Shown here: positions 1 through 64,000 of the stretch, in pieces
How positions within the stretch are numbered: position 1 is the stretch's first letter
How the letters are laid out: every line of letters begins with the position of its first letter
Source: Eutreptiella sp. 'Long Island Sound 2002'
Taxonomy: Eukaryota > Euglenozoa > Euglenophyceae > Eutreptiales > Eutreptiaceae
Assembly: GCA_964036045.1 (NCBI GenBank)
Contig: OZ038381.1
Location: forward strand, 127,169,708 to 127,233,707
DNA length: 64,000 nucleotides
Reading direction: 5' to 3'
Notes under the pieces: model-generated
The model's input: only the letters and a program-made list of their open reading frames with translations
Told to the model about the DNA's origin: nothing
Databases searched by the model: none
Made by a program: the position numbers and the translations under genes

Positions 1-1027
1 AAGTGCGATTATCATAGCTCATGACCAAGGGTTGAACGCCATTGACTCTCGTATTTGCTCCTCCGGCTCATCCGGAATTATTCAACTTTTGGTGCGATCC
101 ATGATTCCCCCGTTTGCACCACATGCTGCTTTGTGCCCCATCCACGTGTTCATCCCCTTGGTGAACAGTAAGCAGCCAGCGTGACGGCAAGCGATAACCC
201 AGGGCATGGGACCAAAGGGATATCAAGGGTCGTGAATCAAGGTTTGCCGCGACAAAATCGCCAAGGTTTCCTACCCTGGACGGTCGCCCGAGATGGCCCA
301 TTTTGCCATTTTGGCAATTATGACCCCACTTGACGAACCCGTGGTGTCCTGATGCCGGGACCTCAGAGGGAACCAGGTTGGGTGAGGGCTCCAGGGAGTT
401 CGTAAGCGAAGGGCATAGGGTCAGTTGCCTCGTCCCTACCTCTGGCGGGTCCAGACGAGGGGTCAATTTTGGATATTTTTGAGCTAATATCAGTTTGGGC
501 TGAAACAGCCCATTTTCAGCTACCAACTCCCAGGGGATAATGGCGGGGCCATATCTCTGGCTCAGAGAGGAGTTGAGACCCGCCGTTAAGGGAGCATAGG
601 GAGCCACTGTCGGTTGGTCTTGGAGCACTTTGGTTCACAGGGACTAGCCTGTGGCTGGGCGGAACACCTCCCCTATCGGCAGGGTTTCAGGGTCCGGACT
701 GAGCAGGGCATGGGTTGTGTTTGAGCCCCCGCCCCCACCAGCCACTGAGAGGGTCGGACCTCGGATTGGGATATGAATTGGGACTGAGTGTGTATTGTCC
801 TGGAATGCCCTTACCCCAGTCGAGTCTTATCCCCATGTGTACGTATCCTGATGTGTTGCTGTACATACTTTTGTTCCCTCGTTGCAGAGTGGCAAGGATC
901 CTGAAACGCTTTGTCACATGACACGAGCGTGATGATGCCCCTGTGAGCGCAGTGCTCTGCCTGCCTGCTTGCTTGCGTGTGTCCACCGCAGTGTCCCGTG
1001 GCCAGGCCCCCCCACGGGAACGCGTCA
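1..1027 (+). repeat. 5' LTR, 3' part only
   Basis: This is the copy of the last third of the 2.9-kb LTR at the right. It ends ...ACGGGAACGCGTCA at 1027, exactly where the right copy ends at 14916. Short open frames in it (68-628 on the - strand, for example) recur in the other LTR and are repeat sequence, not genes. Confidence 0.9.
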
Positions 1028-1263
1028 AAAGCGTTTCACCGCCGCGGGGTTACCCATCCCTCGCGTGCCACTCGGAGCCACCCGAACCCCGAGCAACACG
1101 GGCTTCGCAGCGCCGCCCGGCAACAGCGCCGAGTCCGTGAAGGAAGTGCAGGGACCGGAACTCCGACATCAACGAGTTCCTTCGGCCGACCAGCAAGGCC
1201 GCACTCCCAGCTTCAGCAACCGCCTCAACAACCACCCCCAGGACCAGTCCATCGAGGGGAACG
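1028..1263 (+). other. Retrotransposon leader between LTR and Gag
   Basis: This 236-bp untranslated leader follows the LTR. I see no convincing tRNA-complementary primer-binding site beginning TGG directly after the LTR. Several overlapping GC-rich open frames run through it but share no features with Gag. The Gag frame opens with ATG at 1264. Confidence 0.5.
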
Positions 1264-2637
1264 ATGGTGAATTGGGATGAGGCGGGCAAAACGTGGCCGC
1301 AGCCCCACCCCCATGCGGCGCGCCTACTGCGTCGGTTGCTGTCGGGGCAGCACTACCGCCACAGCAATCCCCAGTGCGAAGGCGGCATGCCTGGGAGCCT
1401 CGAGCTCCGCGAGGACATGGGCGAGGACCGCCTGCGGGCACTGAAGGACTGGCTGCGGGTGGAAGGGTATGCGTACCGCTTCCGCCGCAAGCACTGGAGG
1501 GTCTGGACCCGCCCAGACAGGCCCGGCGAAGGGCTGCGCCCCGACGGGATTGAGGAGGACGAGAAGCCCAACGAGTACCCGTCGGGCGCAACGATCAATG
1601 TCTCCATGTGGGACATGATCGAGAAGGAGTTCCCGGAGCTGGGGAACGAGCGCAGGCTGCAGGGCAGCAGCAGCAGCAGCGCGTCTCCTGGGAAGGAGAA
1701 GCGTTCCGCCGGGGACAGGAAGCGGGACAGGAAGTGGCGGGAGTACCAGGAATCCCTGGCCGCCGAAGCCGCCCAAGGCGCCAGGGGCAGAACCCCAGCC
1801 CACAGCCCCCAACGCGCCGGTGGCGGTCACCACCCCGGCCACAACACCCTTGGCGACTTCCTGGAAGTCGCCAAGCAGGCCAAGACCAAGCCCCGTCCGC
1901 TGCTCCTGAGGACGTCAGGCCGCAGCAGCGACGTGGAGTCCGCCCACCGCGGGAGGATGCCGGCCGACCAGGCCAGCTCCAGCAGCAGCGTCGCTCCCAA
2001 CCAAAGAGACGTAGCGCGCGCCTGCGAGCACGCCTGTGGGGTGCCCTGCAACCTTCGGGTTGCCCGGCAACGGGCCACGCAGCGGAGCGCTGCCGTGGAG
2101 GGCGCCGTCGGCATCGCCCAGGAGGAGGCTGCAGAGTGGGGCAGAGGCATGGCCTTCCACGCCTCGACCGTCGCGGCCATCGCGGCCAGTCTCACGGCTG
2201 CAGCCGCCCATGAGGCAGCGACTGCCCAGGTCAAGGGTGAGGTGGCGGCAGCCGCCGAGGAAGCCCGCCTGACGCAGGAGGCCATTGCCTGCAAGGAGGC
2301 CAAGGTGAAGGCGCTGGAAGAGGCGCTTGCCCAAGAGAGGGCAAAGAAGGAGGCGGAGGAAAGGGCCCACGCCGAAGCAACGGCCAAGGCCCAGGCGGAC
2401 GCCGCCAGGAAGGACGCCATCGAGGCCGCGCGACGGAAGGTCGCTGAGGAGAGGGCCAAGACGGAGGCGGAGCTGGCGGCGTTGGAAGCGGAGAAGGCTC
2501 GGCTGCAGCAGGTCCGGGAAGCCGAGGCTGCTCGGGCCCGGGAGGAGGCCGAAGAGGGAGCTGCCGCAGCCAAGGCCGCCGCAACGGCGGAGGCGGAGGC
2601 CAAGCTCCGCTGCGAGACTCCCCCGGGAGGATCCTGA
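1264..2637 (+). CDS. Gag, N-terminal segment (ends at in-frame TGA)
   Basis: 457 residues. The first ~130 residues contain a basic Arg/Trp-rich stretch around 55-85. Residues ~290-450 form a long Ala/Glu/Lys-rich segment (repeated AEEA, EEAL and KAEA-type blocks) expected to be a continuous helix or coiled coil. It is structural, packaging element RNA in cytoplasmic particles. The TGA at 2635-2637 lies in the same frame as the next segment, with no base shift, so this is either a nonsense mutation or a read-through codon. The following base is G, not a known strong read-through context, so I favour mutation. Confidence 0.75.
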   Translation: MVNWDEAGKTWPQPHPHAARLLRRLLSGQHYRHSNPQCEGGMPGSLELREDMGEDRLRALKDWLRVEGYAYRFRRKHWRVWTRPDRPGEGLRPDGIEEDEKPNEYPSGATINVSMWDMIEKEFPELGNERRLQGSSSSSASPGKEKRSAGDRKRDRKWREYQESLAAEAAQGARGRTPAHSPQRAGGGHHPGHNTLGDFLEVAKQAKTKPRPLLLRTSGRSSDVESAHRGRMPADQASSSSSVAPNQRDVARACEHACGVPCNLRVARQRATQRSAAVEGAVGIAQEEAAEWGRGMAFHASTVAAIAASLTAAAAHEAATAQVKGEVAAAAEEARLTQEAIACKEAKVKALEEALAQERAKKEAEERAHAEATAKAQADAARKDAIEAARRKVAEERAKTEAELAALEAEKARLQQVREAEAARAREEAEEGAAAAKAAATAEAEAKLRCETPPGGS

Positions 2638-5631
2638 GTGGAGACCCTTCGAAAGCTTTTCGAAGGGGACGCCTCCTCCAAGATGGCGCTGGATACGGAG
2701 GAGGTGGACACGGGCAGCAGTGGGAGCAGTGGCCCCACTGCCTACCGACGGAGGAAGGGTAAGGGGAAGACCCCCGAGAGGTCACGGAGGCCAGCGGGCG
2801 GACACCCCCATGACTCCGACCCCTTCTTCACCGCCAGCGACGGGGATGAACGAGGCCGCCGACATCGCCGAGGAGTGGCTGGCAGAGGAGGCGGAGACGT
2901 CCCCATGGAGCCGGAGGGTGAGAGTGAGGATCTCCCTCCTCCCTACCGGAGCTCGGAGTCTTCCGCGTGCGGGACCGAGACGCCCAGGTGGGGCGACATG
3001 GACGAGGATGATGACATGGACTTTGACTACACGAAGAAGCCCCCATCCTCGGACCGACCGAGGCGACCCGGCGGAGACCCACCAGGACCCCCTGGCAGAG
3101 GACCATCAGGACCCCCTGGAGGACGCCCACCAAGTGGACCCGCTGGAGGCGGACCACCGGGCGGGGGAGGACCCCCTGGACCGGGCGGACCCGGCGGAGG
3201 CCCTCCTGGAGGACCCCCAGGGGACCCCGAAGACCCACCAGGGAACGGCGACCCGGATGCCACCTGGCGGTTGATTGTCCACCTCTGCAGGAGGGTCCAG
3301 TTCCTCGAGCGCGAGGTAGACACGGGCAAGGGCGAGATGACTCGCATCGCCAGGGTCGCCGCGGGCGCACAGAAGGAGCTGGGTATCACCAAGACGGAGA
3401 TGGTCAAAGTCGCCAAGGTCGCCACCGCCGCCCAGAGGGAGCTGGACATCGCCAGGGGCGAGACCAGGCTGCTGAACAAGGTCATCAGCGGCCTGCAGCA
3501 GTGGTTGGACGAGCTGGAGGCCCGTGGGAGTGTCGGCAGCGACCACCCACCCCTGGAGTCTGGCTCGTCAGACGACGGCCCGGGACCTGGACCAGGTCCA
3601 GGCAGACCCCACGCCCCCGGCGGAGCCCCCAGGAGTCGCCCCAGCGCCAGTGCCCCCTCTCTCAGCGCCCCCTCTCACCACAGCGCGGGCCGCCGCAACG
3701 AGCTCGTGCCGCCCGGCAGTGGCAGTGAGGAGTGGCGTGATGAGTGGCTCAGGGCGGAGTACCACAACCGCTGTGCTCCACCGCGGACACCGGTACGCCC
3801 CCGGCGCCCCGCACCAGCCCCGGAGCCAATCCCAATGGCTGGCGGACGTTATGGTGGACTCAGGGATGAGGTTCCCGGAGGAGACGTGGAGTGGGATGTC
3901 GGCGGAGGTGAGGACCTGGACCTGGACCTGGAGGAGTTCGGCATTACCCCGCCGCGTGGTGTACGACGGGAGGCCGCTGAACGCAGCCGCCGGAGCCGTG
4001 ATGAGGAGGCATACATGGAAGGAGTACGGCGTGAACATCTAGGTTCAGCGTACATGGAAGAACCACGGCGTAGCCATACGGATACCGTCGAGGACATGGA
4101 AGTGGCGGCCGTGAGAATCCTTGGGGGACGACGATGGGAACCTCGGTCGACCTCGCGGCCGGCGTTCATGGTCTCTAAGGCCGCGGACGCCACCGTGTGG
4201 GAAGACCTGAAGGACATCAAGCCCCCCATGTACGATGGCAACCCCGTCAACCTCGACCGCTTCTTGGAGAAGCTGGACGATTGGGGGGTGACCGTCACTG
4301 AAGACATGGATCCCGCAGATGCAGAGAGATATGTCTTCAAACGCCTCAGGTACCGCCTGCCGGAAGTGCTCAAAGAGCTATACTTTGTGGCGACCAAGGA
4401 GGGGAAAATCAAGACCCTCAAGGAAGCCAAGAAGTGGCTCAACGAGCAGGAGTGGGTGGACGCTCCGCAGGTGGCTGCCAAGCGGTGGAAGTCCATCAAG
4501 CTTCAGCATGATGGACGGGAGATCCGCCTACGAGATTGGCGGGACTTCCGGGGGCAATACACCCTCTTCCGCCGCAACGTGGAGGATTGGAATGAGGGTG
4601 ACGAGCAGGCCCGCCTGCTCTCCATGCTGCCGGAAGCATGGATCAAGAGAGTCACCAAGGAGGAAGCCAAGAGGGCCAAGTCCAACCACACAGTCAAGAT
4701 GATGCTCGCCAAGGAGTATCATACGAACGTGGTGGCTTGGACAAGGAAGAACTTGGCCCGGGATGTCAGACAGCACTCCCTGCGGAACGCCCTCCTCATC
4801 ACCGTCACGGGCGATCGCGAGAAGACCGCGATGTGGCGCCTTGATGAGTGTGAGTTGAGCGGCCAGACCATCCGTCTGCAGGCCATCCCGGCGCGGATGA
4901 GTTGCGACGAGATCCTGGAGTGGGTTGGAGAGGGGGTACTCAAGGAGTACCGGAACCTCCACCACACCCGCGGGTTGAGGCCCAGCGACCGTGACGTCAA
5001 CTACGTTGGCGAGGGGCCTGGCGGGGAAGCTGCCATGGACCCAGCGGGAGCCGATGGCGATGAAGCTCTCGTCGACGATGACGACGACGATGAGCCCGCC
5101 GAGATGGCCGTTTGTGCCTTCGTGGCCAACAACCTGAACGCGGGGAGCAACCGGGGAAGCTGGAAGCCCCTGCAGCAGGGTTGGAAGAAGACGGAGAAGA
5201 AGGACCCCCGCCGCATTGGCAACAGTCCGCTGTCCTTTGGGGAGTTCATACGAGCTCACCCTCAGGGGTGTTTCGTGTGTTATGGGAGGAAGCAAGGCTT
5301 CAACCATGACCACCGGACATGCCCCATCCACCAGGCCGACACGGAGGCCTACAAGAAGGCGCACGGGTCGGAGAAGCGTGCACCCGCGGGTATCCGGGAG
5401 GCCAAAGTGGAAGTGGACAAGGACGAGCTCTCCAAGCTGATGTCGGTGGGGACCGAGTTGGCCAAGGAAATCCAGGAGATCAAGAGGAACTGGATCCCCA
5501 GGTCGGACGACAAGAACAAGGAGAACGACAAGGACAAGGACAAGAAGGGTAGGAAAAGGGGAAAGAAGAAGGGTGTCAACGAGGTTGATGCGGAGGAGAG
5601 TACCCCTACTACCACAACCGACGCCCCTTAG
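2638..5631 (+). CDS. gag: Gag, main segment: coiled coil, capsid-like region, zinc knuckle
   Basis: 997 codons open in the same frame as the segment upstream. The order is an acidic linker, then a Pro/Gly collagen-like tract (about residues 138-200, PPG-type repeats). A three-fold repeated helical block follows (about 210-295, blocks such as TRIARVAAGAQKEL and VKVAKVATAAQREL). A Ty3-like capsid region covers about 508-700, with WEDLKDIKPPMYDGNPV near its start. A CCHC-like zinc knuckle, CFVCYGRKQGFNHDHRTC, lies near 880, and the tail is Lys-rich. The whole Gag, over 1,450 residues, is very long for Ty3/gypsy. It ends with TAG CGG; the reading frame then continues open into Pol. Confidence 0.85.
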   Translation: METLRKLFEGDASSKMALDTEEVDTGSSGSSGPTAYRRRKGKGKTPERSRRPAGGHPHDSDPFFTASDGDERGRRHRRGVAGRGGGDVPMEPEGESEDLPPPYRSSESSACGTETPRWGDMDEDDDMDFDYTKKPPSSDRPRRPGGDPPGPPGRGPSGPPGGRPPSGPAGGGPPGGGGPPGPGGPGGGPPGGPPGDPEDPPGNGDPDATWRLIVHLCRRVQFLEREVDTGKGEMTRIARVAAGAQKELGITKTEMVKVAKVATAAQRELDIARGETRLLNKVISGLQQWLDELEARGSVGSDHPPLESGSSDDGPGPGPGPGRPHAPGGAPRSRPSASAPSLSAPSHHSAGRRNELVPPGSGSEEWRDEWLRAEYHNRCAPPRTPVRPRRPAPAPEPIPMAGGRYGGLRDEVPGGDVEWDVGGGEDLDLDLEEFGITPPRGVRREAAERSRRSRDEEAYMEGVRREHLGSAYMEEPRRSHTDTVEDMEVAAVRILGGRRWEPRSTSRPAFMVSKAADATVWEDLKDIKPPMYDGNPVNLDRFLEKLDDWGVTVTEDMDPADAERYVFKRLRYRLPEVLKELYFVATKEGKIKTLKEAKKWLNEQEWVDAPQVAAKRWKSIKLQHDGREIRLRDWRDFRGQYTLFRRNVEDWNEGDEQARLLSMLPEAWIKRVTKEEAKRAKSNHTVKMMLAKEYHTNVVAWTRKNLARDVRQHSLRNALLITVTGDREKTAMWRLDECELSGQTIRLQAIPARMSCDEILEWVGEGVLKEYRNLHHTRGLRPSDRDVNYVGEGPGGEAAMDPAGADGDEALVDDDDDDEPAEMAVCAFVANNLNAGSNRGSWKPLQQGWKKTEKKDPRRIGNSPLSFGEFIRAHPQGCFVCYGRKQGFNHDHRTCPIHQADTEAYKKAHGSEKRAPAGIREAKVEVDKDELSKLMSVGTELAKEIQEIKRNWIPRSDDKNKENDKDKDKKGRKRGKKKGVNEVDAEESTPTTTTDAP

Positions 5632-8600
5632 CGGAGCCCCTGCAGCCAAGGGCCCCAGCTAGGGCGGTCGCAGGATGGTGCCGTGGGAAGCGCCACACCA
5701 TCCCAGTCGGGAGACAAAAAGCACATAGGGATTGCCGCGGGCGGAAGGCCCGGTCCGGCACCCGACAGTCGCGGTGGCGGGATGAGGGCAAGTGAAGGCA
5801 CGAACCCTTGCACCCGTCCCTCCTTCGCGACCAAGAATGTATTTGATGTGCTTCAAGATCTTTCCGAGAGTATGAGAGGATCACCCGGACCGCAGCTGGA
5901 TGCTGCAGATGGGCAGCCTGAGCCCATTGTCCACGACCTGCACCAGTCGCTTGTGGAGCTTCTGGAACGGCCGGAGATCCTGAGCTTGCACGCCGTGCGC
6001 CGAGTGGGGCGTGAGCGGCAGTTGCACCTTAAGGTCCGTGCCGCATGCGGGGAAGTGGATAAGGTCTTCGACGTGTTGGTCGGCACGGGAACTCAGGTCA
6101 CCTTGGTCAAGGCTGGCCTACTTCTGCCAGAGTGTTTGACCGACAGTCGGAAACCTGTCAGGCTGAAGGTGGCGAATGGCCAGTACATGGTGGGAGGCAC
6201 GAAGGAAGCGGCCATTGGGCTGCAGTTCGTGAACCACCGTGAGCTGAGCCGCCCGGACCTCGGCAAGGAAATCCTCCTGCAAGGTCGCTTCTACGAGGCC
6301 GAGATGGACTGGGACATGATCGTTGGGTACGACTTCATGAACCAGACGGACTCCGGCGTTCTCCCGGCTCAGGCCTCCATGACCCTGTACCGGGACGACC
6401 AGCTCTCGTGGCTTTCGTCACCTGAGCACCATGTGGAATGCCAATGGATCCGCCCGGAACGCAATCAGCTTGAAGTAGCCGTGCTGGGCACTGAGCCAAC
6501 TGGGGCAGCAAACCAGGAGTACGGCGTAATGCCGGAAGTGGCGAGCCGAGTGGTCGCGGACCTGGGAGCTTCGGATCTGGCCCTGGATGCGTTCTCTTCA
6601 GGAACCTCCGCCCATCTTCGGGTTTGTGAGAAGTACTGGAGCGCCCGGGACTCCGCATGGAAGAAGCACTGGGGTCCGCATCAGGGTTTGATGTGGATCC
6701 ATTGCCCCCGATGGGACATACCAAGGGCGGTAGCGAAGATTCGCAAGGACCGCTCCAAGGCAGTGCTGGTTGTTCCTATGGGATGCACCGAGGAGGAAAG
6801 CACCCGACATTGGGTGGTCTCATTGACCAACATGACCTTAAACAAGGTCGTTCTACCGGCTGGAGAGAGTGTCTATCAGGAAGCTAAGGGACAGCCCATG
6901 CCACCCCAGAGATGGCCAACAGAATTCCACTATGTGGATGGGGGCCTTGAACAGGCCGACACCACGGACTTCGTGTGTGTCAATCGCATCATAGCGGAGC
7001 CCTGGCGGCAATGCTTTGCGGTTTCCCCTGTTGACATCGGAGAATCGGAGGACCCCCTCACCGAAGAGCAGTTGGATCTGGTTCAGGGGTATATGGATCA
7101 GCCCTTCCACAACTGGGGAAGCCAGCGTGAGGGCAAGGGCCAGGACAAAGCCTGGTGGGAAGTGGACTCGATCGTCTCTGCTTCCTATGATGGGGATACC
7201 TTCGTAAGGAGGGTACTGGACCACATGTCCAGCCAGGACGAGCCAATCGGGGATAACCCACCCACCTACGGCGACCTATTCCGAGGCAAGACCAGAGATG
7301 GCCCTTTGGGCCACCGTGGAAGACCACCTGAGCCGAAACCGAGTGGGGTCGCAACCCCTCAAGTAAGCTCAGTGGTCCAGGTGCCCGGAAAAGCCAAGGC
7401 GGAGTCTGATGAGTGCCCCAAGATCCAGGCATTGAGGGCCAGGCTGAAGCAGAAGTACGGTGAAACCTTCTTCAGCGGAAAACCTGTGTTTCCCCCACCG
7501 GTGCGTGGACCGTATGGCGAGGCCAAGATACGACTGAAGCAGGACCCCCGTGTGTATCGACACCGGGAGTTCGACCTCAGGGGTGAGAGGAAGGAGGCCA
7601 TGGAGAAGATTCTCCGTGACTTCATCGAGAGAGGCTGGCTTGAGCCGTGCAACTCCGAGTGGGCCTCTCCATGCTTCGTCGTCCCCAAAGAGGTGGCCGG
7701 TGAGTGGCGGCTCGTGGTCGACTACCGCGGCCTAAACGCCCAAACGCAGCATGACAGCTATACGCTGCCCCTCATTGAGGACATGCTGCAAAAACAACAC
7801 CGGCGGAGGATCTTCACGGTGATTGACCTGAAACATGGTTATCATCAGATGCCTCTCGCCGAGGAGTCCCGTGCCTGCACAGCCATGAGCACCCCGCTTG
7901 GACCTCTTCAGTGGAAGGTGACGCCCATGGGCGTTACCAACGGCAATGCGGCTTTTCAGCGGATGCTGGAGAACCTGCTTGAGCCGGTGCGTGACCGTGC
8001 GGACCCCTTCGTGGACGACGTGATCATCGCGTCCGGGGACCCCAGTATGAGCTACGAGGAGCTCCTGGAGGCACACGAGAGGGACGTCAGCCGAGTGCTG
8101 GACCTTCTGGTTCGGCACAAACTCACGGGCAGCAGTGACAGGGCCACCATTGCGGTAAGCGAGGTGGTCTTCGCTGGCCACGTAGTTGGGAACGGGCAGC
8201 GAAAGCCCATACCTGGCAAGGTGGCTGCGATCGAGCACTGGGAAAGGCCCAAAACGGTCTCTGAGCTACGGGCGTACTTGGGGTTCTGCAACTACTACTC
8301 GGGGTATATCAAGATGTATGCCGAGTATGCAGCCCCCATGACGACCATGCTCAAGGGCAACCGAGAGGAGACCAAGAAGGGGTCCAGGAAGGTTCTGGTC
8401 TGGGATGCTGAGTCCGACCGTGCCTTTGAGGGGATGAAGCAGGCGCTGCTATCCGCAGTGGGTCTGCACCTCGTGGATCCTGACCGAGGGTTCGTCCTGC
8501 GCACCGACGCTTCCGACTACGCCGTTGGCGCTGTATTGGAACAAGTGCTTGACGATGGGAGGCACGTGCCAGTGGCCTTCTGGAGCCGAGTCCTGGCGGA

Positions 8601-9528
8601 AGGCCAGAGACGGACGTGGACGCCCCGAGAAAAGGAGGCGTATGCCATCGTCATGGCTCTCAGGAAATGGGCTGGGTACATAGCCCTCCATCCCGTCACC
8701 GTCTGCCCCGACCATCAGAGTCTGCAGTTGTGGCACAAGGAGCACGTGGACACCCCCTCTGATCCCGCCTCCCGACGGGCGAGATGGCATGATACCTTGG
8801 CCAAGTTCGACCTCACGGTTGTGTATGTTCCTGGTAAGGACAACACCGTTGCGGACTGTCTCAGTAGGTGGGCCTATCCCGCCAGCAAGGGCATGACAGA
8901 CGTGTCTGCCCATGGCGATGAGGCTGAGACCGCTGAAGCCAAGCAGATCATTGAAATGGAGCGCCTGATGCAGGAGGAGGGTGTTAAATGCTTCGTCGTC
9001 ATGGCTGCGGATGCCCCCCTCAGAACGAGGATGGGCAGAGCGGTCAGAGTACTCGCCCCTGATGGAGCTGAGTCCGACAAGCACCTCTTCCCTGAATCTT
9101 GCCTCCAGGACGACTGGACCGATGACTACGCTAAGTCTGAGGCCTTTGAGGCCGAATATAGGGCTGTGACCGACCCTGATGACGGGCAGAAGTGGCCAAA
9201 GGGGCTGACTGAGGAAGATGGCAAGCTCTACCGGAATGGTAAGCTGCTGGTCCCAGAGTCCCGGGTGCTCGAGCTGTGCGAGGCTGGGCATCACCACATG
9301 ATGCACCCAGGGGTCAAGAAGCAAGCCCTGGACATGCAGCGCCGGTTCGAGATCGACCAGATCAATCTCTACAGCGCCATCAAGAAGGTCAGGAAGGGTT
9401 GCTCGGTCTGTCAGGCCTGCAATCCCGATAACCGGAACGTCAAGGGGGAGCCCAATGGACTCCGGTGCCTGACCAGCCCATGGAGAGCGTGGCAATGGAC
9501 GTCTTCTCCATGCCCGAAGTTCACATAG
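5632..9528 (+). CDS. pol: Pol part 1: protease, reverse transcriptase, RNase H, integrase zinc domain
   Basis: The frame is identical to Gag and open from the codon after the TAG at 5629-5631. The first start-like codon is GTG at 5683. A retropepsin-like segment lies near 6060-6360 and reads VLVGTGTQVTLV, where the catalytic Asp of the D-T/S-G motif is Gly. The reverse transcriptase shows VDYRGLNAQT, FTVIDLKHGYHQ and the catalytic FVDD at 8008-8019. RNase H shows RTDASDYAVGAVLEQ and later DNTVADCLSRW. The integrase HHCC zinc domain (HHHMMHPG...CSVCQAC) follows at about 9283-9425. The frame then runs into a stop at 9528, where an indel near 9450-9465 separates it from the integrase core. Confidence 0.93.
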   Translation, partial: RSPCSQGPQLGRSQDGAVGSATPSQSGDKKHIGIAAGGRPGPAPDSRGGGMRASEGTNPCTRPSFATKNVFDVLQDLSESMRGSPGPQLDAADGQPEPIVHDLHQSLVELLERPEILSLHAVRRVGRERQLHLKVRAACGEVDKVFDVLVGTGTQVTLVKAGLLLPECLTDSRKPVRLKVANGQYMVGGTKEAAIGLQFVNHRELSRPDLGKEILLQGRFYEAEMDWDMIVGYDFMNQTDSGVLPAQASMTLYRDDQLSWLSSPEHHVECQWIRPERNQLEVAVLGTEPTGAANQEYGVMPEVASRVVADLGASDLALDAFSSGTSAHLRVCEKYWSARDSAWKKHWGPHQGLMWIHCPRWDIPRAVAKIRKDRSKAVLVVPMGCTEEESTRHWVVSLTNMTLNKVVLPAGESVYQEAKGQPMPPQRWPTEFHYVDGGLEQADTTDFVCVNRIIAEPWRQCFAVSPVDIGESEDPLTEEQLDLVQGYMDQPFHNWGSQREGKGQDKAWWEVDSIVSASYDGDTFVRRVLDHMSSQDEPIGDNPPTYGDLFRGKTRDGPLGHRGRPPEPKPSGVATPQVSSVVQVPGKAKAESDECPKIQALRARLKQKYGETFFSGKPVFPPPVRGPYGEAKIRLKQDPRVYRHREFDLRGERKEAMEKILRDFIERGWLEPCNSEWASPCFVVPKEVAGEWRLVVDYRGLNAQTQHDSYTLPLIEDMLQKQHRRRIFTVIDLKHGYHQMPLAEESRACTAMSTPLGPLQWKVTPMGVTNGNAAFQRMLENLLEPVRDRADPFVDDVIIASGDPSMSYEELLEAHERDVSRVLDLLVRHKLTGSSDRATIAVSEVVFAGHVVGNGQRKPIPGKVAAIEHWERPKTVSELRAYLGFCNYYSGYIKMYAEYAAPMTTMLKGNREETKKGSRKVLVWDAESDRAFEGMKQALLSAVGLHLVDPDRGFVLRTDASDYAVGAVLEQVLDDGRHVPVAFWSRVLAEGQRRTWTPREKEAYAIVMALRKWAGYIALHPVTVCPDHQSLQLWHKEHVDTPSDPASRRARWHDTLAKFDLTVVYVPGKDNTVADCLSRWAYPASKGMTDVSAHGDEAETAEAKQIIEMERLMQEEGVKCFVVMAADAPLRTRMGRAVRVLAPDGAESDKHLFPESCLQDDWTDDYAKSEAFEAEYRAVTDPDDGQKWPKGLTEEDGKLYRNGKLLVPESRVLELCEAGHHHMMHPGVKKQALDMQRRFEIDQINLYSAIKKVRKGCSVCQACNPDNRNVKGEPNGLRCLTSPWRAWQWTSSPCPKFT

Positions 9529-10610
9529 GCAAGGAGACCTTTGACTGTGTGGTCCTTTGTGTGGATCGCCACAGCGGCTACACAGTAGCCGTTCCGGCAC
9601 GCAAAAAGGGGTTGCTTGCCAAGGAAGTGGCAGTCATGATGATTCGTCATTGGCTGACCGTCTTTGCCACCCCCCGCACCATTTGCAGTGACCGGGGGCC
9701 CCAGTTTACTGGTGGCTGGTTCAAGGCCATGTGTTCCCTCATGGGAATATGTCATGCCAAGAGCGTCGCCTATCTCAGCCGGTCTAACGGCCGGGCTGAA
9801 GTGGCTGGACGGCAGCTGTTCGAGAAGCTGCGGAAGATTCACATCACCAATCCACGTCGGAACTGGTTTGAGGAGATGTGGCCCGCTCTGAAGGCCCATC
9901 ATGAAACCCCCACTCCGGGTGGTTTGTCCCCTCACAAGATTCTGTTCGGCAGGGACCCCCTGGGTCGGGGACTTCCCTTGTCTGGTGATGGTATGGCCAT
10001 GGACGCCAAGGAATTCTTTGCGCGGCAAGAGGCAACGGCGTGGGACATCCGCCAGCAGCTCGAGAAGGAGCATGCTGAGCGTCAGAAGTCCGCCCCGAGC
10101 TCGACAGCGCAAAAGTTCAGGGTGGGAGACCCGGTGTGGGTGATCAGACCCCGCCCTATGGGCACCCACCGCACAAAAACCTGGTTCACAACCGGTGAGG
10201 TGGTCCGCAGGATTGGTGAGGACACCTACCGCATCAAGGTGGGTCACGGACAGTTCCGGGAGCGCCACGAGAGTCAACTCCGTGTGCGGGAACCCGGCCT
10301 CCGTGGCCAACATGTGTCCCTGAACTACGCCGCACATGAGGCTGATTCCGACGACGACTATGCTGAGCAGGACGACTATACCGTCGAGAAGATCCTGGCC
10401 CAGCGTCCGAACGCCTCGGCACCCGGAGGCCTGGAGTTCAAGGTTCGTTGGCGAGGCTACGGGCCGTCCCACGACACCTGGGGACCCGTCTCCTCGTTCG
10501 TACCGCGGATTAATACCCCCTTCATGGACTACATCCGCAAGCACAAGACCAAGATCCATGTCTCGGACTTGGCAGCACTCACCCGGGCGATTGCAGCCAG
10601 GGGCGCCTGA
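9465..10610 (+). CDS. Pol part 2: integrase catalytic core and chromodomain
   Basis: 381 codons in a frame shifted relative to the upstream Pol. The join reads ...GLR/VPDQPMESVAMDVF, a normal integrase entry, so a single-base indel explains the break. The integrase D-D-E triad is visible: Asp in VAMDVF, Asp in CSDRGPQFTGG and Glu in SNGRAEVAGRQ. A GPY/F-like region (RVGDPVWVIRP) follows. A C-terminal chromodomain covers about 10378-10530 (YTVEKILAQR, FKVRWRGYGPSHDTWGP), which in chromoviruses is thought to steer insertion to marked chromatin. Stop TGA at 10608-10610. Confidence 0.93.
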   Translation: MPDQPMESVAMDVFSMPEVHIGKETFDCVVLCVDRHSGYTVAVPARKKGLLAKEVAVMMIRHWLTVFATPRTICSDRGPQFTGGWFKAMCSLMGICHAKSVAYLSRSNGRAEVAGRQLFEKLRKIHITNPRRNWFEEMWPALKAHHETPTPGGLSPHKILFGRDPLGRGLPLSGDGMAMDAKEFFARQEATAWDIRQQLEKEHAERQKSAPSSTAQKFRVGDPVWVIRPRPMGTHRTKTWFTTGEVVRRIGEDTYRIKVGHGQFRERHESQLRVREPGLRGQHVSLNYAAHEADSDDDYAEQDDYTVEKILAQRPNASAPGGLEFKVRWRGYGPSHDTWGPVSSFVPRINTPFMDYIRKHKTKIHVSDLAALTRAIAARGA

Positions 10611-12001
10611 TCACCGCCCTGAGCTCTCCCCTGATGCATTTTGAGCGCTTGTTTGGTCGACGGATTGTCCCTCACTTGCTTGCTCTCTTCCATCTTCCGG
10701 TGACCTGCCATCAGAGTGGCCATATACCCCCCCCTGCTGAATCCAAGGGAGGATGGCCCCTTTCTTTAACTTCTATTCGTCACTCCCCGTCTGCTGAATC
10801 CTTGGGAAACCAGGCAGGGCGACTGACCTTCACATTTCCTGAGCTCTTGGGGCCTTGAAGCCCATACGACGTTGCGCAACGGATGCCGCTGTCATCGGCA
10901 TTGCGATTTTTTTGGTGTGTGGTCTGGTCCCATGGCACTTGCGGGATCCAGACCAGTGTACGTGTGTCCGCAGACTATATATGGCCTGAACTCAGGCGTT
11001 TTCCTGTCCACCCTCCTGCATATGCCTTATCCTAACCGGGGCGTCGTTTGGCGCTCTATCCAGAGTGTGTTTACACGCCTATTTACCCCGCTTGTTACTT
11101 ATTTTTCTGTCCCCCAGGATATGTGCATCTGTATGTTTAGTGTTGTCAGCCCTTTACCGAGATATTGACTGTTTTTTCCCCTGAAGGGATGCGAATCGGA
11201 GTACGGTGGCGCCCTGAGTTGCCGTGTACATGCTCTTACATAAAGTCCAGCCTGGACCAGTACCTAAGTACAGATTCTTCTGTTTGAGTGCCCGTGATAC
11301 CGTGTGCCCTAGTGGCTGTGATGTGCTGAGATCCTGATGGCGCCAGGCTGGAAGCCCAGTTGCCTGACTACACTCCCTGCGGTCCGCCACTGTCAGTCCG
11401 GGTGTGAGCCTACCGACTCCCAGACGCACTTGTAGTCGGGTGGCGACCTCCGGTGTCCTGACCTCGGTCAGTCTGCCTGGGAAACTGGTGGTTTGAGGAG
11501 TCGACGCCTCCGCCCAGACTGCATGGGGACTCCCCCATTCATGGCGTTCGTGGTAATGGGGCGAGGGAAAAGACGGCCTTGATGCCCGATCCCTTATGGA
11601 GGAGCTCGTTCGGCTATACCACTCTCGACTCGCGTCGTGGATATGGACATGGTGCGCCCAAGGAAGGACCCGTGGGGACTCTCCCCCAGACTGCGGCCTT
11701 GGGAAGCCTGGGGTAGCCTGATGGATCTTTGTGGTCGCTTTCGACCTGTGGCACCACCTCGGTCGTCGTGTGACGCCTATGTTGGCCGTGTATGCCACTG
11801 CCACTGTGGTAGTGACCGTTGCAGCCGGCAACCGGTGCGCCTGGTATGGGTTAACGGGTCCTTTGGATGCCGAACAATCGCCGCCAGGACCCGGGACTTG
11901 ATACTTGATGCTATACTTGCAGTTACTAACAGCTACAGCACCGTACCTGTCTTACTGTGGGATTTGGGCAGCCTAACCTGCAAATCAGCCTGAAGTGAGG
12001 A
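10611..12001 (+). other. 3' internal untranslated region of the chromovirus
   Basis: 1.4 kb between Pol and the 3' LTR. Short frames on both strands (for example 11154-11831, - strand) show no recognisable domain. A duplicated phrase, CTGCTGAATCC, occurs near 10734 and 10791. The purine-rich GAAGTGAGGA just before 12002 is the likely polypurine primer for plus-strand synthesis. Confidence 0.6.
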
Positions 12002-14916
12002 TGTGACACCCCCCCCCCTTCAGGGGATGGTCCTGGGTACCCGCTGCCATGCTTGGGTGTTATCGAGCCCCCCCCAGGGTTTGCTCTAAGGAGGGGGGTG
12101 AAGCGGTACCCAGAACCTATGGCCCATGGCCCGGAGGCCTGTGAGCCGTCACACCCGGGCGGAAGCCGTTGACACCGGCTGTCAGCGGGATATCCCTGTT
12201 CTCTAACCCGCGAAATCTCGAATCCGATTTCTAACCAATAAATCGATTTAGAATTACCATAATTTTATTGTCTTAGGCGATTTTCAGTCGGAAATCGGTG
12301 AAATACCCGATTTCTACCGCGATTTCTAATTGTTGTGAAATCGCCGCCTGATGTCGCCTGTTCGCGCGCTTTCGTCGCTTCTCCGTGGCGAGTTTTGTGA
12401 GGGATTTTTCTCGAGTACCTTTGAGGTTCTAAGAGAACTTAAGGGCTGAATCTAGAGGGTTTTTAATGTACTTTCATCTGGTGTGGTCACCAGAATTTTT
12501 CGCCGTTGCGTCTTCGAGAAAATCAGCGCGCAAGCTTTTCCGTCGATCGCTCGAAATCATGGTTCTCAAGGACCATGAGTTCGGACGGAACCCTACATTC
12601 CCCCGCTATGCCTTTCATCCATGCCCCTTTCACGTGGGCATATCACTTTGTATAGGGAAGCGGGCAATGGCGATGTTTTAGGCAGCCTATGGGTTTCGCA
12701 GACCCAAGTCGTTTGCGTGCGCAAACGCTAACTTTGTGGCCTTGTGAGCATGAACGTTAATAACTGAACACAATGCTCACAAGACCAAAAGCCCCAGGTT
12801 TTTTTCGTTTTTCGAGCCAACTCAATGATGGCTCCACGCAATTCAATGCGTACCAAAAGTCTATTTTCGAAAGAGGGCAAGTTTTGGTCGAAAATTAGGC
12901 CAAAATGGCCAAACCCCCGAGGCTCGCTCGAAGCCTATGGGGAGTTGAGCCTCGAACCAAGGCAATATGTAAAGTAGAGACCACGAAGGACATCGTGGAT
13001 GGCTTGGTTGATTTTTACAACCTTGTCTTCTATTTTATATAATTTCGCCTTGTGAGCACGCGTGCCATACTGCCTCTTTGCACACGCGCGCATATGCAAG
13101 CACTAACGACACGAGTGGGCGGAGACAATCTAACCATAGTGGGCATATTTGAAGGCACCTACTATGGGCCTACTCCAAAGATGTTTGCTCATATTTTTGT
13201 TCCTCAATGACCCAAAGATATGTTCATGCCAATATCGCCGATATATGCACTTTTTCCCATAAATAGTGTGCTTCAAGGGTTGAGGTGTCAAAAATGTTTC
13301 CATTATGCTTTGAACCTCAACCCTTGTTGCAAAAGGGAAGCAAAGCCTCGGTTTGCATCGATGCAAAAGCCCGAGGCTCTTTTCTCTTGTGATACGAAGA
13401 TACGATTTTTGGAGGGACCACTTTTGGGTGAATTTTGGCCGTTTTGCCCGGAATGGCCACAAACCCCATCTCCCCCTGATTTCGCCCCCGAGGTTGCGTG
13501 CGCCACTTGACCAGGGGTAAGGGCAATTCGGAGAGGGCACATAAACCCGCATCGAATGGGGTGTTTCCTCATGTGGCCTCTCCTCTCGATGGGAGAGTTG
13601 TGAGTCACCCAATTTTGGGGCATGTTGCCATTCTCCCCCATTTGTGTGTCACTTTCCTTTCAATGAAGAAAATAGCTAGAGGCGACCATTAGGGTTGGCA
13701 AGTGGCATATATTGGGACCTAAGTCCCATGTGTCTATAGCATCTTTGGTTGAAACAGATCCTCGCCGTGGCCATGGAGATATGGAATCATGAGTGTGGGC
13801 CATTTTGGCCATATTTCGCTGTTTTTGCCATTGTATGCCATATTGGAATTACCATATCTCCATGGGGCACAGAATCTAGCCAGAAGGAAAATGCGATTAT
13901 TGTAGCTTATGACCAAGGGTTGAACGCCATTGAGTTTCGTATTTCCTCCTCCGGCTCATCCAGAGTTATTCAACTTTTGGTGCGATCCATGATTCCGCCG
14001 TTTGCACCGCATGCTGCTTTCTGCCGCATCCACGTGTTCATCCCCTTGGTGAACAGTAAGCAGCCAGCGTGACAGCAAGCGATAACCCAGGGCATGGGAC
14101 CAAAGGGAATATCAAGGGTCGTGAATCAAGGCTTGGCGCGACAAAATCGCCAAGGTTTCCTACCCTGAATGGTCGCCCGAGACGGACGATTTAGCCATTT
14201 TGGCAATTATGACCCCACTTGACGAACCCGTGGTGTCCTGATGCCGGGACCTCAGAGGGAACCAGGTTGGGTGAGGGCTCCAGGGAGTTCGTAAGCGAAG
14301 GGCATAGGGTCAGTTGCCTCGTCCCTACCTCTGGCGGGTCCAGACGAGGGGTCAATTTTGAAGATTTTTGAGCTAATATCAGTTTGGGCTGAAACAGCCC
14401 ATTTTCAGCTACCAACTCCTAGGGGATAATGGCGGGGCCATATCTCTGGCTCAGAGAGGAGTTGAGACCCGCCGTTAAGGGAGCATAGGGAGCCACTGTG
14501 GGTTGGTCTTGGAGCACTTTGGTTTCCAGGAACTAGCCTGTGGCTGGGCGGGACACCTCCCCTATCGGCAGGGTTTCAGGGTCCGGACTGAGCAGGGCAT
14601 GGGTTGTGTTTGAGCCCCCGCCCCCACCAGCCACTGAGAGGGTCGGACCTGGGATTGGGATATGAGTTGGGACTGAGTGTCTATTGTCCTGTAATGCCCT
14701 TGCCCCAGTCCAGTCTTAACCCCATGTGTACATATCCTGATGTGTTGCTGTACATACCTTTGTTCCCTCGTTGCAGAGTGGCAAGGCTCCTGAAACGCTT
14801 TGTCACATGACACGAGCGTGATGATGCCCCTGTGAGCGCAGTGCTTTGCCTGCCTGCTTGCTTGCGCGTGTCCACCGCAGCGTCCCGTGGCCAGGCCCCC
14901 CCACGGGAACGCGTCA
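12002..14916 (+). repeat. 3' LTR, 2,915 bp
   Basis: It starts TGTGACACC followed by a C run and ends GCGTCA; its last 1,027 bp match the left window edge. It is unusually long for an LTR. A run of AAATCG/CGATTT-rich short repeats lies near 12205-12350. No protein with a recognisable domain is encoded; the frames at 13130-13612 and 13303-13641 overlap one another and look incidental. Confidence 0.88.
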
Positions 14917-15730
14917 CTACGCACCCTTTGATCCCGGTTCATTGTTGTAGGGGCTAATGTCTTTTGTCTCTATTGGGCGTTTGGAATCGAGGGGAAGAAT
15001 CGTTCCTCCACTGATGGACCAAATACAAAGGACGCGGATCTTCCGGGCAAAGCAGTGTGATGGTGTTTCGAACTGCACCCCAAGACTTTGTCGGCCCGCA
15101 CTCCATCGATCGCACAAAAACCGCACAAGGCGGTACAATTCAAAATGACTACTTATCCAGGGTACGGGGGATCCGCAGGAATTCTCTTTGTGGCCCCTCA
15201 ACCGCAAACCCTAGCGGGTAAATCTAGACAGGTGACGGAGGAAATACATCTTCAGTCACACAATGAAACTAGCCAAGTCGGCGTCCTGAAATCCTGCCGA
15301 CTTTGGTACGCCAACGTCCCCGATTGGGCTCATCTTGGTTGGATCCACCAACTCGGCGTCACTACATGGTCTCTCGGAACCCTTGCAGACGAACTCTATT
15401 TTCGGCGAAACCTGGCCGCCCAATCGTCAAGCAGCCCGAATTTGAAGCTAACCGACTAGGGCCGTCGTCGCTCGATGCTCATAGTCATCTGGAACCTGCG
15501 CATGAAGCACCCACTCTCATCCAAATATCTCTAGGAACCATGAGGGTCGGGGTGAAGAACATCCCGATTGGTAGCCCACGCAAACTGCACCCTTTTTTGC
15601 GCATCATACGCGCGGAACAGGACTGGTTCACAACACTGCAAAAAAAATATTTTTTGCGAGTTTTGATGAACATTTTTTTGGTCATTTTGAAATAAATTGT
15701 TTTTTAGGCATTACGCAACTCCGCGTTCCG
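14917..15730. other. Intergenic stretch, no supported gene
   Basis: 814 bp between the chromovirus and LINE-A. Short frames exist on the + strand (15088-15459 and 15303-15695), but they overlap, lack domains and end in an AT-rich tract of T runs near 15640-15710. I see nothing I can assign. Confidence 0.4.
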
Positions 15731-15745
15731 AGATGGGACATTTTT
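15731..15745. repeat. Target-site duplication of LINE-A, left copy
   Basis: AGATGGGACATTTTT occurs here and again at 23903-23917. The two copies bound a - strand non-LTR element of 8,157 bp. Confidence 0.7.
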
Positions 15746-16090
15746 GCACGTAGACACATTTTGAGTCCGGTGAAGACTGTTCAATCAAATTTACACTGCA
15801 AAACTACTTTACAGCAGAACCCAGTAGGCAGAGTCACCCGATGGATGCCCCTTACGCCATTGGGTCAGTGGAGATTCGGGTGCTCGGCGCCTCAAGATCC
15901 TGCAGGGCGTCCGCCGGCACATGAGGGGGTGATGTATGCAATATATAATGAGAGTTGGATGTGCATTCGAAACTGTAAGCGAAGCTTGGCTAACAGAGGG
16001 TACTTTCGGCTGTAGTCAGGGTGGATTAGCTAGCTACATCGTGTGGAATTACTGGAGGCATGAGGAGAGACATACAACAGGTTCAGGCCG
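15746..16090 (-). other. LINE-A 3' untranslated region
   Basis: Sequence between the last LINE stop (16091) and the left target duplication. It contains no open frame of note on the - strand and no obvious A-rich tail at the insertion junction. Confidence 0.5.
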
Positions 16091-17080
16091 CTAGTTCGGG
16101 GGGAAGAATCTGTCGTTCCGAGGCTGTTTGCGATCAGGAGGGTGTGCGGCCGGGGGGGGGGGCGGGTTCACTGCGCTTTCGCCCTTTGTGCTGCGCCTGG
16201 GCTCCGTCACGTCGGGGTGGCGCAGGGGGAGGAGGGGGGGGGGGACCGGGGCCAATAGGCAGCAGGTAGGCGTCCAGAGCGCGTTGCGCTGCGCTGGGCT
16301 TTGCTGGCTTGGGCGGTGCCGGGGGGGGGGGCGTTTTTTCCGCTGTGGTTGATCCGAGGCTTTTCGCTTCGGGGCCCTCAACACCGCCGCAGGCAGGGCC
16401 GAGGGGGGAACGTATTTTGGCGGGTCCCGAGGGGCATGGCCTCTGGAGGTACTGAATTCACCCAGGGAATCAAAATAATTGTTTCTGGTTACTGGTGGGC
16501 CGATGGCCCCGGGTGGGTTGTCGTGGAGAAATTTGTTGGCTTCCTCGATGAGTGGCGTGAGCGTCCTATTGCGTTTAACCAGGGCGCTGTCAAAGTCTTT
16601 AGCATGCATAGCGGGGTCCTTGCCTGACGGGGACGTTGCAAGCGTTGTGTGGAGCGTTTTTAGGACGAGCGTTCTGGTAGCGAGTCGTCTGTCCCCACGG
16701 TCGCTGGCTATCCGGCATTGGAGTGCTAATTTGTCAAAAGGGGGGGGGCAGGCGCTGGAGAGACACTGCTGGAACCACTGCATCGTGGGACAGAGGGCGC
16801 AGAATGAGATGGGGTCCATCGGGTGCACTTCTTGACATTTAGGGCATGTTCGGTCACTGGTGTCACAGTGAGGTCTGTAGTCCTGACAGCCATACGTGCC
16901 TGACACCCACTTGAATGCGATTGCCGAGAAAAAGCTGCTCTGTCGGAGAAAGCTTGCGCTGGTGCCGAAGTGCAGGCGCGTGTGTGGGTGGGTTGGGAAG
17001 AGGGAGCGGGTGTGGTGTTTCGGAATTTTTGAGATGAGGGCTAGGCCCCCACTAGTGACCACTCCCGCAGGGGGGGGGGG
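16091..17080 (-). CDS. LINE-A C-terminal segment with Cys-rich zinc-binding motif
   Basis: This continues the RNase H segment after a frame change at a homopolymer C run near 17060-17080 (G run on the + strand), where the open frame extends to 17185. It contains CPKCQEVHPMDPISFCALC, a CX2C...CX2C pattern like the zinc-binding tails that follow reverse transcriptase or RNase H in many LINEs. A basic KRKASDQPQRKKRPPPR stretch and a Pro-rich end follow. Probable role: RNA or DNA contact during target-primed reverse transcription. The homopolymer break could also be an assembly error. Confidence 0.72.
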   Translation of the reverse strand, partial: PPPPAGVVTSGGLALISKIPKHHTRSLFPTHPHTRLHFGTSASFLRQSSFFSAIAFKWVSGTYGCQDYRPHCDTSDRTCPKCQEVHPMDPISFCALCPTMQWFQQCLSSACPPPFDKLALQCRIASDRGDRRLATRTLVLKTLHTTLATSPSGKDPAMHAKDFDSALVKRNRTLTPLIEEANKFLHDNPPGAIGPPVTRNNYFDSLGEFSTSRGHAPRDPPKYVPPSALPAAVLRAPKRKASDQPQRKKRPPPRHRPSQQSPAQRNALWTPTCCLLAPVPPPLLPLRHPDVTEPRRSTKGESAVNPPPPPAAHPPDRKQPRNDRFFPPN

Positions 17081-18320
17081 GTAGGAGGGAGGGGTGCCAC
17101 AGTAATGCTTGAGCGGCCCATTTTGAGAAATAGTCCGCGAGCTCGTTTCCCATAAAGTGTGCGTGGCCCTTGATCCAAGCCACATGGATCAGGTGGGGGA
17201 GGGGGGCGAGGAGGGATGTGTAGGCAGTGTCTCGTGTGCCCTGTGTGTAAGTCGACGGCCTCGCTGGGGGGGGGCTGGAAAGGGCCCGGTTGACCGCTTC
17301 AACTGTGTCAAGGTTATCACCCAGGACTACCACCGGAGTATTGGGGAGGATGTTGGGGAGGTGTGCTAACGCCATTGCCATGGCCCATTGCTCGGAGCCC
17401 CCTGAAGTGGGCGAGGGTGACGAGCGGCAGAGGACGTAACACTGTTGTTGCCAAAAGATAGCGAAGGCGCTGCCATGGCCCCCATCACCCGAGCTTCCAT
17501 CCGTATAGATCCACGCCGTGTCATCAAAGGGGAGCTCGGCGACGAGGTTAGCCGCCTGAATGCACCCCCACCCCATTAGATCCTCATGGTTTAGAACGTG
17601 GCGGAGGTTAGGCAGGTGGAACCAGTGTCCTTCACAGGTGCTATCCATGAGGTCCGCTTGAAGAGGAACCGTGATGTCAGGGTTGCGGGTTTGCGGGGAA
17701 GAGAAGGGTGGGAAAAGGTGGTAGTGGGTTATGTCACCCGGGGGGAGAGGAGGGGTGTTGGGGGGGGTGAAGATGAAATTACTCCGTTCCGTGATGGTAG
17801 CGGATTTCCCAGTGTCGAAGCAAATGGTGGCTGTTTTTTTGTAGACTTTGGTAACCCTGGCCAGGCAGGGGGGGGCATTTCGGGGTGCAGCATACAGTGG
17901 TTCTCGCTCGTGCAGTTCACAGGGGAGGCAGGGGTTCCATGGTCCAGGGGCGTGGAATCGAAGACTCAGGCGGTTGGCCGCATCCAGGAAGCTATCTTGA
18001 AGGGCATTTTGCCGTGTCGAAAGGAGGGCGTCTCTAACTGCCACACAACTAGCCGGGGGTCCGTCCTGGTTCAGGTACCTTAGTCCCGCTTCAACAAAAG
18101 ACTTGTGAACCGCTATTCCCAGGTGGCGGAGGCCTAGCCCAAGTTTAGCACGTGGCTGGTATATGTCCTTAGTGGAGACTTTGGGCGAGATTCTGCCATG
18201 CGTAGCAAGCTCTTTCCAGACCGCTGCCGTGAGCTCATCTATTTCGCTGGGGAGAAAAGGGTGGGCAATGAGGCGGTAGGTGAGGATTGGTATTAGTTGG
18301 ACATTCACCAGTTTAACCAG
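17052..18320 (-). CDS. LINE-A reverse transcriptase thumb and RNase H
   Basis: Same frame as the upstream reverse transcriptase, beyond a TAG at 18321-18323; the phrase LVKLVNVQLIPILTYR reads straight across as a normal LINE thumb region. An RNase HI domain follows with all four acidic positions: YTDGS at 17493-17507, Glu in GGSEQWAMAMAL, Asp in VVLGDN, and Asp in GNELADYFSK preceded by HVAWIKGHAH. It would remove the RNA strand after first-strand synthesis. RNase H after reverse transcriptase is typical of some L1/I-type LINEs of plants, algae and protists. Confidence 0.88.
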   Translation of the reverse strand: MVKLVNVQLIPILTYRLIAHPFLPSEIDELTAAVWKELATHGRISPKVSTKDIYQPRAKLGLGLRHLGIAVHKSFVEAGLRYLNQDGPPASCVAVRDALLSTRQNALQDSFLDAANRLSLRFHAPGPWNPCLPCELHEREPLYAAPRNAPPCLARVTKVYKKTATICFDTGKSATITERSNFIFTPPNTPPLPPGDITHYHLFPPFSSPQTRNPDITVPLQADLMDSTCEGHWFHLPNLRHVLNHEDLMGWGCIQAANLVAELPFDDTAWIYTDGSSGDGGHGSAFAIFWQQQCYVLCRSSPSPTSGGSEQWAMAMALAHLPNILPNTPVVVLGDNLDTVEAVNRALSSPPPARPSTYTQGTRDTAYTSLLAPLPHLIHVAWIKGHAHFMGNELADYFSKWAAQALLWHPSLLPPPPCGSGH

Positions 18321-20990
18321 CTAAGGGAGGGTACGGCGAAGCGGGGAAAGGTGTGCGAAGTAGCTGTTCAGTTCCGAGTGTATTTGGTGTCGGAGTTGCG
18401 GGGGGTGCTTATCGTTGTAGATGTAAACACCCAGGTATTTGTAGGCCTTCCGTGGCTGTTTGGTATCCGGGTCGACAGTAGAAAGTGTGAAGCCGCTTGG
18501 GCTCTGGAAGTCATGCTGTGGGACGCCACCCAGGGCGTGCACCTCTGACTTGTCACAGTTCATTTGGAGCCCCCATGTCCTGGCGTCCGTGTCATAGAAG
18601 TCAATTAACTTTTGGATGTAGGTCTGGGAGGGTGATCGGTACAATTTGTCATCGATGAAACCGTGTGCTGAGGTCTCGGCGGGTCTCTCCAACGGAGAGG
18701 GTTGAGGGGCTGCATGGAGCAGCACGTTAGAATAAAGGATGAACAGGACAGGGGACATGGGGCAGCCCTGGCGGAGGCCCCTGGTTTGGAGGTAGTGGTA
18801 GGGTGTGACATTGTTGACAAGAGGGGCATCCTGGGGGTGGGCGTAGAGTCCACTGATCAGGTCTACCGGCCCCGCCGGCATTCGATAGTGGTGGAGGACC
18901 CGACGGAGGGTGGGGTGGGGAACGCTGTTAAAGGCCTTGTTAAAATCAATGTAAAAATGGTAGGCCTGGGGGCTTCGGGCGATTTCTGCCGTGACGTGAA
19001 AAAGGTGGTCCATGGTTCGGAAATTTGGCATGCCCCCGTGTTGGCTGTGGTGCATGAGGGAATGGTCTCTGATGAAAGTTTGGAGGGCGGAGGCGGCATG
19101 TCGGGCCACTAGCTTGCAGACAGTGTTTAAAAGGGCTATTGGGCGGTAGTTTGCGGGGTCGTGGGGGCACATTTTCTTGTAGATCAAACATACTTGGGCG
19201 GTCGTCCAGTGGGGAGGCAGGGGCTCATGCAGGAAGCGATTTACCACCAGAAAGAAGAGCGTCTGCAGGTGGGGGGGGGGGACGGAGAGCAGGTAGGTGT
19301 TGGTGTGGTCGTCTCCTCCTGCCTTGCAGGAGCTAGCTGAGTGGAGGATGTCCGTAAACTCTGACCATGTCATGTCCGGGATGTCCTGAGTTTCTGTGCC
19401 CGAAGGGCACTGGGGGGTGTGGCTCAGGAGGCGCTGTGTGAAATCGTCGCGGGGGGTGTAGTCAGGCGAACCCCCCAAGTGGAGGAGCGTATCCGAAAAT
19501 ATCTTTGCAACCTCTTTGGTGTCTGTAGCAAGGGTTCCGTCAGAGCGCCTGAGGGAGATTGGAGCCTGATCCGGGGGTTGGAGGTGTTTCTGGATGGCAC
19601 TCTTGAGTTGGCGGCCCTGGACGATCGCTCTGTGTACCGCGGTCCGGGCTGATTTCTGTTTCGCTTTCTGCCATTCATCGAGGTAGTCATTGAGCTGCCT
19701 CATGTTTTCTCCAAAACGGGGGTGGGAGGCTGGGGGGAGGGCATTGGCCAACTGGGTGAATTCTTTCTGAATTTTGGACGGGGCTGTCCCTCCCGCCGGG
19801 GTGGTAATCGAGTGGTAGGCCTCCGAGCACTCTCGGAGAATGGCGTCCACTATCGGGACCAGGTCAGAGGTCGGGACGTCAGGGAGGTGTTTGTTAAAGT
19901 CCTCACACCATTTCTCGAGGGGTTGCAGTCCCCCTTGAAGACGGAGCAATTCCTGTTTCTTTAGCCTTCGGAAGCGTTTACGGGGGGGTGGGGGGGATGG
20001 TGTGGGGATGAGGGGTGGGTGCAGTTGTGATGTGACAGGGTGGTGGTCGGTAGAGCAATCACCATAGAGAATTGAAGCGTCAGCAATTTTTTTGTCATGG
20101 AAGAGGCTCCTCGAAGCAAAGATGTAGTCCAATCTGTTCTTAGACGCCGGTGGGGTCCACCCCAGGGCAGTGCTGTGCATGTGTCGGTACGTATCGATCC
20201 ATGACGGGTTACTGCCCGATGTTTTGGAAGTGACCCAGGCCCACGGGTTGGAGTCGGCGTGCAAGGAGTCTAGATGGGGATTGCGGATGCAGTTGAAATC
20301 ACCTCCCACCACATGGTAAGGGTACCGGGAAAGAAGACGCGACAGGTTGATTTCAATCAGGGGGCGCCTGGTAATTGCGGGTGGGGGAGAGTAAAGAGAG
20401 GTGAGGAGTGTGGGGGGGCCGCCCGGGAGGGTTAATTCAACCGAGCACATGAGTCCATCGTTGTCTGAGTTCGGAACAAACTGTGTGTAGGGCCGCAAAG
20501 CCGAAGAGACCACGATGGCAGTGCCATTCTTTTTCTCTCTCTTGTTGATGTTGGTGAAAATTTTCCATTTTTCCCCCCCGTGGCTGAAGATGTGTGGGAG
20601 GCTGGGCTCTTCGTTCAGTTCCTGGAGGAGCAAGACATGGTATCCTTTTTGTAGGTGGTGGAAAATGAAGGGGGTGGGGGGCTTCTTTTCCAGGTTGTGT
20701 GAAAGGATTATGAGCGTGGGGGGCGGGGGGTTGTTGAGCTTTGCAGCTGGGCGCACATACTTCTTGCTTTGCCTCCAACTGGTCACGGGAGGGGGCTCAA
20801 GACCAAAGCAAGCCAGGTCGGGCAAGTGTGACCGTCGCGGGTTTTTAGGAGTGGGGCGGGGGCGGAGGGGTTCAGAGGATGGAGGGGGGGTGCTCAAACG
20901 ATGCGCGCTGGGTTGAGGGACGCCGAGGCGTTGAAGCAGTTCGCTAAGCTTGCCCGCTGCCGTCTTGAATCTCGGCGTCGGGCTCGGCGT
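18321..20990 (-). CDS. LINE-A endonuclease and reverse transcriptase
   Basis: The frame is open from 21152, but the part above about 20990 is the out-of-frame shadow of AlkB. The exonuclease/endonuclease/phosphatase domain shows LLLQELN, VVGGDFNCI, NRLDYIFAS and STDHHPV, the Mg-binding and catalytic residues of LINE nicking enzymes. The reverse transcriptase shows YRPIALLNTVCKL, FYIDFNKAFNSVPH, GLRQGCPMSP and the active-site FIDD at 18648-18659. It ends in a TAG that interrupts an otherwise open frame. Role: nick the target and copy element RNA onto it. Confidence 0.92.
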   Translation of the reverse strand, partial: TPSPTPRFKTAAGKLSELLQRLGVPQPSAHRLSTPPPSSEPLRPRPTPKNPRRSHLPDLACFGLEPPPVTSWRQSKKYVRPAAKLNNPPPPTLIILSHNLEKKPPTPFIFHHLQKGYHVLLLQELNEEPSLPHIFSHGGEKWKIFTNINKREKKNGTAIVVSSALRPYTQFVPNSDNDGLMCSVELTLPGGPPTLLTSLYSPPPAITRRPLIEINLSRLLSRYPYHVVGGDFNCIRNPHLDSLHADSNPWAWVTSKTSGSNPSWIDTYRHMHSTALGWTPPASKNRLDYIFASRSLFHDKKIADASILYGDCSTDHHPVTSQLHPPLIPTPSPPPPRKRFRRLKKQELLRLQGGLQPLEKWCEDFNKHLPDVPTSDLVPIVDAILRECSEAYHSITTPAGGTAPSKIQKEFTQLANALPPASHPRFGENMRQLNDYLDEWQKAKQKSARTAVHRAIVQGRQLKSAIQKHLQPPDQAPISLRRSDGTLATDTKEVAKIFSDTLLHLGGSPDYTPRDDFTQRLLSHTPQCPSGTETQDIPDMTWSEFTDILHSASSCKAGGDDHTNTYLLSVPPPHLQTLFFLVVNRFLHEPLPPHWTTAQVCLIYKKMCPHDPANYRPIALLNTVCKLVARHAASALQTFIRDHSLMHHSQHGGMPNFRTMDHLFHVTAEIARSPQAYHFYIDFNKAFNSVPHPTLRRVLHHYRMPAGPVDLISGLYAHPQDAPLVNNVTPYHYLQTRGLRQGCPMSPVLFILYSNVLLHAAPQPSPLERPAETSAHGFIDDKLYRSPSQTYIQKLIDFYDTDARTWGLQMNCDKSEVHALGGVPQHDFQSPSGFTLSTVDPDTKQPRKAYKYLGVYIYNDKHPPQLRHQIHSELNSYFAHLSPLRRTLP

Positions 20991-21582
20991 CCAGAGCACA
21001 CTGCACGTTGCGAAGGATGACCGCCACTCGCCGGTCCCGAGGGACTTCGGCCCAATCCACCAAATCGCCCATGCGGTAGGGCACCTGATGCTGCCATTGT
21101 TCTCGAAGTTCTCCCGTGACTTGGAGGGCTGAGTATCGTGGTACCCGCACACTCACCATCGGGCCATTTCCTTTACGGAACTCCATGGTGGTAGCCCCCA
21201 TGAGTGAAATCGAGGTGATAGTGTCGCCTAGGTCATCGATGTCCTTATGCCATCCTATGCCCACCCCAGGTTCATAGTCGTTCACGCTGACTTCGTTCGG
21301 CTGTACCGCTAGCAGGGGGATGTCCTCCGAGTCTTTAGCGTCCATGAGGTTGTCGATGAGATTCATGAGCTCCGTGGGGAGCTCTTCCGCTCGTTCGAGG
21401 GTGTGGGAGGCATCCACATACTTCCATCCGTAGTGCAGCTTGCCCCTTCGGGTCTCTCGCTCCCATTCCTGCTTCTCGAGGTAGGCCATTAGGGTGGTCT
21501 CCATAGTCATGTCGATGACGTCCTCGATAATGCGTAAGCCCGGGAGGTCTTCCTCCGTGAGGTCCTCCGGTTGTCGATCTTC
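20944..21582 (-). CDS. AlkB-family Fe(II)/2-oxoglutarate dioxygenase domain in LINE-A
   Basis: The frame is open directly after the ORF1 stop; the first ATG is at 21510 (188 aa from there). Numbering from that Met, it shows LHYGWKY (25-31) and VNDYEPGVGIGWHKD (76-90). The iron ligands are His88, Asp90 and His141 (in REQWQHQVPYR). The 2-oxoglutarate-binding R-x5-R motif is Arg161/Arg167 (RVAVILR). SALQVTGELR matches the family's turn before the distal His. AlkB enzymes oxidatively remove methyl groups from nucleic acids. By position it would belong to the element's polyprotein or a separate product. The frame stops at 20944, and the endonuclease continues in the +1 frame. Confidence 0.87.
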   Translation of the reverse strand, partial: EDRQPEDLTEEDLPGLRIIEDVIDMTMETTLMAYLEKQEWERETRRGKLHYGWKYVDASHTLERAEELPTELMNLIDNLMDAKDSEDIPLLAVQPNEVSVNDYEPGVGIGWHKDIDDLGDTITSISLMGATTMEFRKGNGPMVSVRVPRYSALQVTGELREQWQHQVPYRMGDLVDWAEVPRDRRVAVILRNVQCALDAEPDAEIQDGSGQA

Positions 21583-23652
21583 TTATCGCGGCGGGCGGTG
21601 AGGCGGGCGTAGGAGTGTTTGGTGCTCCTTGGTGTTGGCGATGTAGTCTTTGAGGAAGGCCCCCGCGCCGACGTTCAGGCCCGCTCGCACTCGTGCCTCC
21701 GCCGGGCGATCCTCCTCAGCCACCGAAGGGTCGAGTTGTAGGAGTGTGTCAACCTGTAGATAAGGTTGGGACGGGTGAAAGGAAATGGGGCCCATAGCAA
21801 AACCCGTGGCAATTTGAGCGGATTGGAGCTTCTCATAGGTGACGGAGTAGAAGCTTATAGGAGGATTTTCGGATCTCGAGTGGAGTTCAAACCGCGTGAA
21901 TGGGCCTAGGAGACCCGCCGCACATTGAATGTCAAAAAGTGAGGTCGTATTGGGCGCTTGGACATCCACCTCGTTTGGCTCTCTCTGACTAGGCATCGGC
22001 GGCGGAATAGAGACCATGGTCGGCGGAGATTTAGGGTGAGCATCCTGCTTGCCTCCTTGTCCAAATGCATTGAAGGTGATCAACGCTCCGTCCTTTGAGG
22101 TGCACATTACCATCGCTCCATTAGTGTGGAGGAAAGAGGCAAAGGTAGAGAGAGGCGAGCGCCCTTCGTCGCTTGGGGTATTGCTAAGGTCCAATCGGAC
22201 TATCACGCTATCCCGGCTCTTGATTGACGTGCCCATGACACGGGTGCGCCCTCGTCCCCCAATCATGTGGCCCATGAGGGTGTTCATGACCTCGGTGGGT
22301 GTAAATTCTCCCTTGTGGCGGTTTCTCTCGTTGCGTGACGGGTTCACAAAAAAAGAGTGTTGGTCAACCATTTTTGCCACTTCAATCACATAGAATCGCC
22401 CTCGTAAGAAATCTCCATGTTCCAAAGCCACGGACATAAGTTCGTTTGCAAGAGCCGGAGCCATGGTATAGTCGTACCGGTAATAACTTGGGTGTGGTGC
22501 ACGAAGGGCTTCTCCGTTCTCAAAATAATATTTGCAATTGGTGGTAGTCGCCGCGCCCTCAAAGTCCGGTGCAAGCGTATTGTTCAACCATTTGTAGAAG
22601 TCCCGTACGTTGCCTAGCTCCGCTTTCTTTCGAATGTTGGTGTCTTCTTGGTCACTCGGGAGCTCTCGTTGATCAATGATCTCTCGTAGCACATCAAATC
22701 GAAGTAGGACATGCGCTTGCTCTATATCCAAGTTGGTACTTTGATGTACGAAGCGACGTAGGCTCGAGGAGTGGTCAACCGTGACGCTCGGGTGCTTAGA
22801 CGGAGCATACCATGATTGGGAATGAAGTTGGTAGGCGATGTATGGCACGGCGAGAGCATTCCCCAAGATGTATTGGGCGTTCTCAACATTTTGGTTGCCG
22901 GGGATCCACCATTGCTTTGCATCATGGAAGCTAAAGCGTTGCGTAATAAAGGGGCGTAAGGGAGTGAGAAGCAAACGGGGGTCAACCAACAAGCAATTTT
23001 CCGCATTGCAATTTTTAATGGGCGCCGGTAACATGAACCATCCCTCAAAATCTTCGTTGCGCGAGCGGGCTAGTTGAAAGGCGTGTCCTATGGAGGCCGC
23101 CCAATCCGTCACGGTCTCTACGGTGGTTCCCAAGTCGTGGTCCACGTAGTTGTACGGCACCGGGCACACTAGGAAGGTCTTGTGAATGTGCAAGATATCA
23201 TAGACGTGCGCCAAGTCTTCGTGTGCACAATTTGAGTAGAAGCCCGAGCCTTTCGGGATAGTGGTGTTGAGTTCCGTGAAGGAGTTCTTTTTGTCGGAGA
23301 CGTTGAACTCATGGTTCCATTGGCAAGTGTCCCATAATTTTCGCAACGTGGCACACGTGTGGATTCGCTTCTTGGCATCATACGCCATGTTGCCTTGCAC
23401 TTTGATGCTTCGTGTTCGAGATATGAGGAGTTCGGCGTTGCTTTCAACGGAAGCCCATCGTTGTAGGGCCGTAGGCGCCGCTTGGTCAATATGTGAGTAT
23501 TGTGCAAAGGTGAGCGGAGAACCGCTAGGCAAGCGTGGATGAAGTATTTTATTTTTTGGCAAAGTGGGATGTTTGGAGTCGTCAATATCCATAGAATTTT
23601 GCGTTTGAGAAGCATTGGACCAACCAAGGAGCGTATATGGGCTTGGGAACAT
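21583..23652 (-). CDS. LINE-A ORF1, unrecognised 689-aa protein
   Basis: Start ATG at 23652 (MFPSPYTLLGWSN): the frame is open up to 24030, but this is the first Met that lies inside the element as bounded by its target duplication. I recognise no RRM, CCHC knuckle or esterase domain. Visible features are an N-terminal MDIDD acidic patch, several Trp/Tyr-rich stretches (FEGWFMLPAPIKNC, AKQWWIPGNQNV, YRYDYTMAPALANELM) and a hydrophilic C-terminus. By position it corresponds to the RNA-binding chaperone of other LINEs, but that is inference. It ends CCGCGATAA, and the frame resumes open as AlkB. Confidence 0.7.
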   Translation of the reverse strand: MFPSPYTLLGWSNASQTQNSMDIDDSKHPTLPKNKILHPRLPSGSPLTFAQYSHIDQAAPTALQRWASVESNAELLISRTRSIKVQGNMAYDAKKRIHTCATLRKLWDTCQWNHEFNVSDKKNSFTELNTTIPKGSGFYSNCAHEDLAHVYDILHIHKTFLVCPVPYNYVDHDLGTTVETVTDWAASIGHAFQLARSRNEDFEGWFMLPAPIKNCNAENCLLVDPRLLLTPLRPFITQRFSFHDAKQWWIPGNQNVENAQYILGNALAVPYIAYQLHSQSWYAPSKHPSVTVDHSSSLRRFVHQSTNLDIEQAHVLLRFDVLREIIDQRELPSDQEDTNIRKKAELGNVRDFYKWLNNTLAPDFEGAATTTNCKYYFENGEALRAPHPSYYRYDYTMAPALANELMSVALEHGDFLRGRFYVIEVAKMVDQHSFFVNPSRNERNRHKGEFTPTEVMNTLMGHMIGGRGRTRVMGTSIKSRDSVIVRLDLSNTPSDEGRSPLSTFASFLHTNGAMVMCTSKDGALITFNAFGQGGKQDAHPKSPPTMVSIPPPMPSQREPNEVDVQAPNTTSLFDIQCAAGLLGPFTRFELHSRSENPPISFYSVTYEKLQSAQIATGFAMGPISFHPSQPYLQVDTLLQLDPSVAEEDRPAEARVRAGLNVGAGAFLKDYIANTKEHQTLLRPPHRPPR

Positions 23653-23902
23653 GGTAGCGTGAAAATAGGCGTGTTCACGTCGGAATTGCGAAATGGGACT
23701 AGAGGTTGGCAAAGACGAGAAATGTCGGCGGCGGCGGTGAAATAGCGTAGGTGGCACGATCAATGCCAACCAAGGTAGATGCTCAAATTTCGGTGAAATG
23801 CGCCCAAATGCCACTAGTCCTGGACGGCTTTTTTTTTTACTAGTGGTGCGACATTGTCCATCTGAAGGGGCAATCGAAAAAAAATAGACACTCAGAAAGT
23901 GA
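23653..23902 (-). other. LINE-A 5' untranslated region
   Basis: About 250 bp between the right target duplication and the ORF1 start; it should carry the internal promoter. The frame is open through it but has no Met. Confidence 0.5.
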
Positions 23903-23917
23903 AGATGGGACATTTTT
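23903..23917. repeat. Target-site duplication of LINE-A, right copy
   Basis: Matches 15731-15745 exactly over 15 bp (AGATGGGACATTTTT). Confidence 0.7.
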
Positions 23918-23935
23918 TGTATTTCACGGTGCTCT

Positions 23936-23959
23936 GAGTGCGCGAGGCCTCGCGCACTC
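23936..23959. repeat. 24-bp perfect GC palindrome, copy 1
   Basis: The half-site GAGTGCGCGAGG is followed directly by its reverse complement. Related copies lie at 24161 (degenerate), 24346, 29520 and 30671. Confidence 0.85.
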
Positions 23960-24160
23960 GAGATATTCGAAGTACAGTTTACTATGGAACCATCTAAACC
24001 GTAATGAGTTGAGGTTGTGTAAGTACACAACTTTCACACATTATTAAAACTGACGTTGTATTCACGAAGCAGCATTGAAAGTGTATGACGGCCATACTTC
24101 CCATGTTCGGTAATACACATGTGCTCTATAGTTAAAATAGAACACAAATTTAGGCAGCCG

Positions 24161-24184
24161 GACTGCGCCAGGCCTCGCACACTC
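24161..24184. repeat. Degenerate copy of the GC palindrome
   Basis: GACTGCGCCAGG followed by CCTCGCACACTC with one base shared; the symmetry is partly lost. Confidence 0.55.
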
Positions 24185-24345
24185 TGATCACATTATGTAA
24201 CGGTTCACGGGGGGGATATGACGCGTAAGACTGCAGGTGCAGTACCATACTGACAAGCACATTCAATTTTTGTGGTGTACGTGTGTGTAGCCACAGCATT
24301 GGTCACGTATGAGACGGTACACAACAGTGTCGAACGGAAACAATC

Positions 24346-24367
24346 AGTGCGCGAGGCCTCGCGCACT
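24346..24367. repeat. GC palindrome, copy 2
   Basis: 22 perfectly symmetrical bases (half-site AGTGCGCGAGG). The outermost G/C pair of copy 1 is lost because the left base is C. Confidence 0.8.
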
Positions 24368-24832
24368 CATACCACACAAGGAAATGCAAAAGCGGGCAGG
24401 TCAGGCTACGCTGGCATTTACGTTCTCTTTCAAGGCTACCACTTGTAACTGTCGATTACACATCGGTAACCTTCGTCGCATTTGCCATGGGGGTCAGGGG
24501 AATGATTTTCTTCTTTCCAACAGCCACTCAAAGGCAGGCGTGTCCAGTTTTGATGGCGGCCGTAGCCTTCGCTGCCCGAAGGATATTGTTTTTTTTTCAC
24601 CTAGGAGTACGGAAGAAAACGGAACAGCAGATTGTGGTTGGGAAAACGGTTTTCGCTTACTGGCAAGGCAGCACACGCAGACACCAAATACAAATTGTGA
24701 CGGGAGCGTGCGCACCAGTAGTGACGACAAGAACATGCTAGAAGTTTTCAAACACACTGTTTTTAAATAACGTTGTGCGAAACGATAATTGAAATATGTG
24801 CGCACATTGAATTTAACGCAGAAATACGCAGA
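24368..24832. other. Spacer, no supported gene
   Basis: A + strand frame at 24309-24770 and a nested one at 24487-24741 are open but show no domain or composition unlike the surrounding sequence. I leave them as unsupported. Confidence 0.35.
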
Positions 24833-25129
24833 ATGCCGCTTCGCTCCAGAAAATCAATAACGCATCGAATGATTGCAGAAGTAAGCAAAGGAGCAGCAGC
24901 TCTAAGACAGGCAGGCGCTGCAGAACCAGCATACCAAACAGCTGATGACTTGTGGAACAGACTGAAACAATATGACCTGGCGGCGCAACTGGTGTTAACG
25001 TTTTCACAGCGACTCAGGTTCACCAAAAGAACGCAACACAGTTTACCCGCAGCTAAAAGGCAGGAGGACAAGCGCTGGGTGTGCATTTTGCGACAAGAGG
25101 GCTGGAACCTGTACCCGTTGATGCGTTAA
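24833..25129 (+). CDS. Unrecognised coding segment a (98 aa)
   Basis: Starts MPLRSRKSITHRMIAEV and is helix-rich with many Ala/Gln/Arg (ALRQAGAAEPAYQTADDLW). Its composition looks like real coding, and it lies just upstream of segment b on the same strand. The frame stops at 25129 (TAA), then stays open again to a possible donor near 25170. It may be the first exon of the gene running to 30.5 kb, or a decayed piece of it. I do not recognise the family. Confidence 0.4.
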   Translation: MPLRSRKSITHRMIAEVSKGAAALRQAGAAEPAYQTADDLWNRLKQYDLAAQLVLTFSQRLRFTKRTQHSLPAAKRQEDKRWVCILRQEGWNLYPLMR

Positions 25130-25219
25130 CGGGCAGTACCAAACAGAAAAAACCAGGAAACACGACAAGGTACCTAACACAAACCGGAAGATGACCGAAA
25201 GTACGACTTGGGCAAGCAG

Positions 25220-25641
25220 AAGCCGCCGCAGATAAAGTGGACCAACAGGCAGCATCAGCACTCAAAGCAACGTGGACATTGGTGCTTGCATCGTGTTGCG
25301 TGCTGTGGATCGACAACTGGTACCAGGCACCATACACGACACACCCAGACGAAAGTGACCGGTCGCAAAACTGTACGGCAATGGCAGTACTTCAACTAAA
25401 GCAGAGACCAACGTACTGGGAAGGACACCCAGCCATTGAGGACCCGGCAGCACGCATAACGACAGTGGCACGAGCGCTGCAACACCGCGAAAAGAGAATC
25501 CCCCAGACTCTGCGTGAGATGGGATATGCGGATGGTTGTGTACCAGGTACCGGAAATGTGAGAGCACCATTGGATGTGAGGAGGGATACAACAACCCTGC
25601 AGGCACCAGTGTGGCGCCCGTTTGCCCTGTCGAAAGAAAAG
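25220..25641 (+). CDS. Unrecognised coding segment b, ending at a candidate 5' splice site
   Basis: Begins after a plausible acceptor (GGCAAGCAG) and runs KVDQQAASALKATWTLVL ... RIPQTLREMGYADGCVPG ... WRPFALSKEK, then meets GTAACC at 25642. The open frame continues to 25737, but that part is the tip of the inverted-repeat element. If the intron is real, the protein continues at 27784 (FAKDKAQHTNRVLPLLVDEN) in frame. Family unknown to me. Confidence 0.5.
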
Positions 25642-25877
25642 GTAACCCTACGTGCTCATTTGGATCAGGTACTTCACACAGTGGTTTTACCCGGTTTAAC
25701 CCGGTTGAACTCGGAAGGGGCGCGGTTGAACCGCTGAACCGCGGTCGAACCGCGGTTGAACCACCGCCAGCGCTGGCGGTGGCGGCTGCGCCAGCGGCGC
25801 GCGCGTTTCTGAACAAAATATTTGCATAACCGCCTGAAACTGACGCGTGACAAAGCTTTTTTTAAAAAAATTAAAAA

Positions 25878-26210
25878 ATGTCCCACCACTGGCTGCAAGT
25901 GGTGAACGACCACTACAGCGGGTGGGGGGACCAACAGCTGGTGGACGACTTGTTCACCTTTTTTTGCACCAACGGCACGACAAAACGCCTATGGACACAG
26001 CTTGCTGACCGGGTGGGTAACACACAGAGGGCTTCCAAACAGACAAAAAGGGCTACAAAAAAAGCTTTCACAGGATCTGACGCCGTGCGCCTCATTTTGG
26101 ACCTTGGGATGCCGAAGCGAAGGTATGTGGCACAATGCGCACATGCCTACAAGTGGTTCAACGGGGTTCAACGGGGTTCAACGGTGCGGTTGAACCCTTA
26201 TCAAAAATGA
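25878..26210 (+). CDS. Element-encoded protein, N-terminal segment
   Basis: 110 codons from ATG (MSHHWLQVVNDHYSGWGDQQ). It is rich in Lys/Arg in the middle (RASKQTKRATKKAF), with a following SDAVRLILDLGMPKRRY that could form a helical DNA-binding region. The end of the frame runs into GGTTCAAC repeats, so the true exon probably stops near 26150 and splices to the segment starting near 26425. Function inferred only from its position inside an inverted-repeat element. Confidence 0.45.
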   Translation: MSHHWLQVVNDHYSGWGDQQLVDDLFTFFCTNGTTKRLWTQLADRVGNTQRASKQTKRATKKAFTGSDAVRLILDLGMPKRRYVAQCAHAYKWFNGVQRGSTVRLNPYQK

Positions 26211-26424
26211 ACAATTGTGATTGCGCTTGGTGACAACGTTTGCACGCCAAAATAATCGCTTAATGTTGCCGAAAGCATGAACATATGAGTTGCAACGTGT
26301 TGCCCGCGTCACAAATGTGCATACTTTGTGGTTTGTACCATTGCACGCTTTTTTTTTTGCACGCAACCCATTCAACCGCCGGTTCAACCGCGCACTTTAT
26401 CCCAATTTCTCGGTTCAACCGTCC

Positions 26425-27365
26425 CTAGGTACAAGAAGCTTATTTCGTGGGCCGATGCCAAAGAGAAGAAAACCCGTGCAAGCACCGTCCCATGGACACA
26501 TTGCTTTCCGTCGTATGCAACGATGGATAAAGCTTGGTCCACGTTAAGTAAGAGACAAGTACTAAAAACGACCATAAAGGATGGAAGAGTTGGGGTTCGT
26601 TGGGATGTGGATGATTGGATACAATATATAGGTGATCAAAGGGATGTGCTAGAAGAAATGCACTTCCCAAGATTTAGGGATGATCACCCCTATGTACTTA
26701 TAGTGCGTGGTGATGGGTTTCCATGTGGAGCAAGGTCATGGTGCCAAATTGCATGTGGTTTTGCAAACCACATGCAAAAAGCACGAACTTTGCTCTACAA
26801 TTGGACCCTTGACCTTGCTCTCGTAAGTGAGCATGAAACGGATCTTGTGCCCGTCCTCTTTGGAGAGACACTAAAAAAAATACAACAAATTATTGACCGT
26901 GGCTACATGTTGCTCCGAGGGTTTTGGGTGCGAACGGTTGTCATTATTGGAGGCCATAGCCCTTAACTTCGTCATATACTTGGTCTATCAACATTTTATG
27001 AAATTGGTTCAATTTATTCTTTTGCGACATGGTCTAGGGAGAAAGAAAGATGGGTAGGGTGTGAATGGCGACGAAGTACAAGACTTGAAGCAAAATTCCT
27101 AAAGTATAGGAAACAAGGAGTTAGTTGTGTTGGTGCAAAAGGGTGCATCGAAAGTCCATTATTGAAAGTGGATGACCGTATAGGGTGTGTCATCATGTGT
27201 GTTCTTCATCTTGTGATACGATGTGGTGAATACTTAACAACGTTTGTGCGCACGCGAGCCACAATGTTGACGGTACCACAACGATCCAAGGTTCAAAGCC
27301 TCCTAAAGGACGCTAAGACCAATATTTCTTTGAAAGGCCTCACTAAAAAGGGTCCAAAGTCCTAA
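26425..27365 (+). CDS. Element-encoded transposase candidate, interrupted by one stop
   Basis: One reading frame from about 26425 to 27365, broken only by a TAA at 26964-26966. Notable motifs are PYVLIVRGDGFPCGARSW, a region around QIACGFANHMQKARTLLYNW, and after the stop IESPLLKVDDRIGCVIMC. The Asp in RGDGFPC and downstream acidic residues could be catalytic, but I cannot place it in a named transposase superfamily. Its location between the inverted repeats is the reason for calling it a transposase candidate. Confidence 0.5.
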
Positions 27366-27783
27366 GGGAAATCCAAACAAGGCGCAGGGGTGTATGTCAC
27401 CACGCCTAACGAAAAGTTGATGGTGAAGCCGTGCGGTTTCACCAATACAGCCGCCGCCACTGGCACCTACAACACCACCGCCGTGAAATATGATCCAAAG
27501 AAATATGTCTCCAGTCTTTTGCAGCAATGAGGTAAGAAGGTTTTCAAAAACATTCTTTTTAGGGGGTGTGGCATCTCTTGCAGGGCTGAAAAATAGCGGT
27601 TTTCAGGTTGCTACTTAGCAATTTGTTGCTGTACCTCGATAGGGGTTCAACCGTGGGGAAGCCGTAATGAAAGTGCGCGGTTGAACTCGGTTGAACCACG
27701 GTTTCACTTGGGTAATTCAAGGGTACCTGATCCAAATGAGCACGTAGGGAACCTGCGGTGTCGGTCTGTTAATCTTGTTCCAG

Positions 27784-28014
27784 TTTGCGAAGGACAAAGC
27801 ACAACATACAAACAGGGTCTTGCCGCTGTTGGTTGACGAAAATATACACTACAGGATACCAGAACTGTTGTATGAGGCAAAGAACCAACGATGGAACATG
27901 CGTGCCTACCTGCGGTACGTACCTGTAGTTTACCGTGCTTGGCATGCCTAGAAGTTTGTTGTTACACACACTTTTCGGGTTTTTTGGCCTATTTTAACGT
28001 AACTACGGAAAGGC
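27784..28014 (+). pseudogene. Unrecognised coding segment c, broken by a TAG
   Basis: After an acceptor-like TTGTTCCAG it reads FAKDKAQHTNRVLPLLVDEN, then IHYRIPELLYEAKNQRWNMR and AYLRYVPVVYRAWHA, a TAG at 27950-27952, then KFVVTHTFRVFWPILT. The sense is maintained across the TAG, so it is probably a nonsense mutation in a formerly continuous exon. A GTACGT at 27915 could alternatively be a donor. Protein family not recognised. Confidence 0.45.
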
Positions 28015-28380
28015 GTGCTACGCCCTGGTTCAACCATACTATTATATTCAAAACTGATAGTTATGGAAAAAACTATGGCTGCGCTGATGCTTGCCACACC
28101 AAAGATACTACGCCCAAACCTTCGCAAGGAACAGCCTGCAGCTGCAATCAGTGGTCGTGATACGGCGCATGCCAACAGGGCAGCAGTGGCAAATGCAGTG
28201 TTGTGTTTGTTGTCGGAATGGTGCCCGTTGTTGTTGTACCTAGGTCACCTGGTACGGGAGTGCAACTGGGTGGGAGGAAATAGCGGTACAGGGTCGCGGG
28301 CCCAGGAGGTGTTGCAGTTGAGTTTCTGTCTGTTGCAGAGGTTGCGACGCCGACCGCATGACACCGTTTTGAAGTACTAA
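28015..28380 (+). CDS. Unrecognised coding segment d
   Basis: Coding-like from about 28060 (MAALMLATPKILRPNLRKEQ), then SLL-type hydrophobic stretches (LCLLSEWCPLLLYLGHLVRE) and LQLSFCLLQRLRRRPHD. TAA at 28378-28380. Segment e opens ten bases later. It may be the same protein as c and e, with small introns or breaks between them. Confidence 0.45.
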   Translation: MLRPGSTILLYSKLIVMEKTMAALMLATPKILRPNLRKEQPAAAISGRDTAHANRAAVANAVLCLLSEWCPLLLYLGHLVRECNWVGGNSGTGSRAQEVLQLSFCLLQRLRRRPHDTVLKY

Positions 28381-28389
28381 CGCACCATC

Positions 28390-29013
28390 ATGTGCACATT
28401 GCTGTACAGTAGCAAGGAACACGAGGAGCTGGCCGGTCAGGCACACATAGAGGAGTTTGGTGAGGGGATAGTGAGCAAGCTGGTGCGCGACAAGGCAAAA
28501 AACACCGGTTCTATTACTGTTGAGGAGGTGGAAAACCAATATATGTTACTACAATTTGCTCCAGGTGGCAAACGCGTGGGTGCGCAAAACCTTCCTAAGA
28601 ACCTGGTACACAAGATGCGACAACGACTAACAAGATTTTTGGTAGCAGACCGGATTTGCATGCCCTACATGGAATTGGAGGCCAACCGCGTCAGCACGGT
28701 TGCAGCTTCGTGGCCGCGGAGGTTACGGAGATTTCCACCAAAACCAACACAACCCCTTGGTTACGACCGCGACTGGCTACTTGGTCATGGCGTGCTAGAT
28801 GCCCTCATTGACCAAGAGACAAACCCCACAAACCAACTTAGACGAAAACTGGATGCTCTAGTGGGGAGGAGACGAAAAAAATTTGAAGTACCGGTCGCCG
28901 TGGCCAAAGTGGAAAACATTGACCGGAGCACCTCTTTGGCGGACTGGGGACAAGGGAGCACCTCCGTCACCACAGAGCCTGTCCGTGCGGAAACAACTGC
29001 AAAGGAAGGCTGA
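28390..29013 (+). CDS. Unrecognised coding segment e (207 aa)
   Basis: MCTLLYSSKEHEELAGQAHI continues through VSKLVRDKAKNTGSITVEEV and LVHKMRQRLTRFLVADRI. The C-terminal third is basic (KLDALVGRRRKKFEV). It reads as a soluble helical protein; no signal peptide or membrane segment is seen. Its last ~130 bases overlap another frame (28883-29512), suggesting an intron donor or frame break near 28980. Confidence 0.45.
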   Translation: MCTLLYSSKEHEELAGQAHIEEFGEGIVSKLVRDKAKNTGSITVEEVENQYMLLQFAPGGKRVGAQNLPKNLVHKMRQRLTRFLVADRICMPYMELEANRVSTVAASWPRRLRRFPPKPTQPLGYDRDWLLGHGVLDALIDQETNPTNQLRRKLDALVGRRRKKFEVPVAVAKVENIDRSTSLADWGQGSTSVTTEPVRAETTAKEG

Positions 29014-29484
29014 GGCACCGGCATCGGCGCCGACGACACAGACACAGTTGAGTACTGGCGACGTGATCAACGTCCCGAAGCAGGACAAACAAGGGACCAA
29101 GTGCACTTTGGCAACATGCCGGATTGACGATATCGAGGAGACACCAACAGCCCGTTTCCGGGACTTGCAGTACCTGTTGTGGGTTTTCAACGCTGACCTC
29201 TTCGTGGAATACGACTCTGCACGATTCGTTCCTAAGTGGCTGTTCGGTGTGATGATGTTGGGTAAGGATCTCATTTTCTATGGCGACACGGATGTGGTGC
29301 ACCGTATTGGCCGAGACATGCAGAGGCTCTGGCGTATCGAGGGGCAAGGGAACCAACTACAGTGCATTTCTATCATGCCCAGTTGCCGGTATACCGTTGG
29401 ATGTCGGGGTTCGTCACAACCAACATGTATCAGTGTGACGAGCAGACTATTTGGATTGGAACAAAAAGCCGATCAAATAAGCAG
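29014..29484 (+). CDS. Unrecognised coding segment f, up to a 96-bp intron
   Basis: The frame at 28883-29512 contains coding-like GDVINVPKQDKQGTKCTLAT ... RFRDLQYLLWVFNADLF ... PKWLFGVMMLGKDLIFYGDT. Near 29360 the better frame becomes HFYHAQLPVYRWMSGFVTTN ... IWIGTKSRSNKQ, ending at CAG/GTATTT (29484/29485). A frame change around 29355 is therefore implied, by a small indel or an unseen intron. It is followed by the intron that holds a GC palindrome. Confidence 0.42.
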
Positions 29485-29580
29485 GTATTTCTGCGGCTTT
29501 CGCTGTTTTTGACGCCGTTGAGTGCGAAGGCCTCGCGCACTCCTATCTCAGTTATTCGTCTTTATTCATCGCATTTGCAG
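29485..29580 (+). other. Candidate 96-bp intron containing a GC palindrome
   Basis: Donor GTATTT after CAG, acceptor CATTTGCAG at 29580; joining gives SNKQ/LPNYLTYSAGHFEEM. The palindrome copy at 29520-29542 lies in its middle. Confidence 0.5.
29520..29542. repeat. GC palindrome, copy 3 (imperfect)
   Basis: GAGTGCGAAGG followed by CCTCGCGCACTC: one substitution and a one-base deletion in the left arm relative to copy 1. Confidence 0.75.
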
Positions 29581-30505
29581 TTGCCAAACTATCTGACGTA
29601 TTCCGCTGGACATTTCGAAGAGATGCAGAACAAGAACCTCGGTGGCTTCATGCCTTTGATTCATGTGCTATTTGGGTGATTGTGGAAATACTGATGCAGT
29701 GGTTGTTGTGGATGAGACGCCGGGCATGGCCGCAAAGATCGCGATGTCAAACGGGAGGACTAAAGTGGCGTTTCTGGCTGGGTCAGCGATCAAGCAGGAG
29801 GACTCTAGCAATGCCGTTGGAGGTGCTCTGCAGCATGCCATCATCATGCGGTACATGTTGGAAGACGATCAAATGGAGCAGGGAGTGACAGGTGCACCTT
29901 GGGATACTCAAGAAGAGGGGCTTTTGCGTGGCATTCCACTCTGGGTTTTGGATAGCAACCGAGGTCACGAAGGGCACCAGAAGGTGCATGGTGCAGGAGC
30001 CGCCCAAGAACAGATCGTGTCCGAGGCCCCCGTTGACAAAAGTGAGGCAAATGCGCGTAAGCCTACACCTACCCTACCCAAACTGAGAAAGACTGCCCAA
30101 GTTATACCAACCGGGGGTACTGCAGCGAGAAAGGGAACCCGGTCGAGTAGCAAGAAGCAGGGAAAAGAACAAGGAAAGGAATCGGACAAGACGGAAGAAT
30201 CATACGATGACCATGGCGACGAGGAGGAAGAAGATTATCCCGAGCAAGTACTGGAGACACGGCCGAAGCAGAAGCGGGCGCCCCACTCTCACTTTGATGC
30301 AAATCCCGATGATTCAGGTAAGGACCAGCCGAAGAAGAAAGCGAAGACAGCTGCTAGTGCAAGTGCAGAGTTCAACCCGCCATCGCGATCTGGTTCTCAG
30401 CCATCCCCTGGTACCGTCGCCTCCTGGAGTGGGGGAAGTTCAGTGGCAAGAAGCCTCAATTCCAGGTTGGCTAAGGTGACCGAAGAAGAAGTAAGTCACA
30501 ATTAA
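29581..30505 (+). CDS. Unrecognised acidic/basic tail protein, segment g
   Basis: After the 96-bp intron the frame reads LPNYLTYSAGHFEEM and stops at 29679-29681. An overlapping frame from 29663 then runs 280 codons to TAA at 30505. It contains TDAVVVVDETPGMAAKIAMS and RTKVAFLAGSAIKQED, then a disordered low-complexity half with KKQGKEQGKESDKTEE, DDHGDEEEEDYPEQ and a nuclear-localisation-like KDQPKKKAKT. The Ser/Gly-rich end suggests a nuclear, chromatin- or nucleic-acid-associated protein. Family unknown. Confidence 0.48.
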
Positions 30506-30670
30506 CTCAGGTGTTTTTCCTCTCTTTGCGCACCTGCCTTAGACGCGAATGCATTTATATGCCCTTAACGGCTTGTACATTTTTGCTGAGGTTTTATTTC
30601 GATGTTTTCATGTTGTGCATTTCGTGTCGTGTTTTTGTTGCCTTCTGTACATAATTGTTTCCACGACCTT

Positions 30671-30694
30671 GAGTGCGCGAAGCCTCGCGCAATG
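30671..30694. repeat. GC palindrome, copy 4 (imperfect)
   Basis: GAGTGCGCGAAGCCTCGCGC followed by AATG; one central and terminal mismatches relative to copy 1. It lies just downstream of the last coding segment. Confidence 0.7.
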
Positions 30695-32904
30695 AGGGAC
30701 AGAAAAAGCAATTTATTTTCGAACGACAAAATTTGGTACAACTGGTGTTCTGAACAATTACATTTTTGAAATTGAGCTTTTGAAAAGGCACGTGCTTCTA
30801 GGACATTGAAATACAAAAACAACAACATTGATAATACGCACCCTTCAAATCAATCAATATAATGATTTATGTTGGTAAACAAAATCTTAAAAAAAAGCAG
30901 CAAATTGCGTGAAAAAGCTTTTTTTTGGTGGGGTCTCTATCATGCGTGCTGTAAATGTCCAAAAAAAATCGTTTTTTCGGTTGCCATTTTTTGTGTCCGT
31001 CCCTTCCAAAAGGGGGTGCAGTGTGCGCGGGCTACGCGATTGTTGAGCCGCGACAAGGTACTGGGAGCGGAAGGAAGACCTACCCATCCTCGGCCGACGA
31101 CCCTCCGGTGCCCCTAAGTGGCGCTCGTTCCAACCCACCACTAATCACCGGGTCGCTAGGGCCCTTCACAGGCATCCTTGACCATCCTATGGTGATTGAA
31201 CATGACAACGAAACCAAGTGATGATTGGTCCAAACCTTGAAGACCAATACGACGAAAGCTACAACAATGGGGTGTTGTCCCATTGCGGCCATCGCCACTA
31301 CCTAATCACCGTTGCCAAATCTTCTATATTCCGTCTTCTTATGTCAAGAACGAGTAATCGCCCCATGGTGGTGGAAGAAGCTCCGGCTCCCAGGATCTAA
31401 GCCCGGGGTAGTCCTTCGCTCAGTGCGGAATGCCAAAAAGAGCAGGTTGACTATATGTTGCCACTCTCCATAAGTGGCACCAAGGGTTGCCCATCCCTAG
31501 TGGACAACTGTCTGTTTTTGTCCACGGTGAATCATATGGGTTGGGCGGCAAAAACCGTAATGCTCCCAATGAATTTGGTGCCTCCCTCAACAACTATACC
31601 TACCCTGAATCATGAAACACTCTACTAAATGGTGGTAGAAAAACTTAGAACGCCACCCTCAAACCTAGATAGTGCTTATTTTGTATCCCTCCTGCCGCCT
31701 CCCATACGTAAAGCTTACATCTAGCGCAGCAAGATGGCATTCTGAATCGGGTGTGCCCATCCTCGGGGGGCGTGGTTATTGAAGTACATTTTTGAAAAGG
31801 GGGGGGTGCCTAAACGAACTCTAGCGCGACCAGCGCGCCCCATTTTGTCCAACAAATGGTTCACATTATGCCACTGGTGCTTCCGTAATGGGTAGGGCAG
31901 CTGGTGGGGGTAGTGGCACTCCTACACCTCCTGGTAGCGGGAATTTTTATCGTTACATTCTTAGACGCTCACGGAGGAGTAGAGACTTATGGCACGCGTG
32001 CAAATGTCCTACATGTATGGTGCACTACGAAGCGGTAAACTTATGGCCGGAGTGCTGGACTTGGAGTCCCAAAATCAAAATAGCACGAATCCAAATGGGA
32101 CCTCGCAGAATTTGTGCCGGCGCTGGCTAATCTGAGCCAGTCCTACGGGTACCGCATGTGCCACACCTCGGCGACTCAAAGTAAACAGGAGCAGCTGGTC
32201 CGACACCACCGTCAAGATGCATAAAATGGGGTGTCTAGTGTGACGCATCCTGTCCAGATGCCCATTCACAATACGGCAAAATGTTTTTGCGCCCAGAAAT
32301 ACTCGCGCATCAGCGTGCCACCATCGCCTCATGGCTTGATGAGTGGGACATGTGGTGAACTACGCAAGCGAGCGCCGTTGTGGATCCTTCGCCGGCGATG
32401 CCTACCATCTCAGACAATTCTACGGTTAAATCGACGGAGTCTGCCCTATCGGCTCCTACGGGCACACCCTCGGGCGCTTCCAGCGCGGGGTGTGCCTTTC
32501 CTCTGTCCCACCATCCCACTCCCAAGTGCATCTACCATCCAGGGGCGTGCGTTGAATCTGGGTGGCATCAAAGGAGGCGGAAAAGAACACACCGCACGAC
32601 CAACCTGAGAGGCTTGATAAAATCCATGCATGCCGTTGTGGTGCTAGGTGAGATGGCAGCTAGCGAGAAGTACCTCGCCAACCCCCACCAACCGACTCGT
32701 CGGGCATTCTATGCCTTTATGAGCAGTACATTAGAACCGAGCAGAGTAGCGTGGGAAATAGGGAAATAGCGTGCATTATGGTTGAGCACCATGATGAAAT
32801 TCAGTATACCAACCCCTTGCATCATATTCGGCATACATGGGCACACAACACAATGCAACGCAAAAATGGTACTACGGTTGATGTAGTTTCCCAAACCCGA
32901 AGTC
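30695..32904. other. Spacer with degraded fragments, no confident gene
   Basis: AT-rich to 31000, then mixed sequence. A + strand frame at 31888-32130 (start MGRAAGGGSGTPTPPGSG) contains CKCPTC, and further fragments up to 32980 look like one decayed coding region broken by several stops. I cannot assign it. Confidence 0.35.
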
Positions 32905-33055
32905 CGTATACCAAACTCAAAGAGCCACACCGAAGTGTGGGAAGGCATCACCCTAACTCAAAAAGCCACACCGAAGCGTGAAAGTCCCTATCGCCAACTC
33001 AAGCGGCCACACCAAAGCGTAGAAGTCCATAATCCCAACTCAAAAGGCCCCCAAT
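32905..33055 (+). repeat. Short tandem repeat, ~44-bp unit, about 3-4 copies
   Basis: The units share AACTCAAA(A/G)(A/G)GCCACAC and CGAAG(T/C)GTG phrases. Each unit varies by several bases. Confidence 0.65.
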
Positions 33056-34289
33056 GTGGAGGAGAGAACTGTCAACAGCACCGGAAAATTAACGAATAGG
33101 CCCGGTTTCCTCAATAGCACCCGAAGGTTAAAATCCCACAATTGCGCCGATTGGCTACTCCCCCCGTGCCTTCTCGGGGTCCACGTGGTAGAGAGCAATC
33201 AACCCAGAAAAAGAGTGGATGTGGTGGGAATGCGCAAAAAAGTAGCATTGGGTGTGAAAAGATGTGAAAATCCAACCCCGGGGGGGGGGGGCAAAATCAA
33301 ACTTACTACATCACCCGTGCCGTCAAGGGGTCCCTGCACACACCACATTCCCCCACATGAGCCCAGGGAATCGCCCATGACACTTTTTGGACCACTTCTA
33401 AAATTTGCAGCATGCAGGCGAAAAAAACTACTCCGCGCGGAGAAAAAAAACTGTGAGTATTTTTTTAGCACAGAATATTCCTTCTAGCGTAGATTTTTTT
33501 TGGTGCGGATTAGTTTTTTTCAGCTGAACAACAATTAACAACCTTCAACAAAAAACAATCCGCAATTAAAAAAAATACAGGACCCTTTGAAACTATACCT
33601 GTGTGACCAGGCGTCCAGCAGAGGAACGCCACAGATGGCTTTGTGTCTTGTGACACAGAATCACTTTGATGCCTGTGTGCATTTCCGCCTTTCTGATACC
33701 AATTTCTGATACCACCACAAGCAGTGCCTCTGGAGTGTGCTTGCGCTTCATTGGTGGAACGGAATAGGAGCAAATTACACTAGCCATGCAATGCTGTCAT
33801 ACTGAACAAAATATAGACAGGAGTGCCAACACTGTTAACGTATGCAGGGGGTTGATGTACAACAAAGCCTTGCTGCTTCTGTAACAGATGGTCCACAACA
33901 ACCCAACACTGTGAAATCATGAGCTGGATGCAGTGCTGCAACTGAGAGGGCCGCCCCTGGACTATTTGTGTGCACCACATCACACACACTTAGTGGAGTA
34001 AGGGGATTGGCCGCTGGTGCATGAAAGTCCGGCAGCCTGCAAATAGTTTCGATTGGAGTAAGCCTCCCGGCAAGCAACACAAATAGCCAGAGTGAAATGC
34101 ATTGGGCCTGCGATCCAACAGTGGTAGAACAATACCTTGTAGTATGCAGCTGCTGCCACGGGGGGCTGACCTGAAATTGTCCGTTGCGTCCACCCTGATG
34201 CAAACCTGTCCATATTTGGACAGGCATGGGCTACAGGCTGAACCAGAGAAACATCAAGCGTGGCCGAATGGTGAAAGATGTAAATCCCG
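33056..34289. other. Spacer, nothing recognised
   Basis: Contains a G run at 33282-33291 and A/T-rich stretches around 33420-33580. A - strand frame at 33980-34522 and shorter ones show no domain. A clear gene is not visible. Confidence 0.35.
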
Positions 34290-34299
34290 TACGCAAAAA

Positions 34300-34470
34300 T
34301 CGTGTAGTCGTGTAATTTTTTTTTCAGTAAATGCGTGACTTTTTTTTGCGTTAAGTTGTGAAAACTATAAAAAAAAATTGAATTATTTTTTTTTCGGTAA
34401 GGGCGTGTAATTTTTTCTTGCGGTAAGTCGTGTAAATTATAAAAAAAATTGAAAAATTGAAAAAAAAATG
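34300..34470. repeat. T-run / GTAA(G)-CGTGTAA repeat cluster
   Basis: Alternating poly-T runs and short phrases such as CAGTAAATGCGTGAC, CGGTAAGGGCGTGTAA and GCGGTAAGTCGTGTAA. The same family reappears at 40062-40335. Confidence 0.65.
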
Positions 34471-34835
34471 CAACGTTTGCCATCCATGCGCAATATGAAA
34501 AGCTGCCGGTTCCGTATGGCACCCCATAGCGACCTTAACGATGGGACGCCGGGTCCACAAAGCACATAGTACTCTGCGTGGCCACCAATTAGTTGCGACT
34601 CGGCCAATATAACATAGTTTCACATGGAGACATTGGCACTAGACACAACATCAGGCCCAAGAAAAGAGTCCTGACAGGGCCATGGCAGGATTGTGTATAA
34701 AGTCTGATGTCTGATGTCTGATGTGGCATGTTGTTTTTGCAGTGTATACAACAAGACGTGTGATATGTCTGATATAGATCTGATGCTTGGAGGAAAAGGG
34801 GGGGGTGTCAAAATGGGTGTGCAAAAAGTTGATGC

Positions 34836-35850
34836 CCCCCACCCCATAGGTCCCCATAGGCCCCGATAGGTCTCCATAGGTCCCCATAGGTGCCAATGGG
34901 TCCCCAAAGGTCCGCATAAGTCCCCATAGGCCCCCGGAGGTCCCCATAGGTGCCAATGGGTCCCCAAAGGTCCCCATAGATGCCAATGAGTCTCCATAGG
35001 CCCCCATAGGTCCCCACAGGCCCCCATAGGCTTCCATAGGTTCCCACAGGTGCCCATAGGTGCCAACAGGTCCCCATAAGCCCCCATAGGCCCCCATAGG
35101 TCCCCATAGGCCCCAATAGGTCCCCATAGGCCCCCATAGGCCCCGATAGGTCCCCCCAGGTCCCCATAGGCCCCCATAGGTGCCAATGGGTCCCCAAAGG
35201 CCCTCATAGGCCCCCACAGGTCCCCATAGGTCCCCATAGGTCCCCATAGGCCCCCAGAGGTCCCCATAGGTGCCAATGGGTCCACAAAGGTCCCCATAGG
35301 CCCCCATAGGTCCCCATACGGGCCGATAGGTCCCCAGAAATCCCCATAGGCCCCCAGAGGTCCCCATAGGTGCCAATGGGTCCCCAAAGGTCCCCATAGA
35401 TGCCAATGAGTCCCCATAGGCCCCCATAGGCCCCCATAGCTCCCCATAGGCCCCCATAGGTCTCCACAAGCCCCCATAGGTTCCCACACATGCCCATAGG
35501 TGCCCATAGGTGCCAACAGGTCCCCATAGGCCCCCATAGGCCCCCATAGGCCCCCATAGGCCCCCATAGGTTCCAATGGGTACCCAGAGGTCCCCATAGA
35601 TGCCAATGGGTCCCCAAAGGTCCCCAGAGGCCCCCATAGGTGCCCATAGGTCCCCATAGGCCCCGATAGGTCCCCATAGGCCCCCATAGGCCCCGATAGG
35701 TCCCCAGAGGTCCCCTTAGGCCCCTAGAGGTCGCCACAGGTCCCCATAGGCCCCCATAGGTCCCCACAGGTCCCCATAGGTCCCCATAGGTCCCCATAGG
35801 TCCCCATAGGCCCCCATAGGTCTCCACAGGCCCCCATAGGTCCATAGGGC
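34836..35850. repeat. Minisatellite, 10-bp unit, about 1 kb
   Basis: About 100 near-perfect copies of TCCCCATAGG or CCCCCATAGG, with variants such as GTGCCAATGG and TGCCCATAGG in a higher-order pattern. Long frames through it on the - strand (Gly/Tyr/Leu/Trp-rich) are a by-product of the repeat. Confidence 0.95.
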
Positions 35851-36184
35851 GCTTCAACGGCCCGCACAGCACGATCAGCATTAACAATGCTGAGCACATA
35901 CTCCACAAAACCGGCACCCATTGGGACGAGGGGCACATTGGAAAAAGTACCCCAGTGCTCCACCACCAGCTTCGCGATGTTCAAGCTTTGAAAACCACAA
36001 GACCAACCCTCCGTTTGGAATCCCAAGGCGGTGCTTGGTGGTTGGCGAAAGCTTCCTCATGGCCATCAAGTGCATGGATTGCAAGTCCCTGTCCCCAACT
36101 CAACGGGCCACGCAACAAAGTACGCATTTTCAGTAAAATTATATGGCCTTCGGCAAGGCACCTCGAAGAGGGGAGAGGAACCAT

Positions 36185-36659
36185 TTTTTAGCTGCCGATG
36201 CTATAACACTACATAAGCAGGTTGTGCCCCAGGCCCTTGGGGAGCCCCCCCGACACCCAAATAAGGTGAAAAACACATAAAGAGGGGCTAAAACATGCTT
36301 TACATAGGATATTTCATCATTGTGGATTGTCAGAGTATCAAAAAGATCAGTTTCGGAAATTTCCTTTTTTGAGCTGCCGAGGCTGGTAAACTACAAAAGC
36401 ATGTTGTGCCCTAGACCCCTTGGGAGCCCCTCCCCCCCCCCAACACCCAAATAGGGTGAAAAGCACATAAAGAGGGGCTAAAACATGCTTTACATGGCAT
36501 GTTTGATCACTTTGGATGCTAAGAATATAAAAAAAATCTGTTTTGGAAATTTCCATTTTTGAGTTGCCGAGGCTGGAAAACCGCATAAGCAGGTTGTGCC
36601 CTGGCCCCCTTGGGACCCCCCCCCAACACCCAAATAGGGTGAAAAACACATAAAGAGGG
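36185..36659. repeat. Tandem repeat, ~185-bp unit, left block
   Basis: Two full units and a partial third. Shared phrases are GCTGCCGA(G/T)GCTGG, CAACACCCAAATA(G/A)GGTG and CACATAAAGAGGGGCTAAAA, followed by a TTTCGGAAATTTCC-type end. The third unit is cut at 36659 by LINE-C and resumes at 39572. Confidence 0.88.
36644..36659. repeat. Target-site duplication of LINE-C, left copy
   Basis: AAACACATAAAGAGGG, repeated exactly at 39572-39587; it is part of the 185-bp repeat unit. Confidence 0.8.
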
Positions 36660-37002
36660 TATTGCGCTTTTACCGTCCATGAGCCTATGTACAGAGGTCC
36701 AGGGGCTAGGGGGAAAGGGCCGATCTCGGAGTTCTGCGCCTTTCCCCCGGGCTGATTGCCCCCCGCGTGTGGTGCACGGCGGAACAGAGGCACGAGTCGG
36801 TCAAGACTATGTCTCTTCCGAGCTCGCCCTCCCGTGCGCCAGGTTAGGCATGGGTACTCCCCCAGGGGACGCCGGCGCTACGGCGTCGGGCGCCCTAGGG
36901 GGGCGATGCGTCGGAGGGGGCTGCCGCACTGGCAGCCCCATGGAAAACAGTGTGGCCTAGCGCAGGGGCCCCGGTCGTCCTGGGCCCTACGCCCGGCGTG
37001 CC

Positions 37003-37450
37003 GCGCGTGCTGCACTGTGTGCTGCACTGTGTGCTGCGCTGTGCACTGCACTGTGTGCTGCGCTGTGTGCTGCACTGTGTGCTGCGCTGTGTGCTGCGCT
37101 TGCACTGTGTGCTGTGCCGTGTGCTGCATCCTGTGGTGCACTGTGTGCTACATCCGCTGTGCTGTGAGCTGCACTGTGTGCTGCACTGTGTGCTGTGCTG
37201 TGTGCTGCACTGTGTGCCACACCGTGTGCTGTGCTGTATGCTGCATCCTGTGGTGCACTGTGTGCTGCATCATGTGGTGCACTGTGTGCTGCACCCTGTG
37301 GTGCACCGTGTGCTGCATCTTGCAATGTACTGTGTGCCGTGCTCTGTGCTGGCAGTGCATGTGCACCGTCGTGGTGCTGTGCGCTGTGCGCTGCACACTG
37401 TGCTGGTGGTGCACCCTGGTGCTGTGCACTGTTCGCTGTTCCCTGTGCCC
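37003..37450. repeat. Minisatellite of TGTGCTGCACTG-type units
   Basis: About 450 bp of imperfect 12- to 15-bp units (CTGTGTGCTGCACTG, CTGTGGTGCACTG). It is open in several frames, giving Cys/Val/Leu/His repeats that are not proteins. It lies in the LINE-C 3' UTR. Confidence 0.9.
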
Positions 37451-38150
37451 CTGCACCCGGCCCTGCCTAACCTGCCTGTCCTGTCTGCCCTGTGGGGAGG
37501 GGGGGGGGGGGGGTTCGGGACCGCAATGGGGGCGGGGTCGCCTGCCCCCCTGTGCCAGCAAGGCAGCCAAAATGCTGCAGAAAACATCCTGCAGCCCGAG
37601 TGAGGCTGTCCCTTGTGGGGAAGGGGGGGGGGGTCACCTGTCGCTACCGGGCGGGGCGGGCTCGCTCTGCGCGCACGTCGGGACGCGGGCACCACGTCGC
37701 GGTCGGGCGAGGCCGCCTGCCGGGCCAGCGGCCGCGGTTCCAGCCTCCGGGCGCGCTGCGAGGGCCTCTCTGGTGCTGGCAGCGCTGCGGACGCCGGTCT
37801 GGCCCGCCCCAGCCATGCCGAGAGCGCGCTTGCCCCCGCCTTGCGGCCCGCCGGTGCCAGCACCTGCCGGCCTGGTGCCCGCCGCTGCGGGGGGGGCGCC
37901 TGTCCCGGCGCCGTGTGTCCCTCGTGCCCCGCACGGCAGCACCGGCTGATTCCCCAGCCCAGCTGCAGGCAGCGGCGGCACGAGGGCAAGCCATGTTGCG
38001 CGCACCGGGCCCCCACCGACCCTCTGCCCTTGCCTTGCCGCCGCTGGCGCTGCTCTTCCACCCGGGCGACCCCCGGGACATGCTCCCGCCGCGGCCGGCG
38101 AGCGTAGGGGAGCAGTGCCGTCCCCCCTCCCGGGGGGCGGGGGAAATAGG

Positions 38151-39540
38151 TCATGAGAAAGCGTGTCGCCCCCCCCCCGGCCGGATGCGGGCTGGCGTGC
38201 GCAGGCGGTGCAGCACCGCTTCCTGCAAATGCAGGGTCAGGCCTTGCAGCTGCAATGCCATGTCCACCCTAGCCGCGAAGAACGGCCGCGCCCGCAGCCC
38301 CGCACACAGGCGGCCCCCGAGCGGAACGAGTGCCGTGCAGCGGTCACTGGGAGCCCCCTGCAAGAAGTGCCCTGCCGCCATGTGGCGCTGCAACAGCCGC
38401 GCGGCCTGCCGAAGGACTTGCGCGCGCTCGCCGAGCGGGAGGCGCATCCCCCGCAACTGATGGTGGGGGGACGCCGGCAGGGCCCGGCCCAGGAACATCT
38501 CGCAGTCCAGGGCCAGCTCTGCCAAGGTGACGTCCCCTGAGCCGTCCTGCCATCGGAGGGCTGCTGCCCAGCATACCAGGTCCCGGGTGAACGCCGGCTC
38601 CCACGGCCACCCCGGCGGGACGCTTGGGCGGAGTCGCATTGCCGGTGCCGCCAGCAGCTGCGGCAGGGGAACGCTCAGGTCCTGCCACGGGTATCCCCCC
38701 TTGCCGCCCGGCGCCGGGCGCCGCGGGAAGAGGGCCTCGCCCTGCCCTTGCTCCCCCGAGCGGGTGTGGGCGTATTTGGCCGCGAGCACCGCGAGGTACA
38801 TCCCGTAAAGCCTGTACAGGAACTCATCCACCCGCCGGTGGTCCGCCCTTGCGGACAGTGCCAAGGGTAGCAGGCCCGCGCGCCGCAGGCATGCCGGCCA
38901 GCCCGTCGGCGGGCCCAGCTGCAGGCGCTCCGCCGCCTGCAAAACCCATGTGCGCCACCCTGCTCTGGCCGTCTCCCACGACGGGCAGTCCCAGAGTACA
39001 TGCGCCTCATCCTCGTGCTGTGAGCCGCAGCCCGGGCAGCATGACGTGGCCTGCATGTTGTGCCCGCGCACGCGGGCCGCCGTCCACAGCGCCCCCGCCA
39101 ACAAGTCCCGCAGGAGGGAGGCCTCCAGCTCTCTGGATGCTACCCGGAGTGCCGCGCGACAGGCCTCCCCGTCTACCCCGTCCCACAGCCCGCCATAGGT
39201 CGCCGGGCGGCGGGCCTCCAGCCCGCGCATGGCATGACAACGCAGACTATCCCGCACCCTGTGCTAGATCTGCCGCATGGGCTCCTGCACCAGGTGCAGC
39301 GGCTCTGTCTGGCCCGGCACTGCCCATGACCACCAGCCCCCCAGTGGTTGCCAACCCAGCAGGCGGACCACGTGCAGGGTGCGCCCGAAGGGCCCTATCG
39401 TCGGGGGTCGGAGGCCGCTCTCCCAGATGCCCTGCACCAGGACTTGCACGGGTCCCGGGATGCGCGCAATCCGGGTCATCCATAGCACCCGCTCGTAGCG
39501 GGTGTGCATCACCGGGGAGATGCGGTGGCCCTGCGTCAGG
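38151..39540 (-). CDS. LINE-C C-terminal domain with zinc-binding zf-RVT motif
   Basis: One frame from 39540 down to 38151, interrupted by a TAG at 39264-39266 (reads QI-stop-HRVRDSLRCHAM). It contains CCPGCGSQHEDEAHVLWDC, the CX2C-x-E-x-H-x5-C pattern of the zinc domain after LINE reverse transcriptases. A Leu/Arg-rich tail follows. Upstream it carries LRPPTIGPFGRTLHVVRLLG. The reverse transcriptase itself is missing because of 5' truncation. Confidence 0.72.
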
Positions 39541-39571
39541 ACCGCGAAGACCACACATAAAGACCACACAT

Positions 39572-39700
39572 AAACACATAAAGAGGGGCTAAAACATGCT
39601 TTACATAGCATATTTCATCATTGTGAGTGGTCACAATATCAAAAAAAATTGCAAAATTTTCCATTTTTGACCTGTAGAGGGTGGAAAACTGCTCAAGCAG
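39572..39700. repeat. Tandem ~185-bp repeat, right remainder, including LINE-C target duplication
   Basis: Begins with the 16-bp duplication (39572-39587), continues CTAAAACATGCTTTACATAG and reaches the GGTGGAAAACTGC start of a diverged next unit. Confidence 0.8.
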
Positions 39701-40060
39701 TTTGTGCACACACCAGATGCCATTGAACCACCTACAAACAGCAATTTCGAAGCTTTTGGGGGGCCCATGGCTCGGGCTAGATGGGCCCAGTGGCCACTGC
39801 GTGGGTCCCCATGGGTGCTCAAGTACCCGTATTGTCACCAAATGATCACCCAAAACCAACCTAGGGGCAACAGAAGGGTTTCGGAAAAGGTCAAAATGTG
39901 AAAATTTTTTCAGGTGCCACTAAATAGCCTACACAACAACAATTTTGGGGCTTTTGGAGGGCCCATGACACGGGCTACATAAGCCTAGCGGCCACTACGT
40001 GGCCACAGGTGGGCACATGGCCTACATGCATGCATTTTCAGTAAAATTGGTAATTGCTTC
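39701..40060. other. Spacer between repeats, nothing recognised
   Basis: Contains GGGCCCATGG/GGGCCCATGA phrases repeated about 190 bp apart (39769, 39959), probably a further diverged unit of the same satellite. No gene. Confidence 0.4.
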
Positions 40061-40061
40061 T

Positions 40062-40335
40062 TTGCGGTAAGGTCGTGTAATTTTTTTATTTTTGCGGTAA
40101 ACACGTGTAGGAAAAGATCGTCACATTGTGTATTTTTTTTTTGCGGTAAGTCGTGTAATTTTTTTTTGCGGTAAATGCGTGTAGCAAAAAAATCGTCACG
40201 TCGTGTAGTTTTTTTTTTGCGGTAATGTGTGTGACCGGCTTACGTGACTTACCGCAAAAAAAAAAATTACACGACTAGACGATTTTTTTGTTACACGCAT
40301 TTACCGCAAAAAAAAAAATTACACGAACTACAACA
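40062..40335. repeat. Fold-back repeat of T runs and GCGGTAA-CGTGTAA phrases
   Basis: The left arm (40062-40235) repeats T(n)GCGGTAA followed by CGTGTAA or CGTGTAG. The right arm (40240-40335) is the inverted sequence: TTACCGCAAAA(n) then TTACACGA. The arms could form a long hairpin around ACCGGCTTACGTG. Confidence 0.82.
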
Positions 40336-41132
40336 TACACGGCCGAGTGCATCACTTCCGGTACGGACTCCAGTACGGGATTAGGGCTAAAAGGCAAATG
40401 TTACAAGACCAGCAAGGTGCAGCTGCTGCAAGAACTGCAAGGCACAGCCGGAGAGGAACAGAACAAATGGGCATAGGGAGGCAGCAGCTTTTTGGTGCTG
40501 CAACACTATCAGAACATGGTGTCTACAGGACCGGCGGCGTCAACACGGTACAAAAAAGGCTGCAGAAGGCCTTCAGTGTGGCTTAAGGCCCAGGAGAGCC
40601 TGCGCGATACGGCGTGTGCATAATGGTAAGCTGTCATCATGGGGAACAGGGGATGAAGAATGCCTGAAGAGGGCCTGCGAAGGACCATCCAAAAGAAGGG
40701 GCAGTTGGGTTGTTTGGGCCACAGACACAAAGACACCAACACTGCCTTCTGTGTCTTTCAAAGGCACACTGTGCCCAAACGCATGTCTGGGCAGCAGTGC
40801 CTTGCCCTGTACTCATTCGCTCCTGAAAGTGGAGACTGTCTTCTGGGTGTGTTGGTGGGGGGGGTGGGGGGAAGGGGGAGAAGGTTCTCCATCATATCCA
40901 TCATAGAGAAATCCAAGATAGGAGAGTGGTGAAAGACACAAATTTTGAGAGAGTATGGAGCAAATGCGGCGATGTGATGCACCAGAACAGTAATGAAACA
41001 GAAGCACGAACGCTGGAGGTCGCCAAGTTTGAGCAGCTCCTGCTGTGAACGTTGACCGTGGCCCTAACCTGTCCACAAAACCCTGACCCCCGCACCGTGT
41101 TATTTGCCTGTAATCAGGATGGGCTGGACTAT
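40336..41132. other. Spacer, no supported gene
   Basis: Short + strand frames at 40347-40586, 40616-40906 and 40660-40932 overlap and lack domains. A G run lies at 40856-40878. Confidence 0.4.
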
Positions 41133-41133
41133 C

Positions 41134-41215
<82 letters not shown>

Positions 41216-41246
41216 GCAACAGCAGCAACAACAACAACAACAACAA
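41133..41246. repeat. (CAA)n microsatellite, 38 triplets
   Basis: Pure CAA except for three or four CAG interruptions near 41213-41226. It is open in most frames (poly-Gln, poly-Asn or poly-Leu/Val on the other strand), but no gene context supports translation. Confidence 0.95.
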
Positions 41247-42109
41247 GGAATGGAAGCCGAGCTGGGATCCCTTTCTGGTATGGGTCAGGCAGCCCCCTGT
41301 CCATGACACAGGAAATCTTGCGGTGGATCAGGTATTTTGGGGGGACAATGTGACAGGAGCAAATTTTGGTCATTGAGTCGGCGAAGCTTCAGCCAGAACA
41401 CAACCATTGGTAGTTGCCGGGATGGTATGGACGGCTCCTGAAGGTATCTCAGCTCGGTACCTCAATTGTGGACCTACCTCAGCCCCTGACTCGGACTCTA
41501 ACACGGGCACTGAACGACACCCTAAAAACAAAACTGACTCAGGTGCAGGATACAACCCCCAATCACCCCCCCCCCCCTAGCAAATTGCGGTGGCCAAAAC
41601 AAAGGATGTGGTCTGAGATCAACCCATCCGCAGATGGAGGAAAGGCCCTTTGCAGTACCAAAACAAAGCCTTGACAGTACAAAATGGCAGGCTGCAGCAA
41701 AAAGCAGAGGGCTTCGGTCACACAGAATTAAAATATTGGACATCTGCGGGGGCGATCTCGGAATTTCAGTGAAGGGCTTAGGGCTGGGAGTAGGTCAACA
41801 CCGGAAACGCTGCCCCCGGGGGGCCACTCACCAGTGCCTGCTTTGGGATACCCAGTGAAATGTGCAGAAATTTACCAATCATTGCAGGCGGTGTCCCGGC
41901 ACCTGCCGTTTCTTGCATCCCGTCACATACTCAACACCCTCATGTACTCTTACCAGCCCCATGCCTGACTCCTGAAGCTGAGGCCCTACGGCCCTGTTGC
42001 CCTTACCCATGGCCTTGTTGGTGTTCTTTCGCCCAGTAGCCCTGCAGCCTTCGTTCAAGCCGGAACCAGAAGCGCAAACCCCAGCCCTGAGGCTCCCCTT
42101 CAGTTCGCC
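41247..42109. other. 3' flank of the carrier gene, no other gene seen
   Basis: Holds the transcript end of the - strand carrier gene. I see no clear AATAAA on the - strand just after the stop. Contains a C run at 41568-41577. Confidence 0.4.
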
Positions 42110-42239
42110 TCAGAAATACTGCAGCCCGAACACGTCCTTCCGCATGAACTCCATTAGGGGCCAGCTGATCACAAACAGCGGCCCAAGGCGCAGCCACGCC
42201 GGGATCCAGCCCTTGAACAGGGCCCCTGCACCCTCGTAT
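42110..42239 (-). CDS. Carrier gene exon 8, with stop
   Basis: YEGAGALFKGWIPAWLRLGP and helix 6 (LFVISWPLMEFMRKDVFG), ending LQYF and TGA at 42110-42112. Acceptor CTTTCAG/A, the only acceptor here not followed by G. Confidence 0.94.
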
Positions 42240-45200
42240 CTGAAAGAGCGCATGGGAATGATGTGGTGCCGGAGCTGTGCCTCAGGGCCGGAGGTGGCGG
42301 TTGTTTTTGTTTGGGGGGGGGGGGGGGGCACAAAGGGGTAGCTCTCCACAAAATGGGACGAGGGTGCAGAGCTCCAGGCCTATAGCACACTTCCGACAAC
42401 GCACCAGCGCACCGGCGCGCAGTAGTGTAGCAGTACTGAAGGGTGTGAAGAGCAACAAGCGGAGACTGGCAGGAATGGGGACTCCAGGGGTGTGCACAGC
42501 GGGGGAGGCATATGAAGAGTCTGTTGGGGACGGGGGGGGGGGGGGATAGGACTGCGCTCCAACAGTCAGCCGACCCGGAGGCGAACCACGCAACTCATCC
42601 TTGACCCTACACAGTGTCCGCAGGCAATACAATCACAAGCTTTGTGTTGAGAGGTTTGAGCACCAAGACGCCCATGACTTGTGACTGCTCACATCTCTGC
42701 TCGTGCCCCTTTCGCCTCTCCATCTGTCCGTCACAGCGTGTCAACTCTGCACACAATCCCGGGACCATTGTTGTGCAATTCCTACACGTGTCTCAGACGG
42801 CCTGGTACTTGTCATACAAGTCTGGCCTCCCACACGCTTCATCATTTATACCTACACTGACCCTCTGGCAAACAGGTACGGGTCACGTGCGGGGGGCACA
42901 AGCAGGGGCAATCGCAGGGCTGCTGTGTGCAGCAAGTACACATGGTGCACGGTCATGGTGGACGTAGCTCCAGAGGGTGGACCCGGTTCAACGGAGCCAT
43001 CCAGCAGGCGCTGCTGGAACCCATGCAGCCAGAGGCACATGACAGAAATTGGTTCCTTTTCTTTTTGTGCCTTTTCTTGTTTCTTTTGCACCCCAAAACA
43101 AGAAGAGCAGACCTGCAGTTGACCAGAGGGTGACGCTCGCACACGAGACGGCAGAGGGCCGGGCCGAGATGCCCGATGGCCATCTGTGCAGACACGTCAT
43201 CGCCCAGGGGCACGCGTGCACACATGGCATAGCAGACACCCATGTCGGCACCAACAGCATGTGCACCGCTGGCATGGGGGATACGTTTCAGCCAACCCTC
43301 AACCCTGCGTCCAAAGAACGGGGCAAAGGTCGCACCACCACCCAAACGACCAAACACGGCAAAACAGCGAACAATCACAGGGACACCAAAAAGGAAAATG
43401 TCAAATCGCACACACCGCCAGATCCAAGTGACAGCCACACACACAGAGATACACATGTCAGGAGGCGCAACTGATGGATTATTTCGCTAAGTACATGTTG
43501 AAGATTGGAGAAAGAAAAAATTGGCATTCACAAGGTGTTTGGGTCAGTGGATGGGGTGTCTGAATGCTGACAGCATGGAGGGGCGTTGTGTGTCCAAATG
43601 ACGGATCTGTTGGTACAGTGGCGTGGCGCAAACTTGGTGAAGAACTGTCCTGCACCGCCCGCAACCCGTCCCTGGCCGGCTGGATCATACGCATCCACAC
43701 AACAGTCCATTGCGACCTGCCCAGGTCCGGGAGGCAGCCGGGGACTTACTGGAAATGCCCCAGTTGCCCCCCCCCCCCCCCATCCCCCCCAATCCAGGTC
43801 GCAAAAAGTGAGAAAATGGGCGAAGGAAAATGAGACAGCCAGAGATGTAGGGTCCGGAGGAGGAAATGACAAACACGCTTGCGATGCGCCGAGGGTCACG
43901 GTAGAGAGACTAGCAGCAGCACCCATTACATCATGCTAGAGGTTGGCTGGGCGTGGATCCTGCCCCCCAAAACTGTATTGTGCGCACCTGATGGTCTGCG
44001 CCAAACAATCCACGCTGTTGCGGAACTGATGTCTGCCGCCGGAGCGGTCGTTCATGATGCGCGTCTTGATGAGGTCCGCTGGAGCAGCAATCGTTGTCGC
44101 GAAGAGACCTGTAACAGAGGAAGAGTACCTGGGTCGGACCCACACCATCACTCAGCCGCCCTTGATTCTCAGAACATTTGACACGGGAGTACACTTTTAT
44201 AGCCATGCGCCGCGACCAGCAGTTCAGGCAAGGGACCGTACAAGAGATGCATGTGAGTGCTTTAGCTTGGCTGGAAGGAAATCAGCTTGTGTGGGCGATT
44301 CTTGAGGGGCCCATGATGTTGGGTCCAACGGTGCATCTGGCATTGGTTTAGCCTTGAGCCCCCTCAAACGCCGCTTTTGGGATCCTCACCTCAGATGATC
44401 TTCCGCCTGTTCTCACTTTTGGTGTTCTTCTCAGCATAACAGTGTTCAATGGGGGTGTCAAAGCCCACAAGACCGGGGCCATCAGTGTTGCATGTCACAA
44501 TGTGCAATGCAGTCGCACACCTGAGATGAGTCCACACACCACAAAAAGGTTGGTGCCCTCCTCCATGAGGTTGTGCCGCAGGATCAGCGTCTTGCTGTGG
44601 TCATAACTGGCCACTTGCGCCGCTGTGACCAGACTGGCGCGGACCATGTTCGGCACAGCCCCTTTGTAGAGACCTGTGCACAAGGCCATGTCCTGCACCC
44701 GCGGTACTCACTCAGAGAAGCTTATGGTTAAGATACAGAGTGCGCAGGTCGGGACCTGCAAAGCCACTTTGGGCATGAATCCTTCGGAGGGCGTCAAACG
44801 TGTTCATATACATGGGACGCGTGCCTGCAAAACAAGACGAGACACTTCAGGGATTGCTGCCTTGGCTAACCTCTGCGTCAACACCATCCTTTGAGCCTTC
44901 CCCGGCTTCTAATATCAGCAGTGAGGCCGAGACTGGTCGGGCAACGATCGAATCAAAAACTCAAACACTAAAATGCAAATTCAATCCACTTGAATTGACG
45001 ACGGAGGACGAGATCCAAATTTAGAGAACAAAAAGTGCTGGTCACAGGTATTGAGGGTTCGTGACGTCGGCGAATCCTCAACTCAAGACCGCTGACCAGC
45101 CTCCAACGACTCCCGGACGGGACCAATGATCATTCATCACACATGAATATCAGGAAAGGTATGCACCACAGGCACATGGAGGACATGGAAGGTGAGGTGG

Positions 45201-48200
45201 ACGAAATGAATCCAATGTACACTGATGCATCAACAGTTGGGCTTGAGTGCAAAGCTGAGCGCGCTTCAGTGCAATTCCATCAAGATTTGTTGATAATACA
45301 TTTGATTTTGGTCCTCGGAACTGCAGTTCAGCTTCTATCGGCTCCTCAGGAGACGGATTCTGAACAGAATCCTCCACGACCCCACAGCGGTGTCTGAAGG
45401 GCTGCTGAGCGGGCATCCGCACCCGACCACCGACTCCAGTTGTGCAGAATACACATGGATGCACGCGGCCGCGCATGCACATGCAACAGGATTAAAGGAG
45501 CCAAGGACCTCGGTATAAGCCTGTGAGGTACACGCCATCCGGCGATAAGATTCCTGCCTCAGCTTGAAAGCGAATCTTCACAATGTCGGTTGGGGTCCCT
45601 GCAAAACAACCAGCCAGGCATCATCCCCACCCCCCACTGCGGGTGTTGCGTTCCACTGTCAACGTTCCCTCTAAGCTTCACCATATTGGCCGACGGGGTG
45701 GACGTTATGGGGTAAAGGGCTGCATCCATAATCCCTCCTCCTCCCCAGCGCCCAGCGTTTCGGGGATCCCAATGTACCTTGGAATCAGTTTCTTGTGTGA
45801 AAGGCATCATATTTGACACCAGATGCTCTGGACTCTTATTATTGCCTTCATGCCCCCCCATCCCATCCCACCCACCTAGCCTGAAACCCTTGGACGGGCG
45901 AACTTCATCACCCCATCCTGGACTCCATTGCAGAAAGAGGGCGTGCAAATTCGCACACTGCAGTCAGGTGAAATGCTGTGGGTATGGCATCACATGGCAC
46001 TGCCTGTTTACTTGGTTTACTTTTCAGGGCCCGTGGAGTAAATGAGTAGATATCCCACAGGGGAAATTGGACTTGCAGTTGTGGGAAGGGGATGGGGGCT
46101 GGCGAGGGCACTGTATCCTCTCCGGGCCCAGAAGTCCCTTGTGGCCCCAATATGTCCCATCCTTATGCATCAAGGACACCTAGGGAGAGGTCCCTGTACA
46201 CCCACCCCCTTGTAATGGCTACGGAAAAGTCCCAAATTAATACGGTCCCTACACCTACTGTAGCTTGAACAAGGCCATAGCTTGCGCGTACCACATACAC
46301 GGTGAGCTGGTGCTAGAAAGGGGAATACAATGCACAAATATCAAAATCAGAGCTATGTGGGTTCAATTGCACAAACACTCACAACAAATGTGTCCATAAC
46401 GCTATGCAACTGGCAAATTTGTCACCAAACCCATGTCTTATGTGGCTGCACTAAATTTTTACCAAATCAAATTACGTACCAAATGAATACGGTCCCTACG
46501 CCCGCTGTAGCTTGGACAAGGGCATAGCTATTACAAGGGGGGGGGGGGGAGGCTGGTTGTACACCAATTAGTACAACCAATACGCAGTGTTGTGTCTTGT
46601 GTGTGACCTGCTCATATTTATGCCTCTGTAGAAGGGGAGGCATTGTATAGTTTTGCGGTGAGAGTGGAATGTTTGTCCGACAGCTCATGATTGCAGCATA
46701 TTGCCCCCTGGCGTCCACCCTTGCCTGTTCGGGCAGACTTCCCATTATCATGAAACTTAGAGGGTGCCCTCCACAACTGATGTAGAAATGGTATAACAAG
46801 ACCAAAGGGGCCCAATCATCGAGTGTTACGCGTTAAAAGTGTGCTGCATATTGTGGTGGTGTTGTGTTCTTGGGTTGAGGGTCCATGTCTCCTGCAGCCT
46901 AAGCTGTGGGTGAGAGGGGGAGGGGGATGCGGCCGGGGCTGCCGGGTACCTCGCTGCCCAATTTTTGCATTGCACCGTGGCAGCAATCACCACCTTTGGA
47001 CAGACCTCATCTATTGAAGGTGGCTTGTCAACCGCAGGCCGGTCACCCAACACGAATGCCAATACAATGCATGCAAGTGTGGCAGTAAATTGCACTCTCC
47101 ATTTGCGCAATGCCACACATATCTCCAATGGACACAACACGGAAGCATGCAGGGCACACTGATAAAATCCACATTTAGGGCACGTGATGTGGACTGTGTC
47201 ATCGCAAAAAAAGCATGACGAACGGCTGGGTGGACAATAGGGTGCCAAGGCCCAACTCGGTGTGGTCTGGGTAGGGGAGGCATGCGCAGAATCGCGATAG
47301 TGCAAAGCTGCTTCTGCAATCTCACGCAACAACCACAATCTATCTTGCGGAAGGTGCATGCTACCATTGACAACACACCGAGACAAAAGGCAATGCAGCA
47401 TCAGAAGGCAGGCAGGATGGCAGCCCACACCTTCGTTTTGATGTAGGAAGGTGGAGTAGAGGGGGGCTATCGCAAAAGCTACACTGCCAAACTCACCCAA
47501 AAATGTGTCCCACTTCTTCTGCGGCCTTGGCTGAATGCCTTCTTGTTCGGCAATGAGGTTGACTATGGCCAACTCCTCAGTGCTTGCACCCACTATGTAC
47601 AGCCTGTTACACAGCGGATCGAACACGAGGCACAAGAAAGTGCGTGTTGGGGAAACCAACAACAAGTGGAGCACCCAATGTGTATTGCGCACATTAAATA
47701 CTTAGGCCACAAGCAAGGGAGGGGCATAGACCATATCAATGGAGGCTGCTTCCAAAGTACAGTGCGCCCATGATTCAGCTAACATCTGCCTACGACCCCG
47801 CTGCGTAGATGACGCATTCCATAATGAATCACGCACAACCCATGCCACACCTACAACATTCTAGTTTGCACTCAAAGCTCTCCGGGCAAGCCAGTAGTAA
47901 TACACAACAATCTCAGCATGTTCTGTCACATAAGATTCTGTGTAAACATCTCTCAAATGGTGTGCCTCTAGTTTATATAGTTGAGACCCCAAACTTGGAG
48001 TGATCACGTCTAGTGGTCGTTCCCAATCGTCACAGAGCAATGACTCAACATGCTGCAATTGGGCCATAGAGCTGCCTTGGCCATCAATCACGGCACGGCA
48101 CACTGCGGCCAAGATGTCATCTCCAAAAACATGCCTCATATTAACGAAGTGAAACCTAGTGGCTACATAACCCTGCCGTCTAGGGGGTCCCCAATGCTTT

Positions 48201-51200
48201 AGAGCGGGGGAGAAAATCACAAGTGGCAAGTGGGCCCAGTGGCTACATGGCCCCTACCGTCTTGGGGGGTCCCTGATGCTTCAGAGGGACAAAATCACAA
48301 GTGGCCCTCATCCGACGTGCGCGCGTGAGACGTGACAGGCCCTTCTGATCTGCCCTAAAACACCGTGACTTTTTTCGACTGATTTTTGAAAAACACGAAC
48401 TACATTTTCCGTTTTCTTCGCTTTTGAATTTTTGCCGTCCATCTGACGCCTTATTCAATTCCTGGTCTGCCTTTTTGATTTCTGGTCATGAATACAAATC
48501 CCGACTCTTCCATGTCTACACCCCAAGGCTCCTCATCTTCATTCCCCGCTGCCCTGACAGGGACACGCAAGAGCGGACGCTCCATTTCTCCTAAAAAGCG
48601 CCCTTCGCTCAACCCGCTCCATCTCACCCAAGAATGCCATCTCTAACTCAAAGGCTACGAAAAAAACTTCTGCAATGTCCTCTGACCTGCCAGGGTATGT
48701 TGCCCGGATTGAAGCCGATGAGAAAAAAAGAGAGCCATGACCGAAGTTGCCTCTTCAAGAGCACCTTTGTCCCATGCCGGTGCGGTGAGACATGATGGAG
48801 ATGCCTTGCGACTCTCCATGGGAACCCCACGCTTCCTAGCCCCTAAACCGGTGCGGCCCAAGAATGCAATTGATCTTGCCCGAGAAAAAAGCGTCCTACT
48901 TAGTGAGGACAACGGAAGTGAGACAAAAAAAAGCGATGAAAAAAAAGGTGACAATGGAGAAAAAAAGAGTGATCACGAGTCCATAGGTGCACGGGAAAAA
49001 AAAAGGTGAGGAAAAAAAAGAGTGTGACACAAATACGGCTTCGGCACGTGGGCCTCCCGCCATAGACCTCTCTCCAACCGAAGGAGAGTATGACGAAGTC
49101 TCCGTTCACCTCACTCTTTCTTTAGACGATGATGAGGATGTCTCATTTCGAGATGAATTGGTGTCCAACATGCATGCTTCTCCCGCCGAGCCACCCTCAT
49201 TGAATAATGATGCATCAAACAAAGAGGTATTGAGAAGTGCATTTGTTCCCACTCCGCTCAAAAAGCCAAGCGCCCCACGCTCCCACACTCCTTCCGCGAG
49301 TGCTTCTGCTCAATCGGGCATCAAAAAATACATGGGCACACATGCAACAAGCGCTCCGCCCTCACCACCCCCACCGCCACCCGTGGATGAGTGCCAACCC
49401 GATGCACTGCAAAAAAACCCCATACAAGTGGCCCGAGCATTCCAATCGGTAGGTGTCCTTCCCAACGGCTTTCCGGAACCCCGTGATATCACTACCGATG
49501 TGCAAGGGGGAAAAATACAAGTGCGCGGTCAAAATAGATTTTCTCACGTAGACCAAATCGCCACGGATCCACCACTATACTTGGACACTTCTCCTTTGCC
49601 ACCCGGGGACCTCCTTCGTGCCCTAGTGCCGGTGCCACAAATTCTTTTGAGTGGAGACGGCATGCCATACCCTGGTTTTCTCCGCTCACTATCCGTGGCC
49701 GATATGCCTGGGTTTGATTGGATGAAATTAATTGGCACAACGTCTCTTATTATCCTTCCCTCTTTCGCACCATTTCAAGACGATGGCCCTTTTCTCTCCC
49801 ACAAAACGGTGGTCAAACAGGTCGTGAACGTCCTCAGAGAGGCCAAAAAACAAAACAAAAAGACGCATGGATGGCCTACTCATCAAGGACAAATGTTGCG
49901 GACGTGGAGCTAGCTACCATCTTGGATAGAAGGATTGACCTCATCCCCGTGCTAAACTTCCTGCATCTTTCGGTGATATGCCCGGTTATCCACCTGGCTA
50001 CAAGGAACGCAACTACCTTCACGATTGAAGATTCCACCACACCCCATGACATGCCGCTTATCATCTTCCAACTCACATCACAACAACTTCCGGCGAAGCA
50101 CCAACCCCATGTTGTGGAATTTTACCCAAGGGCGCCCGACCCACACGTTACGGTTGATGGAACCATGCAAGCGATTTTCTGCCCCACGTCCACCATGTTC
50201 CAACTTAGAGTTGACGTCCCCCAAGAGATAACCAGGGAGGTGGATGGGGTGGAAACCAAGTGGACGGTGAACGGCTGTCTCCCTCTCATGTTGCTCATGA
50301 ATGGGTTGTCGCCCGATGATAGCTCCACCGTCCTAAAAAATCTAACGGCGCCCAGAATTACCAAGGCCCACTAGCCAGTGACCGTCAACGCGGCGCCCGA
50401 TGGTTTTAAAATTTTTGATTTTCACATCCCAATGGATGTCATGGCCCGGTTCTATGAAGAACAACCGGCCCTGTAGGACCTTGACATAAACATTGCCTTG
50501 TTGCACTCCTCTGTAAAGAATGCATGTATTATAGTTACACACCGACCCCTGTTCCGTGCGAATGCGCCCCGCCGCAAAAAAATGCCGACCAATGAAATTA
50601 GGGATGCCATAGACATGCACCCACACTTGTGTCGCAAATTTGAGTTTATCACATTTCTCAATAAATATAACGTACTGTGCATGATCAAAGATGATCTCCT
50701 GGCAACCGGCCATCCAGGAACTCGAAGGGATGGGGGATTTGCTCGTGATTTCAGCGACTTCCCACCAGAGGATCAGGGCTAAGGATGTAGTACGGGCGGT
50801 CCAACCCCCCTATGCACTAGTGCGCTTCTCCCCGTCCTTTGCTGTTGAGGACGTCCTCAAGTCACTCTCTATTTTTGGACCCGTGGAGAACCATCAGCTT
50901 TTCCAACAAGCCGGGACCCTCTTGATCCGATATCAAGCCGATGCCTCTGCAGAAACGGCGTATGGGGCCACGCTACCTAGGCCCGTGTATCTCACGTCAA
51001 GGACCCCTGCCAGGGACGCAGCGCTCACGCTAGAACAAAGGCTAGCTAGCCTGGATTTGGCGAGTCTCCCCTCTCCGGACCTGAATGAGTCCAATCTGGC
51101 CACCATCCCCACAGCACTCACACCATTTGATATTCCCGACTTCACCCCGCCCATGACTTCTCACAAGGTCGCGTCCACTGCACTCTCGTCGGCTCCTCCC

Positions 51201-54200
51201 GTAGGAGAGGGTGATGCCCACATGTCCGCCTACGGGTCTCAGAAACGAGCCAGGGATGAACAAGGGGACCAGTCTTTTCCTCCCTCAGGAGACGCATGAA
51301 CCGCGCACACCCCTGCCACAATCCCCTGAGCCCCTACGCACAGCCATGTCAGTGTTTTCCCCCGCTGCACTCTCTAGATTCCCCGTTCCCCTGCAGGATG
51401 TCATCACTGCGCCACGATGGTCTGCCAGAGACTACGATTCGCTGGGTGCAATGCTTCTTTCGTGCTATACCATAACAAACTGCCCAGACAGGTGGGACTT
51501 CGTCCTGGCGTACGTGGTAGGTTGGCACGCTGCAATTCGCATATGGCTGTCTATTTTCGTACTTACTAAGTTTTCATTGCGCATCATCACGATCCCTGTG
51601 TTTGTGGTTTGCCGCTGCTCATGCCTACAGGAGACTCCTGCAATACCACCCGTGCTACCTGCCCCTCGGCCGGTGAGGGAGACAGTGCAACGTGACAGCC
51701 CGAGCCAACAGGACGGCATCAGAGTAGGAGAATCAAAGAGTACGGCCAAGGAGGCACCGCCTACGTCCCAGCCCGGCAACGCAGGTAATACATGCGCCAG
51801 TGCACCGCCCCCCACACACAGACATGTACGGTATGATACCCTCACGTATTCCTCTTTGAACATCGGCGGCGTTGACCTCACTCCCAACCGATTATGTCAC
51901 GTGCTACAAGGGTTTTCCCCCCTACCACATGTGCTTGCGCTGCAAGAGTTCAGACCCAGTCAGAACACACACGGGACGGACATGCGTCGCGTCGCCCTGT
52001 ACTGGGGATATCATCTGATCTACGGCTCCCCCACATCCAAAGATGGCGTGGCGGTCTTGATACACACATCCCTGACGCCCAAATGCCCAACCCACACCGT
52101 CCAGATACCGGGATGCCTCATCTCTGTCACGACCCCCTCACCCCGCCAGTGCGAGTGGCGTCCTTCTACGGCCCACATACCATGCGGAGGAAGAGACCTT
52201 GTGAGCCTGCGCTGGACCAACTTCTCCGCGAGAACAGCCTGATCATGGGAGACTTCAACGCAGTTACCCTGGCAGCACATACCACTGCGTTAAAACCAAA
52301 CTTCTGGCCTTGGCTTATTACCCGTGAACGTTCCGGGGCCGCCACTGATTTGTTACTTCCCTACTCCCAGTCAGTCCTGTTCACCCGTGTCCGTAGATAC
52401 GGAGGAACAAAAAGCTACATTGACCGAGCCTACGGCTCACGAGCCTTTTGCGCCCTGTTCAAACCCACCAATGCATCGGTCCTGGATTTTTCTGCAGTAC
52501 ACGGAGCGCAGGACCATGACCCCGGTGTCATCCACACAACCCCGTGGGCAACCCCGCACCAAACCCCACCGCGTTGTGCACGCTGGAACAGACGTGACGT
52601 ACAGACCTTCCGAAGACATATAAGCCAGTTGTGTGCCGACCAACCGAGTCCTGCCACCATCTCGGATACGGAACATGCATATGAGCAACGGACACACCGT
52701 ATGCTCCAGGTGATGCAGTGCGTCAACGACTCCAAGCCTGACACCCCGCATTGGCCACACGACGTTACAGACTGGGCTTCCCTCGTGTGCCAGCTTGCAA
52801 AACAAGCTAAAAGGCGATCTAAAGTTTTTTATTGCAGGATCAAACACACGCTGCTCACCCCCCCAGCGCAGTCCTCACTCCCTGTGCCGTCCCGGAAAAT
52901 CCAGCGCATTTTGCAACGCAACACCCCATGGTCCGCCGACGCTGCCCACATCATCCCCCAGCACCCCCAGTTAGGCGACCCCCCCCCTCAGTGTCTGAGC
53001 TGCGAACCCTGGCCCGGTGAGCCAGAAAAAAGTCCCCTGGACCAGACGGGGTTCCCCCCTACCTCTTGTCCATCCTACCCGATAGAGAGTTTGCCATAGT
53101 ACACGCATGCATAACACTCTGCTACCTACACGGACACATACCACATGCCTGGCTGACATCAGAGACACTATGCCTCTTCAAAGGCAAAGGAGCATGGCAG
53201 GACCCGGACCGCTGGCGCCCGATCGCCATGAGCAATTCCATATATAGACTGCTCATGCGGTGGGTCTACCGCACCCTCTACCCCCTCATCTCCCCCCTCC
53301 TACACCCCCGCCAGTTTGGCGGCCGACAGGGCACCTCCCCGGCCCACGCCACACAAACATTTCTCCGGGACTTAGACCAGTTAGACAACATAGAGAGTAT
53401 CTTGGCGTTTGACGTTGACCATGCGTTTGACAGCCCACCAAAAGCCCTGATTTGCCAGGTGCTGGGACGTCTTGGTACCCCGGTCCGGTTGCTGCAGTTA
53501 ATTACACAGGCACTGGAACATGGCACCACGTACATCCGCGGTTCGCAGTCACCCCCTTTTGGGACGACACATGGCGTCAAACAGGGGTGCCCCCTATCCT
53601 GTTTCTTGTTTGTGATTGTTTTTGACATCCCCCTCCGCCACCTCACTGCCCAAGGCATCAGTTTTTCGCCCTATGTGGACGACATAGCCGCGCCTGCACG
53701 TGCCAACTGCAGCCACAAAGTAGCAGATGCTATACAGGAGGCCCTCTCCATGATCGGGTGCCAAATCAAAGTTATATAAAGTGAAGCCCTCCCCCTAGTG
53801 CGGCCCCCGCCCCCTCCCCCATCCCTGCCCCAATACCTCATGCCACCGCTGCCTGTGCAGACCTGCGGATCATCGCCGTGGCGGACACGCCCCAGTCCCG
53901 TGCCAGCAGAGTGGGCGAACAACCGGTCGCATCGCTTTGCAGGTGTTTCCCACCTCATGCATCTAGGGCAACCCCTGCCGGCGTTTCTCGACATCAAGGC
54001 CGCCTACCGCCTCATAATGCACGAGTTGCGCGCGCAACTACAAGAACTGCATGCACACCCCATCCAGACCCTTGACCGCATCCTGCTGGTCAACACCATG
54101 GTCGTCCCCCGCCTGCTCTATCGCACCGAATGCTTGCCACTGAGTAACTGCCAGCTGACAGACATCAATGACTGCCTGCAACGTTTTGTACTCGGGGTTG

Positions 54201-57200
54201 CCGGACTGCCACCACTCGTGGCGCGCAAGACGCTGCACACGCATCGCTGGCACGGATTGGGGCTCGCACATTTTCCCACCCTGCACCCCACCAGAGTCCT
54301 TGACTCCTTGCACTGCAACTACAGCTTAGAGGAGTTCAGTGTCCGTGCCAAAAAACCCCTGGCACCATATCAGCAGTTCATGTCTGCAGTCAACAAACTT
54401 GGCCCCCCAAGAGGAGACTCTCCTACCCCGTTGCCGGTGGTTTGGCAAGCCAAAAAGACCATCCGCGCTGCTGACGAAGTAGTCTCTGTGGCCGGACTAC
54501 AAGTCTACATCCTGCCCACCACACATGCCCCTGAGGCGGTATACACCGACGGTAGCAAACTGGGAGACCCCCCCTCCTCTGGCGCGGCGGCAGTCCTCCG
54601 CGATGGCCGAGTCGCAGTCTGCAGGGTACCCGGGGCGCCTAATTCCTACAAGGCGGAGCTAGTTGGCATCCTTCTGGGATCACACTTCTCTGCAGAGAGG
54701 GAGAAATTGTGTCTGGACTGCCAGGGTGCTATTCTCTCGTCACAGGGCAGTAAGCCACCGCTTCGCCAAGCCCATTGGGTCAGGCAAGTGCGATCTTCAC
54801 TCCAACAAAAAGTACAATCTCTTGAATGGGTGGAAGGCAACATAGGGCACCAGTACAATGAACTGTCTGACCACTACGCTAAAGTGGGCACCCTGCTCCC
54901 CCCCCCCCGCCACCCGCACCTCACCGTGGGATGTCATCCGTCAAGGAGAAATCCGCCCCCCCCCCACAAGATATGGACACACGACCTGATCCCCTCCCAC
55001 CTACACGAACACTTCCACCCGGTCTCGTGGAGGCCTCTCAAACGACACCGCCTCACGTGGCACAAGTGGCTATTTGGGTTGCAATCCAGGGAGGGCTTCA
55101 GCCACTATGCCACATATTGGCGCGACGAATCCTCCCGCGTGCCCTGCGCGCACTGTGGAGCCAGGCACAATGACAGCGTGCATGGTGTCTTGGCACACTG
55201 CTCACCCACACACCCCCTAATGGCGGCTTGGCTGTCCGCTTGGCCGACCCGCTCTTTGCTAGCCAATTGGCGCTCCACTGCCACCCGCCGTGACCTCCGA
55301 ATCATCGGCCGCCTAGCTATACCACGTACACTGTACCGATACCTCGCCCTGCATCATGGTGGTCTGCGTGCAGCCAGAGTAGCAGTGGGTAAATTCCACC
55401 AAAATGCGGTAAATGCTGTCAATGCCTCGCTCGAGAGCGCTGTGCCACGCCCATCCAACCGACCATGCCCCTTCCGCCCCGAAGGCTGGCACTGACCCGT
55501 CGCTCCCCCTCCCACTCCCCTGTGTGCCATTGTCCCCCCCTGCACCTCTACTCCATTGTGTACGCAGGAGCGGACATCACTGACGGCGACCCGAACGGCC
55601 CGTTACCGATGCGTGCACCCTAATCTAAGTGGCGAATGCCAGCAGGGCCTTTACTTACACATCCAGGAAACACTACGGTCCCATGTCTGGCGATATTCCT
55701 TCCACGGTTGTCTGTGCTCCGCGGTCCCTTGATGCAAACTGGTGCCCCTACCCTTCGGCAGCGACAGGAGTCTGCATCCTGCCCCCCCCCCCTTGAAACA
55801 CCGGCGGTTGTGAGGTGCGCCCAGCGGACCCAACGCTCTGCCCACAGTCTGTACCGGGTATTGTCATCTGTGCGACCCCCCCCTGAGCCGCGACTGGCGC
55901 ACAAAGCAGCCATGCACCTTGACACAGCACGTATGGGACACACACACGCCTCGGCACACTCGCACCCTGGCGCAGTGCGTGAAAGGGACCAATGCTCAGC
56001 CTGTGGCCCTGTACCTGGTACCCGCACCAAGTGCAACCAGTTCTCTGATTTCCTCAACCCCCATTGTATGTATTGATTTGTATGCCGGAAGCCTGCCCCA
56101 CTAAGACTGAAGTGATGAGGCGTGCTCCAGCGGCCCGCTATGTGTATGACTGGCCCTAGTAACCGGCAGTTGCCAGCCCACCCAGTACCTCTATTTCTCA
56201 TCACCCCCGGGTGCTCGGAAGGAGCGAATACTCGTGGAGATGCCGCCTTTGTACACCCCACTAAGTGCATGGTTCCACGACTGCAGACCCATAAGCGCCT
56301 GACCCCTGACCCCTAACCTGGGGTTGTGGGTGACCATTGTATGATGGGCTGGCCTCGTGAGGACAATCAGTTGTGACACCCAACATTGTTTGCCAAAAAC
56401 AAAAAATCACAAGTGGCCCACAAATGGGCCCAGTGGCTACATGGCCCCTGCCATCTAGGGGGTCCCCGATGCTTTAGAGCAGGGGGCAAAATCTGTAGAA
56501 GGCCCGGAACTGGCCCAAAAGTTCTGAAAGCAAGTTCTTTTTTGTGTTTGAGGTTCTAGAACCTAGTTTAAAAAAATGCTGTTTTTCTAGGTTCCGAAAC
56601 CTAGTAAAAGTTTTTATTTTCTAGGTTCTGAAACCTAGTAAAAAAAAATTTTTTACTAGGTTCCCGATACCTAGTAAAAACTAGTGAACCCATTAAAGTG
56701 TTACCCAGTAGGAAATTTTTTGAAAAAAATTTTAACTAGGTTTTACTACAGACCCGTAGGCAGCTGGGGTGGGGTGGGTGGGGGTTCGGTGTTCTGCGAC
56801 CAGTGTCGAGCCGACGCCTGTTGTGTAACAAACTTGTTGATCCACTTGCTCTGTGCCCGTTGGCAGTGGGAGGAAAAGCAGCTTTTGTGGGCGAGGTCAT
56901 TAGGATACATCTGAGAAGAACAAGTGTCAAAATTTTCTCATGCAGTGAGACATTTCTGGGCCTTTGGTGCAAGGATGTAGAGGCCGTACTTAATGGCCTA
57001 GTCCTTGAGCCCCGCTTCCGGATCTCCCTGCGCCACAGAGCATCACCATATTTTTGATGGTGCCAGAGACAGTGATCCATCTACTACATCCACTATTGAT
57101 TGTAAGGTCCGCCAAGCGGTTGCTTTGACTCCACCAGTTGTCTCTCTATGGCAGGGGTGGGGGAAAATTGGCTTGCGCGGGGGGGGGGTCGTTGGAGCCC

Positions 57201-60200
57201 CTTTTCCGGACCCCCCCCCCCCCCCTCCTTGGCTCCCGTGACGGGGCCTTCAAAAAGGTCATAGATGGTGGTAAATAAAGTTGAACTTCCATTGAGGGGG
57301 GGGGGGGGGGCAGCAGTGGTGGTATTTATGTCCGGTCAATTCCGGCTACATCCCATAGCACAAAAAAAAATTGAGGAGATGTAGCGCCCCACCTTGGCCT
57401 CCTGCTGCCACAGACGACTGAGAGGCGGAAGTCAATGACGACACATCAGAGGAATCGGAATCAGAACTTGAGGTGTCATTGCTTGAGTCAGAGCTAGTGT
57501 TGGAGTCCGATTCAGATGCAGAGCTGGACGCGGAGCATGTGGAAGGGGCTGAAGTGGTAGGATGTGATGAAGGAGCATAGTTGGGATCAGCCAATTCCGA
57601 AGCAACGTCGCGTCTTTCTGAGGAACACTCTGGACAAAACCAGGAAGAATCAGGGATGCAGGCAACAGGGGGGACACAACATTGTTGATGATAGCCCACA
57701 GTGGTACTATGGTCACCATCACAGAGCAAGATATCATTCCCCTCGGATGTCTCTCCGCTCAAACAGATTGCGCAGACAATATCCGAGCCATCAGAGTCCG
57801 GTTCATTTTCCAGGACATCTTGCACATGGGCCATTTCAGCACTCTCCACAGGCAAGCCTTTAGCCTCCCTAATAATTTGAATGTAGTTGTACACCCGCTG
57901 CACCAACTCAGGTTTTGGGCCATTGCTACACAACCCCTGGTTCATGAGTACTCGCTTCAAATTACTAACAGTGCACTGTCCATTGATCCCCAATGAACCA
58001 CGCAACTGTCGCAAGAGGCGTTCCACGTCAGCCAAAACACCAGGAGTCACCTGTCCGCAACGCCGCTTTAACCGAGCCTCACTCTTCAAAAACTCAAGGC
58101 TGCGGCGATGTGCAAACCACTTCTCAATCTGTGCCACTTTGGAGACATTTCCCAAAGCAGTTTGGGCCACATCTTCCATCTGTTTCTCCGTGGGATGCTG
58201 TGTAACACGGTACAGATTTTTACAGTGCACAGAGGGAGGGTCAACCTTCAACACAGGGACACCCTTTTTTTGCCTTTCCTCCTCCACAGAATCAGGTGAC
58301 ATGAAATTCCCATCTTCAGCATAGATGGGGTCATTCAGAAAACCACAGACTGCATCGTTGGAGATCGACAAATCAGAGCATGTTTGGAATGAGGGCGGAC
58401 AGTTTTTCCCCACCTGCAACCTTCAGGATGCGATCCAGCGCACCTGTGGGTGTGATGTCGAGTTCTGTGCTGACGGAGTGCACATGCATGGAGAGAACAG
58501 ACATGGAATGCAAGATGGAATCTGTGGGTTGTGCAATGGGGCCAACCACAGGCACAATAGTGGGGGCAGCACTGGGGGGTACACGCGGGGCACGTTGTGA
58601 AGGGGGGCTTTGGGACAAGGCACCAAATTGCTCCATAAGTGAGCAGGGTCTCGGAGCGGAAGTTGGAGGGTGGGATGATGTTGGAGACTGGTCCGAACTT
58701 TGAGATGATGGCGTGAAAAAGTTTTTAATGATGATGTGGGGGCGGGGTGCTGAAGTTGGGGTATGGGGTACGGATGAGGAGTGTGTGGAGGAACTTTGGG
58801 ATGCGGGCGTAAAAAAATCTGTGATGGTAGCCCGCTTTGACTTGGCTGGTGTCTTGGGGGTTTCCTGGCTGTGGGTTTCCTCGGGACTGTCGGAAGAAAA
58901 GGTTGCTTGTTTTTCAACAATTTGCTGGAGCAAAATGTCACATTGCGTACTCCAATGCACATCACACATGGGGGCTGGGAGGGATCGCACACGTGCACGC
59001 TTGGCTTTCACAAGGGGGCAGTCGCGCAACAAATGATCAACCGGTACCAACTGCTTCACAGCACGCGGACAGTCTGCTTTTTTTTGGGCATCCATAACTT
59101 CTGTTTTCAAACTGTCCAAAAACTGTGCTGAAGTACATCTGTTATCAACAAGATGTTTGGCAACTCTCTGAGTGAGTTTCCACCTGTCCTGAACAATCTG
59201 ATTTCTCCCGTTCAACGGGGTGGTGGAAAACATTTCAAACACAGGTCCATGTTCTGAGTTCCAAAACTCTTCATAAGCGTTGCGAGGAACAGGAAAACAC
59301 TTGAATGGAAGGGGTATGATGCTTGACATTTTCACTGGTAAAATGCAGAAAACCCAGATCTGGTGCGTGAAAAAAGATACTTTTTTTTTTCCCCTTTCCT
59401 TGTGGGTGGGAGTAAGGAAAGGAGAGGTCGCGTCAACCTTTTTAGCCCCCAGGGGAATAGGGGGGGGTCTGAGTGTGTATTTCGCTTAGCCCACTTTATA
59501 AGGGGGTCGGGCATTGCGACTCCTGAGGAGGAGCCCTGGGCGCCCCCAGTCCTCAGTTTTTTCTTTTTCCCCCTCCCCTTCGGATCTGCCACAAGGGTGT
59601 CACACCTGTGAAACATCAAAACCCTAACATCACGGTTGAGCGCACTAGGGAACTGCCCCCTAGGCCCTGCCCGTGCCCCTTTTATACCCCGTAGGGACCG
59701 GCGGGAGTTAGTTCCGGAATTCAGTGAAAAAATGGCAAAAATGGGGGAAAAATTGGGACTTTACCATGGTTTCTGTCACGGGAGCCCCATTGCTAGACCC
59801 CCCCCCCCCCCTCCTTCGGGGGGCTCCCGTGACCCCCCCCCCGCGCAAGCCAATTTTCCCCTTGCCCAGCAGGTGTAGGCAGCAGAAAACATCTCCGTGT
59901 GGCATTTACCTCAGGTTGCGCATGCCCCCAGCCCCCCCTCCCCACAAACACACAAACATTTTCTGAGGTATGGTCCAGCGCACAGTGCGTGAATTACTTG
60001 CACATGGCTGAGTTTTTGCTGGTGCTTGGACCCTGGCTGCACACCACACTTAGCAATGGCCACCCCAAATGCTCAACTGCACATATCAGTGCATGTCAGT
60101 GCTCGGTCACGGTGCCGGGTCACATGGTCAGTGCCAGGTTCGCCAGCAGAAAAATCTTAGCATTGTGGTGGGCCAATCCTACCTCCCCCATGGCTGTGGC

Positions 60201-63200
60201 CGCAATGGGCGCTCACACTGACGCCAGCTCTGCCTTCTGGCTCCACCGGTGGTCAGCAGCCTCCCCGACACCAGCGCAGCAGGGAAGCACCGCGTGGCAA
60301 CGGGTCGCGCGAGGCTGGAGTCCACCAATGATGCAGGGGCAATGGTGCAGTTGTTCCCAGCTGGCAAATGACTTCCGCTCGCCTCCACGGGCCATTCGAC
60401 AATCCTGGCCCCCTCCATATCGAACAAAGGCCCCTTAGCGCAATTGAATGCCTCCGGGGACATCGGTACAATGACCACACTGCGCCGAGTGTCTGCCCTG
60501 CACATGTCCCATGGCCGTCAGGGCTGTCCCAAATCAAAAAATAAACTCTCCCATTTACGGTCTAAGGCCGGTAATATTGGACACAAGCTTGCTTGACATG
60601 AAAATGTCAGCAGTACGCTGTGCTGTGTTGTGGGGAGCCCTTTGGTTGCAGAGCTCAAAACAGCAAGGGGGCAGGGAGGAGGGGCCAACAGGGCTGCGTA
60701 TTAGGAGCCACTTCATTGTGGGACCACAGCCCATTGACGGCAATCAACTGCCATTAATCGTCGGCACCATCAATGACCCATCAGTCATCACCACCAAACA
60801 ATCCCCGCTCACCACCCCGCATCAAACCTGTGCCTGCAAGGCCAACAGAAACCACAAAAACAAGTGCGGAAAAATATTGGATATTGTTTGGGTAGGGCTG
60901 TCGTTTATGTGGCAGACAGGCTTGGGCCAGAACATGCAGTGCACCGGACCATTCGGGGATGGCTGCACAGTCATGTGTACAGCATGCCACAACATGGCAG
61001 GAAGGGATCATGTCCAGCTGTTAGCCCGTTGTCCGGTGGCTGTCAAACGCTGTCCGTTTTCCTCACCTGTGTTTGTCGCCATCGCTCCCTGTCTGCACCC
61101 CAATACCAGCAGCTGCGGCAGCAGGCACACCTACAAATGACCCGAGGGCCCCAGTCAAGGCTCCCGAGAGCAGTTTGAGCCGGAAACTGACGTCGTCCAC
61201 GCCCCCGTGCATGGCCGTGCTCAGCACATGCTTCACGGTGGGATAGAGCCCCATCCGGAGGCCCCCGTTAATGACGTCACACATGGTGCTGGCCACGAGA
61301 CCCGGGGTCCACACGCCCCGCAAGCCCTGCGCAAATGGCCGAGGAGGTGCCACAGGCAGTGCGGTGGTCGCTCACACCTCAGAAGCCCTTTGCGGGGCAG
61401 GCACAGGACCCTTAAGATCGTTTGGGAGGCAAGTGCGTGGACAGAGGAGGGCGTCACAACACACCTCTTCACGAATGATGGTCCGTGCAGCATGTTGAAA
61501 CCCGCAGTAGATTTGCTCCGTGCTGTTGAGAGTGGCCTGGGTCTGCAACCGGACCTGAGGATGGTGCATGCAGTATGAAGGGATTGGAGGGCTGCGCAGT
61601 GCCCAGGGGTCGCAGGCCTGTGCCACGTCTAGGGTTGTGCATTGAAGGATTTGCATTGCTGTACAGTGCGAATTGAGGGGTGCCCAAAGTCTTCACCAGC
61701 ACCAAAAAAATCCCTTCACAGTCCAGAGCCCTCTAAAATCCTTCACAATCCTTCACAGCCCTGGAAATCATTCACATTGCACCTCGGACCCCAACATTTT
61801 TGATTCCACCCAAACACAACAATTGGGCACCAATTTGCGATGCTAAGGGGGAATCTTTGCACTGCGCGCGGCACTGCGCGCGCACTGCGCGCTACTTTTA
61901 GACTATGTTCCCCCCGAAGAGCCCCCAAGCAAACCCCTTGGAAACGCCCTTAGAATTAAGTGACCCAAACTGCCCTAGCTCAAGAAGGTTGCAATCTACC
62001 TTCCCTTCACATAACACACATCATGCACAACTAGAAAAGCCATGAACAGCGCATTAGTCGCCACCCTCAAGAACACACAACTGTCTTTCTGTTCCATTGT
62101 CAACTAAGTACACATGGAGTCCATCTTACATTGGCGATTTACCACCCGTAGTGCATCTTGGTAGTACTCCAAGTGGATGAGCCCATCTCCCGCAATCCCA
62201 ACCACCGTGGCAGGAACTCGCACGCCGTTGGAGCGGGTGTAGAACACCCGATCGCCAAGACTCAAATCCATGAAGAAAGTGTTTCTGAGAAAGGAGGAGG
62301 GGGGTATGAAGTCCTGTAGCATATGTGCAAGCACGGTAGATCAATGTGTGCACACGAGCATTGCGCCTTGCCATGCCTTGGCACAACCATGCTACGCCTT
62401 GCCATGCCTTGACCCAAACGTGCTACGCCTTGCAAAACCTCCGCTGGGGGTCACCATGATGCCCCTAGGGGCCCCTAGTATCTCAAAGTATGGGTCTCTA
62501 GTACGGCCAGGCGCCCAAATAGTTGCACTGCGCGCACACTGCGCTTAAGGCTCCCCCTAAGGCCCCTTCGACCGCTTTGGGGCAACATTCCATGGTACCA
62601 CTGTTCTACGCAACTGGGCCTAAGTCACACCTCGCGCCCGCACCGCGTGCGAGGCACCCTCTTAGGGCACTGTATGGTGCTGTACCCTTTTGTCAACCCA
62701 TCAGGCTTCACAGTCCAGCAACCCCTTCGCATTGTTCAGCCCTCCAAACCCTTCATATTGCACAGCCCTCCAAACATGTGCAGCCTTCCCAATTGTGCAC
62801 ATTGGATCCAATCCACCAAACCATAAACATTGCACAGTTCTAAAAAAAAAAAAGAGCCCACAACACAGCCCTTCAAAACACGTTGCAGAGCTCTCGGCCG
62901 ACCCTGTTCTGCCAGTTTATTGGTCCCATCACGCTCCCTGCCAAATCAAGTGCGAGGGCACCCATTGAATCCGAACCAAGCACCCAACACGTTCCCGTGG
63001 GGCAGGATGTAGAGTGCATACGGTCTATTTGTTTACTCATCTGTTTCACGTCCTTTTGTTTAACAACATAACACACCTAGGGTAGTTGCCGGCCACTAAG
63101 CACCACCTGCAGTTCCTGCCAAATGATGTTCTGATGCTTGTGCTGGGGCACGCAAGCCACAAAATTGCACCATGATTCTTCGCTGCATCCCGCCTCATAT

Positions 63201-63499
63201 CCTGCCCGCCATCTTGAACTCTCTTTTGGCTGACCCATCCATGTAAACCTATTCCCATCCCTCCCTTTCCACATTATTCCTCAGGGACGGGTGAAATTGA
63301 GGTTGTAGAGTTACAGCGACGTGAGTACCTTGATGACATCAAAGGGATTGAACATCATGGTGGTGATAGCCATGGCCGCACTGGCGCTGGCCATCTCTTG
63401 AGGCAGCGTTGCAGACGAGCGCTGTGGCAGCGCAGTGGACTGCAGGGATAGGGAGGAGGAGGATTGGGCAGGGGGTACATTGACAGTGCTTGCCATCAT
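42110..63499 (-). CDS. Mitochondrial carrier protein (SLC25 family), 8 exons
   Basis: Joining 63499-63329, 61554-61465, 61326-61131, 45598-45509, 44824-44756, 44673-44521, 44108-43988 and 42239-42110 gives one uninterrupted 339-residue protein, with every intron GT-AG and every junction in phase. The three carrier signatures are at the ends of helices 1, 3 and 5: PFDVIKVR (from Pro52), PTDIVKIR (Pro155) and PADLIKTR (Pro266). MAITTMMFNPFDVIK, GTPTDIVKIRFQAE, NTFDALRRI and SYDHSKTLIL resemble uncoupling-protein and dicarboxylate/oxoglutarate carriers. The protein should therefore exchange small anions or protons across the mitochondrial inner membrane; the substrate is not deducible. The N-terminal ~37 residues are a Ser-rich extension. 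Intron 3 is 15.5 kb. Confidence 0.93.
43988..44108 (-). CDS. Carrier gene exon 7
   Basis: LFATTIAAPADLIKTRIMN contains the third signature, followed by the matrix loop to CLAQTI. Acceptor TTACAG/G, donor TCAG/GTGCGC, phase 2. Confidence 0.94.
44521..44673 (-). CDS. Carrier gene exon 6
   Basis: Residues 207-256, LYKGAVPNMVRASLVTAAQV through LILRHNLMEE to CGLIS, helix 4 and the start of helix 5. The intron before it is only 82 bp. Donor TCAG/GTGTGC. Confidence 0.94.
44756..44824 (-). CDS. Carrier gene exon 5
   Basis: 69 bp coding TRPMYMNTFDALRRIHAQSG, the matrix helix between transmembrane helices 3 and 4. Acceptor TTTGCAG/G, donor GCAG/GTCCCG. Confidence 0.92.
45509..45598 (-). CDS. Carrier gene exon 4
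   Basis: Codes TPTDIVKIRFQAEAG to TGLYR, the second signature. Acceptor TTTTGCAG/GG, donor GAG/GTCCTT, phase 1 at both ends. Confidence 0.92.
46228..46528. repeat. Two direct copies of a ~56-bp sequence, 245 bp apart
   Basis: AATACGGTCCCTAC followed by CTGTAGCTTG(A/G)ACAAGG occurs near 46240 and again near 46485. The second copy is followed by a G run at 46538. Confidence 0.6.
46826..47692 (-). CDS. Unassigned frame with Cys cluster (288 aa)
   Basis: The - strand frame contains NTHWVLHLLLV and FLCLVFDPLCNRL early, then a Cys cluster SCFFCDDTVHITCPKCGFYQ. The His-Trp followed by an Asp some 15-20 residues later resembles the spacing in Ulp1-type cysteine peptidases, but the Cys nucleophile context is not clear, so this is only a hint. 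Coding-like sequence on the same strand continues upstream to 48229 with stops. It lies inside intron 3 and is probably a decayed mobile-element gene. Confidence 0.4.
   Translation of the reverse strand: MRNTHWVLHLLLVSPTRTFLCLVFDPLCNRLYIVGASTEELAIVNLIAEQEGIQPRPQKKWDTFLGEFGSVAFAIAPLYSTFLHQNEGVGCHPACLLMLHCLLSRCVVNGSMHLPQDRLWLLREIAEAALHYRDSAHASPTQTTPSWALAPYCPPSRSSCFFCDDTVHITCPKCGFYQCALHASVLCPLEICVALRKWRVQFTATLACIVLAFVLGDRPAVDKPPSIDEVCPKVVIAATVQCKNWAARYPAAPAASPSPSHPQLRLQETWTLNPRTQHHHNMQHTFNA
47861..48229 (-). CDS. Unassigned frame upstream of the Cys-cluster frame
   Basis: 122 codons, with VFGDDILAAVCRAVIDGQGS and DDWERPLDVITPSL, then HAEIVVYYYWLARRALSAN and TAG. Reading on in the same strand gives VVGVAWVVRDSLWNAS before reaching the 288-aa frame, so the two may be one broken gene. 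Its N-terminal ~30 codons lie in the repeat at 48160-48230, so the real start is probably further in. Confidence 0.38.
   Translation of the reverse strand: MPLVIFSPALKHWGPPRRQGYVATRFHFVNMRHVFGDDILAAVCRAVIDGQGSSMAQLQHVESLLCDDWERPLDVITPSLGSQLYKLEAHHLRDVYTESYVTEHAEIVVYYYWLARRALSAN
48160..48307. repeat. ~80-bp tandem repeat interrupted by LINE-B, with left target duplication
   Basis: Two units share GTGGCTACAT, CCGTCT(A/T)GGGGG and AATCACAAGTGG. A third unit follows LINE-B at 56403-56500. The last 17 bp (48291-48307, AAAATCACAAGTGGCCC) are the LINE-B target duplication. Confidence 0.82.
48987..50374 (+). pseudogene. LINE-B ORF1, N-terminal part in two frames
   Basis: Frame one (48987-49913) begins with a Lys/Glu-rich stretch and has a Pro-rich segment (SAPPSPPPPPPVDECQP). 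It continues PFLSHKTVVKQVVNVLREAK and breaks near 49865 at an A run; the second frame then carries on DAWMAYSSRTNVADVELA to TAG at 50374. No domain is recognised with confidence. By position it is the nucleic-acid-binding ORF1 protein. Confidence 0.6.
50375..51299 (+). pseudogene. LINE-B ORF1, C-terminal part, possible RRM-like fold
   Basis: Broken pieces read FHIPMDVMARFYEEQPAL, then LLHSSVKNACIIVTHRPLFR and, from 50691, AKDVVRAVQPPYALVRFSPS followed by KSLSIFGPVENHQLFQQAGT. The last stretch has the alternating hydrophobic pattern and FGPV turn of an RNA-recognition motif; that is inference. Asp/Ser/Pro-rich tail; stop at 51299. Confidence 0.5.
51211..53040 (+). pseudogene. LINE-B endonuclease region, two frames
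   Basis: Frame one (51211-52242) contains the endonuclease start LTYSSLNIGGVDLTPNRL and ALQEFRPSQN, where the Glu is catalytic. It breaks near 52150, and the second frame (51894-53099) continues VRVASFYGPHTMRRKRP, LLRENSLIMGDFNAV, GGTKSYIDRAYGSRAF and later TISDTEHAYEQRTHR. The DHxP terminal motif is degenerate (QDHDPGVI). An A run at 53025-53030 shifts the frame into the reverse transcriptase. Confidence 0.8.
53020..55495 (+). pseudogene. LINE-B reverse transcriptase, RNase H and zinc tail
   Basis: The entry reads KKSPGPDGVPPYLL, the conserved start of LINE reverse transcriptases. RWRPIAMSNSIYRL, FDVDHAFDSPPK, GVKQGCPLSCFL and the active-site YVDD (53672-53683) follow. A TAA at 53777-53779 interrupts the frame without a shift (KVI-stop-SEALPLV). 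RNase H follows with YTDGSKLGDPP, Glu in NSYKAELVGI, Asp in LCLDCQGAI and Asp in YNELSDHYAK. The tail has PCAHCGARHNDSVHGVLAHC, a CX2C-x-H-x-C zinc motif. TGA at 55493-55495. Confidence 0.92.
55496..56402 (+). other. LINE-B 3' untranslated region
   Basis: 0.9 kb from the stop to an A-rich end abutting the target duplication. Short frames on both strands (for example 55620-56270, - strand) have no domain and are taken as non-coding. Confidence 0.7.
56403..56500. repeat. LINE-B right target duplication and third unit of the ~80-bp repeat
   Basis: 56403-56419 equals 48291-48307. The sequence then resumes GGGCCCAGTGGCTACATGGC and CTAGGGGGTCCCCGATGCTT as in the units left of the LINE. Confidence 0.85.
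56540..56760. repeat. Cluster of CTAGGTT...AACCTAG short palindromes
   Basis: At least four copies of (C/A)TAGGTT with TCCGAAACCTAG or TCTGAAACCTAG, separated by A or T runs, around 56548, 56587, 56620 and 56665. It is A/T-rich, unlike its surroundings. Confidence 0.7.
57346..58419 (-). CDS. PHD-finger protein, C-terminal part
   Basis: Open from 58419, but the part in common sense begins near 58375 (DLSISNDAVCGFLNDPIYAE). Helical segments with KWFAHRRSLEFLKSEARLKR and a SAP-like VSNLKRVLMNQGL...KPELVQRVYNYI follow. Next comes a C4HC3-type PHD finger: CAICLSGETSEGNDILLC, YHQQC and SSWFCPEC. The end is Ser/Asp-rich and disordered. PHD fingers read histone tails, so a nuclear chromatin-binding role is expected. 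Stop at 57346. Confidence 0.72.
   Translation of the reverse strand: MQVGKNCPPSFQTCSDLSISNDAVCGFLNDPIYAEDGNFMSPDSVEEERQKKGVPVLKVDPPSVHCKNLYRVTQHPTEKQMEDVAQTALGNVSKVAQIEKWFAHRRSLEFLKSEARLKRRCGQVTPGVLADVERLLRQLRGSLGINGQCTVSNLKRVLMNQGLCSNGPKPELVQRVYNYIQIIREAKGLPVESAEMAHVQDVLENEPDSDGSDIVCAICLSGETSEGNDILLCDGDHSTTVGYHQQCCVPPVACIPDSSWFCPECSSERRDVASELADPNYAPSSHPTTSAPSTCSASSSASESDSNTSSDSSNDTSSSDSDSSDVSSLTSASQSSVAAGGQGGALHLLNFFLCYGM
58373..59335 (-). CDS. PHD-finger protein, N-terminal part with PIP-like repeats
   Basis: 320 codons from ATG 59335 (MKMSSIIPLPFKCFPVPRNA), globular to about residue 150. Two related disordered blocks then carry ATITDFFTPASQSS and IIIKNFFTPSSQSS, each with the I-x-x-F-F core of PCNA-binding boxes but lacking the leading Gln; a third, SLMEQFGALSQS, is degenerate. 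The frame ends at 58373 while the next frame carries on in sense, so a single-base shift near 58375-58420 joins the two parts. Confidence 0.65.
   Translation of the reverse strand: MKMSSIIPLPFKCFPVPRNAYEEFWNSEHGPVFEMFSTTPLNGRNQIVQDRWKLTQRVAKHLVDNRCTSAQFLDSLKTEVMDAQKKADCPRAVKQLVPVDHLLRDCPLVKAKRARVRSLPAPMCDVHWSTQCDILLQQIVEKQATFSSDSPEETHSQETPKTPAKSKRATITDFFTPASQSSSTHSSSVPHTPTSAPRPHIIIKNFFTPSSQSSDQSPTSSHPPTSAPRPCSLMEQFGALSQSPPSQRAPRVPPSAAPTIVPVVGPIAQPTDSILHSMSVLSMHVHSVSTELDITPTGALDRILKVAGGEKLSALIPNML
59492..59502 (-). promoter_or_regulatory. Possible TATA box for the PHD-finger gene
   Basis: CTTATAAAGTG on the - strand, about 160 bp before the ATG at 59335; no other support. Confidence 0.3.
59869..61130. 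other. Distal part of intron 3, no supported gene
   Basis: Frames on both strands (59899-60438 and 60511-61140 on +; 60179-60505 on -) lack domains. The - strand one contains SPEAFNCAKGPLFDMEGARI and looks mildly coding-like, but I cannot support a gene. Confidence 0.35.
61131..61326 (-). CDS. Carrier gene exon 3
   Basis: Residues 88-152 plus one base: GLRGVWTPGLVAST, helix 2 with INGGLRMGLYPTVK, and the start of helix 3 (LLSGALTGALGSFV). Donor TAG/GTGTGC opens the 15.5-kb intron. Confidence 0.93.
61465..61554 (-). CDS. Carrier gene exon 2
   Basis: Residues 58-87, VRLQTQATLN to TIIREE, completing the first signature. Acceptor CCTCAG/G, donor GAG/GTGTGT, both in phase 0. Confidence 0.92.
62104..62334 (-). 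pseudogene. Fragment of an SH3-like (Tudor/KOW-type) domain
   Basis: Within intron 1 of the carrier gene. SLGDRVFYTRSNGVRVPATV followed by GDGLIHLEYYQDALRVVN has the five-strand barrel spacing of KOW/Tudor-like modules, with the GD start and basic loop. Fragments of this kind occur in mobile-element proteins; family assignment is by pattern only. It stops shortly after. Confidence 0.45.
63329..63499 (-). CDS. Carrier gene exon 1
   Basis: Codes for residues 1-57: a Ser/Thr/Pro/Gln-rich leader, then helix 1 ending in PFDVIK. Start ATG at 63499; a second ATG follows immediately at 63496. Donor AAG/GTACTC. Confidence 0.85.
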
Positions 63500-63719
63500 A
63501 ACAGCCTGTGCAGGAAATGGAACAGGCTGCGGTCACTGAGGGGGATTTCAAGCACCTTCAAATACACTGTTTTTTTTTTGCTTCCCTTGGCAGCAAAAAT
63601 TTGCATTCAATATGCTTTGTGGGTTCTTGTCCAAATTCCTTGCAGTTCCTGGGCTTTGGGTTTGTTTTAAGAACCTCAGCATTCGTGAAAAAAATTGAAA
63701 GGATTCTGCTTGGCTGTCA

Positions 63720-64000
63720 GTATGGCAGGTACCACGAACGGGATTGGAACATTACAGCGAGTATGGCCAACACATCCAGCCGCCAGCACCAATCCACACA
63801 CAACAACCTGTACATCAACCCCACCAGAATTACGCCCAGCACACGTACACGTTCCAAACACCAACCCAGGCACACGATGTGCAACAACCCATACACCAAC
63901 CCCAGCAGAAATACGCTCAGTCCACATACCCCTTTCCAACAGTACCACCTCAAGCGCATGACCCGCAGCAACCCGCACAGCAACTTCGGCAGTCCTACGG
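63720..64000 (+). CDS. Pro/Gln-rich exon running off the window
   Basis: A + strand frame without Met, open to the last base, follows an acceptor at 63719 (TGTCAG) or 63728 (GGCAG). It encodes a repetitive Pro/Gln/His/Tyr-rich sequence: HYSEYGQHIQPPAPIHTQQP, then QPHQNYAQHTYTFQTPTQ, QPQQKYAQSTYPFP and PQAHDPQQPAQQLRQSYG. The internal repeat of QP(H/Q)Q(N/K)YAQ(H/S)TY(T/P)F keeps this frame and not the other two, arguing for translation. Low-complexity domains like this occur in RNA-binding and transcription proteins; the identity is unknown. It is transcribed away from the carrier gene, whose start is only ~220 bp to the left. Confidence 0.55.

Follow-up and report, generated by a model that had tools for sequence, protein, structure and literature searches.

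Can a LINE own an AlkB-type Fe(II)/2-oxoglutarate dioxygenase, and what would the enzyme do for it? The question is raised by LINE-A, an element in the window (the whole stretch of 64,000 nucleotides that was analysed) from Eutreptiella sp., in which a first-pass annotation had placed an AlkB domain between ORF1 and the endonuclease. As judged by sequence comparison, in a clade of L1-like LINEs (APE endonuclease, reverse transcriptase, RNase H) of this euglenid-type alga the C-terminal domain of the ORF1 protein is such a dioxygenase. We know of few lineages whose mobile elements carry enzymes that write or erase methyl marks.

Anatomy of LINE-A

The insertion (about 8.16 kb; 15746–23902, minus strand) is bounded by identical 15-bp target-site duplications, at 23903–23917 on its 5' side (AGATGGGACATTTTT on the plus strand) and at 15731–15745 on its 3' side. 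In a control, a comparable match to the 3' flank was obtained at 0 of 2000 positions; with a looser choice of both flanks it was obtained at 28 of 2000. Duplications were found in two of three copies tested (window copy, 15 bp; L066, 18 bp; L067, none clear, 8 bp at best). LINE-A carries a spliced-leader sequence at its 5' end (23875–23900, minus strand): 26 of 26 bases agree with the leader of Euglena (chance expectation 0.00), and the 28-nt euglenid spliced leader as printed in PMC3621762 contains these 26 bases. The dinoflagellate spliced leader gave no match in the window at up to 3 mismatches, and on these two results a dinoflagellate host was rejected in favour of a euglenid-type one. 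By its terminal sequence, reverse transcription of LINE-A extended to the spliced leader; insertions of the element record trans-splicing.

ORF2, part 1 (18324–20942, minus strand) encodes an APE-type endonuclease (EN; PF03372, E = 1.5e-9) and a reverse transcriptase (RT; PF00078, E = 8e-27) with FIDD at the YxDD position; the presence of both is as expected of an L1-like LINE, and human L1 ORF2p is the best solved relative (E = 9e-18). An in-frame TAG (18321–18323, minus strand) separates RT from part 2 (17055–18320, minus strand), a connecting region and RNase H (PF00075, E = 3.6e-7), for which a search of PDB sequences gave no match at E ≤ 0.01. The frame changes at a homopolymer of 12 G (17070–17081, minus strand); the ORF2 tail (16094–17188, minus strand), about 30% identical to its counterpart in family B (see below), contains one CxxC..CxxC zinc-binding-like motif. 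No second copy of LINE-A was found inside the window, and the other LINE there (48987–55495) gave no AlkB match.

AlkB domain: residues, profile and fold

The stop-to-stop frame of AlkB comprises 212 aa at 20944–21582 of the minus strand, the domain itself (20947–21582) being recognised by profile, sequence, residue and structure matches; the plus-strand reading of the same stretch contains 6 stops. With numbering from the first Met of the frame (21508–21510), His88, Asp90, His141, Arg161 and Arg167 are present as had been claimed. The HxD iron ligands (21241–21249; His codon 21247–21249, Asp codon 21241–21243) are kept in 42 of 42 copies, the distal His ligand (21088–21090) in 41 of 42, and both Arg of R-x5-R (21010–21030), the motif that binds 2-oxoglutarate, in 42 of 42 (all minus strand). 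The NxY pair is also present in the window copy (Asn77, Tyr79). The HxD...H triad and R-x5-R stand in this order, and both are conserved in relatives of the domain, two from bacteria (identity 35% and 28%) and three from IMG/VR.

The assignment to AlkB was borne out by a search with the Pfam profile PF13532, which scored 49.7 bits where 31.2 is the cut-off (E = 6.8e-13), and by sequence matches to human ALKBH8 (E = 3.9e-14) and S. pombe Ofd2 (E = 1.2e-9). An AlphaFold model built from a 6-sequence alignment (pLDDT 83.5, pTM 0.81; single-sequence model, pLDDT 38) gave ALKBH8 as top Foldseek match (E = 1.3e-14), and the domain has the double-stranded beta-helix fold of the PF13532 family. On these matches the AlkB domain of LINE-A is genuine, not a chance match, and its catalytic residues are intact.

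Fusion to ORF1 and state of the window copy

The ORF1 protein (689 aa; 21586–23652, minus strand; Met 23650–23652; frame open from 24033) had no credible family or PDB match: Pfam, NCBIfam and PHROGs gave none, to a known RNA-binding family or any other, and PDB sequences gave only E = 0.99. Its counterpart in family B is about 24% identical. AlkB is in frame with ORF1, the sole interruption being a TAA (21583–21585, minus strand) private to the window copy; CAA stands there in 37 of 42 aligned copies and other sense codons in 4. Because 41 of 42 copies have a sense codon at this position, and because a single open frame of 1142 aa spans both parts in family B, AlkB is read as fused to ORF1. 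The first Met of the AlkB frame is residue 25; since it comes after both the start of the ALKBH8 match (residue 11) and that of the first predicted strand (residue 16), this Met lies inside the fold.

The first-pass annotation had described catalytic residues surviving in a copy otherwise in decay. The residues are indeed intact; the decay was overstated. Damage amounts to two in-frame stops (the TAA and the TAG given above) and one frame change at the 12-G run, and the motifs of EN, RT and RNase H have likewise been preserved. Copies of the family share the change of frame between AlkB and ORF2, which is therefore not decay. The AlkB frame ends at GCT TAG CGA A (20940–20949, minus strand), a stop that 39 of 42 copies retain, and ORF2 goes on in the +1 frame without ATG; among 39 copies without gaps in the region, none has a Met within the first 75 codons of ORF2. 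Family B has a similar site. LINE-A thereby also offers a candidate +1 recoding site, at which ORF2 of family A would probably be made from the same message by frameshifting at the AlkB stop codon.

Related copies and selection

The order ORF1, AlkB, EN, RT, RNase H was found in six of six further copies, two of family A (that of the window copy) and four of family B, the two families being 23–45% alike by matched segment; two other divergent loci also have AlkB followed by EN. Absence from related copies, which the first-pass annotation had named as a refutation of its claim, was thus looked for and did not hold. If a host AlkB gene had landed by chance in one copy, or the assembly were chimeric, the domain would be confined to this one copy. 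Such an origin is refuted by the related copies, and we give it practically no weight: AlkB matches are many and lie on many contigs, the arrangement recurs in all six copies, and 37 of 42 aligned copies extend into EN at at least 90% identity. The claimed position between ORF1 and endonuclease accordingly holds for the window copy and six others, and by these alignments AlkB belongs to no fewer than two divergent LINE families.

Retention of the fold alone, as a non-catalytic module binding RNA or protein, is suggested by family B, in which the Asn of NxY is absent (judged by eye), and by family C, in which the one copy compared has lost the first iron His. Against it, 40 of 42 family A copies keep all seven catalytic residues, and in family B (PF13532, 44.4 bits) the four copies compared keep the iron ligands and both Arg; we consider it very unlikely.

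That selection had kept AlkB was upheld by comparing copies, not by the original argument from decay of the rest. Relative to relocated mutations, nonsynonymous/synonymous ratios in AlkB were 0.71 for singletons, 0.30 for changes shared by at least two copies and 0.165 for those shared by at least four; ORF1 and EN gave a similar pattern. Pairwise dN/dS of AlkB had a median of 0.20 (437 pairs, dS > 0.05) and 0.07 (65 pairs, dS > 0.2), and family B gave 0.15–0.43 (6 pairs), in copies chosen by protein or profile score, a choice biased toward low dN. By these ratios AlkB is under purifying selection.

Proposed function

Methylation of a base on its pairing face blocks reverse transcriptases, and the ORF1 protein of LINEs is an RNA-binding protein. 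The ORF1-AlkB protein of LINE-A would coat the trans-spliced RNA of its own element, from which AlkB would oxidatively remove base methyls, either m1A/m3C-type damage or host-added marks. Since such methyls block the polymerase, their removal would let target-primed reverse transcription read the template as far as its 5' end; the demethylated RNA would also stay free for translation, and in family A a +1 shift at the AlkB stop would probably let it yield ORF2 as well. Points against the scheme are that ORF1 resembles no known RNA-binding family, that family B lacks the Asn of NxY and that the family C copy compared lacks the first iron His. We put its chances, taken as a whole, at about even.

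Structure comparison placed RNA- and DNA-acting enzymes of the AlkB family within about 3.5 Z units and singled out no substrate class. ALKBH8 and ALKBH5 were among the nearest structures (PDB titles naming tRNA hypermodification and m6A ssRNA); because these act on RNA and the domain is fused to ORF1, RNA is favoured over DNA as substrate. The purpose, for which the first-pass annotation had offered RNA repair or erasure of host marks, is a matter on which we infer rather than observe, and we lean towards action on the element's own RNA. Alternatively, AlkB would act on DNA, erasing N6-methyladenine or repairing alkylated target or new cDNA, so that new copies escape silencing; this appears unlikely, the domain being joined to ORF1 and not to the EN-RT protein that contacts the target. 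Somewhat unlikely, too, is an m6A eraser that would remove host-written N6-methyladenosine from the element RNA and so evade epitranscriptomic surveillance, an escape of the kind proposed for an orchid Ty3/Gypsy element (PMC9289625). Clearing of a kinetoplastid-type cap-4 was also considered; it is unsupported, because the Euglena spliced-leader cap is described in PMC3388326 as trimethylguanosine.

To return to the coating scheme, a more specific and tentative form of it is that this long-lived euglenid clade uses AlkB, within an RNA-binding protein, as a read-through factor for RT that clears blocking methylation from the trans-spliced template during copying. If so, it would be a natural counterpart of the pairing of AlkB with non-LTR RT in RNA-sequencing protocols. 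Retention of AlkB while the families diverged so far suggests that the element has long had to contend with base methylation, whether as damage or as marks set by the host. The system can be tested by setting a two-residue mutation against retrotransposition, full-length insertion or RNA methylation.

Comparison with known systems

IMG/VR scans with single AlkB, ORF1 and ORF2 sequences and with alignments A1 and A4 found no relative; alignment A2 found three contigs with an AlkB gene. Phage records gave no match at E ≤ 1e-5, whereas matches at < 60% identity were obtained in 151 plasmid records, with an AlkB annotation on the best of them. Among the titles and abstracts listed for open-access PubMed Central, none described a LINE that carries AlkB.

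Cellular ALKBH8, ALKBH6, S. pombe Ofd2 and bacterial AlkB share fold and catalytic residues with the LINE domain but are stand-alone host enzymes. In the ALKBH8 subfamily, RRM and methyltransferase domains flank AlkB; neither was matched by Pfam in ORF1, which itself matches no family. Alpha-/Betaflexiviridae and Closteroviridae are plant RNA viruses that, unlike a LINE, replicate RNA from RNA without integration. Their likeness to LINE-A lies in an RNA-based replicator having its own AlkB, with RNA repair as the postulated role (cited in PMC9289625).

Trypanosomatid LINEs with Pr77 are likewise LINEs of the wider Euglenozoa, but are described as giving unspliced transcripts (PMC8190864), whereas LINE-A begins with a spliced leader. 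SymbioLINE-Dnmt of dinoflagellates is also a LINE of many copies, under purifying selection, that encodes in its first ORF an enzyme modifying nucleic acids; that enzyme is a cytosine methyltransferase, a writer, whereas that of LINE-A is a demethylase-type dioxygenase (PMC5890265; AlkB has 0 occurrences in its main text). The orchid (Phalaenopsis) Ty3/Gypsy element has, like LINE-A, acquired and retained a demethylase of the AlkB family, but is an LTR element in which an extra ORF, described as recently acquired, encodes AlkB (PMC9289625). In LINE-A, by contrast, the APE endonuclease and LINE anatomy stand in place of LTRs and integrase, and AlkB is in frame with ORF1 of a non-LTR element, in families only 23–45% identical by segment.

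Anatomy and state of LINE-A

LINE-A (15746-23902, minus strand; about 8.16 kb) was found to contain, in this order, ORF1 (689 aa counted from the likely Met), a domain of the AlkB type of Fe(II)/2-oxoglutarate dioxygenases (20947-21582, minus strand), an APE endonuclease (EN), reverse transcriptase (RT), RNase H and a tail bearing a single CxxC..CxxC motif; human L1 ORF2p was the best solved relative of its RT (E = 9e-18). Direct repeats of 15 bp (15731-15745 and 23903-23917) flank the element; an equally good match to the 3' flank occurred at 0 of 2000 control positions, and 28 of 2000 control pairs matched as well when both flanks were chosen more loosely. Damage was light: a TAA precedes AlkB, a TAG separates RT from RNase H, and the frame changes once, at a 12-G run. 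Motifs of EN, RT and RNase H are still present, so that AlkB is not set apart from a decaying background, and the contrast drawn by the first-pass annotation between an intact AlkB and the decaying rest of the copy is overstated.

Other features of the window

A second, more broken LINE (48987-55495, plus strand) showed EN, RT (about 27% identical to that of LINE-A) and a sub-threshold RNase H match; no AlkB match was found in it. Long frames at 1141-10610 (plus strand) resemble by eye a Ty3/Gypsy element (gag-like part, RT-RNase H, integrase). Two overlapping frames at 57346-59485 (minus strand) gave Pfam matches to a PHD finger and to a SAP domain, each below its cut-off; a 291-aa frame at 46826-47701 (minus strand) had no Pfam match and looks by eye like a cysteine protease of the kind seen in some DNA transposons. 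The repeat unit of a 1-kb array at 34842-35843 is about 10 or 20 bases long (CCCCATAGGT), the 20-base unit being present in 50 copies.

Copies and families in the genome

The 2.28-Gb genome was searched with the 212-aa stop-to-stop AlkB query, and the best 150 of 1575 candidates were scored, giving 151 matches. By hand count among the matches listed, at least 99, the window's own row and a few assembly duplicates included, covered 98% or more of the query with an identity of at least 80%; of these 99, 78 lacked an internal stop. A Pfam profile search (best 150 of 1107 candidates scored) added further AlkB groups. AlkB of a second family, B, is about 32% identical to that of family A (LINE-A and its close copies); a search with it (best 150 of 1546 candidates) gave 150 of 150 scored matches at 93–100% identity, some being assembly duplicates, and the true number may be larger. 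At least 30 of these 150 lay in frames of 1100 aa or more with AlkB free of internal stops (hand count).

Six further copies were read (family A: L066, L067; family B: L068-L071), and in all six the order of ORF1, AlkB, EN-RT and RNase H is the same, the RNase H part of L067 being visible for its first 50 residues only. The placement of AlkB between ORF1 and EN, proposed in the first-pass annotation, was thus borne out in two families; other AlkB-bearing LINEs are present in the host genome, and the domain is not absent from relatives of LINE-A. Identities between families A and B, by matched segment: ORF1, 23–24%; AlkB, 31–33%; EN-RT, 37–45% (40% over the whole alignment); RNase H part, 31–44%; tail, 29–31%. 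Two divergent loci, L073 (family C) and L051 (family D), each have AlkB with EN downstream; in L073 the first iron His is lost.

An AlkB remnant at L072:340-915 has HxE in place of HxD and runs in frame into a stretch rich in glycine and lysine; no EN was found downstream within the 4 kb fetched. Loci L036-L050 may be host genes of the AlkB type, belonging to several classes (top PF13532 match 106 bits, L036); 14 of the 15 had no nearby EN, RT or RNase H match to LINE-A or B, and L047 had a weak one.

AlkB as part of the ORF1 protein

Forty-two AlkB rows were aligned: the window, 28 loci from the 212-aa search (L007-L035 except L022, for which L067 stands in), 11 from the Pfam profile search (L052-L055, L057-L060, L062-L064; L056 is represented by L066), L066 and L067; L061 and L065, which duplicate L034 and L016, were left out. 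The codon at the position of the window's TAA is CAA in 37 of the 42 copies and CAG, AAA, GAA and TGG once each, the TGG probably belonging to a copy that is truncated and has unrelated sequence upstream, for example L029. There is no Met between this position and the start of the AlkB fold, and in family B a single 1142-aa frame is common to ORF1 and AlkB. Because of the sense codon, the lack of an intervening Met and the shared frame, AlkB is, as judged from the reading frames, the C-terminal domain of the predicted ORF1 protein.

AlkB/ORF2 junction

The AlkB frame is closed by a stop in 39 of 42 family A copies (TAG 34, TAA 5), and 32 of the 42 share the identical junction stretch GCTTAGCGAACTG; ORF2 resumes in the +1 frame after the stop (window 20940-20949, minus strand; candidate programmed frameshift site). 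None of the 39 family A copies without gaps there has a Met in the first 75 codons past the shift; the first one in the window is found 163 codons past it, inside EN. In family A, ORF2 is moderately likely to be produced by a +1 frameshift at the AlkB stop codon. The AlkB frame of family B ends in AAT TAA NGAAC or something close to it; of four copies, one (L068) has the +1 frame open as far as EN and three have it interrupted, and one family B copy has a Met ahead of EN in the ORF2 frame.

Selection and origin of the AlkB domain

As a reference for the observed variants, the same mutations were relocated randomly to equal trinucleotides of the same region; the ratio is that of observed over expected nonsynonymous-to-synonymous counts. 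Ratios for singletons, variants in at least 2 and in at least 4 copies: AlkB (42 copies), 0.71, 0.30 and 0.165; last 500 codons of ORF1 (23 copies), 0.685, 0.25 and 0.17; EN (37 copies), 0.795, 0.31 and 0.06. ORF1 and EN rows below 90% identity or 93% coverage were excluded, ORF1 often since the fetched stretch ends there. The pattern, alike in all three domains, is that expected if copies decay almost neutrally once inserted while active lineages are strongly constrained.

Pairwise dN/dS across copies, a check suggested earlier, gave for AlkB medians of 0.20 (437 pairs, dS > 0.05) and 0.07 (65 pairs, dS > 0.2) in the 34 of 42 copies free of stops and gaps, and 0.15–0.43 in family B (six pairs); pairs are non-independent, and the picking of copies by protein or profile score biases toward low dN. 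Two observations argue that the selection signal is real despite this bias: singletons differ from shared variants, and the flanks, which played no part in the picking, gave a similar result. All seven catalytic residues are intact in 40 of 42 family A copies. The earlier claim that selection kept AlkB is thus supported by the copy comparison and not by the argument from a decaying background.

In a 17-sequence AlkB tree, one branch (88/93 support; 86% of 200 bootstrap trees) separates the seven LINE domains from the other sequences; the tree has long branches, drew a program warning of long branches meeting and samples cellular AlkBs thinly. The grouping would fit one acquisition before the families split.

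Spliced leader at the 5' ends

The Euglena spliced leader opens LINE-A with 26 of 26 bases (23875-23900, minus strand), two bases from the 15-bp repeat; the dinoflagellate leader had no match in the window. The host is accordingly taken to be of euglenid type. PMC3621762 gives a 28-nt euglenid leader that contains those 26 bases and is reported there as 100% identical to the E. gracilis leader. The 5' end was reached in four of seven copies read, and all four have the leader at the element start, with differing upstream sequence: the window (exact), L066:141 and L067:8418 (family A; one mismatch each) and L070:8555 (family B; one T shorter); the leader itself marked the element end, hence this is a non-independent count of 5' ends. 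L066 has its own 18-bp target duplication; L067 has no clear one. The leader at these ends indicates that the copied RNA had undergone trans-splicing, be it now or in an ancestor, and that RT had run to the 5' end. Transcripts of trypanosomatid LINEs are described as unspliced (PMC8190864), in contrast to the leader-headed copies here.

The two bases preceding ACTTT are TC in all four copies, versus AC in the 28-nt leader as printed in PMC3621762. An exact leader at L013:128 (minus strand) is attributed to another insertion, because its strand is opposite to that of the AlkB frame at this locus.

Proposed function

The comparison of copies shows, as far as sequence goes, that a predicted dioxygenase domain with intact catalytic residues belongs to the ORF1 protein and is selected. 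ORF1 proteins of other LINEs bind element RNA; that of LINE-A had no match to any known family. Base methylations that prevent pairing also stop RT, and laboratory protocols use AlkB to remove them ahead of cDNA synthesis. The ORF1 part may likewise bind the element's own RNA and would thereby deliver AlkB to it; AlkB would strip base methylation from this RNA, making it readable for RT and usable for translation. We give this RNA cleaning about an even chance, favouring it because ORF1 would bring the enzyme to RNA and pairing-blocking methylations block RT; erasure of m6A by AlkB is ranked below it, and action on DNA lower still. According to PMC12140624, which names AlkB 27 times, modified nucleotides can interfere with cDNA synthesis. 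Clearing of a cap-4 by AlkB is a weakened alternative, since the Euglena cap is described as trimethylguanosine (PMC3388326).

Comparison with known elements

No AlkB-bearing LINE appeared in the titles and abstract starts listed from the open-access literature, subscription papers, Repbase and preprints lying outside this scope. The nearest precedents are Ty3/Gypsy elements of orchids, which carry a working RNA demethylase (PMC9289625), and LINEs of dinoflagellates whose first ORF encodes a DNA methyltransferase (PMC5890265, with 0 occurrences of AlkB in the main text). LINE-A belongs with them as a retroelement that has acquired an enzyme of methylation.
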